A stretch of 64,000 nt of DNA, taken from assembly GCF_041081105.1 (NCBI RefSeq), contig NZ_CP163528.1, positions 1,798,001-1,862,000 of the forward strand, given 5' to 3'. The number at the start of each line of letters is the position of its first letter. Position 1 is the first letter of the stretch. The notes below the pieces were generated by a model that was given only the letters and a program-made list of their open reading frames with translations, searched no databases and was not told the DNA's origin. A program made the position numbers and the translations under genes. This DNA comes from Promicromonospora sp. Populi (GTDB taxonomy: Bacteria; Actinomycetota; Actinomycetes; Actinomycetales; Cellulomonadaceae). This document shows positions 1 to 64,000 of the stretch, in pieces.

Positions 1-680
1 TGCCGCAGCGGGATGGCCTCGAACAGCTTCTCCTCGATCTGCTCCACCGAGGCCCCGTGCGCGGCGATGTCGAGCGCCCGGTGGGCCATGCGGTAGGACC
101 AGGAGTCGGTGGGCAGGGCCGCGAGCATGGCGTCGAGGACGGGGTCGATGGTGTCCTCGACCATGGCGGCGGCGACCCCGGCGGCGATCGCCTGGGCGCA
201 GTAGATGCCGTCGCGGGAGTGGCTGACCTGGGCGTCGGCCAGGGCCATCTGCCGGGCGAGCTCCGGGTCCCCTGCCGCGTAGACGCCGATCGGCGCGACG
301 CGCATCGCTGCGCCGTCGCTCCAGGTCTCGGCGTTGCGCTGCCCGCTGGTGGGCGGCTGCATGCCGGCGTGGAGGTTGGCGATCGCGATCATCTCGCTGA
401 ACCCCGCCCGGTTGAACCCGGCGCGCTGTGTCTGCAGGGCTTCGAGCCAGGTCTCGGCGACCACCTGCGAGGTCAGGCCCGAGCCGGCCTTGAGCACACC
501 GCGCGCGCACAGCACCGCGTACTCGGTGTCGTCGGTGCCGGCGGCGTCCTGGTCGACGAACCCACGGACCCGGCCCCACTTCTCGCGGATCGCGGGAAGA
601 GTCATGCCTTCGGTCGGCGCGCCCATCGCATCGCCGATCGCCAGGCCGAGCAGCGCTCCGCGCGCACGATCGTTGGTCAT
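1..680 (-). CDS. ADP-ribosylglycohydrolase family protein (partial, 3' end outside window)
   Basis: The reading frame runs leftward off the window; 226 codons are visible. The N-terminus carries the family's opening pattern RGALLGLAIGDAMGAPTEGM, then a DDTEYAVL segment resembling the Asp-rich Mg-binding site of DraG-like ADP-ribosylglycohydrolases. These enzymes remove ADP-ribose from proteins or small molecules. The ATG start is supported by a strong GGCGGAGG Shine-Dalgarno directly upstream. It is divergent from a LacI-type regulator and sugar ABC operon, and a LacI-like operator lies about 30 bp upstream of its start. I infer that it belongs to the same regulon and may act on a ribosylated nutrient or nucleoside rather than on a protein. 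The substrate is not deducible. Confidence 0.85.
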   Translation of the reverse strand, partial: MTNDRARGALLGLAIGDAMGAPTEGMTLPAIREKWGRVRGFVDQDAAGTDDTEYAVLCARGVLKAGSGLTSQVVAETWLEALQTQRAGFNRAGFSEMIAIANLHAGMQPPTSGQRNAETWSDGAAMRVAPIGVYAAGDPELARQMALADAQVSHSRDGIYCAQAIAAGVAAAMVEDTIDPVLDAMLAALPTDSWSYRMAHRALDIAAHGASVEQIEEKLFEAIPLR

Positions 681-711
681 CGTCCTCCGCCTCTATCTGT
701 CCCCGGGCACT

Positions 712-723
712 CGAAACGTTTTG
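712..723. promoter_or_regulatory. LacI-type operator copy 1
   Basis: CGAAACGTTTTG is a near-palindrome centred on the CpG typical of LacI-family operators. It matches the second copy at 824-835 at 10 of 12 positions. It lies 32 bp upstream of the ADP-ribosylglycohydrolase start and probably overlaps that gene's promoter. Binding by the adjacent LacI-type regulator is inferred. Confidence 0.55.
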
Positions 724-823
724 CGTAACCCCCGCACCCGGAGCATCGTTGATAAACCGGGTGTTTGCCCAGGTGATGGCGCTTGTGCCTTGCGTCACAG
801 GGGGCTTTTGGAGGATGATACTG

Positions 824-835
824 CAAAACCTTTTG
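824..835. promoter_or_regulatory. LacI-type operator copy 2
   Basis: CAAAACCTTTTG sits inside the perfect inverted repeat GCAAAA-CC-TTTTGC (823-836), 50 bp upstream of the LacI-type regulator start. It has the same core as the copy at 712-723. The pair brackets the divergent promoter region, which suggests autoregulation plus control of both transcription directions. Confidence 0.6.
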
Positions 836-884
836 CGCGCATCTTAAAGCGCAGGGGGCCTACGAGGGGGCAAGGAGCAAGGCG

Positions 885-1871
885 ATGGTCGGGATCCGTG
901 ACGTGGCCGAGGCCGCCGGCGTCAGCGTGTCGACCGTCTCGCAGGTCGTGACCGGCAAGCGTCCCGTCTCGGCAGCGACGCGAGCCCGCGTGGAGGCCGA
1001 GATCACCCGCCTCGGCTACCGCGCCCACCCCGGCGCGGTACAGCTCCGCGGAGGCCGGACCGGCACCATCGCGCTGATCGTGCCGACCCTGGAGAACCCC
1101 TTCTACCCGCTGGTCGCCGCCGGGATGCAGGACATACTCGTGCCCCACGACATCCTGCTGACCATCACCGACTCCAGCGGTATGGACCGTTCGTCGAAAG
1201 CCATCCACCGGCTCCTGTCGCGCCGGGTGGACGCGATGGTCGCCGCGCCATGGGGCCTGCCCGAGGCGAGCCTGGACGACCTGCGCGCCGCCGGCGTCCC
1301 GTTCGTCACCCTCGGCAAGGAGCCGCCCGGCGGCGGCGACTTCGTGCACACCGACGACGTCAGCGGTGCCCGCGTGATCACCACGCACCTGATCGAGCGG
1401 GGCCGGCGTCGGATCGCCTTCCTCGGCGGGGAGGAACCGCTGATCCCCACGCAGCAGCGCCTGGAGGGCTACCGGGCCGCGCTGCAGGCGGCCGGCCACC
1501 CGCTCCGGGACGACGACGTGGTGTTCGCGGAGTACACCCGCGAGGGCGGCCGCACCGGTGCCGCGATCCTGCTCGACCGCGACGACCGCCCCGACGCGAT
1601 AGTCGCTGCCAACGACCTGATAGCGATCGGCGTCCTGGACACGGCCCGCGCCCGTTCGCTCCGGGTCCCGGACGACCTCGCGCTGACCGGCTACGACGAC
1701 ATCGACGCGGCATCCCTCGTCAGCCCGCCGCTGACGACCATCCTCAACCCCGCTCGCGAGATCGGGCGCGCCTGCGCCCGCCTCCTGCTGGAGCGGCTAG
1801 ACGGCGAGGCCACCGACGTGGCCCGCGCCATAGCCCTGTCCACCCGGCTCGTAGTCCGTGACTCGAGCTGA
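885..1871 (+). CDS. LacI family transcriptional regulator
   Basis: 328 aa. The N-terminal LacI helix-turn-helix (GIRDVAEAAGVSVSTVSQVVTG) is followed by the hinge and a periplasmic-binding-protein-like effector domain (GTIALIVPTLENPFY, then DAIVAANDLIAIGVL near residue 245 and LALTGYDDID). The start is the ATG preceded by AAGGAG. It heads a co-directional cluster with a sugar ABC transporter and is divergent from an ADP-ribosylglycohydrolase. Two similar palindromes in the upstream region are its likely operators. The effector is probably a sugar or nucleoside imported by the neighbouring transporter (inference). Confidence 0.93.
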   Translation: MVGIRDVAEAAGVSVSTVSQVVTGKRPVSAATRARVEAEITRLGYRAHPGAVQLRGGRTGTIALIVPTLENPFYPLVAAGMQDILVPHDILLTITDSSGMDRSSKAIHRLLSRRVDAMVAAPWGLPEASLDDLRAAGVPFVTLGKEPPGGGDFVHTDDVSGARVITTHLIERGRRRIAFLGGEEPLIPTQQRLEGYRAALQAAGHPLRDDDVVFAEYTREGGRTGAAILLDRDDRPDAIVAANDLIAIGVLDTARARSLRVPDDLALTGYDDIDAASLVSPPLTTILNPAREIGRACARLLLERLDGEATDVARAIALSTRLVVRDSS

Positions 1872-1927
1872 CCCACGTCCTTCCCATGACATCCTCCCGA
1901 AAACCTCGACGCGAGAGAGACACCCCC

Positions 1928-3271
1928 TTGAGAATCACGAAGCGCGCACTGGTCCCTGTCAGCGCTGTCGCCGCGGTCACGGTCGCCCTGGCCGGTTGCG
2001 CAGGCGGCAACGCCAGCGCGGCCGGCCAGGTCACCTACTGGGGGGCGTTCTACGCACCCAGCACCGAGGAAGCGTTCCAGGAGATCTTCATCGACGGCTT
2101 CAACGCCGACAGCGACGCGACCGTCGACATGGAGGTCCAGGAGCTGACGACCATCGGCCAGCTCACGGAGACGGCCGTCTCGGCGGGCGAGGCGCCCGAC
2201 ATCATCTACTCGGACGGGCCGACGTCGGCCTCCGACTTCGCCCGCGCCGACCGGACCGTCCCGCTGGACGAGTACGCCGAGGAGTACGGCTGGCAGGACG
2301 CGTTCCTGCCCTGGGCCTACGAGCTCAGCACCGTCGACGGCGAGTTCTCGTCGGTGCCGGCCAGCTACGGGTCGATGGTCCTGTACTACAACACCGAGGT
2401 GTTCGAGGAGCACGGCTGGACCCCGCCGACCACTCTGGCCGAGTTCGAGACCATCGCGGAAGAGGCAGACGCGGCCGGCCTGGTGCCGCTCGGCGGCGGC
2501 AACGCGGGCTACCAGGGCATGACCGAGTGGCTCATCACCGCGGTCTTCAACGCGGCGGTCGGCCCCGAGAAGATCTACGACGTGCTTACGGGCGAGGCCT
2601 CGTTCACCGACCCGGAGTTCGTCTCGGCCATCGAGCTCATCCAGAGCTGGATCGACAGGGGCTGGCTGGCCGGGGGCTCGGAGTCCTACTTCACCACCGA
2701 CGACACGGCGAACGTGACCGGCCTCGCCAACGGCACCACCGCCATGTATCTGAGCGGCACGTGGTCGTTCAGCTCGCTCTCCGAGGTCTTCGAGGACCCG
2801 TCCGTCTGGGGCTGGGCCCCGCTGCCGTCGCTGAACGACGCGGTCGAGCCGGGTGTGTTCCCGCTGGCGATCGGCACCCAGCTCTCGATCAGCACCGACG
2901 CCGCTGACCCGGACGCCGCTGCATCGTTCCTCGACTACCTGGCCGGCGACGTGGACCGAGCGCTGTCGTACACGGCGCGCACCGGCGAGAACCCGCCGCC
3001 GCTGGCGATGAGCGCCGACCAGTTCCCGGAGGACATCGACGAGCGCACCGTGGAGCTGTACACCCAGATCCCCGAGACGACCAACGTCGGCTACGCGACG
3101 TGGACGTTCTTCCCGCCGCAGACGGACGCGTACCTGATCAGCGAGTTCGACAGGGTAGTGACCGGGGACATCACCGCTGCGGAGTACCTCGCGGGGATGC
3201 AGGAGGCGTTCGACGAGGAGTTCGACGCCGGTGCGACGCTGGTCCCGTTCACGCCGCAGGGTCGGGACTGA
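1928..3271 (+). CDS. Extracellular sugar-binding lipoprotein of ABC transporter
   Basis: 447 aa from a TTG start. The N-terminus MRITKRALVPVSAVAAVTVA is a lipoprotein signal ending in the lipobox LAGC. The remainder has the layout of family 1 (UgpB/MalE-like) solute-binding proteins, with features such as APDIIYSDGP, PASYGSMVLYYN and SGTWSFSSL. I chose TTG at 1928 because GAGAGA precedes it at good spacing and the signal peptide then begins normally; the in-frame ATG at 1886 adds 14 polar residues and lacks a ribosome-binding site. It captures a sugar outside the membrane for the two permeases downstream. No ATPase gene is present, so it probably shares an MsiK-type ATPase encoded elsewhere, as is common in actinobacteria. 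Confidence 0.9.
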   Translation: MRITKRALVPVSAVAAVTVALAGCAGGNASAAGQVTYWGAFYAPSTEEAFQEIFIDGFNADSDATVDMEVQELTTIGQLTETAVSAGEAPDIIYSDGPTSASDFARADRTVPLDEYAEEYGWQDAFLPWAYELSTVDGEFSSVPASYGSMVLYYNTEVFEEHGWTPPTTLAEFETIAEEADAAGLVPLGGGNAGYQGMTEWLITAVFNAAVGPEKIYDVLTGEASFTDPEFVSAIELIQSWIDRGWLAGGSESYFTTDDTANVTGLANGTTAMYLSGTWSFSSLSEVFEDPSVWGWAPLPSLNDAVEPGVFPLAIGTQLSISTDAADPDAAASFLDYLAGDVDRALSYTARTGENPPPLAMSADQFPEDIDERTVELYTQIPETTNVGYATWTFFPPQTDAYLISEFDRVVTGDITAAEYLAGMQEAFDEEFDAGATLVPFTPQGRD

Positions 3272-3274
3272 GCA

Positions 3275-3402
3275 GTGACCACTGAGACCGCGATCCCCGG
3301 GGCCCTCCTGACCACGGCCCCGACCCGACGGGACCCCCGCCGGCCCACCAGGGCCGGCGGCTGGGGGCCAGGGCGAACCGACGGCTCCTGGCGTGGCTCT
3401 TC
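3275..3402 (+). other. Displaced 5' coding part of the first ABC permease (apparent frameshift)
   Basis: A GTG at 3275, 3 nt after the binding-protein stop, opens a frame with a plausible permease N-terminus (TTETAIPGALLTTAPTRR...). The frame then leaves the permease reading frame at a run of five G (3363-3367). One more G there would join it seamlessly to ...ARANRRLLAWLFVAP and restore the complete first membrane helix. This could be a sequencing error, a real frameshift, or a slippery tract. The alternative is that translation starts at CTG 3361 or GTG 3403. Confidence 0.5.
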
Positions 3403-4242
3403 GTGGCACCGCTGCTCGCGGTCAACCTGCTGGTCATCACGGGCCCGGGCCTGGCCTCGGTGTTCTACTCCTTCACCGACTGGGACGGGCTGAACACGCC
3501 CGCGTTCGTCGGCCTGGCGAACTACGCCGAGGTACTCAGCTCGGGCGCGGTGCTCAACGCGCTGATCCACAACCTCCTGTGGACCGCCTTCTTCCTCGTG
3601 GTCCCGATGACGATGGGGCTGGTCGGAGCGTTCCTGCTGTCCCGGCTGCGGCGGGGACAGGCGTTCTTCCGCGTCCTCTACTTCATCCCCTACGTGCTGG
3701 CCACCGTCGTCTCGGCAGCGATCTGGCGGCAGATCCTCGACCCGGAGACCGGGATCGGCGCCGCCCTCGCGGGCCTCGGGATCCCGTTCCTCTCCGACGT
3801 GAACTTCCTCGGCAACCCGGCGCTCGCCCTCGGCTCAGTGGCCTTCATCAACACCTGGCAGTGGTGGGGCTTCCTCCTGGTGATCTTCCTGGCCTCGATG
3901 CGCGCGGTGGACCCCGAGCTCTACGAGGCCGTGCGGCTCGACGGCGCGGGACCCGTGCGCGAGTTCTGGCACATCACGCTCCCCTCGATCCGCCCGGCGC
4001 TGGTCTTCCTCGGGCTGATGACCATCATCTGGTCGTTCCTCGTCTTCGACTACATCTACGTCCTGACCCAGGGGGGACCCGCCGGATCCACCGACGTGCT
4101 CAGCACGGTGCTGTATCGCGAGGCATTCCAGAACCAGCGCCAGGGGTACGCCTCCGCCGTAGCGATGCTCCTGTCGGCCATCAGCGCCGCGACGGTGCTC
4201 GGCTACCTGGCTCTGCGCAAACGGCTGGGATGGGATATCTGA
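3403..4242 (+). CDS. Sugar ABC transporter permease (MalF/UgpA type), 5' end uncertain
   Basis: 279 aa in the uninterrupted frame from GTG 3403. It has about six hydrophobic segments and the cytoplasmic EAA loop EAVRLDGAGPVREFWHITLP, which contacts the ATPase. From 3403 the protein starts inside its first membrane helix (upstream residues RRLLAWLF are in frame but lack ATG/GTG/TTG), so the true start is upstream. See 3275-3402 for the apparent frameshift. It forms the heteromeric channel with the next permease and overlaps it by ATGA. Confidence 0.82.
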   Translation: MAPLLAVNLLVITGPGLASVFYSFTDWDGLNTPAFVGLANYAEVLSSGAVLNALIHNLLWTAFFLVVPMTMGLVGAFLLSRLRRGQAFFRVLYFIPYVLATVVSAAIWRQILDPETGIGAALAGLGIPFLSDVNFLGNPALALGSVAFINTWQWWGFLLVIFLASMRAVDPELYEAVRLDGAGPVREFWHITLPSIRPALVFLGLMTIIWSFLVFDYIYVLTQGGPAGSTDVLSTVLYREAFQNQRQGYASAVAMLLSAISAATVLGYLALRKRLGWDI

Positions 4243-5135
4243 TGAGCAACACACAGCACAGCCTGTACACGTACGCGTACACACCCCCGCCCAAGCCCGT
4301 CCCCGTGGAGCGCCGTGGTGAGCGACCCCAGGTCGTCACCTGGGTGGTCCTCGGCCTGCTCGGCCTGTACGCGCTCGCCCCGCTGCTGGTCTTCGCGACC
4401 AACTCGCTGAAGTCCGCTCGCGAGATCGACAGCAACCCGCTCGGCCTGCCTCAGTCCTGGAACTGGTCGAACTTCGCCTACGCCTGGCAGCAGGCGGAGA
4501 TGGGTGGCGCCCTGCTGAACAGTGTCCTGATCGCGCTCGCCACCGCCGTCGGCGTAGCGATCATCGCGACAGCCGCCGCCTACGCCATGACCCGGCTCGG
4601 CCTGCCGGGCGAGGGCGGATGGATCCTGTGGCTGCTTGTGGCGTCGTCGCTGCCGATCCAGCTCTTCCTCGTGCCCCTGGTGAGCTGGTGGTCCTTCCTG
4701 GGCCTCTACAACCAGCCCTTCGGCCTGGTCGTCATCTACTGGGCCGTGTTCAGCCCGTTCGCCACCCTGCTGGTCCGCTCGTTCCTCCTCGGGCTGCCGA
4801 AGGAGTACGAGGAGGCGGCACGCATCGACGGCGCCGGCGAGCTGCGCGTGTTCTCCCGCGTCGTCCTGCCGATGATCCAGCCCGCCGTCCTGACCGCGGC
4901 ACTCGTCTCCGGGCTCCAGGCCTACAACGAGTTCATGCTCGCCGTCACCTTCATCCAGGACAGCGACTTCAGGCCGGTAGCGCTGTCCCTCTACTCGTTC
5001 CAGCAGGGCTTCACCACCGACTGGTCGATGGTCAGTGCCGCGGGCCTCATCATGGCGCTGCCCGTCGTCATCCTCTTCCTCACGATGCAACGCACGTTCA
5101 TCGACGGCTACGTCTCGCGCGGCGTCGCCGTATGA
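4242..5135 (+). CDS. Sugar ABC transporter permease (MalG/UgpE type)
   Basis: 297 aa. The start ATG overlaps the upstream stop (ATGA), implying translational coupling. The N-terminus is cytoplasmic and proline-rich, followed by six predicted helices. The EAA motif is EEAARIDGAGELRVFSRVVLP near residue 190. It pairs with the preceding permease in a carbohydrate importer of the CUT1 class. The usual length for this family is 270-300 aa, so it appears complete. Confidence 0.92.
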   Translation: MSNTQHSLYTYAYTPPPKPVPVERRGERPQVVTWVVLGLLGLYALAPLLVFATNSLKSAREIDSNPLGLPQSWNWSNFAYAWQQAEMGGALLNSVLIALATAVGVAIIATAAAYAMTRLGLPGEGGWILWLLVASSLPIQLFLVPLVSWWSFLGLYNQPFGLVVIYWAVFSPFATLLVRSFLLGLPKEYEEAARIDGAGELRVFSRVVLPMIQPAVLTAALVSGLQAYNEFMLAVTFIQDSDFRPVALSLYSFQQGFTTDWSMVSAAGLIMALPVVILFLTMQRTFIDGYVSRGVAV

Positions 5136-5184
5136 ACCGCTACCTGCCCGTCCCGCGCCCCGCCCCGAGCCCCAAGGAGTGCCG

Positions 5185-5529
5185 ATGACTTCCGCGAAGG
5201 AGATTCTGAGCACCACCGCGGCCGAGCAGATCACCTCGGGCCTGGTCGAGCTCATCACGGTGCGCAGGTACGAACGCTTCGCCGGTGCGATGCTGGCCGC
5301 CGACGACGACCACCGCCTCATGATGGAGGACGTCCGGGTGGACGCCATGACGCACCTGTGGTCGTGGACCACCTGGGCGGGCGGCAGGATCAGCGACACC
5401 AAGGTCACCTCGGACGAGTCGACCGCCCGGACGGCGGTGCAGGATTGGCTGGCGGAGGCACCGCTCGTCGAGCGTGAGCCCGGGCGCGACATCTTCGCCC
5501 TGATCCTGGTCGAGGAGGACTGGCGCTGA
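5185..5529 (+). CDS. Conserved small protein of unknown function, end of ABC operon
   Basis: 114 aa starting at an ATG with AAGGAG upstream. No signal peptide or membrane segment is visible; it is acidic and looks cytoplasmic (e.g. LVELITVRRYERFAGAMLAADDDHR and a C-terminus IFALILVEEDWR). It follows the second permease after 49 nt and is probably the last gene of the operon. I do not recognise the family. Its position suggests a role in metabolism of the imported solute, but no catalytic motif is evident. Confidence 0.65.
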   Translation: MTSAKEILSTTAAEQITSGLVELITVRRYERFAGAMLAADDDHRLMMEDVRVDAMTHLWSWTTWAGGRISDTKVTSDESTARTAVQDWLAEAPLVEREPGRDIFALILVEEDWR

Positions 5530-5564
5530 GCCTCAGGTGAGCGTATGCCGGGAGGCGACAGTGC

Positions 5565-6155
5565 CTAGCCCTGTCCGTCCGGGTTGACGGTGTACCGGAG
5601 GTGGACGGTAGCGCGCTGGCAGGCGTCCTGGTTGACGGCCTTGTTCGCGAAGCCGATCGACGCCCCGCTGAACGGCGTCGCACCGCCGTCGGGCCGGAGG
5701 GTCCTGCCCACCGCCATCGTGCTGTCCAGCAGCAGGTAGTCCGAGGCGTCACAGGCCGCGGCGGGCGTTCCGGGCGCGGTGGTGACGGCCGAGATCTCGA
5801 CGGCGACCACGTCGATGTAGGTGCTGTCGGGCCCGTTGTTCACGACCCGCCCTGTGATGGGCACTGGCGCGACGCCGGGCGCGAGGCCTGACATGGTGGA
5901 CGTCTGGGTGACGGTGAGCGAGTTGTCGGCGGCGACGCAGTCCACGGCCTCGGCGGGTGCAGCAGCTCCGGGGCCGAGGAGGAGTGCCGCGCCGAGGAGG
6001 CCGAGGAGGAGGACGGCGGCCGACGTGGCCGGCGCTTGGCAGCGCCTGCGCGCCAGGACCACGAGCGCGGCTCCGGCGACGAGGCAGGCGAGCGCGATGA
6101 TCAGGAGCAGGCCCAGATCGTCAGGGCCGGTCCTCGGCAGGGTGTCGCAGTTCAT
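5565..6155 (-). CDS. Surface protein with an N-terminal LPxTG-like motif and exported domain
   Basis: 196 aa. The order of parts is unusual. LPRTG lies at residues 6-10, followed by a hydrophobic helix and RRR, which together look like a C-terminal sortase sorting signal but sit at the N-terminus. A second hydrophobic stretch ending ...APAEA resembles a signal-peptide cleavage region, and a domain of about 125 aa follows. That domain resembles the protein encoded at 7382-7861: both end with an NQD-x-CQ motif (KAVNQDACQ versus TAVNQDDCQ). The start codon overlaps the stop of the upstream DUF3494 gene (ATGA), so the two are translationally coupled. The LPRTG block could be a relocated anchor of the upstream protein. 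No sortase gene is in the window. Confidence 0.75.
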   Translation of the reverse strand: MNCDTLPRTGPDDLGLLLIIALACLVAGAALVVLARRRCQAPATSAAVLLLGLLGAALLLGPGAAAPAEAVDCVAADNSLTVTQTSTMSGLAPGVAPVPITGRVVNNGPDSTYIDVVAVEISAVTTAPGTPAAACDASDYLLLDSTMAVGRTLRPDGGATPFSGASIGFANKAVNQDACQRATVHLRYTVNPDGQG

Positions 6156-7378
6156 GGTGTCACCGTCGCCTCGTCGTAGGTCTCGCTGTCGGTCGGAGCC
6201 CAGCGGGCCAGTGGCGCCGGGGTGACGACCGGGGGCGGGTTCACCTCGGGCGGGAGGGCGTCGGTGAACCTGATGGAGTTGGACGCGAGGGTCACGGCGC
6301 CGAGCGAGAGAGCCCGACCGATGAGCGCAGTGCTCGCGCCGAGCGTGATGGCGCCCTGGGCGACGATCGAGCCCGACAGGAACGAGTTCGCTCCGGTCCC
6401 CGCGGCGCCGGCGACCACCCAGTACACGTTCGACGCCTGCGCACCGTCGATGAGGGTGACGCTGCTGGCGGCGGCGGTGTTGAACGCCGCCGAGGTCTGG
6501 AGGACGAACACCGCGTCGGCGTCGCCGTTGGCGTCAAGAGTGAGTGTCCCGGTCACGGCCATCGCGGCTGTGCTGTGGTAGATGCCCGGCGTCAGGGTGC
6601 GACCGCCGAGGTCGCCGACGAGCTCGCCGTCGGCCGGCCGTGCGGCCAGGTCCTCGTAGGCGTCGACCAGGGCGGCGTGCGCCGCGGCGGCGTGCCCGTC
6701 GCCCGCATGGATGTCACCGCCAACCCTGCTCGGATCAATCCCCGTGATGGTCGTGCCGGGGCTCACGCCGAGGTCTCCGCTGACCGTCGTGACGCCGGTG
6801 CTGACCACCGCGGTGGCAGCGAGGACGGAGTAGCTCCGCGCGGCGCCCAGCAGGGCGGGAGCCGTGACGGCGACGGTCGCGCTGGGCGCACTGAGAGCCG
6901 TCCACGATGCGTAGACGGCGGTCACGACGTAAGTGTGCTCCCCGACGGGGACGTCCGCGTCGGTGCAGCTGTCCTCAGCGACCAGCGACGTGGGGCTGCT
7001 CTCGCACGCCGGCACGGTCGTGTCGCCGTCGCTCCGGGCGACGTAGTCGCCGGCTGGCTGCACGCCGCCGTCGCCCTGGGTCCAGCTGACCGGGATCTCC
7101 CCGGAGGACGTGACTGGGACGGTCACATCGACGGGCGCGGAGAGCGTCGAGGTCGTTGCCGTCGCCGCCCCCGAACCGGAAGCACTCCAGTAGGCAGATG
7201 CGGGCGCGGTCCCGGTCGCGACGGACCCGACCAGGGCGAGCAGAACCAGCAGGACCGTCGCTGGGCCGTGCGCACGCGTGAGGCCACGACCGCGGTGGGC
7301 GGTGTCCGGCATCGCGTCAGCGGAGTGACGTCCGACGGATATGCAGGGGATGAAGCACACCCGTCGGACGTCGATCAT
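6152..7378 (-). CDS. DUF3494 (ice-binding-like) surface protein
   Basis: 408 aa from the first ATG; starting at 7312 (MPDTAHRGRG...) would give a more normal signal peptide, and neither start has a good Shine-Dalgarno. The signal region ends ASAYWSASGSG, the AYW pattern seen in SipW-type exported proteins. A fibronectin-like segment spans roughly residues 65-150. A DUF3494 beta-solenoid domain follows (SYSVLAATAVVSTGVTTVSG, VGGDIHAGDGHAA, DLGGRTLTPGIYHS, DADAVFVLQTSAAF). DUF3494 proteins bind ice or act as adhesins. The C-terminus is a short Pro-rich tail with no anchor of its own; an LPRTG-helix-RRR block follows immediately in the overlapping downstream gene. It lies 3 nt after the upstream gene in the same operon. 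Confidence 0.85.
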   Translation of the reverse strand: MIDVRRVCFIPCISVGRHSADAMPDTAHRGRGLTRAHGPATVLLVLLALVGSVATGTAPASAYWSASGSGAATATTSTLSAPVDVTVPVTSSGEIPVSWTQGDGGVQPAGDYVARSDGDTTVPACESSPTSLVAEDSCTDADVPVGEHTYVVTAVYASWTALSAPSATVAVTAPALLGAARSYSVLAATAVVSTGVTTVSGDLGVSPGTTITGIDPSRVGGDIHAGDGHAAAAHAALVDAYEDLAARPADGELVGDLGGRTLTPGIYHSTAAMAVTGTLTLDANGDADAVFVLQTSAAFNTAAASSVTLIDGAQASNVYWVVAGAAGTGANSFLSGSIVAQGAITLGASTALIGRALSLGAVTLASNSIRFTDALPPEVNPPPVVTPAPLARWAPTDSETYDEATVTP

Positions 7379-7381
7379 GGG

Positions 7382-7861
7382 TCAGGAGGCGGTGAGGAGC
7401 AGCGGGACGTCCTGCCCCTGGCAGTCGTCCTGGTTGACGGCGGTGTTGTCGAGCGTCACCGTGACGGTCCCGTCCACGGAGTCACCGGGGGCGATCTCCC
7501 CGGCAGGCGGCCCGGTGGTGACCTCGGCCGTGTAGTCGGCAGCCAGGCACTCGTCCGTCGGCTCCCATGCCTCCCCGCCCTCTTCGGCGATCTCGACGGT
7601 GACCTCAGTCAGGTTCTGCGTCCCCTCGCCGGGGTTGGACACGGTGAAGTCAACCGTCTGTCCGGCGCCGCCCGGCGCGAGCTCACCTTCGCCGGGCTCA
7701 CTCGTGATCTCGAAGGCGACGCTCTCACCGGTTGTCGCCGCGCCGGTACCGGTGCCGGTGGACGTCCAGTACGCGAAAGCGACTCCGGCTCCGGTCAGCG
7801 TGAATGCGGCCGTAAGAATGATGACAGCGCGTTTCTTCCCACGGTTCTGGGCATTCTCCAT
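7382..7861 (-). CDS. SipW-type exported protein (TasA/CalY-like signal), unknown function
   Basis: 159 aa from the ATG preceded by AAGGAG; a TTG five codons upstream is possible but would consume that site. The N-terminus has KKR, a hydrophobic core and AFAYWTSTGTG, matching SipW-dependent signal peptides. The mature part is an acidic beta-rich domain with two cysteines and ends with the motif TAVNQDDCQ, also seen near the end of the 5565-6155 product. It leads a three-gene leftward operon with a DUF3494 protein. It may be a surface fibre or matrix component (inference from signal type). Confidence 0.78.
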   Translation of the reverse strand: MENAQNRGKKRAVIILTAAFTLTGAGVAFAYWTSTGTGTGAATTGESVAFEITSEPGEGELAPGGAGQTVDFTVSNPGEGTQNLTEVTVEIAEEGGEAWEPTDECLAADYTAEVTTGPPAGEIAPGDSVDGTVTVTLDNTAVNQDDCQGQDVPLLLTAS

Positions 7862-8336
7862 GACGGGCTCCTTCAAGTTTGTCGGCCCTTTGACATGGGG
7901 TCTCGACGCGATGGGATTGCGGCCCCCGCCCCCAGAGCGGGAGCCACAATCTGCAACGTATCAGTCGAAATTTCACCCCCTGCCAAAGGATTGATCGAAA
8001 TGAGCCGTAATGTCACGGGGCTCCGCGACGGCCCTGCACTCCCCGGGTGAATTGTTTTCAAATGGTGAACACGTCCGAAGTCATAGGTGAGCAGGTCAGG
8101 GGATCGCTCCTCGGCGACACAACCGACAATCCGGGCCCCGTCTCGGGTGAAATGACGGCGTTCATTGCTGCCAAAAATGCTGCAATGTGCAGACCGTTCG
8201 AAATCATGCCAAAGCAGAGTATGATTTTGGATGGACTTTTATTTCTTGCACATGATCGGCGAACGGTGCGTACTGTAAAACGTATCCACAATGCAAGATT
8301 GCACCTCCGCGATTCGGAGGATCAGAGAGGTATTCC
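7862..8336. other. 475-bp divergent intergenic region, unusually AT-rich
   Basis: This lies between two oppositely transcribed surface-protein genes. The segment from about 8045 to 8300 is visibly richer in A and T than the surrounding DNA, suggesting promoters or acquired sequence. A 6-bp hairpin (CCTCCG at 8304-8309, CGGAGG at 8315-8320) sits just before the ribosome-binding site GAGAGG of the rightward gene and could influence its translation. I see no convincing gene or known riboswitch. Confidence 0.4.
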
Positions 8337-9509
8337 ATGAGAAATCATAAAGTCCACCATGCCGAAAGGTCCGCGCGGCCACCCGCACCTCGACGCGGCG
8401 CCCTGGGTACGGCACTTGCTCTGGGCGGTTCTGCCGCGCTCGTGTTCGCGACCCAGCCAGCCTGGGCGATCGGCACCCCTGTCGACCTCGGCACCGCCGG
8501 CACCTACTCGGTCCTCGGCGGACAGACCGTCACCAACACCGGCCCCTCGGTGCTCTCCGACAACGTCGGCGTCAGCCCGGGCACGGCGATCCCGGGATTC
8601 CCGCCCGGCATCGCCCTCGGCGACACCCACTCGGCGGACGCCCACGCGCTCCAGGCGCAGAGCGACCTCACCATCGCGTACAACAACGCCGCGGGGCAGG
8701 CTCCCGACGAAAGCGTCTCAGGTGACCTGGGCGGGCTCACCCTCCAGCCGGGCGTCTACAACGCGTCCAGCTCCATCGGGCTCACCGGGACCGTCACCCT
8801 CGACGCCGATGGCGACCCCGACGCCGTCTTCATCTTCCAGGTCGGCTCTACTCTCACCACCGCGAGCGCCAGCACCGTCGCACTCCTGAACGACGCGCAG
8901 GCCTGCAACGTGTTCTGGCAGATCGGCAGCTCCGCCACGCTGGGCACGAACACCACATTTGTGGGCACGATCATGGCGCTGACCTCGATCAGCGTTACAA
9001 CCGGCACCACCGTGGACGGTCGCGCCCTGGCGCGCAACGGGTCGGTCACCCTCGACAGCAACGTCTTCACCCAGAGCGAGTGCGAGACGGCCCCGCCGTC
9101 GTCGACGCCGTCGCCCACACCCACGCCGACGCCGACGCCGACGGACAACCCGACGGGACCTCCCACCGGCAACCCGACGCCGACTGATAGCCCGCCCGGC
9201 GGACCCGGCGAACCAGGCGGTCCAGGCGGACCCGGCGGACCCGGCGGTCCAGGCGGACCCGGCGGACCCGGCGGTCCAGGCGGACCCGGCGGTCCAGGCG
9301 GACCCGGCGGACCCGGGGAAAGCGGCGGCCCCGGCGACGACTCCGGCGGCAGCGATGGGACTCCGGGCGGCGGTGACCAGGGGCCGGACATCCTGGCCGT
9401 GACCGGCCCGTCCGTGAACATGCCGCTGCTCACCATCGCGATCGCGGCGATCCTGGCCGGAGCCGGTCTCATCGTGACCAGCCTCCGGTTGCACCGCCGT
9501 AGGTCCTGA
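8337..9509 (+). CDS. DUF3494 adhesin with collagen-like stalk and LAxTG anchor
   Basis: 390 aa. Signal peptide about residues 1-44 (cleavage after QPAWA). DUF3494 domain about 48-245 ([49 protein letters not shown]). A Thr/Pro-rich linker spans 252-287, a GGP collagen-like repeat 288-327, and a Gly/Ser/Asp spacer follows. The C-terminus is LAVTG (353-357) plus a hydrophobic helix and HRRRS, a sorting signal of the LAxTG type recognised by class E sortases. The protein should be wall-anchored with its ice-binding-like head projected by the stalk. The start has GAGAGG six nt upstream. It is divergent from a related DUF3494 gene. Confidence 0.9.
9198..9317 (+). repeat. Collagen-like GGP-coding 9-bp tandem repeat
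   Basis: About thirteen Gly-Gly-Pro triplets are encoded by alternating 9-bp units (ggcggaccc and ggcggtcca), with one GEP and one GES interruption at the edges. Such near-identical units are prone to slippage, so stalk length may vary among strains. The Gly-x-Pro periodicity is collagen-like, but Gly occupies two of three positions, so a true triple helix is uncertain. Confidence 0.85.
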
Positions 9510-9634
9510 CACGAGCGGTCGCGGTGGCCCTGACCGGGCCGCCGCGACTCCTCGTACGGAGGGTCACCTTGGCCGACCCGACCCCGACCCGCCGACTCGC
9601 CCCCGTTCTACAGGCCGGAGACACGCGGGCCGGG

Positions 9635-9640
9635 CACAAT
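9635..9640 (+). promoter_or_regulatory. Candidate leaderless -10 element of ilvD
   Basis: CACAAT ends 6 nt before the ATG at 9647, and there is no Shine-Dalgarno. Transcription would start at or next to the ATG. No clear -35 hexamer is seen. Confidence 0.45.
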
Positions 9641-9646
9641 GCAGAC

Positions 9647-11353
9647 ATGTCCAGTGCCAAGAATCCGGTCGACATCAAGCCCCGCTCCCGCCAGGTGACA
9701 GATGGCCTGGAGGCGACGGCGTCCCGCGGGATGCTGCGCGCCGTCGGCATGGGCGACGAGGACTGGGTCAAGCCGCAGATCGGCGTCGCGAGCTCCTGGA
9801 ACGAGATCACGCCCTGCAACCTGTCGCTCGACCGGCTGGCGGACGCGACCAAGGCGGGGGTGCACGCCGCGGGCGGCTACCCGCTGGAGTTCGGCACCAT
9901 CTCGGTGTCTGACGGCATCTCCATGGGCCACGAGGGCATGCACTTCTCGCTGGTGTCCCGCGACGTCATCGCCGACTCGGTCGAGACGGTCATGCAGGCC
10001 GAGCGGCTGGACGGCTCGGTGCTGCTGGCCGGGTGCGACAAGTCGCTGCCCGGCATGCTGATGGCGGCCGCCCGCCTGGACCTGGCCAGCGTGTTCCTCT
10101 ACGCCGGCTCGATCATGCCGGGCTGGGTCAAGCTCGAGGACGGCACGGAGAAGCAGGTCACCATCATCGACGCCTTCGAGGCCGTCGGGGCCTGCTCGCG
10201 CGGGCTCATGAGCCAGGGCGACGTCGACCGGATCGAGCGGGCGATCTGCCCGGGCGAGGGCGCCTGCGGCGGCATGTACACCGCCAACACGATGGCCTCC
10301 GCTGCCGAGGCGCTCGGTATGTCGCTGCCCGGGTCGGCGGCCCCGCCGTCGGCCGACCGCCGTCGGGACGCGTGGGCGCACCGGTCGGGCGAGGCAGTGG
10401 TGAACCTGCTGCGCAAGGGCATCACCGCGCGCGACATCATGACCAAGGAGGCGTTCGAGAACGCGATTGCCGTGGTCATGGCGTTCGGCGGGTCCACGAA
10501 CGCGGTGCTGCACCTGCTCGCCATCGCCTACGAGGCCGAGGTCGACCTGACCCTCGACGACTTCTCCCGCGTCGCCGACCGGGTGCCGCACCTGGGCGAC
10601 CTCAAGCCCTTCGGCAGCTACGTCATGAACGACGTGGACCGGATCGGCGGCGTGCCCGTGGTGATGAAGGCACTGCTGGACGCCGGGCTGCTGCACGGCG
10701 ACGTGCTGACGGTCACGGGCCGCACCATGGCCGAGAACCTCGCCCAGATCAGCCCGCCCGACCCGGACGGCAAGATCCTGCGCGCCATGGACAACCCGAT
10801 CCACAAGACCGGGGGCATCACCATCCTTTCCGGGTCGCTCGCGCCCGAGGGCGCCGTCGTGAAGTCGGCAGGCTTCGACTCCGACGTGTTCGAGGGGACC
10901 GCGCGGGTCTTCGAGCGCGAGCGCAGCGCGCTCGACGCCCTGGAGGACGGCACCATCCAGGCCGGCGACGTGGTGGTCATCCGCTACGAGGGCCCCAAGG
11001 GCGGCCCCGGCATGCGCGAGATGCTCGCCATCACCGGCGCCATCAAGGGTGCGGGCCTCGGCAAGGACGTCCTGCTCGTCACCGACGGCCGGTTCTCCGG
11101 CGGCACCACCGGCCTGTGCGTGGGCCACATCGCCCCGGAGGCGGTCGACGCCGGTCCTATCGCGTTCGTGCGCGACGGCGACCGTATCCGCCTCGACGTG
11201 GCGTCCAAGACCCTGGACGTCCTCGTCGAGCCGGCCGAGCTGGCGGCCCGCAAGGAGGGCTGGGCACCCCTCTCGCACCCCTACACGCGCGGGGTGCTGG
11301 CCAAGTACTCGAAGCTCGTCCAGTCGGCGTCGAAGGGTGCGGTGCTCGCGTAG
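9647..11353 (+). CDS. ilvD: Dihydroxy-acid dehydratase
   Basis: 568 aa, normal family length. It catalyses dehydration of 2,3-dihydroxy-isovalerate or -methylvalerate in valine/isoleucine synthesis, in the cytosol, with an Fe-S cluster. Visible signatures are [32 protein letters not shown] (cluster cysteines), [31 protein letters not shown] and TDGRFSGGT. The frame is open upstream to 9524, but the ATG at 9647 starts the conserved N-terminus ([20 protein letters not shown]) and has a -10-like box placed for a leaderless transcript. It stands alone; no other branched-chain amino acid genes are adjacent. Confidence 0.97.
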
Positions 11354-11395
11354 CTTGCGGCGGCCAGATGGCCGCTGACGTCACCCGCGTCAGAG

Positions 11396-11403
11396 TGACA
11401 CCA
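11396..11403 (+). promoter_or_regulatory. TGACACCA half-site upstream of the RHH regulator
   Basis: A single TGACACCA copy 22 bp before the inverted repeat of the same motif. It is probably an auxiliary binding site for the adjacent ribbon-helix-helix protein. Confidence 0.45.
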
Positions 11404-11417
11404 CATTAGGGGTTGCG

Positions 11418-11439
11418 ATGACACCACTCATGGTGTCAT
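11418..11439. promoter_or_regulatory. Inverted-repeat operator ATGACACCA-ctca-TGGTGTCAT
   Basis: A perfect 9-bp inverted repeat with a 4-bp spacer lies just before the start of the RHH regulator and overlaps its presumed promoter (TTGCGA 11413-11418, CATGAT 11437-11442). The same TGACACCA half-site recurs before the next gene (12017, 12028). This is the layout expected for autoregulation by a ribbon-helix-helix repressor. Confidence 0.7.
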
Positions 11440-11448
11440 GATGGCGTC

Positions 11449-11979
11449 ATGGACCTCACCAACTACGTCGACGACCTCCAGCACCGCCTGGCCATCGCGG
11501 CCGACGCGGCCGGGGACGACGCCCGGCAGCTTGCCGGGCGCCTGACCGCGCCGCTCGACGCCGCCGTCCGCCTCGTCCTGCTGGACGCGCTCTCCACCGC
11601 GGCCGGCGAGATCTCCGCCGAGCTCGCACCCGGCTCGGTCGACGTGCGCCTGCGCGGCGGCGAACCCGAGTTCGTGGTCTCGGCGCCCGCCGTCCGTGCG
11701 GAGCCCACTGCGACGGCCGCACCAGCGCCTACGCAGGCGCCGCCGCCCGCCACGCCGTCGAACGCCGACGCAGACGGCGCCACCACCCGCACCACCCTGC
11801 GCCTGCCCGACCACCTCAAGACACAGGTCGAGGTCGCCGCAGCGCACCAGGGCGTCTCCGTCAACACCTGGCTCGTGCGCGCGGTCGCCGCCGCGCTCGA
11901 GCAGACCACCGGCACCTCCGCGCCGCAGCCCGGCACGGTGCAGCACGGCACCAACCGTCACACCGGCTGGGTGCGCTGA
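11449..11979 (+). CDS. Ribbon-helix-helix (Arc/HicB-like) regulator
   Basis: 176 aa. The N-terminal ~75 residues are helical and acidic; a Pro/Ala linker follows; the C-terminus (about 125-165) has the RHH pattern TTLRLPDHLKTQVEVAAAHQ followed by GVSVNTWLVRAVAAAL. Arc-type proteins bind DNA as dimers through the beta-strand (TTLRL here). No Shine-Dalgarno is present and a -10-like CATGAT ends 6 nt before the ATG, so it is probably leaderless. It precedes a DUF4097 gene and an ABC exporter; matching TGACACCA sites before both this gene and the DUF4097 gene indicate that it controls the operon. Similar proteins are sometimes mislabelled histidine kinase; no kinase motif is present. Confidence 0.8.
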   Translation: MDLTNYVDDLQHRLAIAADAAGDDARQLAGRLTAPLDAAVRLVLLDALSTAAGEISAELAPGSVDVRLRGGEPEFVVSAPAVRAEPTATAAPAPTQAPPPATPSNADADGATTRTTLRLPDHLKTQVEVAAAHQGVSVNTWLVRAVAAALEQTTGTSAPQPGTVQHGTNRHTGWVR

Positions 11980-12013
11980 CCGCACCGGCGGCGCCCCCGA
12001 CAGCCAGATCCCG

Positions 12014-12035
12014 ACCTGACACCAACCTGACACCA
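12014..12035 (+). promoter_or_regulatory. Two tandem ACCTGACACCA operator repeats
   Basis: Two perfect, directly adjacent 11-bp copies of ACCTGACACCA (12014-12024, 12025-12035) end just upstream of the AAGGAG of the DUF4097 gene. The 11-bp spacing places both half-sites on the same face of the helix. They share TGACACCA with the operator at 11418-11439. Confidence 0.7.
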
Positions 12036-12050
12036 CTCAAGGAGACTCTC

Positions 12051-12893
12051 ATGCCTACTTTCCCCGCCCCCACCCCCGTCCCGGTCGTCATCGACGTGCC
12101 GTTCGGCTTCCTGAACGTCGTCGCAGGAGAGCGCGACGACGTAGTCGTCACCGTCCTGCCCGCCGACCCGTCGAAGTCGGGCTCCGTGCGCGCCGCCGAG
12201 GAGACTCGCGTCGAACGTAACGGTGACGCCATCACCATCACCTACCCCGCGGCCTGGAAGCAGTGGGTGCTCCCCTTCGCCGCCGGCGGCGCGAAGATCA
12301 CTGTTGAGCTGCCCGCGGGCTCCGACCTCAGCGGCAAGACCGGCACGCTCTACGCGGAGGGCAGGCTCGGCACCGTCGACCTCAACCTCAACAGCGGAGA
12401 CGCCCGCATCGACGAGGCCGCCCGCGTGGACCTCAAGGTCTCGGCCGGGAACATAGCCCTCGGCAAGGTCACCGGCCCCATGAGCCTCAAGGCGAGCGCC
12501 GGTTCGGTACGCGTCACCGAGCTTGCGGGCGACGGCACGATCCGTGCCAGCAACGGGACGACCACCGTCGGGTCCGTCACGGGGTCGCTGGAGATCGTCG
12601 GGGCGCACTCCGAGATCGAGGTGGGCCGCGTGCGCGGCACCCTCACCGCGAAGTCCGCCCACGCCGGCATCCGCGTCGCCAACGTCGAGACCGGCAGCGT
12701 CACGCTCAACACGTCCTACGGCTCGATCGAGGTGGGTGTGCCCGAGGGCACGGCTGCCTGGCTCGACGTCACCTCGGAGCACGGCATCGTCCGCAACCAG
12801 CTCACCCCCACCGAGGGTCCCGTCGACGACGAGGCCACCGCCGAGATCCACGCCAGCACCGGCTACGGCGAGATCATCGTCCGCCGCCCCTGA
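12051..12893 (+). CDS. DUF4097 family beta-strand repeat protein
   Basis: 280 aa with an AAGGAG at proper spacing. It consists of repeated beta-strand units characteristic of DUF4097/putative adhesin domains (e.g. TGTLYAEGRLGTVDLNLNSG, VDLKVSAGNIALGKVTG, GSVTLNTSYGSIEVGVPEG). There is no signal peptide or membrane helix, so it is predicted cytoplasmic. It lies between an RHH regulator and a DrrAB-like ABC exporter, a context I recall for this family in actinobacteria. Its biochemical role is unknown; it may sense or scaffold in the exporter response. Confidence 0.85.
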   Translation: MPTFPAPTPVPVVIDVPFGFLNVVAGERDDVVVTVLPADPSKSGSVRAAEETRVERNGDAITITYPAAWKQWVLPFAAGGAKITVELPAGSDLSGKTGTLYAEGRLGTVDLNLNSGDARIDEAARVDLKVSAGNIALGKVTGPMSLKASAGSVRVTELAGDGTIRASNGTTTVGSVTGSLEIVGAHSEIEVGRVRGTLTAKSAHAGIRVANVETGSVTLNTSYGSIEVGVPEGTAAWLDVTSEHGIVRNQLTPTEGPVDDEATAEIHASTGYGEIIVRRP

Positions 12894-13019
12894 CGTCCCG
12901 CCGGCCTGACCCGACTACCGGACCGGCGCCACCGGCCGGAACCCCGCAACCCACTTCCGAGCTACCCCCTGCCCGGAATCCGAAACTTCGAGCACTTCAC
13001 GAGACGAGAGGAAACGAAA

Positions 13020-13838
13020 GTGAGCATCCCCACCGAACGCGGCCACGAGCCCGCCATCCGGGTACAGAACCTGGAGAAGTCCTACAAGGAGCTGCAGGTC
13101 CTGCGGGGCGTCGACTTCGACGTGGCCCGAGGCAGCATCTTCGCGCTGCTGGGCTCGAACGGCGCCGGCAAGACCACCGTCGTCAAGATCCTGTCCACAC
13201 TTCTCAAGGCCGACGGCGGGAAGGCGAGCGTGCACGGCTTCGACGTCGCCACGCAGGCTGCCGACGTCCGCGAGTCGATCAGCCTCACCGGGCAGTTCGC
13301 GGCCGTCGACGAGGTCCTGACCGGCCGCGAGAACCTGGTGCTCGTGGCCAGGCTGCGGCACCTCAAGAACCCCGGCAAGATCGCCGACGACCTGCTCGCG
13401 CGCTTCTCGCTGACCGACGCCGGCGGGCGCAAGGCCGCCACGTACTCGGGCGGCATGCGCCGCCGCCTGGACATCTCCATGAGCCTGATCGGCAACCCGC
13501 CGGTCATCTTCCTCGACGAGCCGACGACGGGTCTCGACCCCCAGGCCCGCATCGAGGTGTGGGACGCCGTCAAGGAGCTCGCGCAGGGCGGCACCACCGT
13601 GCTGCTCACGACGCAGTACCTGGACGAGGCCGAGCAGCTCGCCGACCGGATCGCGATCCTGCACAAGGGCCACATCATCGTCAACGGCACCCTGGCCGAG
13701 CTCAAGGCGCTGCTGCCGCCCGCCAAGGTCGAGTACGTCGAGAAGCAGCCGACGCTGGAGGACGTGTTCTTCGCAGTCACGGGCGAAGACGTCACCGAAG
13801 AGACAACCACCACCGACCCCGCCCGCGCGGACAACTGA
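13020..13838 (+). CDS. ABC exporter ATP-binding protein (DrrA-like)
   Basis: 272 aa, GTG start with GAGAGGAAA upstream. Walker A GSNGAGKTTVVK, signature YSGGMRRRLDI, Walker B VIFLDEPTTGLD, then the H-loop region LLTTQYLDEAEQLADRI. The C-terminal extension with PTLEDVFFAVTG is typical of DrrA-type exporters. It energises the ABC-2 permease encoded 13 nt downstream. Probable substrates are hydrophobic drugs, antibiotics or lipids; the RHH regulator upstream suggests inducible expression. Confidence 0.94.
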   Translation: MSIPTERGHEPAIRVQNLEKSYKELQVLRGVDFDVARGSIFALLGSNGAGKTTVVKILSTLLKADGGKASVHGFDVATQAADVRESISLTGQFAAVDEVLTGRENLVLVARLRHLKNPGKIADDLLARFSLTDAGGRKAATYSGGMRRRLDISMSLIGNPPVIFLDEPTTGLDPQARIEVWDAVKELAQGGTTVLLTTQYLDEAEQLADRIAILHKGHIIVNGTLAELKALLPPAKVEYVEKQPTLEDVFFAVTGEDVTEETTTTDPARADN

Positions 13839-13851
13839 GGAGAGAGAGAAA

Positions 13852-14613
13852 ATGACCAAGCACTTCTTCGGTGACACCGCCGTACTGACGGGGCGGTCCC
13901 TGAGCCACATCCTGCGCAGCCCGGACACGATCATCACCACCGCGGTCACGCCGATCGCCATGATGCTGCTGTTCGTCTACGTGTTCGGCGGTGCGATCAA
14001 CACCGGCACCGACAACTACGTGAACTACCTCCTGCCCGGCATCCTGCTCATCACCATCGCCTCGGGCATCGCCTATACCGCCTACCGGCTCTTCCTGGAC
14101 ATGCAGGGCGGCATCTTCGAGCGGTTCCAGTCCATGCCAATCGCTCGCTCGTCGGTGCTCTGGGCGCACGTGCTGACCTCGCTCGTCTCCAACCTGGTCT
14201 CGGTGGCGATCGTGGTGCTGGTGGCCCTGCTCATGGGCTTCCGCTCGGGCGCCGGGGTGCTGGACTGGCTCGCCGTCGCGGGCATCCTGGTCCTGTTCAC
14301 CCTGGCCCTGACCTGGCTCGCGGTCATCGCCGGCCTGTCGGCCAAGACCGTGGACGGCGCGAGCGCGTTCTCCTACCCGCTCATCTTCCTGCCGTTCATC
14401 AGCTCGGCCTTCGTGCCCACCGAGACCATGCCCGGCCCGGTGCGCTGGTTCGCCGAGAACCAGCCGGTCACCTCGATCGTGAACACGATCCGTGACCTGC
14501 TGGCCCAGCAGCCGGTCGGCAACGACATCTGGGTGGCGCTGGCCTGGTGCGTCGGCATCCTCGCCATCGCGTACGGCTTCGCGACGACGGCGTACCGGCG
14601 CAAGATCTCCTGA
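13852..14613 (+). CDS. ABC-2 type transporter permease (DrrB-like)
   Basis: 253 aa with six hydrophobic segments and the ABC-2 layout (FFGDTAVLTGRSLSHILRSP, then IFLPFISSAFVPTETMPGPV). The start follows GAGGAGAGAGA. It is coupled with the ATPase just upstream to form an exporter. The gene ends shortly before a very large palindrome that probably terminates transcription from both sides. Confidence 0.93.
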   Translation: MTKHFFGDTAVLTGRSLSHILRSPDTIITTAVTPIAMMLLFVYVFGGAINTGTDNYVNYLLPGILLITIASGIAYTAYRLFLDMQGGIFERFQSMPIARSSVLWAHVLTSLVSNLVSVAIVVLVALLMGFRSGAGVLDWLAVAGILVLFTLALTWLAVIAGLSAKTVDGASAFSYPLIFLPFISSAFVPTETMPGPVRWFAENQPVTSIVNTIRDLLAQQPVGNDIWVALAWCVGILAIAYGFATTAYRRKIS

Positions 14614-14642
14614 CGGAGCGCCGAGCCTCCGGCGGCAGCGGT

Positions 14643-14776
14643 CGCCGAGTTCGGTCCCTTGCACCAGCCCAGCAGCGACTTCGGTCGGTTGCTCTGAGAT
14701 CGGTCGTTTGATTGACCGATCTCAGAGCAACCGACCGAAGTCATGAAGCCGGGCGTGCAAGGGACCGAACTCGGCG
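14643..14776. terminator. 134-bp nested palindrome between convergent genes
   Basis: Outer arms of 22 bp (14643-14664 and 14755-14776) and inner arms of 29 bp (14677-14705 and 14714-14742) are all perfect inverted repeats, with an 8-nt loop (GTTTGATT) and symmetric 12-nt mismatched spacers. It lies between the converging ABC permease and lipid kinase genes, so bidirectional termination is plausible. The size far exceeds an ordinary terminator; a cruciform-forming or repeat-family element is possible. No run of T follows. Confidence 0.75.
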
Positions 14777-14785
14777 GATCAGGGA

Positions 14786-15733
14786 TCAGCGCACCCGGAC
14801 CGCAGCCGGCTGGACGGTGAACGTGACCCGGGTCGTCTCCCCCAGGTCCTCGCCGTCGATCTCGAACATGCGCGGCTCCGTCAGCTCCAGCTCCAGGCCC
14901 TTCAGGCGGCCGTGCGTCACGTTGTCGCTGCTCTCGGCCTTCGCACCGGGCGTGACGAGCCGTTTGATGCCGTTGTCCCAGACCATGTTGCGCAGCGTGT
15001 CGGCCCACCCCGCAGCGCCGTCCGCGCCCAGGACCAGCAGGTCCAGCTCGCCGTCGGAGGGATCGGCGTCAGGCAGGAGCGTCACGCCGGCCTGGAGGGT
15101 GCCGCAGTTGCCGACGATCAGCGTGTGCACACGTTCGTCGCGCTGCGGGCCGTCGTCGGCGGTGTACCGGATGTCGAGCGTGTCGCTGGCGGACAGCGCC
15201 CTGCCCAGCGACTCCACGTACGCGAGCCAGCCGACCTTGTCCTTGAGGTCGTCGTCGGTCTCGACGATCATGTGCGCGTCCAGCCCGAATCCCGCCAGGA
15301 CCCCGAACGCGTGCCGTTCGGTCCCCGCGGCGAGGTCGATCTCGAGCCAGCCCAGGTCGATGGCCCGTGCCTCACCAGTGAGCGCCCGCTTGAACGCCGC
15401 GGGCAGGTTGAGCAGGGGAACACCGAGGTTCCGGGCCAGGAGGTTGCCGGTCCCGAGCGGGACTATCCCCAGCTCGACGTCAGTTCCGGCCGCCGCGAGA
15501 TGTTCGGCGACCGCCCGGACCGTCCCGTCCCCGCCGGCCGCGACGACCACGTCGGCGCCCGCCTCGATCGCCTGCGCGGCCGCCCCCTGGCCGGGGTCGT
15601 CCTTGCTCGTCTCGAACCATCGGACCTCGGGTTCGGCCTGCGCGGAGGCGGCCGCCTTGTCCAGCGCGGACCCGAGCTTCTCCCTGCTCGTCTTGGCGGG
15701 GTTCCAGATGACGCCGATGTGGCGTGCGGTCAT
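14786..15733 (-). CDS. Diacylglycerol/lipid kinase family protein (YegS/DagK type)
   Basis: 315 aa. It has the nucleotide-binding signature VVVAAGGDGTVRAVAEHL followed by LGIVPLGTGNLLARNLGVP, typical of the DAGK catalytic domain (YegS, LCB5, DgkB). It phosphorylates a lipid such as diacylglycerol using ATP at the inner membrane face. Its ATG overlaps the stop of the upstream Asp23-like gene (ATGA), making it the last gene of the envelope-stress cluster. It converges on the ABC exporter across a large palindrome. Confidence 0.92.
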   Translation of the reverse strand: MTARHIGVIWNPAKTSREKLGSALDKAAASAQAEPEVRWFETSKDDPGQGAAAQAIEAGADVVVAAGGDGTVRAVAEHLAAAGTDVELGIVPLGTGNLLARNLGVPLLNLPAAFKRALTGEARAIDLGWLEIDLAAGTERHAFGVLAGFGLDAHMIVETDDDLKDKVGWLAYVESLGRALSASDTLDIRYTADDGPQRDERVHTLIVGNCGTLQAGVTLLPDADPSDGELDLLVLGADGAAGWADTLRNMVWDNGIKRLVTPGAKAESSDNVTHGRLKGLELELTEPRMFEIDGEDLGETTRVTFTVQPAAVRVR

Positions 15734-16095
15734 GCGGGGCCTGCTTCCGTCGCCAGGGGGATGTCGGGGACGTGGACGACTGTGAGGACGATCCGCGCGT
15801 CCTGCTGCTCACGCGCTGTGAGCAGGTCACGAACAACCCGGTGAACCGTATGCGACGTGACCGTAGCACCGGCAGTCGAGTGAACGGCCATCGCGATCTC
15901 CACCTGGATCCCCGAGCCGTCCTGCCGGACCAGGACCAGCGGCGCCGCGGTGTCCCGCAGGCCGAGGTGCCGCGCGGTCACGTCGACGACGTTGGACACG
16001 AGCGACCCCGGGCCGTACAGGTCCGCCACACCTGGGACCGCCCGGACGGCCGCTTCGATCTCGGCCGCGACCTGCGCGCCCTGTGCCGTGCTCAT
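15730..16095 (-). CDS. Small protein of the Asp23 cluster (Asp23/Gls24-related)
   Basis: 121 aa from an ATG with GAGGAG eight nt upstream. The frame is open further upstream, but that part is compositionally a shadow of the neighbouring gene. The fold suggested by VQVEIAMAVHSTAGATVTSHTVHRVV resembles the alternating strands and helices of Asp23 domains, though similarity is weak. It lies between an Asp23 protein and a lipid kinase with overlapping ends. Likely an envelope-stress accessory; exact function unknown. Confidence 0.72.
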   Translation of the reverse strand: MSTAQGAQVAAEIEAAVRAVPGVADLYGPGSLVSNVVDVTARHLGLRDTAAPLVLVRQDGSGIQVEIAMAVHSTAGATVTSHTVHRVVRDLLTAREQQDARIVLTVVHVPDIPLATEAGPA

Positions 16096-16112
16096 CGATG
16101 AGTCTCCTCGGA

Positions 16113-16718
16113 TCATGAGAGGTGCCGCCGCACGTCGCGGACGGTGATGTCGATCGCCGTGACGTTCAGCTCCGTGTGCACCCGTAGCCGGGCGGCGATC
16201 TCCAGCCTCAGTTCGTCGGCCAGGCGTGGGAGGGGCTCTCCGTAGGGCACGCTCGCGTCGACCAGGACCCGGACGGGCGCCCCGAGCTCGGTGACGTCGC
16301 CCTCGAAGCGGCACCGGCCGACGAGCACACCGGGGACGGCGTTCTCGGCCGCACGGATCAGCCCCCGCACGGCGCCCTCGGTGATGCCCAGGTCGGCGTG
16401 GGGCTCGGGCGGGGTCAGCGGGATGCGGCGTCCGGCATGGGCCTCCAGCGCGATGCCGCCGAGCACCCTGGCCACCCAGCCGTCGTCGGCCTCCGGTTCA
16501 GCGGCCGTGTCGGCGGCGATCAGCGCGGGGGTCAGTCCCCGGAGCCGTTCGAGAGCATCGAGGGCGAGCTGGCAGGCCGGTGAGCCGTCGATCGACGGGT
16601 CGGCCGGGACACGGCCCGCTTCGAGGTAGTCGGTGAGCTCCTCGATGGTGTGCCCGTCGAGCCCTTCGGGCCCGAGGTCGAGCCGCCGAGGACCTGCTGC
16701 GTCGTCTTGGGGGGTCAT
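16113..16718 (-). CDS. Asp23/Gls24 family protein with N-terminal extension
   Basis: 201 aa. I chose ATG 16718, which overlaps the sigma-factor stop (ATGA) and has GGAGGA six nt before it; an ATG two codons upstream has no room for a ribosome-binding site. The first ~50 residues (DGHTIEELTDYLEAGRVPAD, CQLALDALERLRGL) recall zinc-less anti-sigma-like helical segments. The C-terminal half (LGITEGAVRGLIRAAENAVPG, VRVLVDASVPYGEPLPRLAD, TELNVTAIDITVRDV) is an Asp23 domain. Coupling to the sigma gene raises the possibility that it modulates that factor (inference). Confidence 0.82.
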   Translation of the reverse strand: MTPQDDAAGPRRLDLGPEGLDGHTIEELTDYLEAGRVPADPSIDGSPACQLALDALERLRGLTPALIAADTAAEPEADDGWVARVLGGIALEAHAGRRIPLTPPEPHADLGITEGAVRGLIRAAENAVPGVLVGRCRFEGDVTELGAPVRVLVDASVPYGEPLPRLADELRLEIAARLRVHTELNVTAIDITVRDVRRHLS

Positions 16719-17281
16719 CGCCATTCCTCCATCCGCACGATGATGTGCTTCCGTGCGCGAGCGAGCAGTCCCCTGACGGTCGTCACAGGAACGTCCATCT
16801 CCTCGGCGATCTCGTCGTAGGAGTAGCCGCCCGCCTCGCGCAGCACCCAGCACTCCCGCTCCGCGTGGGGAAGCGTCTGGAGCGCCGCGCCGAGCGCGTC
16901 GACCCCGGCGTGCGACTCCGCCACGCGCGATGGCAAGGTCTGGGCGGGAGCAGGCGGTTCGACGTCGTCCACGCTCACCTGGGGGCGGCGCGCACGGATG
17001 CGGTCCATCGCCTTGCGGCTGACGACCCGCATGAGCCAGCTCTTCACCTTCGCCGGGTCCTCCAGCTCGGGCAGGCGCTGCCAGGCGGTCACGAACGCCT
17101 CCTGCACCACGTCGTCCACGTCCGCGCTGGCGTTCAGGATCCGGCGTGTGTAGGCGCGCATCATCGGGGTGTACCGACGGACGAGCACCGCGAACGCGGT
17201 GACGTCCCCGTCGGCGGCGCGGCCGGCGACTATCCGGTCGTCCGCGCCGTCGAGCGGGGTCGGGATGGGGTCGGGGTTCAG
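16715..17281 (-). CDS. ECF-type RNA polymerase sigma factor
   Basis: 188 aa if started at CTG 17281. Region 2 is VDDVVQEAFVTAWQRL with SWLMRVVSRKAMDRIRARR. Region 4 is LPHAERECWVLREAGGYSYD followed by EIAEEMDVPVTTVRGLLARARKHI. No ATG, GTG or TTG lies between the GlsB stop and the conserved region, so the CTG overlapping that stop (CTGA) is the best coupled start; otherwise translation begins inside the GlsB gene in another frame (open to 17467). It sits inside the Asp23/GlsB cluster and probably controls it. Confidence 0.85.
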   Translation of the reverse strand: MNPDPIPTPLDGADDRIVAGRAADGDVTAFAVLVRRYTPMMRAYTRRILNASADVDDVVQEAFVTAWQRLPELEDPAKVKSWLMRVVSRKAMDRIRARRPQVSVDDVEPPAPAQTLPSRVAESHAGVDALGAALQTLPHAERECWVLREAGGYSYDEIAEEMDVPVTTVRGLLARARKHIIVRMEEWR

Positions 17282-17550
17282 TGTGCGTTCCTGCGCCCGC
17301 GACCGGTGACGGCTCCGTAGACCAGCAGCACGATGATGGATCCCGCGATCGCGAGCAGCCAGGTGGACAGGGAGAAGAAGGAGTCCATGTCCGCGTTGAA
17401 GAGGAGCCCGCCCAGCCAGCCGCCGAGGAAGGCGCCGACAACGCCGAGCAGGAGGGTGATGAACCATCCTCCTGCCTGCTTGCCGGGAAGGATGAGCTTT
17501 GCGATGGCGCCGGCGATCAGGCCGAGCAGCAGGAAGCTGAAGAAACCCAT
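17278..17550 (-). CDS. GlsB/YeaQ/YmgE family membrane protein
   Basis: 90 aa. MGFFSFLLLGLIAGAIAKLI, then three hydrophobic helices with GGWFITLLLGVVGAFLGGWL, is the transglycosylase-associated/GlsB signature. The ATG has AAAGGA at good spacing. The family is a small stress-induced inner-membrane protein often encoded with Asp23/Gls24, as here. Its stop overlaps the putative CTG start of the sigma factor. Confidence 0.93.
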   Translation of the reverse strand: MGFFSFLLLGLIAGAIAKLILPGKQAGGWFITLLLGVVGAFLGGWLGGLLFNADMDSFFSLSTWLLAIAGSIIVLLVYGAVTGRGRRNAH

Positions 17551-17622
17551 GATGGAAGTCCTTTGCAGTGAGATCTTGCGGCGGGGTGAGGTCGCGGACC
17601 GCGACCTCACCCCTGGAGCGGA

Positions 17623-17796
17623 TTACTTCTTGAATGCGTCCTTGACGTCCTCGACCGTGTCCTTGACCTCGGCCTTGGCCTGGTCGGCCCTGCCCTCGGC
17701 GACAAGCTTGTCGTTGTCGGTAATGTCTCCGACGGCCTCCTTCGCCTTGCCGAGGGCCTTTTCCGCTGCGTTCTTGACCTTGTCCGCTGCACTCAT
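17623..17796 (-). CDS. CsbD-like general stress protein
   Basis: 57 aa, MSAADKVKNAAEKALGKAKE followed by AVGDITDNDKLVAEGRADQAKAEVKD, the classic CsbD pattern. ATG with AAAGGAAA upstream. CsbD proteins are small, soluble, helical and induced by general stress. It is located between the AmaP-like and GlsB genes in the envelope-stress cluster. Confidence 0.92.
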   Translation of the reverse strand: MSAADKVKNAAEKALGKAKEAVGDITDNDKLVAEGRADQAKAEVKDTVEDVKDAFKK

Positions 17797-17920
17797 CTGA
17801 TTTCCTTTCTTCACGGCTCCCGGGATGGGGAACCGAATATGTGAGAACTTCGCTCTTGCTACCCAGCGTGGAGCCTTTGGGGCATTCGCGCCCCTCGGGC
17901 CGTCTCCACAGTCGTCCGGG

Positions 17921-18529
17921 TCAGCGCACCCGGACGGACGCGCGGAGCCCGTCCAGCCAGCTCCGGTCGGACAGGTGCACCATGACGGGCACCCGCACCC
18001 CGGCCAGCGCGTCCCATTCGTCCAGCGCCGCCTCCGCCGCGGACAGCACCCGGGAGAGGTCGGCGCCGCGCCGCACGGTCAGCACCAGGCTGATCGCGGG
18101 TGCCCCCTTCACGCGGTACACGCCGGTGCGGGCCGAGAGCACGTCGGGCCGTTGGCCCAGCGGTCCCGCGAGCACGGCGTCAGCGACGTCCGGGGCGACG
18201 CGGGTGCGCCCGCCGACGGAGTCGAGGTCGAGCACCGCAGCCGTCCTGCGCGCACCGCGCGTGCAGACGAACACCACCAGCAGGACAGCCAGCACGGCGG
18301 CCGCGGCAAGTCCGACGACGACGGCGCCGGGCGCACCGCCTACCTCTGGCAACCCGGCTGCCGCGGCGCTGAGCCGCGATCTGGCCGTGCCGACCAGCTC
18401 CGCCGGCAGCACGGAGCTCGTCCACCGCGCCGGCATGCCGGCGAGGATTGCCGCCGCGCCGGCCGCGGCCAGCAACAGCCCGCAGACCAGCAGCAGACCA
18501 CGATTGAGCACTCTGCTGGTCGAGCTCAC
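17921..18529 (-). CDS. AmaP-like membrane anchor of Asp23 proteins
   Basis: 202 aa, GTG start overlapping the upstream stop (GTGA). Two membrane helices lie near residues 10-32 and 68-90, with a short extracytoplasmic segment between, followed by a soluble domain of ~110 aa (GVYRVKGAPAISLVLTVRRG, LAGVRVPVMVHLSDR) resembling the Asp23-like domain of AmaP. AmaP tethers Asp23 to the membrane in staphylococci. The neighbourhood of Asp23, DUF2273 and DUF6286 genes matches that role. Confidence 0.8.
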   Translation of the reverse strand: MSSTSRVLNRGLLLVCGLLLAAAGAAAILAGMPARWTSSVLPAELVGTARSRLSAAAAGLPEVGGAPGAVVVGLAAAAVLAVLLVVFVCTRGARRTAAVLDLDSVGGRTRVAPDVADAVLAGPLGQRPDVLSARTGVYRVKGAPAISLVLTVRRGADLSRVLSAAEAALDEWDALAGVRVPVMVHLSDRSWLDGLRASVRVR

Positions 18530-19092
18530 GAGACCACCCCCTGACGCGCGACGTACAGCTTGGGAACGGCGGAGAAGCCGACTGCCGAGAGCGCGGCGGC
18601 AACGGAGTCCGTCGCCGCGTCGTGGTCGACCGCGACGCCGCTGGTCGGCGTGACCCGGACGGTCGCGCTCCGCCGGCCGACCGTGGCGGAGACCTGCCGC
18701 GCGTCGATGCCGCAGCGCAGCGCTACGGCGTCGGCCACGGCATCCGCGAGGACGCCGTCGTCGACGAGCAACGCCAGCCGGTCGGTGCTCCGGGCGCGTC
18801 GCGGGAGCCGCCCAGGCAGCACGGCGAGGACGATCAGGACCAGGGCGACCACCGCCGCGAGAACACCCACGGCCGTCAGTGCACCGTCGTCCTCGGCGAA
18901 CGAGGTGACCGACGCGAGGCGGTCCGCGACCAGGTCATGGGACCCCGGGTCGACGAGCCACCACACGCCCAGCGCCACCACGGCGACCAGCAGCACGGCG
19001 AGGACCGTCGCGACGACCACCGCGGCACCCGTGCGCGGGGAGTGGGTCTCCCGGCGCAGGACCCGCCGGTATACCGCCTGCTCCTTGGTCAT
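18526..19092 (-). CDS. DUF6286-type membrane protein of the Asp23 cluster
   Basis: 188 aa. ATG preceded by GGAGGG. Two hydrophobic helices (VVVATVLAVLLVAVVALGVW near residue 25; GVLAAVVALVLIVLAVLPG near 77), then a C-terminal domain with VSATVGRRSATVRVTPTSG. This is the architecture of DUF6286 proteins found in actinobacterial Asp23 operons. Its ends overlap both neighbours by 4 nt. Specific function unknown. Confidence 0.78.
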   Translation of the reverse strand: MTKEQAVYRRVLRRETHSPRTGAAVVVATVLAVLLVAVVALGVWWLVDPGSHDLVADRLASVTSFAEDDGALTAVGVLAAVVALVLIVLAVLPGRLPRRARSTDRLALLVDDGVLADAVADAVALRCGIDARQVSATVGRRSATVRVTPTSGVAVDHDAATDSVAAALSAVGFSAVPKLYVARQGVVS

Positions 19093-19433
19093 CTCGCCCT
19101 CCGCTCCGTGACTCGCCGCAGGCCCGAGTAGCGCACGTCGACGGTGTCGACCGTGCGGCTCCCCAGGTCGCGCATGCCCGCGATCACGTCCCGGCGGAGC
19201 CGGTCGCCACGGTCTTTGATCGACCCGGTGGCGCCCCCGCCGACGGCGACCGGCACGGTCACCGACACCCGCAGGGCGCCGCCGGCATCGGCCAGCTGCA
19301 CCGCGACCTCGCGCTGGTGCACGTGCGCCGAGTCCCGGACCAGGTAGACGGCAAGGCGCTCCAGCGCCCGTGCCGTGACCCGGGTGGTCCCGGGAACGGC
19401 CGGCGCCGCCACGGGACGATCGGTGGCGGTCAT
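19089..19433 (-). CDS. Asp23/Gls24-related protein
   Basis: 114 aa. It has the helix TARALERLAVYLVRDSAHVH, then strands VAVQLADAGGALRVSVTVPV and a helix-strand end GMRDLGSRTVDTVDVRYSGL, consistent with a shortened Asp23 domain. The ATG overlaps the DUF2273 stop (ATGA). Part of the coupled run DUF2273-Asp23-DUF6286-AmaP. Confidence 0.75.
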   Translation of the reverse strand: MTATDRPVAAPAVPGTTRVTARALERLAVYLVRDSAHVHQREVAVQLADAGGALRVSVTVPVAVGGGATGSIKDRGDRLRRDVIAGMRDLGSRTVDTVDVRYSGLRRVTERRAR

Positions 19434-19621
19434 AGCGACGAACGCCTGCCGCGGAAGGCGTCGGCGAGTGCCCGGACGTCGAGCCGTCCTTCGGCCACGC
19501 GTCCGACGGCTGCACCGATCAGCATCGCTATCGCCACCAGGACGAACGCCCAGAACCCGAGCACTATCCAGGTCAGGGCCAGCACCGCGCCCGCGGCGGC
19601 ACCGGCGGTCGTGGCGGTCAC
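19430..19621 (-). CDS. DUF2273 small membrane protein
   Basis: 63 aa, GTG start overlapping the Asp23 gene's stop (GTGA). Two hydrophobic helices (GAAAGAVLALTWIVLGFWAF and VLVAIAMLIGAAVG), then a short basic tail. This matches DUF2273, a small membrane protein family regularly encoded beside Asp23. Confidence 0.85.
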   Translation of the reverse strand: MTATTAGAAAGAVLALTWIVLGFWAFVLVAIAMLIGAAVGRVAEGRLDVRALADAFRGRRSSL

Positions 19622-20064
19622 TGGACCCGGCCCGTCTGCGGTTCGCTCTCCTGGTCGTCGTCGGTAGGCAGGTGCACGTCGTTGACGGTCACGTTGACCT
19701 CGGCGACCTCCATGCCGACCAGGTCACGCATCGCGCGGTAGATCGCGGCGCGCACGCTGTCGGACACGGTCTGCAGCGCGACCGGGTACTCCGCCACGAT
19801 CGTGACGTCGACGGCCACCTGCTTCTCCCCGACCTCGACGCTGATCCCCTGGGTCAGGTCGGTCGAGTTGAGCGCGTCGCGGATGGAGCCGACCACGCGT
19901 GCGGCGCCGCCACCGAGTGCGTACACACCGCTGACCTCGCGGGCCGCGATCCCCGCGATCTTGGCTACGACGGCGTCCTCGATGGTGGTCCGGCCTGCTC
20001 CCTCAGGTGTCCCCAAGACATCTGTCTGGGCCTTCGGCTGCGTCCCGCCCGTAACGTTCGCCAT
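19618..20064 (-). CDS. Asp23/Gls24 family envelope stress response protein
   Basis: 148 aa, first gene of the leftward cluster, ATG with AAGGAG. The Asp23 signature is clear: TTIEDAVVAKIAGIAAREVS, GVYALGGG, ISVEVGEKQVAVDVTIVAEY, VRAAIYRAMRDLVGMEVAEV, NVTVNDVHLP. Asp23 proteins are abundant cytoplasmic, membrane-tethered proteins tied to cell-envelope integrity. Expression is probably driven from the 130-bp region upstream, which contains a near-palindrome at 20153-20171. Confidence 0.94.
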   Translation of the reverse strand: MANVTGGTQPKAQTDVLGTPEGAGRTTIEDAVVAKIAGIAAREVSGVYALGGGAARVVGSIRDALNSTDLTQGISVEVGEKQVAVDVTIVAEYPVALQTVSDSVRAAIYRAMRDLVGMEVAEVNVTVNDVHLPTDDDQESEPQTGRVQ

Positions 20065-20152
20065 GATGAGCTCCTTCGTGCTTCGCTCGCGTCGCGCCCC
20101 CCTGGGGTGCGAGCCGCCACAGCTGGCGACACTGGTGAGACGCGTGCGGCTC

Positions 20153-20171
20153 CAAGTTCGTCACAAACTTG
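20153..20171. promoter_or_regulatory. Near-palindrome upstream of the Asp23 operon
   Basis: CAAGTTCGTCACAAACTTG has matching CAAGTT/AACTTG ends. It lies about 90 bp upstream of the first Asp23 gene and just after the SecD-like lipoprotein gene. It may be an operator or part of a terminator; no partner site was found. Confidence 0.3.
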
Positions 20172-20194
20172 TCGAAGGAGATTCGGCGGCGTGG

Positions 20195-20875
20195 CTACTC
20201 GGTCGGGGCGACGTCCCGTACCTCGAACGGGTAGGGCAGCGGGTCGGTCGAGAGCTGGTGGGCCAGCGTGGCCGCCGACTCCTCGGTGAAGGCCCCGGTG
20301 ATCTGCACCTCGCCCGTGGTGATCACCACGCCCTCCATGATCGACGGCGCTGACACCACCAGGTCGTCCAGCGTGACGGCGATCTGGTTGCGCGGCTCGG
20401 TCAGCGCTTGCAGTCGTTCGGTGGCCGCACGGAACCCTTCGGTGCCGCGCTCGTCGAACTGCAGGTTCACCGCGGCGCCGTCGTAGTTGGCCTGCAGACC
20501 GGAGCTGACCTCGGTGAGCTCGGTGCCCGCCACCTCGACCGGTCCCAGCACGTACTTGGCGTCCCCCTCCTGGCCGCACGTGACGAGCGGCTGGTCAGGG
20601 TCCCCGCTGCCCGCGAGCTCCAGCGTGATCGTGGCATCGTCGACGACGACGTCGGACACGTCGCGACCGTCCGCCTCCAGCCTCAGTTGGATCACCCCGG
20701 CGGCGTCGGCCATCGCTTCGGGCGTGACCGACTCGGCGTCGGCCGGCGCGGCCACCAGCTCGACCTGGGTGCGCGGGACACGGATGGAACGGCGATCTTC
20801 GAAGAGGCCACAGCCGGACACCACGAAGACAAGCACCAGCCCCGCTGCCATCAGCCTGGCCTGACGGTTCATCAC
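20195..20875 (-). CDS. SecD-like extracytoplasmic lipoprotein
   Basis: 226 aa. Lipoprotein signal with lipobox VSGC. The mature part resembles the SecD periplasmic head: ADAAGVIQLRLEADGRDVSD, VNLQFDERGTEGFRAATERL, NQIAVTLDDLVVSAPSI, ITGAFTEESAATLAHQL. None of the SecD membrane helices is present, so this is a stand-alone head domain on a lipid anchor. GTG 20875 overlaps the MocR stop (GTGA), with AAAGGGGAG upstream; ATG 20872 is the alternative. Role unknown; it may assist protein folding or export at the outer face of the membrane. Confidence 0.75.
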   Translation of the reverse strand: MMNRQARLMAAGLVLVFVVSGCGLFEDRRSIRVPRTQVELVAAPADAESVTPEAMADAAGVIQLRLEADGRDVSDVVVDDATITLELAGSGDPDQPLVTCGQEGDAKYVLGPVEVAGTELTEVSSGLQANYDGAAVNLQFDERGTEGFRAATERLQALTEPRNQIAVTLDDLVVSAPSIMEGVVITTGEVQITGAFTEESAATLAHQLSTDPLPYPFEVRDVAPTE

Positions 20876-22347
20876 AGCTCCCCTTTAAGCTCCGCCCGGG
20901 CCGCACCGCCGTCGGGCATGATGCGGCACAGGGTATCCAAAGCACCAGGCCAGGCACTGTCCGACACAGCGGAGTAGTTGACGACGAGCGCGTCGCGCTC
21001 GCGCCGGTCCGGGCCATCGGCCGGGACCTCGTGCCGGAACTCGTTGAGGCCGCCCACCAGGAGGCCGTGCCGGGCGGCCCGCCGGACTATCCGCGCCTCG
21101 GTCCCCGCCGGGAGCTCCACGACCGCCTGCAGGCCGGCGGCCATGCCCGTCACCCGGACGCCGGGCGCGCGCTCGGCCAGGGCCGCGACGAGCTGACCGC
21201 GGCGCCGTCGGTAGCGCTGCCGTATGGCGCGCACGTGCCGGTCGAAGTCGCCGGAGGTGATGAGCTCGGCGAGGGTCAGCTGGTCGAGGACGCTCACGCC
21301 GTCGACGGGGCCCTTGGCCGCCGCGACCTTCGGGACCCACTCCTCGGGCAGCACCATCCAGGCCAGCCGGAGCGCCGGGGCCAGGGACTTGCTCGCCGTG
21401 CCGAAGTAGGCGACCCGCGCGGGATCCCGCCCCTGGAGCGCCCCGATGGGCTGCCGGTCGTACCGGAACTCCCCGTCGTAGTCGTCCTCCACGACCAGGC
21501 CGCCGGTGCGGTGCGCCCAGTCGAGAGCCGCCGCGCGACGCTCGGGCGACAGCGCCACACCGGTCGGGAACTGGTGCGCCGGCGTCAGCAGCACGGCGCC
21601 CACGCCCGGCAAGCCCGATAGGTCGCCCGTCCGGGCGCCGTCGGCGTCGACCCGCAGCGCGGGAGTCTCCAGCCCGACGCCGATCAGCAGGTCACGATAG
21701 AGATCGAGGCCGTAGGACTCGACCGCCATGGCCCGCACACCCTGCGTCCTGAGGGCACGGGCCAGCAGGCCCAGCCCGTGGTGGAACCCGGAGCTGATGA
21801 CTATCCGCTCCGGTGTGGCGTCGACCCCGCGCACCCGCGCGAGGTACTCCGCCAGCGCGGAGCGCAGCTCCATCCGCCCCAGCGGGTCGCCGTACCCGAA
21901 GGCGTCGTGCGGCGCCGCGGTCAGCGCGCGCCGTGCGGCGGTGACCCACATGGTCCGCGGAAACTCGGCGAACTGCGCGGCGCCCGGCACCAGCCCCTGG
22001 GCAGGCGGCCGGCGCGGGCCGGGACGCCGGGCCGGGCTCGGCACGGCCGTCCGGGGGTCGGGCCGATCGGCCACCCGGGTACCCGAGCCCTGCTGCGCGG
22101 TGAGCCAGCCCTCGGCGACAAGCTCGGCGTAGGACTCGGTCACGGTGCTCCGTGCGATCCCCAGGTCTCCCGCCAGGGTCCGCGACGCCGGCAGGCGGGC
22201 GCCGGGCACGAGCCGCCCCGTGCGTACCGCCACCCGGAGCGCGTCGGTGAGCGCGGCGCGCAGCCCGGGCCCGCGCAGCTCCAGGAGCAGGTCGATCCCG
22301 GCCGCCGAGAGGAACTCGACTCCAGAATTGGTCTGCGAAACGGCCAT
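20872..22347 (-). CDS. MocR/PdxR family regulator (GntR HTH + aminotransferase domain)
   Basis: 491 aa. N-terminal GntR winged helix (LVPGARLPASRTLAGDLGIA, RSTVTESYAELVAEGWLTAQ) joined by a linker to a fold-type I aminotransferase-like domain (VISSGFHHGLGLLARAL, VEDDYDGEFRYDRQPIGALQ, GTASKSLAPALRLAWMVLP with the presumed PLP lysine in SKS). Such regulators sense PLP or amino-acid adducts. The ATG has no Shine-Dalgarno and a TATACC box lies close upstream. It is divergent from an MFS exporter across only 46 bp, so it very likely controls that gene. Confidence 0.92.
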   Translation of the reverse strand: MAVSQTNSGVEFLSAAGIDLLLELRGPGLRAALTDALRVAVRTGRLVPGARLPASRTLAGDLGIARSTVTESYAELVAEGWLTAQQGSGTRVADRPDPRTAVPSPARRPGPRRPPAQGLVPGAAQFAEFPRTMWVTAARRALTAAPHDAFGYGDPLGRMELRSALAEYLARVRGVDATPERIVISSGFHHGLGLLARALRTQGVRAMAVESYGLDLYRDLLIGVGLETPALRVDADGARTGDLSGLPGVGAVLLTPAHQFPTGVALSPERRAAALDWAHRTGGLVVEDDYDGEFRYDRQPIGALQGRDPARVAYFGTASKSLAPALRLAWMVLPEEWVPKVAAAKGPVDGVSVLDQLTLAELITSGDFDRHVRAIRQRYRRRRGQLVAALAERAPGVRVTGMAAGLQAVVELPAGTEARIVRRAARHGLLVGGLNEFRHEVPADGPDRRERDALVVNYSAVSDSAWPGALDTLCRIMPDGGAARAELKGEL

Positions 22348-22381
22348 AGAAGTGGACGGTATACCCAGACCTTTTCATTCG

Positions 22382-22387
22382 TACAGT
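22382..22387 (+). promoter_or_regulatory. Candidate leaderless -10 element of the MFS gene
   Basis: TACAGT ends 6 nt before the ATG at 22394, with no Shine-Dalgarno. It lies in the 46-bp divergent region shared with the MocR regulator, whose own -10-like box (TATACC on the minus strand, 22358-22363) is 18 bp away. Confidence 0.5.
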
Positions 22388-22393
22388 CGAGGC

Positions 22394-23671
22394 ATGCTAG
22401 ATACAACCCGCGGTACCGCGGCCGGGCCTGACCAAGGGCGGCGGTCGCTTCCCACGGGCCTGGCTCTGGCGGGCACGGCCCTCGCCTTCACCAGCATGTA
22501 CCTCGCGGCCGGTGCCCTCACCCCGCTCCTGGTGGTCTACCAGGCCCAGTGGGACTTCGCCCCGGCCCTGCTCACGGTGGCATTCGCCGTCTACGCGGCC
22601 GGCTTCCTCGCCGCAGCGCTCGTCCTCGGTCCCCTGTCGGACCACCTCGGCCGGCGGCCGGTGCTGATCGGCGCCCTGGTCGTCCAGCTCGCCTCGGACA
22701 TCATGTTCCTGGTCGCGCCCGACGTCGGCTGGGTCATCGCGGGCCGCGTCGTGCAGGGCATCGCGAGCGGCGCGGCGACCGCGGCCTTCACCGCCGCGCT
22801 CGTCGAGCACGCGCCGGCCCACCGCAAGGGCCTGGGCCCGGTCCTCGGCAGCGTCGGGCTCACCGGCGGCCTCGCCCTGGGCTCCCTGCTCGCGGGCCTC
22901 GCGATCCAGCTCACACCGGCGGCCAACACCATCGTCTTTGTCACGCTCAGCGCGCTCACCGTTGTGGGCGGCGTCGCCGTCGCCGTGTCCCCGGAGACCA
23001 TCCGGAGGGGCGCGGGCGCGCTCCGGTCGATGATCCCGCAGGTCACGATCCCGGCCTCGGCGCGGGCCGAGTTTCTCGCCGCGGCGCCCGTGGTCGCCGC
23101 CGTCTGGATGCTCGCCGGGCTCTCCGGCGGGCTCGCCCCGAGCATGGTGCACACCGTGTTCCACCTCGACTCCGGGCTGCTCGACGGGCTCGCCGGGTTC
23201 ATCGCGCCGGCCGTCTCGGTGGTCATCGGCCTGTCGTTCGCGCGGGTGCGCCCCAGGACCGCGATCGCCGTCGGCATCTACGCCACGATCCTGGGCTCCG
23301 TCGGGATCATCGGCGGCGCCGTCGTCGGCAGCCTCGGCGCCATGTTCGCCGGGCAGGCCGTCGCCGGTGTGGGTTTCGGTGCGGCGTTCACCGCGGCCCT
23401 GGGCCTGATCATCCCGCTCGTCGCCGCGCACCAGCGCGCTGGCGTGGTCGCGGGCATCTACGTCGTCTCGTATCTCGGCCTCGGACTGCCCGTCGTCCTC
23501 GCCGGACAGCTCACCGGCCCCCTCGGTGTTGTGCCGACGGTCGGCTGGTACAGCGCGGTGGTCGTTGTCCTCGCCCTGCTCAGCCTTGGCGCTCAGCAGC
23601 GCCTGCGGCGCCGCGCACGCCGGCCCGACGGCGAGGGCGCGACCAGCAACAGCGAGCTCGCCCACGCCTGA
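22394..23671 (+). CDS. MFS transporter (drug/metabolite exporter type)
   Basis: 425 aa with 12 predicted helices. The loop motif GPLSDHLGRRPVLIGAL between helices 2 and 3 is the MFS motif A; GRVVQGIASGAATAAFTAAL is motif B-like. The start ATG at 22394 fits a leaderless transcript. Its divergent MocR-type regulator suggests control by an amino-acid or vitamin B6-related signal. Direction and substrate cannot be told from sequence, but the layout favours efflux. Confidence 0.92.
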   Translation: MLDTTRGTAAGPDQGRRSLPTGLALAGTALAFTSMYLAAGALTPLLVVYQAQWDFAPALLTVAFAVYAAGFLAAALVLGPLSDHLGRRPVLIGALVVQLASDIMFLVAPDVGWVIAGRVVQGIASGAATAAFTAALVEHAPAHRKGLGPVLGSVGLTGGLALGSLLAGLAIQLTPAANTIVFVTLSALTVVGGVAVAVSPETIRRGAGALRSMIPQVTIPASARAEFLAAAPVVAAVWMLAGLSGGLAPSMVHTVFHLDSGLLDGLAGFIAPAVSVVIGLSFARVRPRTAIAVGIYATILGSVGIIGGAVVGSLGAMFAGQAVAGVGFGAAFTAALGLIIPLVAAHQRAGVVAGIYVVSYLGLGLPVVLAGQLTGPLGVVPTVGWYSAVVVVLALLSLGAQQRLRRRARRPDGEGATSNSELAHA

Positions 23672-23737
23672 GCCCCCCTCCTCGAACCCAGATCCCAGAT
23701 CCCACCCAGAAGTACGCACACGAAAGCAGGTAGGTAC

Positions 23738-24343
23738 ATGTCCAGCACCACCACCCAGGGCCGACGAGTGTTCCTCGCGGGAGCGTCCGGCGTGATCGGC
23801 CAACGGCTGATCCCCCGGCTCGTCGCGGCCGGGTACGTCGTCGGGGGAATGACCAGGTCCGCGAGCAAGATCGACCTCCTGCGACAGCTCGGCGCCGAGC
23901 CGATCCTCTGCGACGTCTTCGACCGCGAGGCCCTGATCCAGGCCGTCCGGGACTTCGCCCCGGACGTGATCCTCAATGAGCTCACCGACCTGCCCGACGA
24001 CGTGGCGAGCATCGGCGCCCACGCGGAGCTGAACGCCCGCATCCGCACCGAGGGCAACCAGAACCTGATCGAGGCGGCCCGGCAGAGCGGGTCGCCGAAG
24101 ATCCTGGCGCAGACCGTGGCCTGGCAGCTTGCGGACGGGCCGGACGCGCTGGCCGTGAAGGAGCTGGAGAGCTCGGTCCTCGCAGAGGGCGGCGTCGTGC
24201 TGAGCTACGGGCAGTTCTACGGCCCCGGCACGTACAACGAGGGAGCGGTCCCCGCGGAGCCGCGGGTCCAGATCGACCGGGCCGCCGAGCTGACGGTCGC
24301 TCTGCTGGACGCGCCGTCGGGCGTAGTGCTCGTCACCGACTAG
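23738..24343 (+). CDS. NAD(P)-dependent epimerase/reductase family protein, short form
   Basis: 201 aa. Rossmann start RRVFLAGASGVIGQRLIPRL (GxxGxxG), then ASKIDLLRQLGAEPILCDVF. Typical members are 270-320 aa; this one lacks part of the substrate-binding region and jumps from the central domain to YGQFYGPGTYNEG. The frame is intact and AGCAGGTAGG precedes the ATG, so it may be functional but internally shortened. It follows the MFS exporter. Confidence 0.8.
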   Translation: MSSTTTQGRRVFLAGASGVIGQRLIPRLVAAGYVVGGMTRSASKIDLLRQLGAEPILCDVFDREALIQAVRDFAPDVILNELTDLPDDVASIGAHAELNARIRTEGNQNLIEAARQSGSPKILAQTVAWQLADGPDALAVKELESSVLAEGGVVLSYGQFYGPGTYNEGAVPAEPRVQIDRAAELTVALLDAPSGVVLVTD

Positions 24344-24440
24344 CCCCGGGGCGCGAGGACCTGCCCGAACGCCTTGAGGGCGATGGCGGCGGACTCGAGC
24401 AGCTCCTCGCGCGTGGCGCCCGCTGCCGCGTCGATCCAGC
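24340..24440 (-). pseudogene. Possible remnant of a regulator gene (C-terminal fragment)
   Basis: On the minus strand the segment reads WIDAAAGATREELLESAAIA followed by LKAFGQVLAPRG and a stop that abuts the epimerase stop. It has good coding character and resembles the C-terminal helix of TetR-type regulators, but no N-terminal part is present because the SDR gene begins nearby. The identification is tentative. Confidence 0.3.
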
Positions 24441-24465
24441 ACCAGCACCGAAGGAAGAGATCATC

Positions 24466-25215
24466 ATGGGACAGCTGCAGAACAAGACAGCGCTGGTCAC
24501 GGGTGGCACGTCAGGCATCGGCCTGGCCACCGCCAAGCGGTTCGCGGCCGAGGGCGCGCACGTCTTCATCACCGGCCGGAGGCAGGCCGAGCTGGATGCC
24601 GCGGTGGCCGCGATCGGCGAGAACGCCACCGGCGTCCGCGGCGACGTCTCCGACCTCGACGACCTGGACCGGGCGTTCGCCGCGGTCGCCGCGCACGGCC
24701 ACGGGCTGGACGTGCTGTTCGTCAACGCCGGCGGCGGCAAGCTCGCCACTCTCGACCAGCTGACCCCGGAGGCCTTCGACGAGACGTTCGGCACCAACGT
24801 CCGCGGCACGGTCTTCACCGTGCAGAAGGCGCTCCCGCTGCTCAACGACGGCGCGTCAGTGGTGATCACCGGCTCGACCGCCGCGAGCAAGGGCACACCC
24901 GCCTTCGGCGTCTACGCCGCGACCAAGGCCGCGCTCCGGTCCTTCACCCGGACCTGGGCGGCGGAGCTCGCGGGCCGCAACATCCGCGTGAACGCCATCG
25001 CTCCCGGACCGACCGAGACGCCGGGGCTCAGCGGCCTCGCGCCCGACCCCGCCCAGCCCCAGGGCCTGTTCGACATGCTCGCCGGGAACACGGCGCTCGG
25101 GCGCCTCGGCAAGCCCGAGGAGATCGCGAACGCGGTCCTGTTCCTGACCTCGGACCAGGGCAGCTTCGTCACGGGCACGGAGATGTTCGTCGACGGCGGC
25201 GAGGCACAGGTCTGA
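24466..25215 (+). CDS. Short-chain dehydrogenase/reductase
   Basis: 249 aa, full length for classical SDRs. Cofactor motif TGGTSGIGLA, then NAG (FVNAGGG), catalytic Ser in VVITGSTAAS and YxxxK in VYAATKAA, and the C-terminal GSFVTGTEMFVDGGE. GAAGGAAGAG lies upstream of the ATG. NAD(P)H preference and substrate are unknown. It follows the short epimerase gene and converges on the peptide transporter. Confidence 0.94.
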   Translation: MGQLQNKTALVTGGTSGIGLATAKRFAAEGAHVFITGRRQAELDAAVAAIGENATGVRGDVSDLDDLDRAFAAVAAHGHGLDVLFVNAGGGKLATLDQLTPEAFDETFGTNVRGTVFTVQKALPLLNDGASVVITGSTAASKGTPAFGVYAATKAALRSFTRTWAAELAGRNIRVNAIAPGPTETPGLSGLAPDPAQPQGLFDMLAGNTALGRLGKPEEIANAVLFLTSDQGSFVTGTEMFVDGGEAQV

Positions 25216-25221
25216 CGCCGC

Positions 25222-26751
25222 TCACTGGCCGGCCGTGCGCACCCCCTCCAGCCGGTCGGCCAGGCGCACCTGGCGGGTGACCCACGGACCGAGCAGCGCG
25301 AGGACCGCGGCGAAGGCCAGCGCGACCAGCCCGATGCCTCCGAAGTACGCGGTGTCCGAGACGCCGTCGGTGGCCTGGACAAGCTGGGCGGTGATGGCCT
25401 GCCCGGCCGCGGGCGCGAGGAACCACAGCGCCATGGCCTGCCCCTGGAAGGCGCGCGGCGCCAGCAGGGTGGTCGCGGCCAGGCCCACCGGCGAGAGGCA
25501 GAGCTCGCCGAGGGTCTGGATCACGTACACGGCCGCCAGCACCCAGCCGGGGGTCAGGCCGTCGCCCGCCGCGGCCGAGGCTCCGGCCAGGACCAGGAAC
25601 GAGGTGGCGGCGAGCGCCAGGCCGATCGCGAACTTGTACGGCGTGGGCGGGCGGTCCCTGGTCCGGAGCCACAGCCAGGCGAACACGGGCGCCAGGATGA
25701 TGATCGAGGCCGGGTTGATGGACTGGAAGAACTCCGGGCGCACGGTGAGCCCCAGCACCTCGCGGGAGGTGCGGTCGGCGGCGAAGGTGGCGAGCGTCGT
25801 CGCCGCCTGCTCGAAGATCATGAAGAAGAGCATGGCCGCGACGAACAGCGGGATGTAGGCGATGAGGCGGGGGCGTTCGGCGTCGGTCACGCGCGGCGAG
25901 CGGTACATGACGACGAAGAACGCGACCGGCGCGAGGAACGCGATGTAGCTGAGGGTGTCGATGAGGGCGTGGACGCCCCACTCCCCCGATACGAGCCGGG
26001 CAATCAGGTACACGACCCCGACCGCGGCGAGGATGATCGCGAACGTTCGCGCGACCGCCGTCCGCTCGCCGGGGCGGACCGGGTTGGGGACGTCGTCGCC
26101 CGCGCCGCCGAGGTTCCGGCGGCCCAGCACGAAGAACACGAGCGCGGCGGCCATGCCGACCGCCGCCACGGAGAACCCCGCGTGGTAACCCCAGACGGCG
26201 CGGACGGCGCCGACGATGATCGGCGAGAAGAACGAGCCGATGTTGATCCCCATGTAGAAGATCGAGAACGCGGACTCGCGCTTGGGGTCCTCCCGGTCGT
26301 ACAGGGCGCCCACCATCGAGGACACGTTGGGCTTGAGCAGGCCGGTGCCGAGGGCGACGAGCACGATCCCCAGGTAGGAGAACCCGGCGGCGGGGACCGC
26401 GAGGCAGACGTGGCCGGCGGCGATGATCACGCCGCCGTAGAGCATGGAGCGCCGCGCGCCGATCACGCGGTCGGCGAGCCAGCCCCCGACCACCGACAGC
26501 AGGTAGACGGCAGTGCCGTAGATCGAGACCAGGGCCTCGCCGAGGGTCTGGTCGAGGCCGAGGCCGCCGTTCGCGATGGTGTCGGTCAGGTAGAAGACCA
26601 GGATCGCGCGCATGCCGTAGTAGCTGAATCGCTCCCACAGCTCGGTGGTGAACAGGGTCATCAGGCCGAGCGGGTGCCCGAAGAACCGTCTGTCGCCCGT
26701 TGCGACTGCCGGGGTCGGTTCCGGTACGGGTCCTGAGGGCGGCGTGCTCAT
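25222..26751 (-). CDS. POT/PTR family proton-dependent oligopeptide transporter
   Basis: 509 aa from ATG 26751. Family signatures are FFGHPLGLMTLFTTELWERF (the ExxERFxYY region continues as SYYGMRAILVFYL) and FSIFYMGINIGSFFSPII. About 14 hydrophobic segments are present. It imports di- and tripeptides with protons. The frame is open to an ATG at 26808, but that adds 19 polar residues without a ribosome-binding site. Confidence 0.94.
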   Translation of the reverse strand: MSTPPSGPVPEPTPAVATGDRRFFGHPLGLMTLFTTELWERFSYYGMRAILVFYLTDTIANGGLGLDQTLGEALVSIYGTAVYLLSVVGGWLADRVIGARRSMLYGGVIIAAGHVCLAVPAAGFSYLGIVLVALGTGLLKPNVSSMVGALYDREDPKRESAFSIFYMGINIGSFFSPIIVGAVRAVWGYHAGFSVAAVGMAAALVFFVLGRRNLGGAGDDVPNPVRPGERTAVARTFAIILAAVGVVYLIARLVSGEWGVHALIDTLSYIAFLAPVAFFVVMYRSPRVTDAERPRLIAYIPLFVAAMLFFMIFEQAATTLATFAADRTSREVLGLTVRPEFFQSINPASIIILAPVFAWLWLRTRDRPPTPYKFAIGLALAATSFLVLAGASAAAGDGLTPGWVLAAVYVIQTLGELCLSPVGLAATTLLAPRAFQGQAMALWFLAPAAGQAITAQLVQATDGVSDTAYFGGIGLVALAFAAVLALLGPWVTRQVRLADRLEGVRTAGQ

Positions 26752-26873
26752 CCCCCGATCGTCGGCGCGTTCCGGGCGGCGCGCATGTCGAGACACCGGG
26801 TGAATCATCAGAGCAACCCCTGGCCCACGGCACGCCCGCTAAGTAGGCTCCGTCCCGTTTTTTCACGAACACT

Positions 26874-27090
26874 CTGCTATCCGCGCCAACGCGGTGGCGC
26901 CGGGCCTGGTCCTGAGCGAGTCGGTCGAGGCAAACCTGACCGACGAGTTCAAGCAGCTGGCCCTGCTGGGTGTCCCCCTGGGCGGCTCGGGCAGCCGGCC
27001 GACCTGGCGCACGTGATCGGGTTCCTCGTGTCCGACGAGTCGAGCTGGGTCACCGGTCAGGTACTGAACGTCAACGGCGGCAGCGCGGCT
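26874..27090 (+). pseudogene. Frameshifted C-terminal remnant of an SDR gene
   Basis: Frame 2 encodes AIRANAVAPGLVLSESVEAN and continues to ALLGVPLG; frame 1 then takes over near 26985 with GQPADLAHVIGFLVSDESSW and VTGQVLNVNGGSA, the standard C-terminus of a short-chain dehydrogenase. The nucleotide-binding and catalytic parts are absent. A further short open piece at 27095-27184 (VRPDEVEWTPSITNRRPAHL) looks like the tail of another gene. The stretch 26809-27199 is therefore gene debris between the peptide transporter and the toxin-antitoxin pair. Confidence 0.75.
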
Positions 27091-27199
27091 TGCCGTGAGG
27101 CCCGACGAGGTCGAGTGGACGCCGTCGATCACCAACCGGCGACCGGCCCACCTCCCGGTGACGTTCGAGCCGGAACCGGCCTGATACGAACGGAGTCAG

Positions 27200-27781
27200 T
27201 CACCCGTCAGCGGCGGCGTCGCGGATCATCGCGACCGCATCTCCCATGCCGTACCGGTGGACGAGCAGCTCGAGAAGGTCGTCGACCGTTCGAGGCGGGT
27301 TCCCATAGCGGCGACTGATCTCGACCAAGGCTTGCCGGGCGATCTGGGGCGACACCGAGACGGCGTCGGCGGCAAATTTCGCGGCGGGCACGACATCCAG
27401 CCCGACCGGCAGGAGCTTGGCCGGCAGGTCCTTGACGTTGTCACTCACAATGACCCCGGCACCACCGACCACAGCGGCCGCGACCAGGTGCTCATCATCT
27501 GCGTCCGGCAGACCGTAGGAGCCCTCCAGGGGTTCCCAGCTGACGACGCGTGCGTCGTCGAACGCCCACTCCATCTGCTCGATCAACCGGCGCGCTGCGC
27601 GCTCGGCCTGCTCGGGCTCGGCACCTCGGCGAACCCGCTTGTCCGCCTCTGTTCGCACGAGCTCGTCCAGGATGGCTTGCGACCAGATGGGCCGGTAGAT
27701 GTTCTGCACGGCCAGACTCAGGAGGAAGTCACGCTGCAGGCTCGGCCATAGGACCGACGTGTCGAGAAGTGCGGTGAACAC
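27200..27781 (-). CDS. PIN domain ribonuclease toxin (VapC-like)
   Basis: 193 aa. N-terminal FTALLDTSVLWPSLQRDFLL holds the first PIN aspartate; SQAILDELVRTEADKR supplies the conserved Glu; LPDADDEHLVAAAVVGG and VIVSDNVKDLP carry the later acidic residues. PIN toxins cleave RNA. The gene follows the HTH antitoxin by 4 nt. The C-terminal extension (VEISRRYGNPPRTVDDLLEL) places it in the larger PIN subgroup paired with excisionase-type antitoxins. Confidence 0.88.
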   Translation of the reverse strand: MFTALLDTSVLWPSLQRDFLLSLAVQNIYRPIWSQAILDELVRTEADKRVRRGAEPEQAERAARRLIEQMEWAFDDARVVSWEPLEGSYGLPDADDEHLVAAAVVGGAGVIVSDNVKDLPAKLLPVGLDVVPAAKFAADAVSVSPQIARQALVEISRRYGNPPRTVDDLLELLVHRYGMGDAVAMIRDAAADG

Positions 27782-27785
27782 TCAC

Positions 27786-28304
27786 TCACCTCCGGCGTTC
27801 GGCGGCGACCTGCGTGCGCGCTTCGCGGAGTCGTTCGATCATCACGGCCGGGTCTTCCTCGTCGTCGATATCCGCCGCTGTGGCTGCGAGGAAGGCATAC
27901 TGCCGGGCGCGGCGTCGTTCCCGGTAGGCGAGCACGTCGCCCAACGCGAGCCGACGGCGGTTGCCGTTGCGCTCAGCCGCCAGCTCACCGGACTCGATCA
28001 GTCGCACGACCGTCGGCCGGGACACGCCCAGCAGGTCAGCCGCTTGCTGGGTGGTCAGCTGTGGCTCGGTCGGGGAAACCGTGACCGCCTTGCCTGCTGC
28101 GAGGGCGTCGACGACCTGCACCAGTGCCTGATAGACCGTCTCAGGAAGCTCGATCTGCTCTCCCTCGCCGGACCCCACCAGCAGGTATCGCGGCTCGGCA
28201 ACCGGGCCCCGCCGTTCGGCATGGGCGGTCAGGAAGCTGTGCACCTCGGCGAGTCCGGTCGCTGACTTGTCGGGAACGAACGTTTGCGCAGTCAGAGCAG
28301 ACAT
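27786..28304 (-). CDS. Antitoxin with excisionase-type helix-turn-helix
   Basis: 172 aa from ATG 28304, with GGAAGGGG upstream. The middle section (QLTTQQAADLLGVSRPTVVR, LIESGELAAERNGNRRRL) is a MerR/excisionase-like DNA-binding domain. The preceding region (VGSGEGEQIELPETVYQALVQ) is typical of PIN-partner antitoxins. It neutralises the downstream PIN toxin and probably represses the pair through the inverted repeat at 28355-28371. Confidence 0.85.
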   Translation of the reverse strand: MSALTAQTFVPDKSATGLAEVHSFLTAHAERRGPVAEPRYLLVGSGEGEQIELPETVYQALVQVVDALAAGKAVTVSPTEPQLTTQQAADLLGVSRPTVVRLIESGELAAERNGNRRRLALGDVLAYRERRRARQYAFLAATAADIDDEEDPAVMIERLREARTQVAAERRR

Positions 28305-28354
28305 GCGGGCCCCTTCCATCGGCTCTACGAACAAAGTGTACGCGCTTTCGATAC

Positions 28355-28371
28355 GTTCGAATAGTCCGAAC
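28355..28371. promoter_or_regulatory. Candidate autoregulatory operator of the toxin-antitoxin pair
   Basis: GTTCG-AATAGTC-CGAAC, a 5-bp inverted repeat, lies about 50 bp upstream of the antitoxin start. A second similar TTCG/CGAA arrangement lies just beside it (TTTCGATACGTTCGAA). Autorepression is inferred from the usual behaviour of such pairs. Confidence 0.4.
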
Positions 28372-28388
28372 GCAGGCGGGCCGCTCCG

Positions 28389-29018
28389 TCACAGCATTCG
28401 CGCGACGACCCGGCGGCGGACGACCACGGTCACGTGCACGGCCAGTGCGGCGTAGAAGCACAGGTGCGCGGCGATGTGCAGCGGGACCAGGTCGTCACTG
28501 CCGACCACCAGCGCGATGCCGGTCGCCGGGACCACAAAGAGCAGCGCGAGCAGGATCCGTTCCGCCCAGTGCAGCACCTTCCGGTCGGTCTTGGTGAGCC
28601 GCGCGTCCCAGGGCGGCAGCGGCGTGGTGCTGCGCCACACCACCCGCAGCACGCCCACCGCGACGATCGCCAGCCCGAGGAGCACGTGCCACCCCGGCAG
28701 GGTCAGCCCTTCGGCGGGCAGATCTCCCGTCCACAGGTCCGACCAGGCCGAGCCGACGGCGTCGTCGGCGTCCTGCTGCGTAAGGTCCTGCGCCGACTCG
28801 CACCGGTCCTCCAGCTCGTCGAGGCGGTCCTCCTCGGCGTCGGACGTGTCACCGCCGCTGCGACTCTCCCCCGGCGGGTCGCAGTCGACGTCGGGGACGT
28901 CGCCGTCCGACTCCATCAGATAGCCGACCGAGAACTGCGCCAGCAGCAGCGCGACCGTCGACCAGTGCAGCACCTTCGTGACGATGCCGTACCCCTGCTC
29001 GCCGTTGCGCCACCTCAT
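28389..29018 (-). CDS. Cytochrome b561/b-type membrane protein
   Basis: 209 aa with four hydrophobic helices. Likely heme-ligand histidines lie in TKVLHWSTVALLL (helix 1), LPGWHVLLGLAIV (helix 2), KVLHWAERILLAL (helix 3) and AAHLCFYAALAVHVTVVV (helix 4). A strongly acidic loop of ~60 residues between helices 1 and 2 (DTSDAEEDRLDELEDRCESA) is unusual. The protein should carry electrons in the cytoplasmic membrane, possibly for the divergent CrtA-like monooxygenase (inference). Confidence 0.85.
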   Translation of the reverse strand: MRWRNGEQGYGIVTKVLHWSTVALLLAQFSVGYLMESDGDVPDVDCDPPGESRSGGDTSDAEEDRLDELEDRCESAQDLTQQDADDAVGSAWSDLWTGDLPAEGLTLPGWHVLLGLAIVAVGVLRVVWRSTTPLPPWDARLTKTDRKVLHWAERILLALLFVVPATGIALVVGSDDLVPLHIAAHLCFYAALAVHVTVVVRRRVVARML

Positions 29019-29094
29019 GCCCGCAACCTCACCGCAGGTGAGCGCGCCTGTCCAGGCCCGCCCGGCTCCCGGGTCGTGGCATCGTTACGCCACG

Positions 29095-29799
29095 ATGACG
29101 ATCTTCACGTTCCATCTCGCAGAGCTGAGTCCGACGACGACGGCGCGGGCACTGTGGAGCGCACCGACCGCTGACTCTGCACCCGGGCTGCGGCACGCCG
29201 AGTGCCTGGCGCTGATGCGGCTCGGCGCCCCGACCGTCTCGCCGGACCGGATGCAGCTGCGCCGGATGGCGATGTTCGCGCGGTGGGAGGACGAGGCGGC
29301 GGCGGAGGCGTTCCTGGCGGAGCACGCCCTGGGCCGGCAGCTAGCGACGGGCTGGCACGTGCGCCTGGAGTTCCTGCGGCGCTGGTCGCGGCTCGCGGCG
29401 CTGCCCGACCTCCCCGCGCGAGCGGGCGAGTGGGACCCCGAAGAACCGGTGGTGGCCGTGACCCTCGCCCGGATGCGGCTGGCGGAGGTGCCGAGGTTCC
29501 TCAGGTGGGGCAAGCCCGTGGAGCGGCTGGTGCGGGACCATCCCGGGACCACGCTGGCGCTGGCCGCGATGCGCCCGCCCCGGACGATCTCGACGTTCTC
29601 CGTCTGGCGGTCCGTGCGGCAGATGGAAGAGATGGTGCACGGCCACAGCACCGTCCCGGAGCCCGACCGGCACGCCGACGCAATGGCGGAGCGCCGGCGC
29701 CGGGACTTTCACCACGAGTTCGCCACGCTGCGGTTCCGGCCGCTGTCGGAGCACGGCGAGTGGCAGGGGCGCAGCGGGTTCGTCCCCGTCATCCAGTAG
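29095..29799 (+). CDS. Spheroidene monooxygenase (CrtA)-like protein
   Basis: 234 aa. The pattern GLRHAECLALMRLGAPTVSP, MFARWEDEAAAEAFLAEHAL, MRPPRTISTFSVWRSVRQME and MVHGHS matches CrtA-like proteins, a heme-containing carotenoid monooxygenase family with many uncharacterised actinobacterial members. No other carotenoid genes are present, so the true substrate is doubtful. The ATG at 29095 is chosen because upstream sequence in frame is non-conserved. It is divergent from the cytochrome b gene. Confidence 0.72.
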   Translation: MTIFTFHLAELSPTTTARALWSAPTADSAPGLRHAECLALMRLGAPTVSPDRMQLRRMAMFARWEDEAAAEAFLAEHALGRQLATGWHVRLEFLRRWSRLAALPDLPARAGEWDPEEPVVAVTLARMRLAEVPRFLRWGKPVERLVRDHPGTTLALAAMRPPRTISTFSVWRSVRQMEEMVHGHSTVPEPDRHADAMAERRRRDFHHEFATLRFRPLSEHGEWQGRSGFVPVIQ

Positions 29800-29814
29800 C
29801 TAGCTCGACGGTTC

Positions 29815-30858
29815 CTAGCTCGCTGCGCCCGTCGACCCCCGCCAGATGATCGTGTTCAACGGCTCCTCGGACGACGGCGTCGTCGAGTCCGACCGGAGCG
29901 TCGCGACCAGGCGCGCCATGGCGGCCCGCCCGAGCTTGCGATGGTCGACGTGCACGGTGGTGAGCGTCGGCTCCAGGTATGCCCCGAGCAGGTGGTTGTC
30001 CCAGCCCGTCACGCTCAGGTCCCCGGGGATGGACCAGCCGCGCTCGCGGGCCCCCTCGACCACTCCCGCGGCGACGGCGTCGCTCGCCGCGACGATGGCG
30101 GTGGGGCGCCCGGCCTCCGGGAGGGCGCGCACGGCCGCCAGCCCCGTCTCGGGCGACCAGTCCCGGCTCTCGTGGACCAGCGCCGGGCCGAGCCCGAGCC
30201 GTTCGACGGTCGCGACGAAGACGTCGCGGCGGCCCCGGGCGGAGGCGTAGTCCAGGGCGCCGGTCACGTGCAGGAACCGCCGGTGGCCCAGCTCGGCGAG
30301 CCGCTCGACCAGCTCCGCTACGGGTGAGCCGTCGGCGAGCTCACCCACCCCGCGGAACTTGTCGTCGTAGTCGGGCGACACGACGATCGCCGCCCGCTCG
30401 GGGAACCGGTCCCCGGAGCCGGGCGGCAGCGGCGCGAGGGCGAGCACCCCCTCGACCTGGCCGGAGTCCGCGAGGTGCAGCACCCGCTCGAAGCGGTCCG
30501 CCGGGGTGCCCTCGACGCTGAACGCCTCGATCGTGTAGCCGTGCTCGTGGGCCACCTCCATCACGCCGCTCAGGATCTGCGGCGGGCCGTAGGTCGCCAC
30601 GGCCGGGAGCAGCACCGCCACCCGGCCGCTGCGCCGGGTGCGCATGGACCGCGCGGTCAGGTTCGGGCGGTAGTCGAGGTCGTGCACGGCCTGGCGCACG
30701 CGGGCCACCGTCTCGGGGCGCATCTTCGTGTCCTGCCGCAGGTAGCGGGAGACGGTCTGGTGGGAGACGCCGGCGACCTTCGCCACCTCCCAGATCGTCG
30801 CGCGCCGCGTCGGCGCCGGTGCCGATTCCCGGTCCGAAGTCGAGCTCTGGTTGGTCAT
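29815..30858 (-). CDS. LacI family transcriptional regulator
   Basis: 347 aa. Helix-turn-helix ATIWEVAKVAGVSHQTVSRY near residue 20, hinge, then the sugar-binding domain (TAIVAASDAVAAGVVEGARE, LSVTGWDNHLLGAYLEPTLT). ATG with GAGGAC upstream. It is divergent from an LplB/YtcP-type ABC operon, and two perfect GTGATCGATCAC palindromes between them are its probable operators. The effector is likely an oligosaccharide. Confidence 0.94.
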   Translation of the reverse strand: MTNQSSTSDRESAPAPTRRATIWEVAKVAGVSHQTVSRYLRQDTKMRPETVARVRQAVHDLDYRPNLTARSMRTRRSGRVAVLLPAVATYGPPQILSGVMEVAHEHGYTIEAFSVEGTPADRFERVLHLADSGQVEGVLALAPLPPGSGDRFPERAAIVVSPDYDDKFRGVGELADGSPVAELVERLAELGHRRFLHVTGALDYASARGRRDVFVATVERLGLGPALVHESRDWSPETGLAAVRALPEAGRPTAIVAASDAVAAGVVEGARERGWSIPGDLSVTGWDNHLLGAYLEPTLTTVHVDHRKLGRAAMARLVATLRSDSTTPSSEEPLNTIIWRGSTGAAS

Positions 30859-30895
30859 GCCCCGTCCTCGCTGGTCAGTACCTGGGCCTTGCGAA

Positions 30896-30907
30896 GTGAT
30901 CGATCAC
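30896..30907. promoter_or_regulatory. LacI operator GTGATCGATCAC, copy 1
   Basis: Perfect 12-bp palindrome centred on CpG, in the divergent region 38 bp from the LacI start. Flanks extend it to AGTGATCGATCACC, which is the exact reverse complement of the second copy with its flanks. Confidence 0.8.
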
Positions 30908-30930
30908 CTCCTAGCCTAGCCCCGCAATCG

Positions 30931-30942
30931 GTGATCGATCAC
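30931..30942. promoter_or_regulatory. LacI operator GTGATCGATCAC, copy 2
   Basis: Second perfect palindrome, 35 bp centre to centre from the first and 18 bp before the GTG of the permease gene. Its flanks give GGTGATCGATCACT. The spacing would let two dimers bind and block both promoters. Confidence 0.8.
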
Positions 30943-30960
30943 TCTGCAACGGAGCAGCAC

Positions 30961-31890
30961 GTGGAACAACGAGTCAGACCCCTCCCGTGGTGGCGCAGGC
31001 TCGTGCGCGACCGGGCGGTGCTCCTCCTTGCCCTGCCCGGGATGGCGGTCATCATCGTCTTCCAGTACCTGGCGCTGGGCGGCAACGTCATAGCGTTCCA
31101 GGACTACCAGCCCTATCTCGGCATCGGCCGCAGCCTGTGGGTCGGGCTGGAGAACTTCCAGATCCTGTTCTCGGGCGACCCGGCGTTCCTGAGCGCGCTG
31201 CGCAACACCCTGGTGATCACGCTGCTGCAGACGGTCTTCGTCTTCCCCGCACCGATCATCGTGGCGCTGCTGCTGCACAGCCTGGTCTCCAACCGCGTCC
31301 GCCAGGTCGTCCAGTCGATCCTCTACCTGCCGCACTTCCTGTCCTGGGTGATCGTCGTCGCCGTCTTCCAGCAGGTGCTCGGCGGGGCGGGGCTGATCAA
31401 CAACTTCCTGCGGTCGAACGGGTGGGAGCCCATCGACATCATCGGCAACTCCGACGCCTTCTACACGTTGCTGACCTCGCAGGTCATCTGGAAGGACACC
31501 GGGTGGGCGACCATCCTGTTCCTCGCGGTGCTGGCCGGGATCGACCGGTCGCTGTACGAGGCATCGGCCGTCGACGGCGCGTCGCGCTGGCGGCAGACGT
31601 GGCACATCACGCTGCCAGGGATGCGGCCGATCATCATCATGCTGCTCATCCTCAAGCTCGGCGACTCGCTCAGCGTCGGGTTCGAGCAGCTGATCCTCCA
31701 GCAGCAGGCCGTGGGCCTCGGCGTGTCCGAGGTGCTGGACACCTACGTCTACAACCAGGGCGTCGTCGGCGGGTTCTGGGGCGTCGCGGCGGCCGTGGGG
31801 CTCGTCAAGGGCGTGATCGGGCTGATCCTGGTGCTCGTCGCGAACAAGACCGCCCACGCGTTCGGCGAGGAAGGGGTCTACCGAACATGA
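30961..31890 (+). CDS. ABC transporter permease (LplB type)
   Basis: 309 aa, GTG with GGAGCAG upstream. Six helices and the EAA motif EASAVDGASRWRQTWHITLP near residue 200. The opening WWRRLVRDRAVLLLALPGMA and the FQDYQPY segment match permeases of the LplB/YtcP aldouronate-type importer class. It pairs with the next permease (ATGA overlap). No ATPase gene is nearby. Confidence 0.93.
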   Translation: MEQRVRPLPWWRRLVRDRAVLLLALPGMAVIIVFQYLALGGNVIAFQDYQPYLGIGRSLWVGLENFQILFSGDPAFLSALRNTLVITLLQTVFVFPAPIIVALLLHSLVSNRVRQVVQSILYLPHFLSWVIVVAVFQQVLGGAGLINNFLRSNGWEPIDIIGNSDAFYTLLTSQVIWKDTGWATILFLAVLAGIDRSLYEASAVDGASRWRQTWHITLPGMRPIIIMLLILKLGDSLSVGFEQLILQQQAVGLGVSEVLDTYVYNQGVVGGFWGVAAAVGLVKGVIGLILVLVANKTAHAFGEEGVYRT

Positions 31891-32846
31891 GCGACACCAA
31901 GCTGCGCCCGACGCCGGGCCGCAGGGCGCAAGACCGCCCGACGCAAGCCCGCAAGACCCGCCCCGTGATCGACGGCGTGGCGATGCCCGGCCCGTCCGAG
32001 CGGACCATCAAGGGCATCGTCCTGACCATCGCCTGCGCGCTGGTGATCCTGCCGTTCGTCGGCATCATCTCCACCAGCCTGGCCACTCCCGAGCAGGTGA
32101 CGGACGCCGGGGGCTTTGTGCTCCTGCCGACCGGGATCGACCTGAGCGCCTACCGGATGATCTTCGCCGGGGGCGTCGTCACGCAGGCGCTGTGGATCAG
32201 CGTCGTGGTCACCGCCGTCGGCACGGTGCTCAGCCTGGCCCTGACGACAACCCTCGGCTGGGCGCTGAGCCGGCGAGGTGCCTTCGGCGTCCGCGCGATG
32301 CTGCTCCTGGTGCTGATCAGCCTGCTCTTCAGCCCCGGGATCATCCCCAGCTACCTCGTCGTGCAGCGACTCGGGCTGCTGGACACCCTGTGGGCGCTGA
32401 TCATCCCGACGTCGGTCTCGGCCTTCAACGTGGTGGTCGTGCGGGCATTCTTCGTGCAGCTCCCGAGCGAGATCATCGACGCCGCCCGGATCGACGGCGC
32501 CACCGAGTGGCAGCTCTTCCGGCGGATCGCGCTGCCGCTGTCCAAGCCCGTGCTCGCCGTCGTCGGGCTGTTCTACGGCGTCGGCTACTGGAACGCCTTC
32601 TTCAACGCCCTGCTCTACATGTCGGACGCGAGCAAGTGGCCGCTGCAGCTCGTGCTGCGCACGTATGTCGTGGACGGCACCCAGCTCGGCACGCAGGACC
32701 TCGGCATCGCCGCCGGGTCCCTGCCCCCGCAGACCTCGTTGCAGATGGCGATCCTCGTGGTCTCCGTCGTACCGGTGCTGCTGGTCTACCCGTTCCTGCA
32801 GCGGCACTTCGCCCAGGGGATGCTCACCGGCGCCGTCAAGGGCTGA
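31887..32846 (+). CDS. ABC transporter permease (YtcP/LplC type)
   Basis: 319 aa, coupled to the upstream permease by ATGA. A basic N-terminus is followed by six helices; the EAA region is IIDAARIDGATEWQLFRRIA. The segment WNAFFNALLYMSDASKWPLQ is characteristic of YtcP-like permeases. Forms the membrane channel with the preceding permease. Confidence 0.94.
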   Translation: MSDTKLRPTPGRRAQDRPTQARKTRPVIDGVAMPGPSERTIKGIVLTIACALVILPFVGIISTSLATPEQVTDAGGFVLLPTGIDLSAYRMIFAGGVVTQALWISVVVTAVGTVLSLALTTTLGWALSRRGAFGVRAMLLLVLISLLFSPGIIPSYLVVQRLGLLDTLWALIIPTSVSAFNVVVVRAFFVQLPSEIIDAARIDGATEWQLFRRIALPLSKPVLAVVGLFYGVGYWNAFFNALLYMSDASKWPLQLVLRTYVVDGTQLGTQDLGIAAGSLPPQTSLQMAILVVSVVPVLLVYPFLQRHFAQGMLTGAVKG

Positions 32847-32887
32847 CCCCGCACACCAACCATCGCACCGCTCGACGAGGAGTAGTC

Positions 32888-34522
32888 ATGACCGGTTCCC
32901 TTTTCCCGGACCCCCACATCACCCGGCGCAACCTGCTCGTGGGCGGGCTGGGGCTGGGCGCGTTCGCCGTGCTCGGCCTGGCCGGCTGCAGCAACGAGGG
33001 CCGCGGCGGCGGTGCCCTGGCCAGCAACGCCGGCGTGGCGCTGCCGACCTACATACCGTACGACGGCGTGCCCATCGACATCGTGGGCGCCGACGGCGTG
33101 CCGAACACGATGCTGAAGTACCCGGCGAACCCGCAGCAGGTGACCGACGGCCCGCCCGGGGACGGGCAGGACGTCGGTGTGCTCGCCCTGACGAACACGC
33201 CCGCCCCGCCCGGCGTCGACCGGAACGAGTACTGGCAGGCGCTGAACGAGCGCCTCGGATTCTCCCTGGCCGTGTCGCAGGTGCTGGCGGGCGACTTCAC
33301 CGACCGGTTCCAGACTGCGGTCGCCGGCGACCAGCTCCCGGACCTGTTCACGTACTTCCCCGTCGAGGTGCCCGGCCTGCCCGGGCTGCTCGCGGAGCGC
33401 GCCACCGACCTCACCGAGCTGCTGTCCGGCGACGCCGTCTCCAGGTACCCGTTCCTGGCGAACATCCCGACCCAGAGCTGGCAGTCCAGCGTCTACGGCG
33501 GAAAGATCTACGGCGTGCCCATCCCCCGGGGGCCGATGAGCAGCACCGTGATGTACACGCGGCAGGACGTGCTCGACGCCGAGGGCCTCTCCGCCGAGGT
33601 CGGCTCCCTGGACGACTTCGTGTCCCTCTGCACCGAGCTGACCGGCGCGAACCGCTGGGCGCTCGGCAAGGCGCCCATCACGTACCTGCGCGAGATGTTC
33701 GCTCTCCCGAACGTCTGGGCGGAGGAGGGCGGCAGCCTCACCAGCGTGAACGAGCACGAGCGTCAGGCGGAGGCGCTGGAGGCGTGCCGCCGGCTCGTGG
33801 CCGACGGCGTGGTCCACCCGGACGCGTTCGCCGTCGAAGGACCGCAGCGCAAGACGTGGATGGTGAACAGGACGGTCACCCTGCTCGACGACACGTTCAG
33901 CGCCTGGACCGACTTCTTCAACTACCCGATCGACGACGAGTTCCGCCTCGCCGTGATCCCGCCCCCGCTCGCCGAGGGCGGCGGACCGGGCAACTTCTGG
34001 CTCGCCGGCGCCACGCACAACCTCACCTCCATCAGCGCCAGGTCCGCCGACCGGGCCGAGGCCCTGCTCGACGTGCTCAACTACCTCGCGGCCCCCTTCG
34101 GCAGCGCCGAGCACCTCTTCAAGAACTACGGCCTCGAAGGGGTGCACCACACGCTGGAGGGCACCGACCCCGTGCTCACGGAGAAGGGCCGCACCGAGGC
34201 GCAGCTCTCGCTGAAGTACATGGCCGAGGGCCCGTGGGTGAACTACCAGGCGGGCCTGCCGGAGGTCGCCCAGGACCAGTACGACGCGCAGACCGGCGTC
34301 GTCCCGACCGCCCTCCGCAACCCGGTCGAGGGCCTGTTCAGCGAGACCGGCAGCCGGCGAGGAGCCCAGATCAACACCGCGCTGCTGGCCGTCGAGAACG
34401 ACATCATCAGCGGCCGCGAGCCCGTGAGCGCCTGGACCACGGCGGTCGACGCCTGGAAGCGCGGCGGCGGCGACACCATCCGCGACGAGTACCAGGAGGC
34501 CCTGACCGCCCGCGAGAGCTGA
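32888..34522 (+). CDS. Extracellular solute-binding lipoprotein (LipO/YtcQ type)
   Basis: 544 aa. The signal contains ITRRNLLVGGLGLGAFAVLG and the lipobox LAGC; the RRN start also gives a weak twin-arginine flavour. Large (>500 aa) binding proteins are typical partners of LplB/YtcP permeases and often bind oligosaccharides. ATG preceded by GAGGAG. It ends 7 bp from the converging EssC-like gene with no visible terminator. Confidence 0.92.
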   Translation: MTGSLFPDPHITRRNLLVGGLGLGAFAVLGLAGCSNEGRGGGALASNAGVALPTYIPYDGVPIDIVGADGVPNTMLKYPANPQQVTDGPPGDGQDVGVLALTNTPAPPGVDRNEYWQALNERLGFSLAVSQVLAGDFTDRFQTAVAGDQLPDLFTYFPVEVPGLPGLLAERATDLTELLSGDAVSRYPFLANIPTQSWQSSVYGGKIYGVPIPRGPMSSTVMYTRQDVLDAEGLSAEVGSLDDFVSLCTELTGANRWALGKAPITYLREMFALPNVWAEEGGSLTSVNEHERQAEALEACRRLVADGVVHPDAFAVEGPQRKTWMVNRTVTLLDDTFSAWTDFFNYPIDDEFRLAVIPPPLAEGGGPGNFWLAGATHNLTSISARSADRAEALLDVLNYLAAPFGSAEHLFKNYGLEGVHHTLEGTDPVLTEKGRTEAQLSLKYMAEGPWVNYQAGLPEVAQDQYDAQTGVVPTALRNPVEGLFSETGSRRGAQINTALLAVENDIISGREPVSAWTTAVDAWKRGGGDTIRDEYQEALTARES

Positions 34523-34529
34523 CCCGGCG

Positions 34530-37500
34530 CTAGAGGGTCGGCACCAGGAGCGTCGTCAGCTCGCCCGAGCCCAGGTGGACCATGGCCTTGCCCGGCGTGA
34601 CCTGGGTTGCCACGGCCGAGCGGGACAGGCTCGCGCCCACCAGGTCGCCGTCGAACCGGTCGGACGGGCTGAGCAGCGCGCCCCGTCGGCTCTTCTTGAC
34701 GTCGACCTGCCAGCCCGAGAACCCCTTGGCCACCTCGGAGGCGTCGCCGCCGATGATCAGCCCGCGCTGGTTGTCGGCGGCCGTGCGCAGGTAGGCGCGC
34801 AGCCAGGTCTTCGCCGGGACGTCGGCGACCAGCTCCGCGTCGTCGACGACGAGCACCACCGGCGTGCCGTCCGGGTCCAGGTGCGGCGCCAGGTCCTCCT
34901 CGGTGATCTCCGTGCCCCTGAGCACGGCCCGCACGCCGGCCCGGCCCTCGAAGTCGCGCAGCACGCTCGCGCGCGGCGCGAGCAGCACCACCTGGGTGCC
35001 GCCCCGCAGCAGCGACTCCGTCATCACGGCGAGCATCGTCGAGCGCCCGGACCGCGCGGGCCCGGCCACGATGAACGACGGCGCGTCCCCGGCCAGGTCC
35101 ATGCCGAACGCCGTCAGGTCGTCACCGCCGACGCCGAGCAGCGCCCACATGGGCCGCGCAGCCTCCGGCCCCACGTACTGGTAGGCCGCGTCCACGGTGA
35201 TCGTGGACGGGAGGTCGTCGACCCGGAACGGCCCGGTGCCCGGCGCCACGTCCTCGCGCTCGCGGATCCCGGCCGCGAGCTGGCGTGCCGCCGTCGTCTG
35301 GGCCCGGCCCGCCGGGTCGTCCCCGAGGATCGCCACCTGCACCTCGAGCCCGCTGCCCGACCGGAAGCCGCGCCCGGGCTGGATCTCCTCGGGTAGCTTC
35401 TTGTGGTCGATGCCCGCCATCCCGTAGTCGAACCGGTCGGTCAGGCGCAGCACGAGGGAGTCGTCGGTCAGCACGCTCATCCGGCTCGACATGAGGCTCC
35501 GGTCCCCGGCCACGAGCAGGTGGATGCCCGCGCTCGCGCCGTCCCGCAGCAGCTCCTGGACGATCTCGACCAGCGTGCCGCTGTCGATCTCCCCGTAGGT
35601 GCTCATGAAGCTCTCCCAGCGGTCGATCAGCAGCAGGACGCGCGGTAGGCGGTCGCCCGGCTCGGCGAGCTCGCGCTGTTCGGTGACGCTGGCGAAGTTC
35701 CCCGCCGCGAGAACCTGCTGCCGCCGGCCGAGCTCGGCCTGCAGGCGCGTGAGCAGCCGCTTGGTCCGCTCGGCCTGCCCGCGCTGCACGACGGCGCCCG
35801 TGTGCGGCAGCTCGTTGAGCACTGTCAGCGCCCCGTTGCCGCAGTCGATCGCGTACAGGTGCAGGTCGGAGACCGCCATGCCGCTCGCGGCGGCGAACGC
35901 CGTCGTACGCAGCGTGGTGGACCGGCCGCTGCCCGGCGCGCCGATCACGTACCGGTGCCCGAACTCGTCCAGGTCGATGATCGCGGGGCCCTGCCGCTGG
36001 TCCGACGGCGAGTCCTCCATGGCCCAGCCGAACTGCGACTGGGCCGAGGGCTGGACCAGGTCGGAGAACGCGAGCAGGTCCGGCAGGGCGGGCAGCCACG
36101 GCCGGCGCGGCACGGGCCAGTCGCCCAGGGTCGCGGTCTCGCGCAGCGTCTCGACCAGCGCGGCGAGGTCGGTCTCGACGTTCTCCTGCCGCTTCGTCCG
36201 GGGACGGCGGGGCGCCGGCGCCCCGAGGTCCCCCACCGCAACGCGGCCGACGAACGGCGGTTCCACCTGCACGACGTCGGACAAGGACAGGCGCCGCCCA
36301 CCCACCCGGGCCGACTGGAACGGGATCAGCGAGGTGCTCCCGAGCCGGGCGTAGGCCCGGCCGGGCTGCGACTTGGCGATATCGGCCGCGTCGTTCGCGT
36401 CGATGACGTCCTTGGACTCGCTCTTGTCCGTCATCCGCAGGGCGACCCGGAGGTTGGTGTTGGCCCGGATCTCCGGCGAGATGACGCCGGACGGGCGCTG
36501 GGTGGCCAGGATCAGGTGGATGCCGAGCGACCGGCCCCGCTGGGCGATGTTGACCAGCCCGGCGACGAAGTCGGGCAGCTCGCGGGCCATCGAGGCGAAC
36601 TCGTCGATCACGATCATCAACCGCGGCAGCGTGGGTCCCACGTGCCCCCGGGACTGCGCGTCGAGGTAGTCCTCCAGGTCCTTCGCCCCGGCGGCGGCCA
36701 GGATGTGCTCCCGGTAGGTGAGCTCGGCGCGGAGCGAGTCGAGGGCGCGCTCCACGAGGTGGGAGTCCAGGTCGGTGACCATGCCGACCGTGTGCGGCAG
36801 CTGCTCGCACTGGCTGAACGCCGCGCCGCCCTTGTAGTCCACCAGCACGAAGTTCATGGTCTCGGGGGTGTTCACCACCGCGAGCGAGGCGACGACGGTC
36901 TGCAGGAACTCGGACTTGCCGGACCCGGTGGTGCCACCCACCAGGGCGTGCGGCCCGTCGCGCACCATGTCGAGCGCGAACGGCCCGTCCAGCGACACCC
37001 CCACGACGGCGTTGGTGCTGCCCTTGCCCCCGTTCGAGATCATGCGCCACCGGGTCACCATGTCCTCGGCGCTGACCTCCTCGATACCGAGGACCTCGAC
37101 GAGCCGTGCCGAGTCCGGGATCAGGCCCGCGCCCTCGGAGGCCGTCACGTCGTGCAGGGCTGCGACGGCGCGGGCGACCGGCTCGTACCAGTCGTCCCGC
37201 ACCTCGTCGACCAGGATGGAGCGCAGGTCGTCGGCGTCCTGCCTGCTCAGCGTCATACCGCCGTCGCCACGGGCGAGCGCCACGACCGTGCACTCCTCGG
37301 GCAGCAGCTGCTCGTCGCCGTCCAGGCAGACGACGCTCACGCCGACGCCGGGGCCGTCGCGCAGGATGGAGACGACGCCGGGCAGCGCGCGCAGCCGGCG
37401 GGCACCGTCGAGCACCACCACGACCTGCGCGCCGGCCAGGACCTTGCCGCTCGAACCCTCCATGGCGGCGCGGCGCTGCGTGATCAGCGAGTTCACCTCG

Positions 37501-38936
37501 GCGACCCGCGCCGACAGCGTCTCCGTGGTGGTCCCGATCAGCGCCACGGCCTCCTGGCCGAACGACGGCCGCACGTGCGGCAGCCAGGCCGCCCATGCCC
37601 AGTCCTGCACGTGCTCGGAGCTCGTCAGCACGTAGATCTGCACGTCCCGCGGGCTCTGCAGCACCCCGAGCTGGCCCACTATCCACCGGGCACGCCGGCG
37701 CGGCCAGTCCCCCGGGCCGGCCAGGCCGACCACGCCCGCCTCCCGCAGCGGCACCGTGACCGGCACGGACCGCACGGTCGCGCGGGTCTTGCGCCGGTGC
37801 TCGGGCTCCTCGTTGTCCTCCACCTCGACGCGGCTGGTCGCGTCGGCGAGGCCCAGCCGGACCGTGAGGTGGTCCGTGTCCGTGCTGCGCCGCTCCCAGA
37901 GCCGGCGCGTCGGCGTGGTGGCGATGATCCTCAGCTCGGCGGCGCCCGGGCTGGAGACCCGGCGTCGGTGCTGCTCGCGCCGCACGGCGTCCAGGACCTC
38001 CTCCTCCAGCGCGGCCCGCTCCTCCGCGTGCTGCTTGAGGCGGTCCTTGTGCGTGACCACGCCGTTGCGCTTCTGCATCCACCAGTTGCCGAGGCCCATC
38101 AGCGGCGACGCCAGCGCGAACATCAGGTAGTACGGCTGCTGGAACACGATGGCCATGACGATGCCCAGCACCGCGGGCATGGCCATGCCGAGCCACGGCA
38201 GCGGGTTGCGGCTGGGGGCCGCCGGCTCGGACGGCAGGCGGAAGTGGGTGGCCGGCATCGGCGGCAGCAGCCGCGGCGGCCGGTTGTAGTCGAGGTGCCC
38301 CGGCTCGGCGGCGGGCCGCAGGTCGGCGTCGGGCCGCGTGGCCGGCTGGACCGTCAGCACGCTCGGGCCGATGCGTACCTGCGTGCCCGCGGGCCACGGC
38401 GCCTCGTCCTCGCCCAGCGGCTCCTCCGACCGGTCCAGGTGGACCGGTCGCCCGGCGGACCGGGGATCCGGCAGGCGCCGCACCCGCACCCCGCCGTCCA
38501 GCGCGACGACGACGGCGATCGCGGGCAGCCCACCCTCGCGCGGCTCGTCCACCCGGACCCGGCCGTCGGGGCCGACCTGCAGCACGGACTCCCCGACGCC
38601 GAGCCGCGCCACCGCACCGGTGCCCAGGCCGCCGGTGACACACAGGTCGACCGGGCCGCCCGACGGGCCGCTCCCCGGACCGGGGTCGGTGAACGTGACA
38701 ACGGCGCCGTCCCGGATGCCCGAGTGGGCGGCGAGCAGCTCGTCGCTCGTGCGGCCGGCGTCCCGCCCGGCATGATCCCGCACTGGGCGGCCGTCCACGT
38801 ACATGGTGCTGCCCCGGGGGGCACCCACCTCGGCGGACAGCCGCTCGGCCAGGTCCGCGACCTTGGTGCGCTCGTCCAGCTCCAAAGACAGGAGCGCTTC
38901 ACGGACCCCGTGCCGCGTGGTGATCAGAGCGTGCAT
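34530..38936 (-). CDS. Type VII secretion FtsK/SpoIIIE ATPase, EssC/EccC-like
   Basis: 1468 aa. The N-terminal ~200 residues contain a ubiquitin-like start (ALITTRHGVREALLSLELDE) and an FHA-like segment (VARLGVGESVLQVGPDGRVR), then two membrane helices at about 245-285 (AMPAVLGIVMAIVFQQPYYL). Three FtsK-type ATPase domains follow: Walker A GGTTGSGKSEFL near residue 667 with Walker B LMIVIDEFASM, GAPGSGRSTTL near 998, and a third, less canonical GPARSGRSTML near 1289. Length and N-terminal architecture resemble Firmicutes EssC more than mycobacterial EccC. It is the motor that recognises and moves WXG100 substrates. It is the last gene of the locus, 1 nt after the discoidin-domain gene, with GGGGAGG upstream. 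Confidence 0.94.
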   Translation of the reverse strand: MHALITTRHGVREALLSLELDERTKVADLAERLSAEVGAPRGSTMYVDGRPVRDHAGRDAGRTSDELLAAHSGIRDGAVVTFTDPGPGSGPSGGPVDLCVTGGLGTGAVARLGVGESVLQVGPDGRVRVDEPREGGLPAIAVVVALDGGVRVRRLPDPRSAGRPVHLDRSEEPLGEDEAPWPAGTQVRIGPSVLTVQPATRPDADLRPAAEPGHLDYNRPPRLLPPMPATHFRLPSEPAAPSRNPLPWLGMAMPAVLGIVMAIVFQQPYYLMFALASPLMGLGNWWMQKRNGVVTHKDRLKQHAEERAALEEEVLDAVRREQHRRRVSSPGAAELRIIATTPTRRLWERRSTDTDHLTVRLGLADATSRVEVEDNEEPEHRRKTRATVRSVPVTVPLREAGVVGLAGPGDWPRRRARWIVGQLGVLQSPRDVQIYVLTSSEHVQDWAWAAWLPHVRPSFGQEAVALIGTTTETLSARVAEVNSLITQRRAAMEGSSGKVLAGAQVVVVLDGARRLRALPGVVSILRDGPGVGVSVVCLDGDEQLLPEECTVVALARGDGGMTLSRQDADDLRSILVDEVRDDWYEPVARAVAALHDVTASEGAGLIPDSARLVEVLGIEEVSAEDMVTRWRMISNGGKGSTNAVVGVSLDGPFALDMVRDGPHALVGGTTGSGKSEFLQTVVASLAVVNTPETMNFVLVDYKGGAAFSQCEQLPHTVGMVTDLDSHLVERALDSLRAELTYREHILAAAGAKDLEDYLDAQSRGHVGPTLPRLMIVIDEFASMARELPDFVAGLVNIAQRGRSLGIHLILATQRPSGVISPEIRANTNLRVALRMTDKSESKDVIDANDAADIAKSQPGRAYARLGSTSLIPFQSARVGGRRLSLSDVVQVEPPFVGRVAVGDLGAPAPRRPRTKRQENVETDLAALVETLRETATLGDWPVPRRPWLPALPDLLAFSDLVQPSAQSQFGWAMEDSPSDQRQGPAIIDLDEFGHRYVIGAPGSGRSTTLRTTAFAAASGMAVSDLHLYAIDCGNGALTVLNELPHTGAVVQRGQAERTKRLLTRLQAELGRRQQVLAAGNFASVTEQRELAEPGDRLPRVLLLIDRWESFMSTYGEIDSGTLVEIVQELLRDGASAGIHLLVAGDRSLMSSRMSVLTDDSLVLRLTDRFDYGMAGIDHKKLPEEIQPGRGFRSGSGLEVQVAILGDDPAGRAQTTAARQLAAGIREREDVAPGTGPFRVDDLPSTITVDAAYQYVGPEAARPMWALLGVGGDDLTAFGMDLAGDAPSFIVAGPARSGRSTMLAVMTESLLRGGTQVVLLAPRASVLRDFEGRAGVRAVLRGTEITEEDLAPHLDPDGTPVVLVVDDAELVADVPAKTWLRAYLRTAADNQRGLIIGGDASEVAKGFSGWQVDVKKSRRGALLSPSDRFDGDLVGASLSRSAVATQVTPGKAMVHLGSGELTTLLVPTL

Positions 38937-38937
38937 G

Positions 38938-40770
38938 TCATTCGCCTCCCCGCCGCACGGCGGTCTGTTCGTCGAAGCGCACGTCGGGCAGGAACCCGCT
39001 GCGCAGCCAGCCGTCGTCTCCAGCGGTGAACCGCCATTTCGCCGACGGCGCGGAGCCGAGCACGATCACTACCCACGCGAACTCCGGGTTCGCGAACCGG
39101 GCCGCGAGCAGGTCCTGCTGCGCTGCCGACGGCGCCTGCGACAGCACCAGCACCCCGCCGTCGCCGACCTCCAGCTCGGGGAAGATCTGCTCGATCCCGG
39201 CCAGGTGCTCCACCTGCTCGGGCTGGGGCAGGCCGTTGCCGATCATCACGACCCGCGGGTCGTTCGACCACGGGCTGCCGGTCAGCTCGCCCAGCCAGCG
39301 GCGCAGCACCTCGTGCCGCACCCGGGTGGGCCCGTCCAGGCTGACCACACCCCTGGCGACCGAGAAGTCCACCAGCACCCGGCCCGTCTCCCCCATGCCG
39401 AGGTTGATCAGCCGGGAGAACCGCGCCGTCGAGCCCTCCGACGCCGCCCCCGACTGCAGCTTGGCCAGCGGAGCCGACCAGCTCTGCCCGTCGTCGCTCA
39501 CCGTCCACGGCTCCGGCGCGGGTGACGCCGGGTTGGTCAGCCGCAGGCGCATCAGGCTGCCCTCGATGAACACCCCGGTCATGCCGGGCACCTCCAGGCC
39601 GTCACGCTCGCACGCCGCGATGAGCACCCGCAGCGCGCGGTCGACCGTCCACGCCGCCGACGTGTCGGTGCGCAGCAGGCTGTCGTCGAACGGCTCGTTC
39701 CGCTTGCGACGCCGCAGGAGCCAGAACCCCAGCCCGGTGAGCAGGGCGAACACCAGCACCGCGGCCGCCACGGCGCCGATGGTGCGCCAGACGCCGGGAC
39801 TGATCGCCGGCCCGGTGTCCGCCACCTCCGCCAAGGGCTCCGGCGACGCCGACTGCGCGGCCGAAGCGGACGACGAGGGCGAGGCAGACGGCTCGTAGCC
39901 GGGCAACGGACCGAACTCCAGGCCCTCGCCGGTGGCGTCCGCCGGCATCCGGAGCACCCAACCGGCCTGCAGCGTCCGGGGGTCGGTCAGGTACGCGCCG
40001 TCCGGCTGCCGGTGCCCCTGGGTCAGCTCCGCGATCTCCGGGTACCGGTCCCGGTCGCCGAGGAACCGCTCGGCGATGTCGTTCAGCTTCTCGACGTTGT
40101 CGTCCGCCGTGGCCTTGACGACGTAGTACAGGACGGAGCCGGGCGGCCCGCTGCGGCTCGGCTCGGGTTCGGGCTCGTCCGACGGCGTTGGCGAGGCCGG
40201 GGTGGTCTCGCTCGCCTCGGCGCTCGGCTCTGGCTCCGCGGTGTCCGTCGGGTCCGGAGCGGCCTCGACGGGCTCTGGCTCGGGCTCACCGAAGACGCGC
40301 ATCTCCCAGATCGAGTTGCCCGCCGTGCCGGACCGCTGCGTGGAGTACATCTGCACGTACCGGCCCTCGCCGAGGATGTTGAAGACGTCCCGGCCGCCGT
40401 CACCCTCACCGAACCAGTGCGTCTCCCACGTCTCGCCGTCGTCCGAGAGCTGGATCGAGAAACCCGTCGAGTGCGAGACCTCCCAGTCGATCTCCACCCG
40501 GTGCACGGTGGTCCTGCGCCCCAGGTCTATCCGGATCCACTGCGGGTCGGCGAAGGCGCTCGACCACCGGGTCTCCGGGTTGCCGTCGAACGCGTTGCGC
40601 GCCGGGAAGTTGCTGTTCTCCAGCGAGGACGCCACCGCGGGCTGGCCCTGCGAGAGCAGCACCACCTCGGCCTCCCCCGCCTTGGCCGGTAGGGCGACGG
40701 CCGCGAGGAGCGCCGTGAGGGCGGTGATCGCCAAGACCCGCAGCAGGCCGCGGGCCGGTGACTCACTCAC
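38938..40770 (-). CDS. Membrane protein with discoidin (F5/8 C) and LysM-like domains, type VII locus
   Basis: 610 aa from GTG 40770, which overlaps the upstream stop by 8 nt. Signal/anchor about residues 9-32; F5/8 type C domain 36-161 (FDGNPETRWSSAFADPQWIR is its hallmark); Pro/Glu/Ser linker; LysM-like segment 213-277 (LNDIAERFLGDRDRYPEIAE); membrane helix 330-353 followed by RRRKR; cytosolic domain 354-610 (RWLGELTGSPWSNDPRVVMI, GNGLPQPEQVEHL). The second half closely matches the next gene. The outer parts may bind carbohydrate or peptidoglycan; the inner domain may contact the ATPase. It could replace EccB or EccE, which are not recognisable here (inference). Confidence 0.85.
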   Translation of the reverse strand: MSESPARGLLRVLAITALTALLAAVALPAKAGEAEVVLLSQGQPAVASSLENSNFPARNAFDGNPETRWSSAFADPQWIRIDLGRRTTVHRVEIDWEVSHSTGFSIQLSDDGETWETHWFGEGDGGRDVFNILGEGRYVQMYSTQRSGTAGNSIWEMRVFGEPEPEPVEAAPDPTDTAEPEPSAEASETTPASPTPSDEPEPEPSRSGPPGSVLYYVVKATADDNVEKLNDIAERFLGDRDRYPEIAELTQGHRQPDGAYLTDPRTLQAGWVLRMPADATGEGLEFGPLPGYEPSASPSSSASAAQSASPEPLAEVADTGPAISPGVWRTIGAVAAAVLVFALLTGLGFWLLRRRKRNEPFDDSLLRTDTSAAWTVDRALRVLIAACERDGLEVPGMTGVFIEGSLMRLRLTNPASPAPEPWTVSDDGQSWSAPLAKLQSGAASEGSTARFSRLINLGMGETGRVLVDFSVARGVVSLDGPTRVRHEVLRRWLGELTGSPWSNDPRVVMIGNGLPQPEQVEHLAGIEQIFPELEVGDGGVLVLSQAPSAAQQDLLAARFANPEFAWVVIVLGSAPSAKWRFTAGDDGWLRSGFLPDVRFDEQTAVRRGGE

Positions 40771-42208
40771 CGGCACGCCGCACCGCCATCTGCTCGGTGT
40801 ACCGGACATCAGGGAGGAACCCGCTGCGCAGCCAGCCGTCGTCGCCTGCGGTGATCCGCCACTTGGCCGACGCCGACTCGCCCAGCACGATGACCACCCA
40901 GCCGAAGGCAGGGTTCGCGAACCGCTCGGCGAGCATGTCCTGCTGCACGGCCGACGGCGCCTGCGACAGCACCAGCACCCCACCGTCGGCGGCGTCCAGC
41001 GCAGGGATCACCTGCTCGATCGCCGAGAGGTGCTCCACCTGCTCGGGCTGGGGCAGGCCGTTGCCGACCATCACCACGCGCGGGTCGTTCGACCAGGGGT
41101 TGCCGGTCAGCTCACCCAGCCAGCGGCGCAGCACCTCGTGCCGCGCGCGGGTGGGTCCGTCCAGGCTGATGACGCCGCGCGCCGTGGCGAAGTCCACGAG
41201 CACCCGGCCCGTCTCCGCCACGCCGATGGTCACCAGCCGCGCGAACCGCGCCGTCGACTCCTCCGACGCCGGCGCAGACTGCAGCTTCGCCAGCGGCGCG
41301 GACCAGCTCTGCCCGTCCTCGTTCGCCACCCACGGCGCGGGCGCCGGGGAGACGGGGCTCGCCAGGCGCAGGCGCATCGCCCCGCCCTCGATGAACACAC
41401 CGGTGACCCCGGGCAGGTCCAGGCCGTCGCGCTCGCACGCGGCGATCAGCACGCGCAACGCGCGGTCGACCATCCACGACGCCGAGGTGTCGGTGCGCAG
41501 CAGGCTGTCGTCGAACGGCGCCTCGCGCCCGGCCCGACGCCGGCGCAGCAGGAACAGCACGCCGAAGGCCACGGCACCCAGCACCACGACGGCGCCGAGG
41601 GTGACCAGCACGGGCGTCAGCCAGGACGAGCCGCTCGCCGCGTCCTCGGCGGGGGCGGCCTCGCCGGAGGGCGCGGTGGACGACGCGTCCGACGGCGCGG
41701 CGGACGACGCGTCGGCGGACGGCTCAGCCGAAGCGCCGTCGGCCGACGCGCTCGGCTCCGCCGCGGGGCCGCCATCCGCCGGGCCCGTGGGCAGCACGCC
41801 GATCTCGACGCCCTCACCCTCGGCGTCGGCCGGCAGCTGCATGACCCAGCCCGGCAGGACGGCTTCCGGGTCGGTCAGGACGCCCCCGTCGGGCTGGACG
41901 CGGCCCTCGTTCAGCTCGAAGATCTCCATGTACCGGTTGCCGTCGCCGAGGTACCGCTGGGCGATCTCGAACAGAAACTCCGGCGTGCCGTCCGAGTCGA
42001 GCTGCATCACGTAGTACGGGACCGCCTCGCCCGTCTCGTCCATGGCGAGGCCGGCGTGCGCCGGGCCGGCGTGGGCCGAGCCGGACACGGTGCGCACCAG
42101 CGCGGGACCCGTGCCGGCCGGCGAGGCGGCAGCCACGGGTCCCGCGAGTGCTGTGGTCAAGAGGGTGGCCGCGACCAGGGCGGCTATGGCGCGGTAGGCG
42201 TGGTGCAC
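40763..42208 (-). CDS. LysM-like membrane protein, type VII locus (paralogue of the 38938-40770 product)
   Basis: 481 aa, GTG start with ACGGAGC upstream. Signal peptide about 1-28, LysM-like segment about 62-127 (FLFEIAQRYLGDGNRYMEIF), long Ala/Ser/Glu-rich linker, membrane helix about 196-222 with RRRRAGR after it, then a cytosolic domain nearly identical in layout to its neighbour (RTDTSASWMVDRALRVLIAA, GNGLPQPEQVEHL). It lacks the discoidin domain. The two arose by tandem duplication. Confidence 0.83.
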   Translation of the reverse strand: MHHAYRAIAALVAATLLTTALAGPVAAASPAGTGPALVRTVSGSAHAGPAHAGLAMDETGEAVPYYVMQLDSDGTPEFLFEIAQRYLGDGNRYMEIFELNEGRVQPDGGVLTDPEAVLPGWVMQLPADAEGEGVEIGVLPTGPADGGPAAEPSASADGASAEPSADASSAAPSDASSTAPSGEAAPAEDAASGSSWLTPVLVTLGAVVVLGAVAFGVLFLLRRRRAGREAPFDDSLLRTDTSASWMVDRALRVLIAACERDGLDLPGVTGVFIEGGAMRLRLASPVSPAPAPWVANEDGQSWSAPLAKLQSAPASEESTARFARLVTIGVAETGRVLVDFATARGVISLDGPTRARHEVLRRWLGELTGNPWSNDPRVVMVGNGLPQPEQVEHLSAIEQVIPALDAADGGVLVLSQAPSAVQQDMLAERFANPAFGWVVIVLGESASAKWRITAGDDGWLRSGFLPDVRYTEQMAVRRAGE

Positions 42209-42275
42209 GGTAGCTCCGTCTTCAGGTGTGTCGCGTCAGTCGGGTTGTTCTTGCGTCGGGCGGGAGCAGACGCGC

Positions 42276-42989
42276 TCAGGCAGAGCCGGGAACGCTCCGC
42301 TCCGGCAGCTTCAAGGGATTGGTTCCCGGACCGGCCCAGCGGAAGGTGGTCATCACCGCATCGAAGAAGAACACCATGGCCTCCGCCAGTCGCTCGGTGT
42401 TCTCGCTGTTCCAGATCGTCGTGAAGGACAGGACCAGCCACTCGCCGTCGGCCTCGTCCCGGGAGATCGCGTAGAGCACCTGCCGGGTCGACAGCTCCAG
42501 GTCCTCGCTCCGCATGCCGTGCTCGGTGTGCAGCACCCGGACGCCAGGACGCCCGTCAACCTCGACCAGCTCGCTCTCCTCGTACCCGTCGCTCAGGATG
42601 CTGGTCACGATCCGCATCGGGTCGGTGCCGACGTCGCTGACCACCTCGATCTCCGCGATCGAGCCCGGGACGATCACACCCTCCATCGGCTCGGTCGGCA
42701 GGTAGACCGCCCCGGTACCGGCGTCGCGCGCCTGGCCGAGGGTCTTGTGCAGCTCGTCCCGGAGCATGTGCCGGAAGGGCTCGACCTTGTCGCGGGGCAT
42801 GGAGTCCGGCAGCGCCCGCGCGACGACCTCCTCGACCGCCTGGTCCAGCTCGCGCTGGCGCCCCTCACCGGTCGGGAACCGGGCCCAGCCCGGCGGCAGG
42901 AGCATGACCCAGGCGTCGGTCGGCTTACCGTTCTGCTCCTGCCCCTCGGTCGGCTCGGCGGTCTGCTCGTTCACTGGCTGCTCGCTCAC
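42276..42989 (-). CDS. Type VII locus companion protein, DcrB/Mog1-like (full-length copy)
   Basis: 237 aa, GTG overlapping the upstream stop. No signal peptide; cytoplasmic. Key stretches: WVMLLPPGWARFPT, YLPTEPMEGVIVPGSIAEIE, VEVDGRPGVRVLH, ADGEWLVLSFTTIWNSENTE, FFDAVMTTFRW. This pattern resembles the DcrB/PsbP/Mog1 fold. Compared with its paralogue at 45714-46280, it contains an extra ~50-residue helical insert (QRELDQAVEEVVARALPDSM onward). It may act as a chaperone for the secreted partners or as an immunity factor (inference). Confidence 0.78.
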   Translation of the reverse strand: MSEQPVNEQTAEPTEGQEQNGKPTDAWVMLLPPGWARFPTGEGRQRELDQAVEEVVARALPDSMPRDKVEPFRHMLRDELHKTLGQARDAGTGAVYLPTEPMEGVIVPGSIAEIEVVSDVGTDPMRIVTSILSDGYEESELVEVDGRPGVRVLHTEHGMRSEDLELSTRQVLYAISRDEADGEWLVLSFTTIWNSENTERLAEAMVFFFDAVMTTFRWAGPGTNPLKLPERSVPGSA

Positions 42990-43651
42990 TGTGTGCTCCG
43001 GGTGACCTTGACGGCCGACAGCAGACCGACGATCGCTTCGAGGATCGTCGGGACGAGAACCAGGTCCTGGCTACGCCAGACCAACGCGGTGTCCACCACC
43101 ATGTCCGGGAGCTCGGTGCGCCGGCCCGCGGCCACGGTCACCCATGCGCCGCCCGTCGTCTCGTCGATGTCGATCCGGGTGACCTGGATCCCGTCGCCGT
43201 CGGGCAGCTCGGGATACTCGATGCTCGGCGGGCTCACCGGGTTCCCGCCCGTCGCCCCGAGCACAGTCATGAACACGTCGTCCGACTCCGTGGGGTCACT
43301 CATACCGACCGTGACGAGCACGGGCACCGGGCCGCGGTCCAGGAGATCAAAACCGGCCATGGCGCGCGCACCCTCGGTCGCGGCCTCGTCAGCGAACCGC
43401 ACCAGGCTTTTGACAGTCTGCGTGAGCGAGCTACGCACCGCACCCACCTGGCCCGCATCGGGCTCGGTTTCGGGCCCGGTCGCGGACTCGTCGGCGGCCC
43501 CCGGCAGGAACGACTCGAGCAGCAGCTCGACGACCTCCCCCTGCCATGCGTTGACCGACTCGGCCGGCTCGGTCGCTGTGGAGGGCACCACCAGCCAGCC
43601 GGCCGGCGGTTCGATGGTCCAGGTCCAGGCCAGACCGTCGACGGCGGTCAT
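42986..43651 (-). CDS. Type VII locus companion protein (second type), copy 1
   Basis: 221 aa, soluble. WTWTIEPPAGWLVVPSTATE at the start; LDRGPVPVLVTVGMSDPTES, SIEYPELPDGDGIQVTRIDI, GGAWVTVAAGRRTELPDMVV near the end. It is the paralogue of the 46277-46981 product and is always followed by the DcrB-like companion through a 4-nt overlap. Both companions share the GW start and the terminal strand-helix layout, suggesting an ancient common fold. Function unknown. Confidence 0.78.
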   Translation of the reverse strand: MTAVDGLAWTWTIEPPAGWLVVPSTATEPAESVNAWQGEVVELLLESFLPGAADESATGPETEPDAGQVGAVRSSLTQTVKSLVRFADEAATEGARAMAGFDLLDRGPVPVLVTVGMSDPTESDDVFMTVLGATGGNPVSPPSIEYPELPDGDGIQVTRIDIDETTGGAWVTVAAGRRTELPDMVVDTALVWRSQDLVLVPTILEAIVGLLSAVKVTRSTQ

Positions 43652-43696
43652 GCCCCGCCCCTACATCTCGTCGTTGTCAAGAAATCGGCTCCCGGC

Positions 43697-44971
43697 TCAG
43701 GTGGTGAGGTGGTTGTACTCGTAGTCGGTCTCGCCTGTCCAGTTCCCGCGGGCATCCTCGCCAGGGAAGCTGGTCGGCGGCACCGCACCCCACAGACCGC
43801 TGATCAAGCCGGAGAGCATCGCACCGGGACCGGCGACGTACACCCACGGCTTGATGGTGAAGTTGGCCCCCCAGAGTCCGAGCAGGCTGAGCTCCTTGAG
43901 CCCGCCGAGACCGAACGCTCCGCTGAGCGACCAGGACTTGATCGGGGCGACGATGGACGCCCAGCCGGGGAGCTTCGTCGAGATGATGATCGAGATCTTC
44001 TGGAGCTGCAGGGGCTTGAAGATCAGGCCGCCCATGGTGCCGATGAACTTGGTCCCACCAGCCTTTCCGGCGAACACAGCGCCCTGGGCCGCCTTCAGGG
44101 ACGTCGTGATCGACTTCGCCACGACCGCCCCGACCCCGGCAGCGGCGACGCCGATGACGCCGAGGATGACGCCCATCCAGCTCGCCTCGCCCTGAGCGGC
44201 GAGCACGATGGAGGCGACCACGCTCACGACTCCGACGATCAGGCCGGCCAGCGCGAGGGCGCCCACCCCCGGCAGGAGTATCGCGAGCACCGCGAGAGCC
44301 ATGCCGATGTAGCCCAGGATCTCGACGAGCGCCTTGAGGAACTTGTTGAACCCGTGCACGAACGCTTCCCAGCCGCTGTGCTTTAGCCCGTCGTCGCCCC
44401 AGTTCTCCTTGATCTTGGTCGCCGCTCGCTCGGCGGCACCATCGAGCGCCGACATCGCCGCGACCGCGATGGCCTTCGCCGCCGCCAGCTCGCCCTTGGC
44501 GCCCTCGATCTTGCTCGTCCGGTTCTGGGACTCCTGCTTCTCCTGGTCGGTGAGCGGCGGCGCGTCGTCCGGCCGGTCCGCGTTCACCGGGTCCGGCAGG
44601 CCCTCCGCGCCCTTCTGGGCCGCGGCGGCGTCCTCCGCCTTCGCCAGGGCCTTGCCCGTCTCCGACCGCGCCGTCTCCAGCTCCGGCCGGTACGCCGCCA
44701 GGGCGGCATGCACGTCCTCGTAACGACCGGCGGCCGCGGCCAGGTGCTCGTGGCTCTCCTCGGCGCGCCCGCGCATGGCGTCGGCCGACTCACCCTTGAG
44801 CAGGGTCTCGTCGCCGTCGCCGATCTTCTTGAGGAGCGCCGCCTGCGTGGTCATCATCTCGGCGATCTCTTTGTAGTGCTTGATCACCGCGTCCAGGCCA
44901 GACGCCTCGGCCGGCACAGGGTCGTCGTCGTAGTCCAGCAGATGCCATTCACCCACGCGGGCGGCGCTCAT
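43697..44971 (-). CDS. Large type VII substrate-like protein, copy 1
   Basis: 424 aa. The N-terminal ~200 residues are helical (VIKHYKEIAEMMTTQAALLK, SADAMRGRAEESHEHLAAAA), resembling the WXG/LXG-type export region. NWGDDGLKHSGWEAFVHGFN follows, then hydrophobic segments at roughly 215-290 (YIGMALAVLAILLPGVGALA). The C-terminal ~130 residues differ from the paralogue at 46978-48411 except for a shared IKPWxY motif. It lies directly after a WXG100 gene. It could be a secreted effector or pore-like protein whose tail varies (inference). Confidence 0.8.
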   Translation of the reverse strand: MSAARVGEWHLLDYDDDPVPAEASGLDAVIKHYKEIAEMMTTQAALLKKIGDGDETLLKGESADAMRGRAEESHEHLAAAAGRYEDVHAALAAYRPELETARSETGKALAKAEDAAAAQKGAEGLPDPVNADRPDDAPPLTDQEKQESQNRTSKIEGAKGELAAAKAIAVAAMSALDGAAERAATKIKENWGDDGLKHSGWEAFVHGFNKFLKALVEILGYIGMALAVLAILLPGVGALALAGLIVGVVSVVASIVLAAQGEASWMGVILGVIGVAAAGVGAVVAKSITTSLKAAQGAVFAGKAGGTKFIGTMGGLIFKPLQLQKISIIISTKLPGWASIVAPIKSWSLSGAFGLGGLKELSLLGLWGANFTIKPWVYVAGPGAMLSGLISGLWGAVPPTSFPGEDARGNWTGETDYEYNHLTT

Positions 44972-44997
44972 CGAGTCTCCTTCTGTTCACTGAGGCT

Positions 44998-45279
44998 CTA
45001 CTCGCTCTCGAGCGACTTCGCCAGCTCGATCTCGGTGTTGTTCCAGGTCTCGGCGGCCTGCTCCATCTTTCCCTGGAGGTCCTTGAGGTTCTCCTGGAGC
45101 TTCTCCCGCTTGACCCACCAGCTGTCGACGAAGTCGCCCATGGCGTTCTTCACCGTACGGTGGCCCCAGATGTCGCCGCCGTCCCACAGCTCCTTCATGT
45201 TGTCGAGCTCGTCGACGACGGACTTGAGCTGGGTGGCAGCGTCGTCGACCGCGATCGAGGTGACGACCAGGTCTGCCAC
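44998..45279 (-). CDS. WXG100 family protein, copy 1
   Basis: 93 aa, ADLVVTSIAVDDAATQLKSV, the WXG turn at LWDGGDIWG, then a second helix ending WNNTEIELAKSLESE. The C-terminal W-x-x-x-E resembles the YxxxD/E export signal with Trp in place of Tyr. A conserved DSWWVKREKL follows the turn. It probably pairs with the neighbouring helical protein or the second WXG100-like protein as an export dimer. Confidence 0.9.
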   Translation of the reverse strand: MADLVVTSIAVDDAATQLKSVVDELDNMKELWDGGDIWGHRTVKNAMGDFVDSWWVKREKLQENLKDLQGKMEQAAETWNNTEIELAKSLESE

Positions 45280-45283
45280 GGGA

Positions 45284-45580
45284 CTACTTGTTCAGCGCGT
45301 TGGCGAGCTCTTCATCGGTCTTGCGCAGCGCCTCGGCAGCCTGCTTGAGGTACTCGCCGATACCGGTCAGACCCTCCATGACCTGCTTGCCACCCTTGTC
45401 GAGCTCCTTGTAGGACTCGTCGAACCGCTTGGAGGACTTGTCCGTCACGTAGCCGTCCTGCACCAGGTTGTCGACCAGCGAACGCAGCTGGTCGAGCTTG
45501 TGCTGCATGTCGTCGGACTCCTGCTTGATGCGCTGGGCCGCGTCTTCCATCTGCTGGAAGGTCACATTGATGTTGGCCAT
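45284..45580 (-). CDS. WXG100-like protein of a second type (turn motif GYVTD)
   Basis: 98 aa, ATG with GAGAGGAC upstream. Two amphipathic helices (VTFQQMEDAAQRIKQESDDM; FDESYKELDKGGKQVMEGLT) flank a turn with DGYVTDKSS instead of WXG. This subtype is familiar from actinobacterial ESX-like loci. It is present once, between the two duplicated cassettes, and may be the shared core substrate. A TACGAT -10-like box at 45619-45624 suggests its own promoter. Confidence 0.88.
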   Translation of the reverse strand: MANINVTFQQMEDAAQRIKQESDDMQHKLDQLRSLVDNLVQDGYVTDKSSKRFDESYKELDKGGKQVMEGLTGIGEYLKQAAEALRKTDEELANALNK

Positions 45581-45618
45581 GATCAGTCCTCTCGGTTTGC
45601 CTCGTGGAAAACAGCAGG

Positions 45619-45624
45619 ATCGTA
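45619..45624 (-). promoter_or_regulatory. Candidate internal promoter in the type VII locus
   Basis: TACGAT on the minus strand lies about 39 bp before the WXG100-like start, inside the only sizeable gap of the locus (45581-45713). It would allow the right-hand cassette and the ATPase section to be transcribed separately. No clear -35 box. Confidence 0.35.
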
Positions 45625-45713
45625 CACGAACCGGACTTCCATGGAGTGAATCCCTGGAAACCGTTTGTCACGGCCAGCGGCCGCCGTCGGGACGGCGCAC
45701 TCAGGCCGCTCGT

Positions 45714-46280
45714 TCACGCCGAACCGGGCACCTCCCGCTCCGGCAGGCTCACCGGCCGGGCACCGTGCCCGGTCCAGCGAAACGTGGTCAGCACCGCGTC
45801 GAAGAAGGTGACCAGCACCTCGGCGAGCCGCTCGGTGCCCGGGCTGTTCCAGGTGGTGCGGAAGCTGAGCACCAGCCAGTCGCCGTCGGCCTCGTGCCGG
45901 GAGACGACATACGTCACCTCGCGCGCGAAGACCGCAGGCCCGCCATCTGCGGCCGGCGGCTCCTGCACCGTGCTGGATACCCGCACGCCTGGGCGCCCGT
46001 CGAGCTCGACGAGCTCGTTCTCCTCGTCCGAGTCGCCCAGGATGCTCGTCGCGACCTCGACCGGGCTGCGGCCGACAACACCGAAGAGCTCGGTCTCGGT
46101 GATGGAGGCGGGGACCGTCATGCCCGCCATCGGCTCGGTCGGGAGGTACATCGCTCCCGCATCGGTAGCGATCCGCGCCCAGCCGGGCGGGAGCAGGAAG
46201 GCCCACTTGTCGGTCGGCTTGCCCCCGGTCTGCTCGGCCGTCCGACGCTCGCCCATCGGCCCCGCTACGGACCGCGTCAT
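45714..46280 (-). CDS. Type VII locus companion protein, DcrB/Mog1-like (short copy)
   Basis: 188 aa, ATG overlapping the upstream stop (ATGA). Same order of motifs as the 42276-42989 product (WAFLLPPGWARIAT, YLPTEPMAGMTVPASITETE, VELDGRPGVRVSS, ADGDWLVLSFRTTWNSPGTE, FFDAVLTTFRW), but the ~50-residue helical insert between the first two motifs is absent: GWARIATDAGAMYLP here versus an insert in the paralogue. An in-frame deletion, or an insertion in the other copy, is the simplest explanation. Confidence 0.78.
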   Translation of the reverse strand: MTRSVAGPMGERRTAEQTGGKPTDKWAFLLPPGWARIATDAGAMYLPTEPMAGMTVPASITETELFGVVGRSPVEVATSILGDSDEENELVELDGRPGVRVSSTVQEPPAADGGPAVFAREVTYVVSRHEADGDWLVLSFRTTWNSPGTERLAEVLVTFFDAVLTTFRWTGHGARPVSLPEREVPGSA

Positions 46281-46981
46281 GCCGCGCTCCGCGTGATCAG
46301 CACGGCGGCCAGCAGCTCGTCGAGCCACTCCACCATGGCGGCGCCCAGCAGAAGGTCCTGGGTGCGCCAGACCAGCACTGTGTCCACCACGGCGTCCGGG
46401 TGCTCGGTGCGCCGCCCAAGGCCCACGCTCATCCAGGCGCCCCCGGTCTCCTCGCCGATGTCGAGGCGGACCACCCGCACCCCGTCGCCGTCGGGCACCT
46501 CGGGGTACTCGACGGTGGGTGGCGCGATGGGATAGCCGCCCGTCGCACCCAGCGCGGCCAGCAGGCCGTCGTCGGGCTCGGCCGGGTCGCTCACCCCGAC
46601 CGCGACGAGCACCGGAACCGGACCACGGCCCAGCACCCCGAGGCGGGCCGCCACGCGGTGGCCGTCCGGGGCCATGCCGTCGGCGAACGCCCGGAGGTTC
46701 GCCACCGCCTCGGCGGCCATCCGGTCGAGGGCCGTGCGCGCCTCGTCGTCCAGCTCAACTGGGTCCGCGGGGCTCGCCGACGCCTGCAGGTCCCCCGGGT
46801 CCGCCGGCCGCGGTTCGATCGACTCCCGCACCGCCGCGGTGGACTCGCGCTCCCACAGCGTGATGCTGTCGGGCGTGTCGAGCCCGGTCGCCGGGACCAC
46901 GAGCCACCCGTCCGGCGGGTCCACCCGCCAGGTCCAGCCGGCCAGGTCGGTACCGGGTGCGCCGTTGATCGTCGTCGTCAT
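46277..46981 (-). CDS. Type VII locus companion protein (second type), copy 2
   Basis: 234 aa, ATG overlapping the upstream stop (ATGA). WTWRVDPPDGWLVVPATGLD, LGRGPVPVLVAVGVSDPAEP, TVEYPEVPDGDGVRVVRLDI, GGAWMSVGLGRRTEHPDAVV: the same motif order as the 42986-43651 product. Soluble, no signal. Tight coupling to the large substrate-like gene upstream and the short companion downstream argues that the three act together. Confidence 0.78.
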   Translation of the reverse strand: MTTTINGAPGTDLAGWTWRVDPPDGWLVVPATGLDTPDSITLWERESTAAVRESIEPRPADPGDLQASASPADPVELDDEARTALDRMAAEAVANLRAFADGMAPDGHRVAARLGVLGRGPVPVLVAVGVSDPAEPDDGLLAALGATGGYPIAPPTVEYPEVPDGDGVRVVRLDIGEETGGAWMSVGLGRRTEHPDAVVDTVLVWRTQDLLLGAAMVEWLDELLAAVLITRSAA

Positions 46982-48411
46982 AGGACCGGGTTCTCCCCGT
47001 ACAGACCGCTGTAGTCGGCGTCCCGCCAGCCCTGGAGGTCCCAGCGCAGGTCGTTCGGGTTGAAGTTCGACGGGTTGACGAGGCTGAACGGCCGCATCGA
47101 CCAGCCGAACGTGTACGAGATGGGGCCGATGTACATCCACGGCTTGATAGCGAAGCCCGTGACACCAAGCTGGCCGAGAGCCGCGGTGATCTTCTGCACG
47201 TCCTTGATGTCGCTGATGCCGATGAGGCGGTCCCAGCGCCAGGTGCCGCCGCCGATGCGGTCCATGAACCGGCTGAAGTCCGTCGCGAGGTACTTCGGGT
47301 TGGTGATCTGCCACCAGCCGGGCGACACGCTGGTCTTGCCGGCAAACGTCGACCAGCCCTGGAGGTTCTTCACCCACGGCGTCATCGACACCGTCATGTC
47401 GTTGATCCTGCGGGCGATGTCCGGGTTCCGGCCGATCTGGAGCAGGCCCCGCATCCACTCGCGGTCGTTGATCATGCCCTGCAGGCGACCCATGTCCTTG
47501 GACCAGGTCGACCCGCCCTTCGCCAGCAGCGAGCCCTGGATGTTCTTCAGCGAGCCGGCCATCTTCGCCGCCACCCCGATCAGGCCCAGGCTGAGCACGC
47601 CGATGATGACACTCAGCCAGCTGCCTTCGCCCTGGACCGCCAGGATGAAGCTGGCCGCCACCGAGACCACGGTGACGATCACGCTCAGCAGGGTCAGCAT
47701 GCCCAGGCCCGGGATGAGGATGCTCAGCACCGCCAGCGCCATCCCGATGTACATCAGGATCTCGACGAGCTTCTTCAGGAACTTGTTCAGCTTGTGCAGG
47801 AACGCCTCCCAGCCGCTGTGGTTCAGCCCGTCGTCGCCCCAGTTCTCCCGGATCTTGTTCGCCGCGGCCCGGGCGGCGCCGTCGAACCGCTCCATGGCGG
47901 CGCGGGCCTTCGCCTTCGCCGCCTCGAGGTCGCCCTTCGCCTCGTCGATCTTGCCGGTGCGGCTCTCGGACTCGCGCTTCTCCGCGTCGGTGAGCGGCGG
48001 CGCGTTGTCCGGCCGGTCGGCGGTCACGGGGTCGGGCAGACCCTCGGCGCCCTTCTGGGCGGCGGCCGCGTCCGTGGCGTCTGCCAGAGCCAGGCCCGTT
48101 TCCGAGCGCGCGTACTCCAGCTCCGGCCGGAACGTACGCAGCGCGTCCCGGACGTCGGTGTAACGGGCGGAGGCCTTGTTCAGCGCGTCCGCGCTCTCCC
48201 GGGAGCGTTTGCGCATGGCGTCGGCGGCCTTGCCCTTGAGCAGGGTCTCGTCGCCGTCACCGATCTTCTTGAGCAGCTTCGCCTGGGTGGTCATCACCTC
48301 GGCGATGGCCTCGTAGTGCTTGATCACCGGGTCCAGGTCGCCGACGGCGGCCGGCACGGGATCGGAGTCGTAGTCCAGGAGCTGCCACTCCCCGGCCCTG
48401 ACTTCGGTCAT
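46978..48411 (-). CDS. Large type VII substrate-like protein, copy 2
   Basis: 477 aa. N-terminal half parallels the 43697-44971 product (VIKHYEAIAEVMTTQAKLLK, NWGDDGLNHSGWEAFLHKLN, YIGMALAVLSILIPGLGMLT). The C-terminal ~190 residues diverge (DREWMRGLLQIGRNPDIARR, KTSVSPGWWQITNPKYL) and share only IKPWMY near the end. Conserved head, hydrophobic middle and variable tail recall polymorphic effectors, but no known toxin motif is evident. It follows a WXG100 gene by 10 nt. Confidence 0.8.
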   Translation of the reverse strand: MTEVRAGEWQLLDYDSDPVPAAVGDLDPVIKHYEAIAEVMTTQAKLLKKIGDGDETLLKGKAADAMRKRSRESADALNKASARYTDVRDALRTFRPELEYARSETGLALADATDAAAAQKGAEGLPDPVTADRPDNAPPLTDAEKRESESRTGKIDEAKGDLEAAKAKARAAMERFDGAARAAANKIRENWGDDGLNHSGWEAFLHKLNKFLKKLVEILMYIGMALAVLSILIPGLGMLTLLSVIVTVVSVAASFILAVQGEGSWLSVIIGVLSLGLIGVAAKMAGSLKNIQGSLLAKGGSTWSKDMGRLQGMINDREWMRGLLQIGRNPDIARRINDMTVSMTPWVKNLQGWSTFAGKTSVSPGWWQITNPKYLATDFSRFMDRIGGGTWRWDRLIGISDIKDVQKITAALGQLGVTGFAIKPWMYIGPISYTFGWSMRPFSLVNPSNFNPNDLRWDLQGWRDADYSGLYGENPVL

Positions 48412-48421
48412 CGTTCTCCCC

Positions 48422-48703
48422 CTACTGCTCGTCGAACGATGCGGCCAGCTCGATCTCCAGGTTGTTCCACTGCTCCGCAGCCTGTTCCATCTTCTTCTGG
48501 AGGTCTGAGAGGTTGGTGGTCAGCTTTTCCCGCTTGACCCACCACTTGTCTATGAAGTCGTCCATCGCCGACTTCACCGTGTCGTGGCCGAAGACGGCGC
48601 CGCCCTCCCACAGCTTGTCCATGTTCTTGAACTCGTCGACGATCGCCGCGAGCTGGTCGGCGGCCTCGTCAACGGCTACCGAGGTGACTACGAGGTCGGC
48701 CAT
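48422..48703 (-). CDS. WXG100 family protein, copy 2 (first gene of the type VII locus)
   Basis: 93 aa, ADLVVTSVAVDEAADQLAAI, WXG turn at LWEGGAVFG, DKWWVKREKL after it, and WNNLEIELAASFDEQ at the end. Clear paralogue of the 44998-45279 product, with the same length. ATG preceded by GAGAGG. It opens the leftward type VII locus. Confidence 0.9.
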   Translation of the reverse strand: MADLVVTSVAVDEAADQLAAIVDEFKNMDKLWEGGAVFGHDTVKSAMDDFIDKWWVKREKLTTNLSDLQKKMEQAAEQWNNLEIELAASFDEQ

Positions 48704-48861
48704 GACAGAACCTCTCGCTCGTGCGGACTGGGTCGCCGTGCGTCGTAATCGTCATCAATCGGACCAACCGGACAGCGACGCGTGCGTGAACGGACGGCGA
48801 ACGACGCACGGCGCAAGAACGACGGGCCCGGAGCATCGCCCGGACCCGTCGCAATTCGCGC

Positions 48862-48884
48862 AAAAATCACCCCTCACCAGGGGT
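48862..48884 (-). terminator. Rho-independent terminator after the first lipase gene
   Basis: On the minus strand ACCCCT-GGTG-AGGGGT (48884 to 48869) is followed by GATTTTT. This is the clearest intrinsic terminator in the window. It ends the lipase transcript just upstream of the type VII locus. Confidence 0.75.
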
Positions 48885-48905
48885 TTCACCCTTCCCCGGT
48901 GACGC

Positions 48906-50219
48906 TCAGCAGTTTGCCGTGAAGGGCACGTCCCTGAACCGCTTGTCCAGGAACGTCACCACACCCGGCCGGCCGGTGACCATGGCCAGGGCGTGCTCAC
49001 CGAGGTGCCACTCCCACTGGACGTCGGCGCCGGCGGCGCAGTACTCGTTGCGCAGGGTGCGGGCCTGACCGGGCGCCACGAGCTCGTCGATGAGCCCGTG
49101 GTAGAGCCGGATCGGTACGTCGGGCGGGTTGGCCCCGAGCCGGTTCTCGTCGAGGCGCGCCTGCCAGGCGGGCGAGTCCAACGGGTCGGACGTGGTGAAC
49201 AGACGCATGTTCTGGAACGCGTGCGCGTACGTCACGCCCACGCACGCGCCCTGCTCCGCCTCGAACGTCGCGAGCCCGCGCTCGTTGAGGTAGGACTGAA
49301 GGTCCAGCTCGGGGTAGGCGGTGTTGTACCCGTACGTGATGAACAGCAGGAGGCCGAACCCGAGCTGCCCGTCGAGCCCCCGGGCCACCGCCCTGAGGTC
49401 GGCGGGCACCCCACCGGCCGAGATACCGACGAGGTCCAGCTCCGGCGCGTAGGTGGGCTGCAGCTCGCCGGCCCACAGCGCCGCGCCCCCACCCTGCGAG
49501 TAGCCGGAGAAGGCGACCTTGCCGCCGGCCGCAAGGCCGGTGGCGGGCAGGTTGGTGGCGGCGCGTACGACGTCGATGACGCTCCGGCCCTCCGACTGCC
49601 CGACGGCGTACGCGTGGCCGCCGGGGGTGCCGAGCCCCTCGTAGTCGGAGAGCGCCACTGCCCAGCCCTTGCCCAGCATGGCGCTGATGGTCGGCCCCCG
49701 GTAGTCGAGGGAGCGCGACAGCGCGCAGCTGTCGCCGAGGCCCCGGGTGCCGCTGGCGTCCGACACGATGGGCCGCGGGCCCTCGCCCGTCCAGGGGCTG
49801 TTCGGCACGAGCACGCGCCCGCTCACGGCGATGTCCTGGCCGCCTCCGTTCGTCGAGTGGTACAGCACCAGGTAGTTGCGGGCACTGAGCTGCTCGGGCT
49901 CCTCGCGCCAGCGGATCACCTCGCCGTCGTCGCCGTCGGGCAGCGGGTCCGGCGGGGTGTAGAAGTCGTCGGCGACGGTGGGCGCCGTCTGGACCTCGGC
50001 GTCGGACGCCGCCGCGGAGTGGGACGTCGCGGAGTCCGACGTCGCGGAGTCCGACGTCGCCGCGGACGCGGCGGCTGCCCCGGCCGGCAAGACCTCCAGG
50101 GCCGGTAGTACCAGCACCGCCAGGGCCGCGACGACGGCGGTCCGACGGCGCGGTGTCCGGCGTCGAGCCGTCGCTGCACGAGGGGACACGGACAGGGTGT
50201 AACCGCTGGTGAAGGGCAT
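48906..50219 (-). CDS. Secreted lipase/esterase (secretory lipase family), copy 1
   Basis: 437 aa from ATG 50219, with AGGAGATCCG upstream. Long N-region RTPRRRTAVVAALAVLVLPA, then signal cleavage near PAGAAA; a Ser/Thr/Ala linker; alpha/beta-hydrolase body with the nucleophile elbow FSGYSQGGGAALWAGELQ and late catalytic residues in YHGLIDELVAP and WEWHLGEHAL. A C-terminal Cys is probably disulphide-bonded. Family members hydrolyse lipids or esters outside the cell. Tandem paralogue upstream. Confidence 0.9.
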   Translation of the reverse strand: MPFTSGYTLSVSPRAATARRRTPRRRTAVVAALAVLVLPALEVLPAGAAAASAATSDSATSDSATSHSAAASDAEVQTAPTVADDFYTPPDPLPDGDDGEVIRWREEPEQLSARNYLVLYHSTNGGGQDIAVSGRVLVPNSPWTGEGPRPIVSDASGTRGLGDSCALSRSLDYRGPTISAMLGKGWAVALSDYEGLGTPGGHAYAVGQSEGRSVIDVVRAATNLPATGLAAGGKVAFSGYSQGGGAALWAGELQPTYAPELDLVGISAGGVPADLRAVARGLDGQLGFGLLLFITYGYNTAYPELDLQSYLNERGLATFEAEQGACVGVTYAHAFQNMRLFTTSDPLDSPAWQARLDENRLGANPPDVPIRLYHGLIDELVAPGQARTLRNEYCAAGADVQWEWHLGEHALAMVTGRPGVVTFLDKRFRDVPFTANC

Positions 50220-50364
50220 CGGATCTCCTGGGTGAGGTCCTCGGGCACTTCGCATCGAGCACCCGTGCCCGCGAGCGGGCCGCTGCTGAAACTAGGTTCA
50301 GCGGCATCGGGCGGCGACCGCTGCCCGTGATACCTCGGCGCGCCTCACCAGCGTGGCGAGGGCG

Positions 50365-50394
50365 GCGGCTGAGCGGGGCGTCCCGCTCAGCCGC
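50365..50394 (-). terminator. Hairpin between the two lipase genes
   Basis: Perfect 13-bp arms GCGGCTGAGCGGG / CCCGCTCAGCCGC with a GCGT loop, downstream of the second lipase. No T-run follows, but the stem is strong. The nearby segment 50396-50440 holds short direct repeats of gcctcaaccgtgc. Confidence 0.5.
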
Positions 50395-50438
50395 GAGCCT
50401 CAACCGTGCGCCTCAACCGTGCGCCCCAGCGTTGCGCC

Positions 50439-51800
50439 TCAGCAGTGCACAAGGAACGGGCGGTCCTTGAACCTCCCGTCCAGGAATGCGATCACGCCGG
50501 GTGCGCCGGTCACCGCCGTCGTGACGTGCTCGCCGAGGTGCCACTCCCACCGGACCTCCGCCCCAGCGGCGCAGTACTCGTTCCGCAGCGCCCGGGCCTG
50601 GGCGGGTGCGACGATCTCGTCGAGCGTGCCGTGGAAGAGGTGGATCGGCACGTCCGGCGGGTTGGCCCCGAGCCGGTTCTCGTCGAGCCGAGCCTGCCAG
50701 GCGGGCGACTGCAGGGGGTTGGTCGTCGTGACCGAACCGATGTTCTGGAACGCGTACGCGAGCGTGGCGTCCACGCAGGCGTCTCGCAACCGCTCGAACG
50801 TCTCGCGCCCGCGCTCGTTGACGTAGGACTCCAGGTCCAGCTCGGGATAGGCGGCGTCGAGCCCCAACGCGGCGAACAGGAGGAAGCCGAAACCGACCTG
50901 TCCGTCGAGACCCTCGGCCACCTCGTTGAGGTCGGCAGGCACACCGCCCGCGGCGACGCCGACCAGGTCGAGCTCCGGCGCGTAGGTCGCCTGCAGCTCG
51001 CCCGCCCACATCGCTCCGCCGCCGCCCTGCGAGTAGCCGGAGAAGGCGACCTTGCCCCCGGCCTCCAGTCCGGCCTCGGGCAGGTTAGTGGCGGCACGCA
51101 CCATGTCGATGACAGCACGCCCCTCCGACTGCCCGACGACGTAGGTGTGCACACCCAGCGTCCCCAGGCCCTCATAGTCGGTGACGACCACTGCCCAGCC
51201 CTTAAGGAGCATCGGCTCGATCAGCGGCCGCTCGTAGTCGAGCCAGCGCGACGGCGCACAGGAGTCGCCGATGCCGCGCGTCCCGCTCGCGACCGACACG
51301 ATCGGCCGCGGACCCTCCCCGCGCCACGCCGTGTTCGGCACGAGCACCCGCCCGGTCACCGCGACGTCCTGCCCGGTCGCGTTCGTCGAGTGGTACATGA
51401 GCAGGTAGTTGCGGGCACTCAGCTGCCGGGGCTCCTCGCGCCAGCGGACCACCTCGCCGTCCGCGCCGTCGGGGAGCGGGGCCGGTGGGGTGTAGAAGGC
51501 GTCATCGGCCAGCGCGGCGGCCGATTCGGTCGACGGCCCGAGCTTCGACACGTCCGGCATGTCGGGTCGGGTCTCGGTCGTCGCGAGTCGGGCCTCGGTC
51601 CTGGCAGCTCCGGTCTCGGTTGCGGCGGGGACAACCGGCGCGGCGTCTGCCGCAGCGGCCGGGCCCACGCCTGCCCCCAGCAGCGCGAGCGCGGCCACGG
51701 TCGCGACGGCGGAGGCGGTCCAGCGCCCCCGGGGCCGACGAGGGCTGGGTATCGGGGGCGGGGAAGTGGGCAGGGCGTGCGAGTCGGTGACGATCGGCAT
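50439..51800 (-). CDS. Secreted lipase/esterase (secretory lipase family), copy 2
   Basis: 453 aa, ATG with GAGGAGATCCG upstream, the same leader as copy 1. Signal region RWTASAVATVAALALLGAGV to AAAADA, linker, then the hydrolase body with FSGYSQGGGGAMWAGELQ, FHGTLDEIVAP and WEWHLGEHVT. The arrangement matches copy 1 along its whole length; the linkers differ most. Tandem duplication is evident. Confidence 0.9.
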   Translation of the reverse strand: MPIVTDSHALPTSPPPIPSPRRPRGRWTASAVATVAALALLGAGVGPAAAADAAPVVPAATETGAARTEARLATTETRPDMPDVSKLGPSTESAAALADDAFYTPPAPLPDGADGEVVRWREEPRQLSARNYLLMYHSTNATGQDVAVTGRVLVPNTAWRGEGPRPIVSVASGTRGIGDSCAPSRWLDYERPLIEPMLLKGWAVVVTDYEGLGTLGVHTYVVGQSEGRAVIDMVRAATNLPEAGLEAGGKVAFSGYSQGGGGAMWAGELQATYAPELDLVGVAAGGVPADLNEVAEGLDGQVGFGFLLFAALGLDAAYPELDLESYVNERGRETFERLRDACVDATLAYAFQNIGSVTTTNPLQSPAWQARLDENRLGANPPDVPIHLFHGTLDEIVAPAQARALRNEYCAAGAEVRWEWHLGEHVTTAVTGAPGVIAFLDGRFKDRPFLVHC

Positions 51801-51927
51801 CGGATCTCCTCGTTGAGGTCCTCGAACACTCAGCGCTGAGTGCCCGTGCCCGCGAACGGGCCCCTACTGACTCGCTCAACAATAGCACCGAGCCGGGGAT
51901 TTCACCCGACGGCTGCGCACAATCTTT

Positions 51928-52004
51928 GAGACCTAAGTTGCTTCGCTCTGAGGCGGCTCAATGCGAAGCAACTTAGGTCTCGAAGAGAAGCGACTCTCGC
52001 TTCT
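51928..52004. terminator. Two inverted repeats between the lipase promoter and the DUF6580 gene
   Basis: 18-bp perfect arms (51928-51945 and 51964-51981) enclose an 18-nt loop; a second hairpin follows (AGAAGCGA 51986-51993, TCGCTTCT 51997-52004, loop CTC). They lie just after the DUF6580 gene on the minus strand and probably terminate it. The large first palindrome resembles in style the one at 14643-14776. Confidence 0.5.
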
Positions 52005-52007
52005 GGA

Positions 52008-52661
52008 CTAGGCCTGGAGGGCGGGCAGCGGGGAACGCGCTTCGGCGCGCTCCACCAAGGTGGCGACGGCGGCCGCTAGCGGCACCAGCACCAGGTTGCC
52101 CAGCAGCATGGTGCGGAGGAACGGCAGGCCCGCGACGTAGCTCGCGAGCAGCCCGTCCAGGGTTGCCGGATACATCCCGTCCAGCAGCCAGACACCGAAG
52201 TTGGTCCAGGCGAAGAACCACAGCGAGCCGCCCACCCCCACGCCGAGCGCGGCGGCGTAGCGGCCGGGCCCCTTCAGGCGCCGGGCGAGGATCGCACCGA
52301 CCCCCACCACCGCCCAGGCCGACCAGGTGAACCACATGATCTGGGTGTTGCCGATCAGGGCATCGCTCACGGCGACCACCACGAACGGCACCACGGCCGC
52401 CCAGCGGTTGCGCAGCAGCAGCACCGCGAGGAACGTCGCCGCCGTCGCGATCTCCAGGTTCGGCGGCGCGCCCAGCCCCGGGGCGACCAGCCGCCAGACC
52501 ACCGCGGCGGACAGGACCAGCACCACGATCGCCGGACGCCACCAACGGCGGGCCAGCTCCCGAACGGTCAGGTCGCGGGCGTTCTGGGCGCGGGCGTTAA
52601 GGGCCCGAGCGTTCTGGTCGCGCCGACCCGACGCAGGCGTCAGTAGGTGTCGATCGTCCAT
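52008..52661 (-). CDS. DUF6580 family membrane protein
   Basis: 217 aa, ATG with AGGAGA upstream, overlapping the DUF4430-like gene by 22 nt. N-terminus has the short repeat ALNARAQNARDL. Six hydrophobic helices include VVAVSDALIGNTQIMWFTWS and FFAWTNFGVWLLDGMYPATL, typical of DUF6580. The family resembles the substrate-binding (S) subunits of ECF vitamin transporters. With the lipoprotein encoded upstream it may form an uptake system for a small cofactor (inference). Confidence 0.8.
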   Translation of the reverse strand: MDDRHLLTPASGRRDQNARALNARAQNARDLTVRELARRWWRPAIVVLVLSAAVVWRLVAPGLGAPPNLEIATAATFLAVLLLRNRWAAVVPFVVVAVSDALIGNTQIMWFTWSAWAVVGVGAILARRLKGPGRYAAALGVGVGGSLWFFAWTNFGVWLLDGMYPATLDGLLASYVAGLPFLRTMLLGNLVLVPLAAAVATLVERAEARSPLPALQA

Positions 52662-53089
52662 GTGATCTCCTGACCGTCCTCGGTCTCCAGCGATCCCGCC
52701 CCGACCTGCGCGAGCTCACCGTCCACGGACAGCGACCAGAACTCGCTCTTGGAGTCGTCCGCCGCACGACCGCCGATTGCGGTCACAAACGCGCTCTCAC
52801 CCTCACCCGAGACCTCGGCGGACAGATCCGCCTCCAGCAGGAGCTCCAGGGCCGTGGCGCCGGTACGCCCCGGGTAGGCGAACGTGTCGGCCGCGCCTGT
52901 CGGCGACGCAGTGTCGGACGGCGAAGCAGTGCCCGACGGCGACGCTGCGTCCGACGGCACGCTCACGGTCGCCGGGACGATTCCCTCGGGCTCCTCGGTG
53001 CCACCACAGGCCGCGAGCAGGCCGGTCACGAGAAGGGCGGCAGCCGCCGTGCGGGCAGCCCGCAACGGGCGGTCCAGATACGTGTTCAC
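52640..53089 (-). CDS. DUF4430-like lipoprotein
   Basis: 149 aa, GTG start. Lipoprotein signal LLVTGLLAAC, then a Ser/Thr/Pro/Ala spacer with SPSGTASPSD repeats, then a C-terminal domain with TGATALELLLEADLSAEVSG, FVTAIGGRAAD, EFWSLSVDGE and DGQEITWTIDTY, matching DUF4430/transcobalamin-like domains. Such domains bind corrinoids in intrinsic-factor relatives. A TACACT box 7 nt before the GTG and absence of a Shine-Dalgarno indicate a leaderless transcript covering the next gene. Confidence 0.78.
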   Translation of the reverse strand: MNTYLDRPLRAARTAAAALLVTGLLAACGGTEEPEGIVPATVSVPSDAASPSGTASPSDTASPTGAADTFAYPGRTGATALELLLEADLSAEVSGEGESAFVTAIGGRAADDSKSEFWSLSVDGELAQVGAGSLETEDGQEITWTIDTY

Positions 53090-53096
53090 GCTGGCG

Positions 53097-53102
53097 AGTG
53101 TA
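53097..53102 (-). promoter_or_regulatory. Candidate leaderless -10 element of the DUF4430-like gene
   Basis: TACACT on the minus strand ends 7 nt before the GTG at 53089; no Shine-Dalgarno. The same hexamer and spacing occur before the PknL-like kinase. Confidence 0.5.
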
Positions 53103-53167
53103 GGTCGGCGGACGCCGCACGGCGCCTCCGTCTCACCCGTCCGGGTCAGATTTCGATCCCGTCCGGG

Positions 53168-55291
53168 TCAGATGTCGATCCGGGACCGGTCCAGCTCGTT
53201 CGCGCTCGCGATGAGGAACTCCTTGCGGGGCGCCACGTCGGTGCCCATGAGCAGCTCGAACGCGCGCTCGGCCGCCTCGGCGTGCTCCGCCGTGACGCGG
53301 CGCAGCGTGCGGTGCCGCGGGTCCATGGTGGTCTCCGCGAGCTGGTCGGCGTCCATCTCGCCCAGACCCTTGTAGCGCTGGATGTCGGGCTTGTAGCGCC
53401 GTCCGGCCTTGTCGAGCTTCTTGAGCGTGACGTTCAGCTCCGCCTCGGAGTACGTGTAGATGTACTCGTTCTTGCGGCGGCCGTTGCCGATCACCTCGAC
53501 CCGGTGCAGCGGCGGCACCGCGGCGAACACGCGCCCGGCCTCCACCATCGGCTTCATGTACCGGTAGAAGAGGGTCAGCAGGAGCGTGCGGATGTGCGCG
53601 CCGTCCACGTCGGCGTCGGTCATCATGATGATCCTGCCGTAGCGCGCGGCCTCGACGTCGAAGGACCGGCCCGAACCGGCGCCGAGCACCTGGATGATCG
53701 CCGCGCACTCCGCGTTGCGGAGCATGTCGCTGATCGACGCCTTCTGGACGTTGAGGATCTTGCCGCGGATCGGCAGCAGCGCCTGGAAGTCACTGGAGCG
53801 AGCGAGCTTGGCGGTACCGAGCGCGCTGTCCCCCTCGACGATGAACAGCTCGGTGCGGTCCACGTCGTTCGAGCGGCAGTCGGCCAGCTTGGCGGGCAGC
53901 GACGACGTCTCCAGCGCGTTCTTGCGGCGCGAGATCTCCTTCTGCTTGCGGGCCGTGATGCGCGCGCGCATCTCGGCGACGATCTTGTCGAGCAGCAGCG
54001 AGGCCTGCGTCTTCTCGTCCCGCTTCGCGGACGTCAGGCGCGCCTGGATCTCCTTCTCGACCACCGCGGAGACGATCTGGCGGACCGGGCCGGTGCCCAG
54101 CACCTCCTTGGTCTGCCCCTCGAACTGCGGCTCGGACAGGCGCACGGTGACGACGGCCGTGAGGCCGGCCAGGACGTCGTCCTTCTCGATGCGCTCGGCG
54201 CCGTCCTTCGTGGAGACCTTGAGCTTGCGCGCGTTGGTCTCCACCCCCTTGCGGATCACCTTGAGCAGACCCTGCTCGAAGCCCGCCAGGTGCGTGCCGC
54301 CCTTGGGCGTCGAGATGATGTTGACGAACGAGCGCACCTCGGTGTCGTAGCCCGTCCCCCAGCGCAGAGCGATGTCCACCTCGCACTCGCGCTCCACCTC
54401 GCGCGGCGACATGTGGCCGCGCTCGTCCAGCACCGGGACGGTCTCCTTGAAGGCGCCGGCACCCTGGAGCACCCAGGTCGCCGTGACCGGCGCGTCGGGT
54501 GCCAGGAACTCCACGAAGTCGGCGGCACCACCGGTGTGCTGGAAGACCTCCTCGTGCGGCCCGTCCTCGCCGGGCGTGCCCGGCAGCCCGCGCTCGTCCC
54601 GCACCAGGATCTCGAGGCCCGGCACCAGGAACGTGGTCTGCCGGACCCTCGTGACCAGCTCGTCGTAGCTGAACACCGCGGACTTCGGGAAGATCTGCCG
54701 GTCGGCCCAGTAGCGCACACGCGTACCGGTGCGGCCACGCGCCACCTTGCCAACCACGGCCAGCTCGGAGTGGTCGACGAACGGCTGGAAGGCCACGTCC
54801 GGGTTGGGGCCTGCCGCCGTGTCGGCGAACGTGCCCGGCTCGCCCCGGTGAAAGGTCATGCGGTACGTCTTGCCGCCGCGGTCCACCTCGACGTCGAGGC
54901 GCGCGGACAGGGCGTTCACCACGGAGGCGCCGACGCCGTGCAGGCCGCCGGACGCCTGGTAGGAACCGCCGCCGAACTTACCGCCCGCGTGCAGCTTGGT
55001 GTAGACCACCTCGACGCCGCTCAGGCCCGTCTTGGGCTCGATGTCGACCGGGATGCCGCGCCCGTCGTCCGTCACCGTCACCGACGTGTCGGCGTGCAGG
55101 ACTATGCCGATCTTGGTGGCGTGGCCGCCCAGGGCCTCGTCGACGGAGTTGTCGATGACTTCCCAGAGGCAGTGCATCAGGCCACGGGAGTCGGTGGTCC
55201 CGATGTACATGCCGGGACGCTTACGGACCGCCTCGAGACCCTCGAGGACGGACAGGTGGCGAGCGGTGTACGACTCGGACGTTGCGGTCAC
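53168..55291 (-). CDS. parE: DNA topoisomerase IV subunit B (ParE/GyrB type)
   Basis: 707 aa. GHKL ATPase: LWEVIDNSVDEALGGHATKI, VTDDGRGIPVDIEPKTG, GASVVNALSARLDVEV. TOPRIM: LFIVEGDSALGTAKLA and MMTDADVDGAHIRTLLLTLF. C-terminal LIASANELDRSRIDI. Type II topoisomerase B subunit that hydrolyses ATP during DNA strand passage. The partner A subunit is not in the window. Proximity to sigA and separation from any gyrA support ParE over GyrB, but the families are close. The GTG has a TACGCT box 6 nt upstream and no Shine-Dalgarno, so it is probably leaderless. Confidence 0.92.
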   Translation of the reverse strand: MTATSESYTARHLSVLEGLEAVRKRPGMYIGTTDSRGLMHCLWEVIDNSVDEALGGHATKIGIVLHADTSVTVTDDGRGIPVDIEPKTGLSGVEVVYTKLHAGGKFGGGSYQASGGLHGVGASVVNALSARLDVEVDRGGKTYRMTFHRGEPGTFADTAAGPNPDVAFQPFVDHSELAVVGKVARGRTGTRVRYWADRQIFPKSAVFSYDELVTRVRQTTFLVPGLEILVRDERGLPGTPGEDGPHEEVFQHTGGAADFVEFLAPDAPVTATWVLQGAGAFKETVPVLDERGHMSPREVERECEVDIALRWGTGYDTEVRSFVNIISTPKGGTHLAGFEQGLLKVIRKGVETNARKLKVSTKDGAERIEKDDVLAGLTAVVTVRLSEPQFEGQTKEVLGTGPVRQIVSAVVEKEIQARLTSAKRDEKTQASLLLDKIVAEMRARITARKQKEISRRKNALETSSLPAKLADCRSNDVDRTELFIVEGDSALGTAKLARSSDFQALLPIRGKILNVQKASISDMLRNAECAAIIQVLGAGSGRSFDVEAARYGRIIMMTDADVDGAHIRTLLLTLFYRYMKPMVEAGRVFAAVPPLHRVEVIGNGRRKNEYIYTYSEAELNVTLKKLDKAGRRYKPDIQRYKGLGEMDADQLAETTMDPRHRTLRRVTAEHAEAAERAFELLMGTDVAPRKEFLIASANELDRSRIDI

Positions 55292-55297
55292 GGCGAC

Positions 55298-55303
55298 AGC
55301 GTA
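55298..55303 (-). promoter_or_regulatory. Candidate leaderless -10 element of parE
   Basis: TACGCT on the minus strand ends 6 nt before GTG 55291. The same hexamer with the same spacing precedes the Rv2175c-like gene. Confidence 0.5.
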
Positions 55304-55515
55304 GACGAGGAGTCCGACAACGCAGGTGAGGCTCCCCGTGAGGTGCCTGACAACGGTCCCGCACAGGCTCTCGAATTCACCCTATGACGGAAATTACCCT
55401 TTCAGCGCAATTGGGGGCAGATGGGGCCCGTAACTGTGAGGCACGCCGCTATGCTCGCAGCGAACCGGCCACCCGGGCTGGCATGAACCGCGCGAGCGAA
55501 TGGTTGGATGGAGAC

Positions 55516-55722
55516 GTGACGACCTTGACGACCGAACCGCTCACCGCCCTCGACCGCTGCGACCGTTGCGGTGCCCAGGCCTACGTGCGTGTCGTTCTGC
55601 CCGTGGGCGAGCTGCTCTTCTGCGGCCACCACGCTCGCGCACACGCTGCCGCCTACGTGGACATCGCCACCCATGTCCAGGACGAGACCGACCGGCTCCA
55701 CGCGGAGCACGGCCAGGCCTGA
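55516..55722 (+). CDS. DUF7455 small zinc-ribbon-like protein
   Basis: 68 aa, GTG with GGATGGAG upstream. RCDRCGAQAYVRVVLPVGE, then LLFCGHHARAH: CxxC and CxHH could bind one zinc. The family is widespread in actinobacteria next to the sigma factor/topoisomerase genes. Role unknown. The frame is open upstream but without coding character. Confidence 0.88.
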   Translation: MTTLTTEPLTALDRCDRCGAQAYVRVVLPVGELLFCGHHARAHAAAYVDIATHVQDETDRLHAEHGQA

Positions 55723-55754
55723 GTCCTCAGCCGGAAAACCCACCAGACCCTGAC

Positions 55755-55800
55755 GACTGCGGCGGTGGTTCACCTCACGAGGTGAACCACCGCCGCAGTC
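55755..55800. terminator. Perfect 22-bp hairpin after the DUF7455 gene
   Basis: Arms 55755-55776 and 55779-55800 are perfectly complementary, with a 2-nt loop centre (effectively a 4-nt loop). Located between convergent DUF7455 and sigA genes. Very stable stem; likely a terminator for the rightward gene. Confidence 0.7.
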
Positions 55801-55829
55801 ATGCCCGGTGTCTGCCGTCCACATGACGG

Positions 55830-55872
55830 CGCCGGGCGAGTGAGCTTCCTCAAGAAGTTCACTCGCCCGGCG
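55830..55872. terminator. 19-bp hairpin after sigA
   Basis: Arms 55830-55848 and 55854-55872 match at 18 of 19 positions with a CTCAA loop, 25 bp beyond the sigA stop. Together with the hairpin at 55755-55800 it insulates the two convergent genes. Confidence 0.7.
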
Positions 55873-55896
55873 TAGGCGTCGGTCTCCGACCAAGAA

Positions 55897-57609
55897 CTAG
55901 TCGAGGTAGTCGCGCAGCACCTGCGAACGCGAGGGGTGGCGCAGCTTCGACATCGTCTTGGACTCGATCTGGCGGATGCGCTCACGCGTCACGCCGTAGA
56001 CCTTGCCGATCTCGTCGAGCGTCTTGGGCTGGCCGTCCTGCAGGCCGAACCGCATGGAGACCACGCCGGCCTCACGCTCCGAGAGGGTGTCGAGGACCTG
56101 GTGCAGCTGCTCCTGCAGGAGCGTGAACGACACGGCGTCCGCCGGGACGACGGCCTCGGAGTCCTCGATGAGGTCACCGAACTCGCTGTCGCCGTCCTCG
56201 CCGAGCGGGGTGCTCAGCGAGATGGGCTCGCGACCGTACTTCTGGACCTCGACCACCTTCTCGGGGGTCATGTCCAGCTCCTTGGCCAGCTCCTCCGGCG
56301 TGGGCTCGCGGCCCAGGTCCTGGAGCATCTGGCGCTGCACGCGGGCCAGCTTGTTGATGACCTCGACCATGTGCACCGGGATACGGATGGTGCGGGCCTG
56401 GTCGGCCATGGCACGCGTGATCGCCTGCCGGATCCACCAGGTGGCGTACGTCGAGAACTTGTAGCCCTTGGTGTAGTCGAACTTCTCGACCGCACGGATC
56501 AGACCGAGGTTGCCCTCCTGGATCAGGTCCAGGAACAGCATGCCGCGGCCCGTGTAGCGCTTGGCCAGCGACACCACGAGGCGGAGGTTGGCCTCCAGCA
56601 GGTGGTTCTTGGCCCGCTTGCCGTCGTGCGCGATCCACTTGAGGTCGCGCTCGAACCGGCGCTGGTCCTTGTCGTCCCGGTTGAACTCCGTGGTGGCGAG
56701 ACGCTCCTCCGCGAACAGGCCGGCCTCGATGCGCTTCGCGAGCTCGACCTCCTGCTCCGCGTTCAGCAGCGCGACCTTGCCGATCTGCTTCAGGTAGTCC
56801 TTGACCGGGTCCGCCGTGGCGCCCGCGGTCACGACCTGCTGCGCGGGCTGGTCGTCGTCGTCCTTGTCGGAGACGACGAAGCCAGCGCTCTCGTCGGCTT
56901 CCTTCGCGGCCTTGCCACCGCGGCCACGGGTCGCCTTGGTGACGATCTCGGGACCGGAGTCGGCCTCTTCCTCGGGCTCCTCGACGGCGACGCCGTCGGG
57001 CTCGATGTTGTCGTACTTCGACTTGCCCCGGGCGGCGGGCTTCTTGGCGGCGGTCTTCGCCGCGGGCTTCTTCCGCGCGCTCACGGCCGGCTCGTCGCCG
57101 TCCTCGATCTCGACATCGACCTCGAGATCGGCGAGGTCGATGTCGTCGACCTCGTCGACGTCCTTCTCGGCTTCCTTCGGCTTCGCGGTGCCACGCGCCG
57201 GGGCCTTCTTGGCGGCGGGTGCCTTCGCGGCGGTCGTCGAGCGGGTGCGCCGGGCGGGCTTCGCGGAGGCGTCGGCCTCGCCGTCGGCGGGGGCCTTCGC
57301 AGCGACAGCGGTGGAGCGGGTGGCCGCGGCGGCGGCCACCTTGGTCACGGTGGGCAGACCGACCTGGACACCGGCGTTGGCCAGCGCACGCAGCACCGCC
57401 TTGAGCCGCTTGGCGTCACCGACCTCCGCGGTCTCGCATGCACGCCGGAAGTTCTCGGCGTCGACCGAGCCGTCGGCGGCGCCGCGAGCCAGGAGCTCCT
57501 GCAGGGCAGGATGCTCGAACTCACGGGGCAGGTTGTCGCGTGCAGGGACAGGAACAGTGTCCTGGGGGGTCTTCAGCGGAGTGGGCGCCACAAACCGACC
57601 TTTCGGCAT
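55897..57609 (-). CDS. sigA: Principal RNA polymerase sigma factor (SigA/HrdB type)
   Basis: 570 aa from ATG 57609. N-terminal ~65 residues are conserved ([20 protein letters not shown]), then a long Ala/Lys/Pro-rich and acidic region (residues ~90-250). Regions 1.2-4 follow: [80 protein letters not shown], and region 4 [20 protein letters not shown]. Start is uncertain: GTG 57591 has AAAGG before it; ATG 57672 would begin upstream of the conserved part. A TACAAT box at 57677-57682 gives a leader of about 60 nt for ATG 57609. Confidence 0.95.
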
Positions 57610-57676
57610 TCGAGGGGGCGGTGTACCGCCGGCGGGGCCGTCACTGGACCTTCTTCTTCCACCGGCGAACATATAT

Positions 57677-57682
57677 ATTGTA
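57677..57682 (-). promoter_or_regulatory. -10 element of sigA
   Basis: TACAAT on the minus strand within an AT-rich patch (TACAATATATAT) that is striking in this GC-rich DNA. No TTGACA-like -35 at the expected distance. Confidence 0.6.
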
Positions 57683-57889
57683 CCGTCGGCCTACCTGTAC
57701 ACCGCGACGGACGCGGTGATATGGGCAAAGTCAGTGCGAAGTCACGTCGAGCGGGGCTGCCCCGCAGTCACTAGATCTTGCGTGCACGAATTTCGCGTGC
57801 CAAGAGTCAACGAGCGAGACGGCCCGACCATTCCCGGATCGGCTGATCCGGACGTCGGCCCCGGGTTTCCGCCTGTCCGGCTCCGTCGC

Positions 57890-58255
57890 TCAGACCTTGA
57901 CGGCCAGCACCGGGCAGGGCGCCTCGACGAGGATCCGCTGCGCACCGGCCCCCAGGATCAGCTTGCCGACAGGGCTGCGCTTGCGCAGACCGATCACTAT
58001 CAGCTCGGCGCCAGCGTTCGTCGCGGCCCGGATCAGGTCCTCGGCGAGGTCGCCGGTGCCCGGCTCGATCCGTACGTCGATCTCGCCGGCCAGCTGGCTG
58101 ACCAGCTCCTCGCCCTCCGCCTGGCACTCCTCGGCGGGTCGCTTCCCGTTGGTGACGACCACGAGCGGGACCTCGCGCTCCCTGGCCTCGGCGACAGCGG
58201 TGCTGAGGGCCTCCTGGCCCTCGGGCGTGGCGAAGTGGCCCACGACGATCGTCAT
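57890..58255 (-). CDS. Universal stress protein (UspA family)
   Basis: 121 aa. TIVVGHFATPEGQEALSTAV at the start and ELIVIGLRKRSPVGKLILGA, then QRILVEAPCPVLAVKV at the end carry the ATP-binding region of UspA. Slightly short for the family. A TAGCGT box ends 8 nt before the ATG, with no Shine-Dalgarno, so it is probably leaderless. The frame continues upstream for 18 codons without family features. Confidence 0.9.
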   Translation of the reverse strand: MTIVVGHFATPEGQEALSTAVAEAREREVPLVVVTNGKRPAEECQAEGEELVSQLAGEIDVRIEPGTGDLAEDLIRAATNAGAELIVIGLRKRSPVGKLILGAGAQRILVEAPCPVLAVKV

Positions 58256-58263
58256 GTCTGACG

Positions 58264-58269
58264 ACGCTA
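58264..58269 (-). promoter_or_regulatory. Candidate leaderless -10 element of the usp gene
   Basis: TAGCGT on the minus strand, 8 nt before ATG 58255; no Shine-Dalgarno. Confidence 0.4.
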
Positions 58270-58325
58270 CCCCACGCCCGACCCCACTCCGTCCCGCACA
58301 CGGCCGCACACGGCCGTGCCGCCCC

Positions 58326-59663
58326 TCACACGGCAGCCGCCTCCTTGGGTTCCGGCTCCCCGTGGAACGAGACCTGCTCCCGCCGCGCCCAGCCCGGCGG
58401 CACTCCCCCGACGATCGCGCCGCGCAGCAGGAGGGCGAGCCGGTAGTCGGGCTCCACCCCGAGCGCGTCCGACACCCGCTCGGCAGCCAGCCCGCCGTCG
58501 CCGTGCCACCACGCGAGGAGCGCCAGCAGCAGGTAGGCCGGTGCCCGTCGGTTGCGTGGCACGTGCACGACGACGGCCTCCAGCACCCGGCGAGCCGCCC
58601 GGGTGAGCTCCTCGTCGGGCGGCACGCCCTGTTCCGGGTCGATGATCCGCGCCATCACGGCCCCCGTGGCCGCATCCGTGTCGCCGTCCACCTCGCGCCG
58701 CGCGGTGCGCAACGCCGTCTCCTCGGTGCCCGGGGCCAGGCTGAGCAGGACGGCGTCCCGCACGGGCGTGTCCGCGAGCGCAGCGCCGATCTTGCCGAGG
58801 TCTACCGGGGAAAGTGCCGGGGAGAGCACGGTGGGCTGCCCGGGGCGGACCCCTGCCGCGAGGCGCACCGCCGAGCGCCACAGGCCCAGGCTCTCGGCGC
58901 CCCATTCCGCGAGCGCCCGGTCGGCACGCTCCGCCTGGGTGGCGGTGCTGGTCCGCGCCCCGGCGTCGACGGGCCCGCCGCCGCCCGGGCACCTGGCCGC
59001 GTTCTTCAGGCGCCGGCAGGTCTCGCTCCAGCGGGCCGCTGCCCGCCGCGCCTGGGTGCGGGCCACCTCGGGCGCGGGTCGCAGGGCGTACCGCTCCTCG
59101 CGGGTGCCGGCCACGGTGCGGCCCTCCAGCACCATGTGTGCGGCGACTCGGCTGCCCTTGAGAGCGCCCAGCGGCCTGCCCTCTGCCGGGCAGCACATCG
59201 GGTCGGCGCAGTCGAGCGCGCGGAACCCCGTGGGTGCCACGAGCCATGCCTCGGTCCCGGGCAGCCGGCGTTCGAGCCGGGCCCGCAGGAGCTCAACGGC
59301 GCGCCGCGCGATGCCCGACGGCGCGGTCGGGTCCGTGGCCGTGTAGAGCACCACCACCGCGCGGTCCGCGCCGTCGGCGACCACGTGGTCCGTCAGCCAG
59401 CGGGCGGTGGCCGCGCCGTCGGGCCCGTCCGGCTCGTCGGGCTGGCGCAGGCGGAGATCGTCGAGGTCGACCCGCGCCACGAGCCCTACCCGTTGGCGTG
59501 GCCCGGTCAGGCTGACGGCCACGACGGACTCGGCGGGCTCGAAGCCGAGCCGGTACGGGATGTAGGCGAGCAGGTCCTCCGGTCCGGCGACGCGGACCAC
59601 CGTGGCGTTCGGCGCCGCCGATCGGCGGCGGGGGTGCTGGGAGGTGATGTCCTTGGGGTTCAT
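58326..59663 (-). CDS. DUF4192 domain-containing protein
   Basis: 445 aa from ATG 59663. DUF4192 pattern: VRVAGPEDLLAYIPYRLGFE, PAESVVAVSLTGPRQRVGLV, then VLLSLAPGTEETALRTAR and the C-terminal APAYLLLALLAWWHGDGGLA, AERVSDALGVEPDYRLALLL. Soluble, function unknown; the family is almost confined to actinobacteria. The frame stays open rightward through the tandem repeat to 59870, but that part is repeat-coded and non-conserved. Confidence 0.9.
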   Translation of the reverse strand: MNPKDITSQHPRRRSAAPNATVVRVAGPEDLLAYIPYRLGFEPAESVVAVSLTGPRQRVGLVARVDLDDLRLRQPDEPDGPDGAATARWLTDHVVADGADRAVVVLYTATDPTAPSGIARRAVELLRARLERRLPGTEAWLVAPTGFRALDCADPMCCPAEGRPLGALKGSRVAAHMVLEGRTVAGTREERYALRPAPEVARTQARRAAARWSETCRRLKNAARCPGGGGPVDAGARTSTATQAERADRALAEWGAESLGLWRSAVRLAAGVRPGQPTVLSPALSPVDLGKIGAALADTPVRDAVLLSLAPGTEETALRTARREVDGDTDAATGAVMARIIDPEQGVPPDEELTRAARRVLEAVVVHVPRNRRAPAYLLLALLAWWHGDGGLAAERVSDALGVEPDYRLALLLRGAIVGGVPPGWARREQVSFHGEPEPKEAAAV

Positions 59664-59790
59664 ACCGACGATCCCAGCCCGTCCGCGACGCGGCGGCAGG
59701 CCCGGGAGGGCAGTGTGGACAACGGAATTCCTGTGGTTACGTTCCCTCCCGCCCGGCTCCGCCACGAGGGTCTCCCGCGAGTCACAACGC

Positions 59791-59880
59791 TGCCGTGCAC
59801 TGCCGTGCACTGCCGTGCACTGCCGTGCACTGCCGTGCACTGCCGTGCACTGCCGTGCACTGCCGTGCACTGCCGTGCAC
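59791..59880. repeat. Nine perfect copies of a 10-bp tandem repeat (TGCCGTGCAC)
   Basis: Nine identical units fill 90 bp, each with a GTGCAC palindrome. A tenth, degenerate unit (TGTCGTCCGG) follows and falls at the -35 position of the adjacent lipoprotein gene. The 10-bp period puts every palindrome on roughly the same face of the helix. It lies between the divergent DUF4192 and lipoprotein genes. Not a CRISPR array (no spacers). Confidence 0.95.
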
Positions 59881-59903
59881 TGTCGTCCGGACGCACCCTG
59901 CGG

Positions 59904-59909
59904 CTAACG
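59904..59909 (+). promoter_or_regulatory. Candidate -10 element of the lipoprotein gene
   Basis: TAACGT ends 8 nt before the GTG at 59918; no Shine-Dalgarno. The expected -35 position (about 59881-59886) is the junction with the tandem repeat. Confidence 0.45.
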
Positions 59910-59917
59910 TGTGCGAC

Positions 59918-60478
59918 GTGCCCCACCTCGCTACCGCCCGCCGAACGGCCGCGCTCGCCGCTGTCGTCGGACTGGCGCTCGCGACCGCGGGCTGCGGCAC
60001 GGGTACGGAGCAGCCGGCTTCGGCCAGCACCGCGGTGGGCACCCCGGAGCCGCGGGTCGCCGCGTCTGGCGGGCCCACCGAGCTGCCGACCTTCGACCCG
60101 TCGTCGGCGGTCGCGACGTATGCGGACGGGTTTCCGGCGGACCTGTTCCCGATGCCGGAGGGGGCCACGCTGCTCGCCTCGTCTGCCCAGGCCATTCCGG
60201 CCACGGAGGACGGCGGCACCCCGATGACGCAGGTGACGCTCAACTTGTCGTCGCGGCTGTCGGCGAACGAGGTCGTCGACCAGGTCGAGGAGATCCTGGT
60301 CGACCAGGGCTTCCGGCAGATCGAGGCGCCGGACGCGAGCGGCCTCGCCGCGCAGACCGCGTTCCTGCGCCTCTCCGACTCCGAGGCCGGCGAGGTGCAG
60401 GAGTCGCTCGTGATCGGAGTGCTCGACGACGGCGACCGGCGCCTCGCTTCGATCAGCGGTACCGTCCGCACCCCATAG
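59918..60478 (+). CDS. Lipoprotein of unknown function
   Basis: 186 aa from GTG 59918 (GTG 59909 is an alternative). Signal RRTAALAAVVGLALATAGC with lipobox ATAGC; mature part includes LPTFDPSSAVATYADGFPAD, LFPMPEGATLLASSAQAIPA and VDQVEEILVDQGFRQIEAPD. I do not recognise the domain. It is followed after 9 bp by the polyprenyl synthase gene, whose -10-like box overlaps its stop codon. The frame is open back through the tandem repeat, which is not part of the protein. Confidence 0.8.
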   Translation: MPHLATARRTAALAAVVGLALATAGCGTGTEQPASASTAVGTPEPRVAASGGPTELPTFDPSSAVATYADGFPADLFPMPEGATLLASSAQAIPATEDGGTPMTQVTLNLSSRLSANEVVDQVEEILVDQGFRQIEAPDASGLAAQTAFLRLSDSEAGEVQESLVIGVLDDGDRRLASISGTVRTP

Positions 60479-60481
60479 GCT
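60476..60481 (+). promoter_or_regulatory. Candidate leaderless -10 element of the polyprenyl synthase gene
   Basis: TAGGCT, beginning with the TAG stop of the lipoprotein gene, ends 6 nt before GTG 60488. No Shine-Dalgarno is present. Confidence 0.45.
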
Positions 60482-60487
60482 GGGCCC

Positions 60488-61651
60488 GTGCCCGTCTCAT
60501 CCGCCCGTCCCGGCGCTCTCGACCCCGCAGCCCTGCTCGACGCCGAGAACCTCCGCGCCGACGTCGACACTGCCGTGACCGCCCACCTCGACGAGCTGGC
60601 TGCCGAGGTGCGGGCGATCAGCCCGAGCGCCGAGGCCATGGTCGGGGAGGTCGCCGGGCTGCTGCTGGGCGGCAAGCGCCTGCGGGCCGGGTTCTGCTAC
60701 TGGTCGTTCCGGGCGCACGGGGGTTGTGCCGACCCAACCGACCTGGCCCGCACCGCCACGGTCCGGGTGGGCGCCGCGCTCGAGCTGTTCCAGGCCGCGG
60801 CGCTGCTGCACGACGACGTGATGGACAACTCCGACACCCGCCGGGGCCGCCCCACCGCGCACCGGACGTTCGCCGCCAGGCACGCAGGCGCGGGCTGGGC
60901 CGGCGAGCCGGTGCGGTTCGGCGACGCCGCGGCGATCCTGCTCGGCGACCTCGTACTGGTGGCAGCGCAGCGCGAGCTGTCGGCGGCCCTCGCACCGCTG
61001 CCCGCGCACGTCGCGGAGGCGGTCCGGGCCCGCTTCGACGCCATGCAGAGCGAGGTGGTCGTAGGGCAGTACCTCGACGTGCTGGTGCAGGCGGAGCCCT
61101 GGGGCGACGACCCGGCCTCCGACGAGGAGCGGGCCCGGCGGGTGCTGCGCGCCAAGTCCGCGAGCTACTCGGTGGCCGCGCCGCTCGCGCTCGGCGCGCT
61201 GCTGGCCGGCGGGGGTGCGCAGGCCGCGGCGGGGATCGAGGCGGCGGGCCTGCCCCTTGGTGAGGCGTTCCAGCTCCGGGACGACGTGCTCGGCGTCTTC
61301 GGCGACCCGGCGGTGACCGGCAAGCCGGCCGGCGACGACCTCCGCGAGGGCAAGCGCACGGTGCTCGTGGCCCGCACCCTCGCGCTGCTGCCCCATGGTG
61401 ATAGGCCCGACGTCGACGGGCCGGAGGCCACGGCGCTGTCCGCCGCGCTGGGCGACCCCGGGCTGTCCGACGAGGACGTCGCGCGGGTGCGCGGGATCAT
61501 CGTCGACTCAGGTGCGCTGGACGCCGTCGAGCAGCTCATCGACGACCTGGCCGTCCGCGCCGACGCGATGCTCGGCCTCGCGGACCTGGCCGAGCCAGGC
61601 CGGAGCGTGCTGACCGACCTGGCCCACGCCGCCGTCGACCGCACGGCCTGA
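60488..61651 (+). CDS. Polyprenyl (geranylgeranyl) diphosphate synthase
   Basis: 387 aa. First Asp-rich motif LLHDDVMDNSDTRRGRPTAH, second LRDDVLGVFGD, with GKRLRAGFCYWS and GKPAGDDLREGKRTVLVA. It condenses isopentenyl diphosphate onto an allylic diphosphate, supplying chains for quinones, carotenoids or wall lipids. Chain length cannot be read securely. The position opposite a PknL-like kinase mirrors idsA2-pknL in mycobacteria. Confidence 0.93.
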   Translation: MPVSSARPGALDPAALLDAENLRADVDTAVTAHLDELAAEVRAISPSAEAMVGEVAGLLLGGKRLRAGFCYWSFRAHGGCADPTDLARTATVRVGAALELFQAAALLHDDVMDNSDTRRGRPTAHRTFAARHAGAGWAGEPVRFGDAAAILLGDLVLVAAQRELSAALAPLPAHVAEAVRARFDAMQSEVVVGQYLDVLVQAEPWGDDPASDEERARRVLRAKSASYSVAAPLALGALLAGGGAQAAAGIEAAGLPLGEAFQLRDDVLGVFGDPAVTGKPAGDDLREGKRTVLVARTLALLPHGDRPDVDGPEATALSAALGDPGLSDEDVARVRGIIVDSGALDAVEQLIDDLAVRADAMLGLADLAEPGRSVLTDLAHAAVDRTA

Positions 61652-61659
61652 ACCGTCGG

Positions 61660-63561
61660 TCACAGGGTCCAGATCGTGACCTCGGCGCCCTGCTCCAGCT
61701 CCGTGCCCGCGGTCGGCTCGGTCGCGGTGACACCCTCGCCGAAGATCTCGCCGAAGCCGCGCACCACCGAGGTGTAACCGGCCCGCTCCAGCAGCGCCTG
61801 GGCGTCCTCGACGGACATCCCCACGACGTCGGGCACGGTGCCCTCCTGGCCCATGCTCACGACCATCGTGACGGTGCCGCCCTGTTCGGCGCCGCTGCCG
61901 CCGCCGGGGTTCGTGCCGATCACCGTGCCGGCGGCCACGTTCTCGTCGAACCGGTCCTCCCGAGCCACGTCGAAGCCCTCGGCGGCCAGCTCCGCGGAGG
62001 CCTCCTCCGGCCCCAGGCCGGCCACGTCGGGCACCGTGACGGGCGGCGGGCCGTCCGACACCGTGAGCCGTACCTGCTCGTCGGTCGGGACCTGGGCGGC
62101 CTCGCGGACCGACACCCAGATCACCGTGTCGCGCGCGACGTCCTCGGAGTACTCGCGCGAGACCTCGATATCCGTCAGGCCCACGCTGCCCAGGGCCGAC
62201 CGCGCCTCCTCCTCGGACATGCCGACCAGCCCGGCCGGTACCTCCACGAGGTCGGGCCCGAGCGAGACCACCAGGCGCACGGGATCGTCGCGCAGCCACC
62301 GCCGGCCCTCGTCGGGGGTTACGGAGATCACCTCGCCGTCGGGCACCTGAGAGCTGTACTCCTCCTCGGTCGACGGCGTCAGCCCCGCCTCGGTCAGCGC
62401 CTCCTCGGCCCGCTCGACAGTGGCACCCACAACGCCGTCGGGCACGGTCGCGTACGCACCCGGGCCCTGCTCGACGTACCACCAGGCGGTGACCAGGACC
62501 GCCACCAGCGCGACGGCCAGCCAGATCTTGGCGCCGCGCCCGCTCCGCCGGGGCGGCGGGGGCGGCGGAGGTGGTGCCTGGGCCAGCTGGCGCTGGGCTG
62601 CCCAGCCGCCGGCCGGCGGCCGTTCCACCACGGCGGTGCGCGCCGCCTTCACGGCGGCCGACGACGGCGGTGGCGCCGCCTTGGCGGGGATGTCCAGCAC
62701 CTCGTTGGGGATCTGCCGGAACGTGCTGCGCAGCGCGTCGAGCGCCACCGCGGCGTCGTGCGGGCGGCGGTCCGGGTCGCGCGCCGTGAGGGCGCGCACC
62801 AGCAGGTCCAGGGGACGGCCCAGGTGGCCGGCGAACGCGCTGACGGGCGGCACGTCGGTGTTGACGTGCGCGAACGCGACCTGGATGGGCCCCTCGCCCT
62901 CGTGCGGCAGGCGGCCGGTGAACAGCTCGAAGGCGAGGATCCCCACGGCGTACACGTCGGCGCGCTTGTCCACGTGCCCGGTCGAGATGGTCTCGGGCGC
63001 GAGGTAGGCCACCGTGCCCAGCACGGTGCCCGTCGTGGTGTTGGACACCTCGGAGACAGCGCGCGCCAGGCCGAAGTCCGCCACCTTCGGCCGGCCAGTG
63101 CCCTGCTCCAGCAGCACGTTCTCCGGCTTGATGTCGCGGTGCACTATCCCCTTGGCGTGCGCGGCCGCGAGCGCGGACAGCACCACGTCGAGGATGGCGA
63201 ACGAGCGCCGCAGCGTCAGGTCACCGTCGCGGATGAGCTGGCGCAGGTTGGTGCCCGGCACGTACTCCATGGTCAGGTAGCGCATGTCGCCGTCGGTGCC
63301 CTGGTCGTAGACCGCTACGACGCCGTGGTGGTGGAGGCCGGCCGCCGAGCGCGCCTCGCGCTCGAAGCGCTGGCGAAAGCTCTCCGCCTGCTCGCCCTCG
63401 GCCAGGTGGGGGTGCATCACCTTGAGCGCGATCTCACGGTTCAGGCGCGTGTCCTGCGCACGGTAGACCGTGGCCATGCCGCCACGCGCTACGCGCGCGA
63501 CTATCTGGTACCGCCCGTCGACCAGGCGGCCGATGAGCGCGTCTGTCGTCACCTGAGCCAC
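61660..63561 (-). CDS. pknL: PASTA-domain Ser/Thr protein kinase (PknL-like)
   Basis: 633 aa from GTG 63561. Kinase domain about 18-280: YQIVARVARGGMATVYRAQD, IALKVMHPHL (catalytic Lys), GIVHRDIKPENVLL, KVADFGLARAVSEVSNTTTG. A Pro-rich linker, one membrane helix near 375 (IWLAVALVAVLVTAWWYVEQ), then four PASTA repeats outside the cell, which bind peptidoglycan fragments or lipid II. A TACACT box 7 nt before the GTG and no Shine-Dalgarno suggest a leaderless transcript. It is divergent from the Rv2175c-like gene, a known PknL substrate in M. tuberculosis. Confidence 0.92.
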   Translation of the reverse strand: MAQVTTDALIGRLVDGRYQIVARVARGGMATVYRAQDTRLNREIALKVMHPHLAEGEQAESFRQRFEREARSAAGLHHHGVVAVYDQGTDGDMRYLTMEYVPGTNLRQLIRDGDLTLRRSFAILDVVLSALAAAHAKGIVHRDIKPENVLLEQGTGRPKVADFGLARAVSEVSNTTTGTVLGTVAYLAPETISTGHVDKRADVYAVGILAFELFTGRLPHEGEGPIQVAFAHVNTDVPPVSAFAGHLGRPLDLLVRALTARDPDRRPHDAAVALDALRSTFRQIPNEVLDIPAKAAPPPSSAAVKAARTAVVERPPAGGWAAQRQLAQAPPPPPPPPRRSGRGAKIWLAVALVAVLVTAWWYVEQGPGAYATVPDGVVGATVERAEEALTEAGLTPSTEEEYSSQVPDGEVISVTPDEGRRWLRDDPVRLVVSLGPDLVEVPAGLVGMSEEEARSALGSVGLTDIEVSREYSEDVARDTVIWVSVREAAQVPTDEQVRLTVSDGPPPVTVPDVAGLGPEEASAELAAEGFDVAREDRFDENVAAGTVIGTNPGGGSGAEQGGTVTMVVSMGQEGTVPDVVGMSVEDAQALLERAGYTSVVRGFGEIFGEGVTATEPTAGTELEQGAEVTIWTL

Positions 63562-63568
63562 GGATGGG

Positions 63569-63574
63569 AGTGTA
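63569..63574 (-). promoter_or_regulatory. Candidate leaderless -10 element of the kinase gene
   Basis: TACACT on the minus strand, 7 nt before GTG 63561, no Shine-Dalgarno. Confidence 0.5.
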
Positions 63575-63665
63575 CGGGTGACCACCGACGCCCTGGGTGA
63601 AAGGCGCATACCGGACGAGAGGCCGTTGCCGGATCGTTGCCGTGCCCCGAACCCGCGCCACACCG

Positions 63666-63671
63666 TACGCT
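63666..63671 (+). promoter_or_regulatory. Candidate leaderless -10 element of the Rv2175c-like gene
   Basis: TACGCT ends 6 nt before GTG 63678, with no Shine-Dalgarno. Confidence 0.5.
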
Positions 63672-63677
63672 TCTGCT

Positions 63678-64000
63678 GTGACTGATCTCGACGCCCTCGT
63701 GGGCGAGTGGATGACCCTGCCCGACCTTGCCGAGATCCTCGACATCGAGGTCGGCAAGGCGCGCGGCATGGTGCGCGACCGGCAGGTGGTGGGTATCAAG
63801 CGCGGCGAGCCCAAGACGTTCCAGGTCCCCGCCAAGTTCGTGCTGCCCGACGTCGAGGGCCGGCCGGGCGTGATCCCGACCCTGCGCGGCACCGTCATGG
63901 TGCTGTCCGACGCCCAGTTCACCGAGGAGGAGATCCTCGAGTGGCTGTTCACGCCGAACGACGAGCTCGGCGAGCAGCCGGTGGACTCCCTGATCAACGG
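63678..64000 (+). CDS. Rv2175c-like DNA-binding protein (partial at right edge)
   Basis: 107 codons visible. EWMTLPDLAEILDIEVGKAR, GMVRDRQVVGIKRGEPKTFQ and VPAKFVLPDV match the winged-helix Rv2175c family. In M. tuberculosis Rv2175c is phosphorylated by PknL on an N-terminal Thr, which abolishes DNA binding; here the N-terminus MTDLDALVGEWMTL also has early threonines. Divergent from the PknL-like kinase as in mycobacteria. Confidence 0.88.
   Translation, partial: MTDLDALVGEWMTLPDLAEILDIEVGKARGMVRDRQVVGIKRGEPKTFQVPAKFVLPDVEGRPGVIPTLRGTVMVLSDAQFTEEEILEWLFTPNDELGEQPVDSLIN

Follow-up and report, generated by a model that had tools for sequence, protein, structure and literature searches.

Twelve genes lie in a row on the minus strand of Promicromonospora sp. 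Populi, at 34530-48703 of a 64,000-nucleotide stretch of its genome (the window), in the order W1-L1-A1-B1, W0, W2-L2-A2-B2, M1, M2 and C (Table 1). The intergenic distances range from -14 to +133 nt, and the twelve genes probably form one operon. The repeated proteins are 68% (W1/W2), 50% (L1/L2), 49% (A1/A2) and 47% (B1/B2) identical, with a segment of roughly 50 residues of B2 missing from B1, and M1 and M2 are 63% identical over 420 aligned positions. An earlier note, made from the letters alone, had proposed this gene order and a type VII secretion (T7SS) identity; both were recovered, with all twelve genes as ordered and on the minus strand.

Table 1. Genes of the locus, with positions in the window
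Gene	Length (aa)	Positions	Strand	Features
W1	93	48422..48703	-	EspC/WXG100-like below Pfam cut-off; C-terminal HxxxD/ExxhxxxH pattern (WNNLEIELAASF)
L1	477	46978..48411	-	Candidate substrate; N-terminal T7SS-signal-type region
A1	about 234	46277..46981	-	Companion A; one hydrophobic stretch near C-terminus, 211-229
B1	188 (or 180 from 46256)	45714..46280	-	Companion B
W0	98	45284..45580	-	WXG100 core protein (EsxA/TsxA type); GYVTD turn; C-terminal LRKTDEELANAL
W2	93	44998..45279	-	Second W copy
L2	424	43697..44971	-	Second L copy
A2	221	42986..43651	-	Companion A
B2	237	42276..42989	-	Companion B
M1	481	40763..42208	-	N-terminal signal-peptide-like hydrophobic stretch, LysM-like, TM 200-218, ~250-residue C-terminal domain
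M2	612	38938..40776	-	Signal-peptide-like start, F5/8 type C (discoidin), LysM-like, TM 336-354, M1-type C-terminal domain
C	1468	34530..38936	-	EssC/EccC-like motor: ubiquitin-like ~1-85, FHA-like ~90-200, TM stretch 246-264, then FtsK/SpoIIIE ATPase domains

The profile of C matches the solved structures of EccC, EccC5 and YukB, and C scores 556 bits against the EssC equivalog model TIGR03928 (cut-off 778.4) and 408 bits against TIGR03924, also under the equivalog cut-off. Its FHA-like region was assigned from where it lies and from FHA-type matches of related proteins to Pfam. In the tree, C falls in a clade of 24 rows together with a T7SSd-type TsdC (SH-aLRT 100; its placement within the clade is left open by the tree), to which it is 39% identical over 1287 aligned positions. 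Stretches with a related ATPase numbered at least 579 in a genome scan. The earlier implication of a stand-alone gene set is not supported, as relatives of the ATPase are common and its clade contains a T7SSd-type TsdC.

The ubiquitin-like component of these systems is a separate protein, EsaB/YukD, in T7SSb and part of EccD in ESX. The first ~85 residues of C are, by profile searches that agree in both directions, a YukD/EsaB-type ubiquitin-like (Ubl) domain fused to the motor. The ATPase N-terminal profile aligned to the EccD/YukD domains with an hhalign E of 4e-8, and with 2e-6 after three EccC/EssC-type rows of 68 were dropped from the Ubl profile (single comparisons), while unrelated families gave 0.13-0.88 against the Ubl profile. 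Two EccD YukD domains were top-scoring among 1,595 other N-termini with the ATPase-derived profile (33.0 and 29.5 bits); with its cleaned version they scored 30.2 and 24.4 bits, the next best of the 1,595 reaching 15.0. With the YukD profile, 61 of 116 ATPase N-termini exceeded the 99th percentile of background, as did 59 of 106 once EccC/EssC types were removed and two of the ten N-termini of those types. The cleaned Ubl profile still gave TsdC 23.3 bits, and an EssC control dropped from 13.3 to -1.2 bits. Against the YukD profile, C by itself reaches only 2.2 bits, so the call for C is carried by its ATPase family. N-terminal profile comparison revealed the same fusion in a T7SSd-type locus. 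The survey PMC11217815 reports no ubiquitin-like protein for T7SSd and calls the exact role of the small ubiquitin-like T7SS component unclear; a Ubl domain on the motor would explain this odd lack in a simple way. Such a natural fusion may also tell the working partner of the Ubl domain and provide a single polypeptide for study.

Of the small proteins, W0 scores 67.5 bits against the Pfam WXG100 model PF06013 (cut-off 27.3) and is 36% identical over 96 positions to TsdA of the T7SSd-type locus. W1 and W2 score 18.9 and 22.5 bits against Pfam EspC, both under the cut-off of 23.5, and 14.0 and 11.9 bits against WXG100. The earlier WXG100 labels are thus right for W0, the protein with the GYVTD turn, but not for W1 and W2, which have only EspC matches below cut-off; W1/W2 as the core WXG100 pair was dropped, W0 being the core. 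Both W1 and W2 carry the C-terminal export pattern, HxxxD/ExxhxxxH, taken from PMC3935865. It is present in 79 of 107 W proteins, against a mean of 9.7 and a maximum of 19 in shuffles, and the counts (79/107, 55/95) were unchanged with or without histidine allowed at hydrophobic positions. W1 is a likely co-secretion partner of L1.

Hydrophobic stretches occur at 211-229, 241-259 and 264-282 of L1 and at 239-257 and 266-284 of L2. Against the T7SS_signal model PF21725 the two score 17.6 and 20.2 bits, under a cut-off of 27 that is exceeded by the relatives L182 and L158 and by the L protein of the T7SSd-type locus; L188 and L161 stay under it, and L136 has no listed PF21725 match. The L-family gene of the T7SSd-type locus matches the L profile with an E of 2.6e-25. 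In four relatives, the L amino-terminal region is joined to RHS repeats; the match of these proteins to the L profile spans positions ~1-313, with whole-protein E values of 5e-37 to 1e-55, by which the L amino-terminal region is judged homologous to that of RHS proteins. Because of this junction, L is probably a secretion substrate. No recognisable toxin end was found in L1 or L2. Some cargo relatives carry toxin-like ends, and the locus is probably a protein-secretion system, perhaps one for competition between bacteria, to which the RHS-bearing relatives point.

The window and 19 loci retrieved via B2 supplied the profiles of W, L, A and B, which were then tested on loci fetched via the ATPase alone. 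Of at least 579 ATPase-related stretches, the best 80 were covered, so the survey favours near relatives; all 80 loci are actinobacterial. Beside the ATPase, W recurred in 69 of the 80, L in 66, B in 61 and A in 21. W is immediately upstream of 67 of 91 L genes, and B lies at most three genes downstream of 55 of the 91. This recurrence in loci fetched through the ATPase indicates, at the level of profile matches, that the W-L-A-B gene set is more than chance. Two or more L genes occur in 25 of the 66 L-containing loci among the 80, and the duplication of the cassette, singled out in the earlier note, was dropped as an unusual feature, being common among relatives. Its proposal of two export modules on one motor fared better, the best reading being substrate-plus-partner modules, some of whose L relatives carry RHS repeats. 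W-L-A-B may represent a substrate module that is common in actinobacteria and includes two helper families without a name.

A, B and their families gave no significant match in Pfam, NCBIfam or PDB searches. Families A and D align with an hhalign E of 1e-11 and D and B with 8e-8, the direct similarity of A and B being weak at 0.0017 (single comparisons); A and B are distantly related to each other, and probably chaperones. UniRef names the B relative P0079 DUF1795, a family without a Pfam match among B-family or mixed-family members. The PsbP protein 2xb3 (E 0.21) and the PsbP-type sll1418 (2lnj, E 0.37) ranked first in two profile searches, and neither did in a third. EspG binds PE-PPE, and A and B could instead be chaperones of the EspG type; they would then bind the W-L helical bundle at its tip and would not shield a membrane hairpin. 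They adjoin the substrate, as expected of a chaperone, the UniRef name of the B relative P0042 mentions EspG and the incomplete name of P0066 begins alike (on a basis unknown), and EspG-like proteins exist in other T7SS types according to PMC11217815. This is nonetheless unlikely: an EspG profile of 27 sequences gave hhalign E values of 0.12, 0.46 and 0.28 against A, B and D, the level of unrelated families, so that no homology to EspG was found; none of 61 B-family and 28 mixed-family members has a listed EspG Pfam match; and among the 20 of 28 first-look candidates scored in the genome itself, none matched PF14011 at E<=0.001. Still less probable is that L1 and L2 are toxins with membrane-acting hairpins, from which A and B protect the producer as immunity proteins. 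A and B do lie directly downstream of L, as in polymorphic toxins, and the cassette holds no other immunity candidate, but immunity proteins usually vary along with the toxin end, whereas the B family recurs with L proteins of differing lengths and C-termini, and A/D and B are conserved families with a distant relationship.

The genome search revealed no EccB (PF05108), which the same search found in four of seven other genomes, and no YukD/EccD domain (PF08817) at E<=0.01, the Bacillus subtilis control being positive; at E<=1 a single match appeared (E 0.196, 15 bits, cut-off 27). Among the twelve genes, neither EccE nor mycosin was recognised, EssA, EssB and EsaA had no match, and no TsdD-type kinase and, judged by size and Pfam, no TsdH-like or Ig-like TsdI-like gene was present. 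The locus had been described as neither classical ESX nor Firmicutes Ess, which the models tested (EccB, YukD, EssC) bear out, and standard Ecc genes outside the set, named as a ground for abandoning that description, were sought across the genome through EccB and the EccD/YukD domain and not found. Among further window proteins scanned, a PASTA kinase at 61660-63561 is the sole kinase. On sequence grounds, the locus is a T7SSd-related variant and not a classical ESX. It could also be T7SSd as already described, with its other components encoded in another part of the genome or unrecognised, in line with the shared ATPase clade, the likeness of W0 to TsdA and the L-family gene of the T7SSd-type locus; this seems improbable, given the kinase, TsdH-like and TsdI-like genes missing from the twelve and the presence of M1 and M2, neither listed for T7SSd.

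M1 and M2, previously described as duplicated membrane proteins, do have LysM-like, TM and predicted cytoplasmic parts in common, but M2 has the extra discoidin domain. The LysM match of M1 (E 2e-4) is below the cut-off of the model, and the M family had no significant match in the PDB profile search. Only 34 of the 80 relative loci, themselves the best of at least 579 stretches, have the M domain. Longer proteins are also matched by the M1 sequence; the single one scanned carries a BTAD domain. The membrane proteins and companions, to which no function had been put, are thereby partly described, their roles being predicted. A role of the locus outside protein export, with its ATPase and partners serving signalling or DNA transfer, would suit the FtsK/SpoIIIE type of the ATPase and the longer M1-matching proteins but is highly improbable in view of the WXG100 protein, the export-signal pattern, the EccC/EssC-type matches and the substrate-like L with its RHS relatives.

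The preferred reading, with a probability of roughly 0.7, is a T7SSd-related T7SS in which the ubiquitin-like component would be fused at the front of a Ubl-FHA-TM-ATPase motor, W0 would be the core WXG100 protein of the machine, and each W-L-A-B cassette would be one substrate module. W would pair with L through the helical N-terminal region of the latter and give the C-terminal export pattern, while A and B would keep L export-ready, most likely by covering its hydrophobic hairpin. M1 and M2 would tether the machine to the wall, with the LysM and discoidin domains outside and the common domain inside. As judged from its genes, this Ubl-fused motor system is a little-described type VII machine serving two copies of a cargo-plus-helper set. 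A wider reading, tentative and short of even odds, is a large, largely undescribed actinobacterial T7SS branch, T7SSd included, in which Ubl is the N-terminal domain of the motor and hairpin substrates are escorted by an Eag-like A+B chaperone pair. The main text of PMC11217815 does not contain 'Streptomyces', 'Micrococc' or 'LysM', and its supplementary lists may include some of these ATPases.

The T6SS Eag chaperones (DUF1795) resemble A and B only in possible function, as helpers beside cargo with hydrophobic hairpins; there is no significant sequence match. With T7SSa (mycobacterial ESX) the locus shares the motor family, a WXG100 protein and a ubiquitin-like domain in the machine, but its genome has no detected EccB or EccD/YukD domain, and Ubl sits on the motor. 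T7SSb (Firmicutes Ess/Yuk) is alike in having a motor with an FHA-like region, one core WXG100 protein and long substrates beside small helical partners, and differs in that no EsaB/YukD exceeds the cut-off, EssA, EssB and EsaA are unrecognised among the twelve, and the EssC score falls short of its cut-off. A second T7SS-like locus of the same genome, C1:4303001-4322500, also has a motor with an N-terminal Ubl-like region and an FHA domain, but it carries a kinase, a PP2C phosphatase and an RDD-FHA protein, its ATPase lies in a sister branch, and it has no W, L or B profile match. T7SSd (TsdA, C, D, H and I of Olsenella/Bifidobacterium, as given in PMC11217815) has its ATPase in the same well-supported clade, a single core WXG100 protein whose turn reads G(Y/F)VTD, an L-family candidate substrate and the N-terminal ATPase Ubl, the latter found here in a T7SSd-type locus; in place of its kinase, TsdH-like and TsdI-like genes, the window locus has M1, M2 and the A/B cassettes.

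The locus is real and conserved. In the 5.22 Mb, single-contig genome of Promicromonospora sp. Populi, gene calls agree with an earlier note that had read twelve leftward genes from the sequence: two cassettes, each of an EspC/WXG100-like protein (W), a candidate substrate (L) and two companions (A and B), with a core WXG100 protein (W0) between them, followed by two membrane proteins (M1 and M2) and an EssC/EccC-like motor ATPase (C). The intergenic gaps are -14 to +133 nt. The window spans C1:1798001-1862000 of this genome.

Coordinates of the locus, its surroundings and related loci
Feature	Position	Strand	Remarks
Twelve-gene locus	window 34530-48703	minus	W1 L1 A1 B1 / W0 / W2 L2 A2 B2 / M1 M2 / C
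Secretory lipase gene	window 48906-50255		upstream of W1
Secretory lipase gene	window 50439-51800		upstream of W1
Protein with ice-binding-like domain	window 8442-9509		
PASTA-domain serine/threonine kinase	window 61660-63561		~13 kb off locus
M-related LysM-type protein	L007:1006-3843		BTAD domain at its end
BTAD-NB-ARC-TPR protein	L068:10925-13873		adjoins M
Second T7SS-like locus, same genome (L231)	G000:C1:4303001-4322500		
Third FtsK/EssC-like ATPase, same genome (L232, 7394-10600)	G000:C1:2785001-2803000		no T7SS profile match near

Gene by gene, the two cassettes are 47-68% identical. For B2 and M1, the closest named homologues belong to Promicromonospora and Antribacter. Trees of L and B, each of 22 rows, separate the window's first copies from its second, each grouping with same-position copies of some Promicromonospora loci, with the first-position cassettes of loci L116 (part) and L122 placed elsewhere. 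Because copies group by position, the trees indicate that the duplication is older than the Promicromonospora species compared, with uneven supports within the family. In L070 and L126, too, the locus has a lipase relative upstream.

Of 396 genomes of the order, 34 hold a relative of B2 (E<=0.01), and of 149 genomes, 40 hold one of M1; many M1 matches fall in frames of ~1,000-1,400 residues, and the one scanned carries a BTAD domain. A scan with the ATPase alignment gave at least 579 stretches encoding a relative, the best 80 of which are all Actinomycetota by title. A survey of gene order around such ATPases, which the earlier note had proposed for Micrococcales, found the cassette again: in these best 80 of at least 579 (E<=0.01, best label per gene), W occurs in 69 loci, L in 66, B in 61, A in 21 and D, a protein of other cassettes, in 17, along with WXG100 in 72 and the M domain in 34. 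Counting any match at E<=0.001 gave W 73, L 66, B 60, M 34, A 21, D 13 and kinase 25. The W, L, A, B and D profiles derive from the window plus 19 loci to which B2 had led (nine with the ATPase within the fetched stretch), so that their recurrence is for the most part, but not entirely, independent, as the two sets have genera and at least one genome in common; the 80 loci were included in building the WXG100, C and M profiles. Within the same best 80, W lies directly 5' of L in 67 of 91 L genes and B at most three genes downstream in 55 of 91, while 25 of the 66 L-bearing loci have two or more L genes. In six genomes of family f19 (L074, L076, L077, L079, L081, L085), five of them also with the ATPase, the cassette adjoins rpsL-rpsG-fusA-tuf-like genes, as judged by N-termini.

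L1 and L2 are candidate substrates, which would be secreted and act as such. The likeness of their N-terminal region to PF21725 is below cut-off and exceeds it in the relatives L182 and L158 and in L of a T7SSd-type comparison locus; the short C-termini of L1 and L2 match no recognised family. RHS repeats follow a ~300-residue region matching the L profile in four L genes, which are 1,457-1,645 residues long; none were found in L161, the further long L gene scanned. W0, W1 and W2 end in HxxxD/ExxhxxxH, a pattern of WXG100 proteins according to PMC3935865. Among W proteins, 79 of 107 carry it (shuffle mean 9.7, maximum 19), and among W0 proteins, 55 of 95 (mean 9.3, maximum 18). A terminal YxxxD/E motif is absent from the three ends, the single YxxxD of W0 (YKELD) lying away from its end.

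A and B have no significant match in Pfam or NCBIfam, and their role as companions is presumptive. A is related to D (hhalign E 1e-11) and D to B (E 8e-8), the similarity in a direct comparison of A with B being weak (E 0.0017), and EspG likeness of A, B or D was not detectable by profile comparison. Two companion searches, whose alignments share members, were headed by the PsbP protein 2xb3 (E 0.21) and by sll1418 (2lnj, E 0.37), which we take to be of PsbP type; neither is significant, and a third search returned neither. In T6SS, the transmembrane helices of effectors are shielded by Eag chaperones (PMC7773334, PMC12881460), and work cited in PMC12881460 gives these chaperones a Mog1p/PsbP-like fold, so that such an Eag-like fold may serve as a lead for A and B. 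Each of M1 and M2 combines a signal-peptide-like start with a LysM-like region and a single TM stretch, and M2 has a discoidin domain in addition. Since the relatives P0195 and P0197 carry PF13385 in its place, the outer domain of the family looks exchangeable. In L068, a separate BTAD-NB-ARC-TPR protein adjoins M.

The motor appears to begin with a ubiquitin-like domain (Ubl). A profile of 68 motor N-termini (~85 residues) matched a profile of 21 EccD/YukD domains at hhalign E 4e-8, and at E 2e-6 after removal of three EccC/EssC-type rows, against 0.13-0.88 for unrelated families in six control comparisons. When the first profile was run on 1,595 further N-termini of the fetched loci, the two EccD YukD domains came top (33.0 and 29.5 bits; next 17.5), as they did with the cleaned one (30.2 and 24.4; next 15.0). 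Conversely, the YukD profile placed 61 of 116 ATPase N-termini beyond the background 99th percentile (5.9 bits), 59 of 106 versus 2 of 10 of EccC/EssC type. With a profile of 14 kinase-branch sequences only, 75 of 79 window-branch N-termini exceeded its 99th percentile, and C reached 17.8 bits (background maximum 10.2); C by itself gave just 2.2 bits with the YukD profile, which counts against the call. As controls, the N-termini of one EssC and one EccC scored 13.3 and 2.5 bits with the first profile, of which both were members, but -1.2 and -1.9 bits once it had been cleaned. TsdC of the T7SSd-type locus reached 23.3 bits with either profile, more than all background N-termini except the two YukD domains. 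For T7SSd, PMC11217815 reports having found no ubiquitin-like protein; a motor-fused Ubl would explain this, the TsdC start here coming from three near-identical loci of one genus, not Olsenella uli. The third ATPase of the genome (L232) scored 17.0 and 20.7 bits with the first and cleaned profiles. The later P-loops of C near residues ~1000 and ~1292, GSGRS and RSGRS, have arginine for the usual Walker A lysine and are conserved in the family alignment.

Compared with T7SSa (ESX), the genome gave no EccB match in a search positive in four of seven others (G017, G444, G467 and G499; none in G283, G374 and G138) and no YukD domain at E 0.01, a laxer search giving one match of 15 bits, below cut-off; the earlier note had likewise recognised neither EccB nor EccD. 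Compared with T7SSb (Ess), C falls short of the EssC equivalog cut-off, as it does of that for EccC, while matching both models. By the models tested, the locus is thus judged neither ESX nor Ess, as that note had held. The comparison locus, from three genomes of one genus (G138, G082, G259), was identified as T7SSd from its gene set (L280, L281) against PMC11217815: a TsdA-like WXG100 protein, a kinase (Pfam), two proteins assigned by eye, one of 147 residues and one of ~1,800 with hydrophobic ends, then the ATPase. Two large actinobacterial branches (17 and 34 rows) had appeared in an earlier 66-row FastTree that lacked TsdC, and a 45-ATPase tree with EccC as its root shows the same two. The branch sister to that of C holds the ATPase of the second T7SS-like locus, where it is accompanied by a kinase, a PP2C phosphatase and an RDD-FHA protein; of the order's 396 genomes, 247 have a relative of this ATPase (E<=1e-60), a count that includes other EccC/EssC-type matches. 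The ATPase of that locus (L231) is of Ubl-FHA type, and the locus also encodes an unmatched 232-residue protein, a weak WXG100-like protein and two proteins of 363 and 314 aa that share their N-terminus. In the 45-ATPase tree C shares with TsdC a 24-row clade (SH-aLRT 100), within which the placement of TsdC is not resolved. In conclusion, judged from sequence comparison, this is a type VII secretion locus, a variant related to T7SSd in which the Ubl is fused to the motor, the membrane proteins are of LysM type and the putative substrate modules are duplicated.
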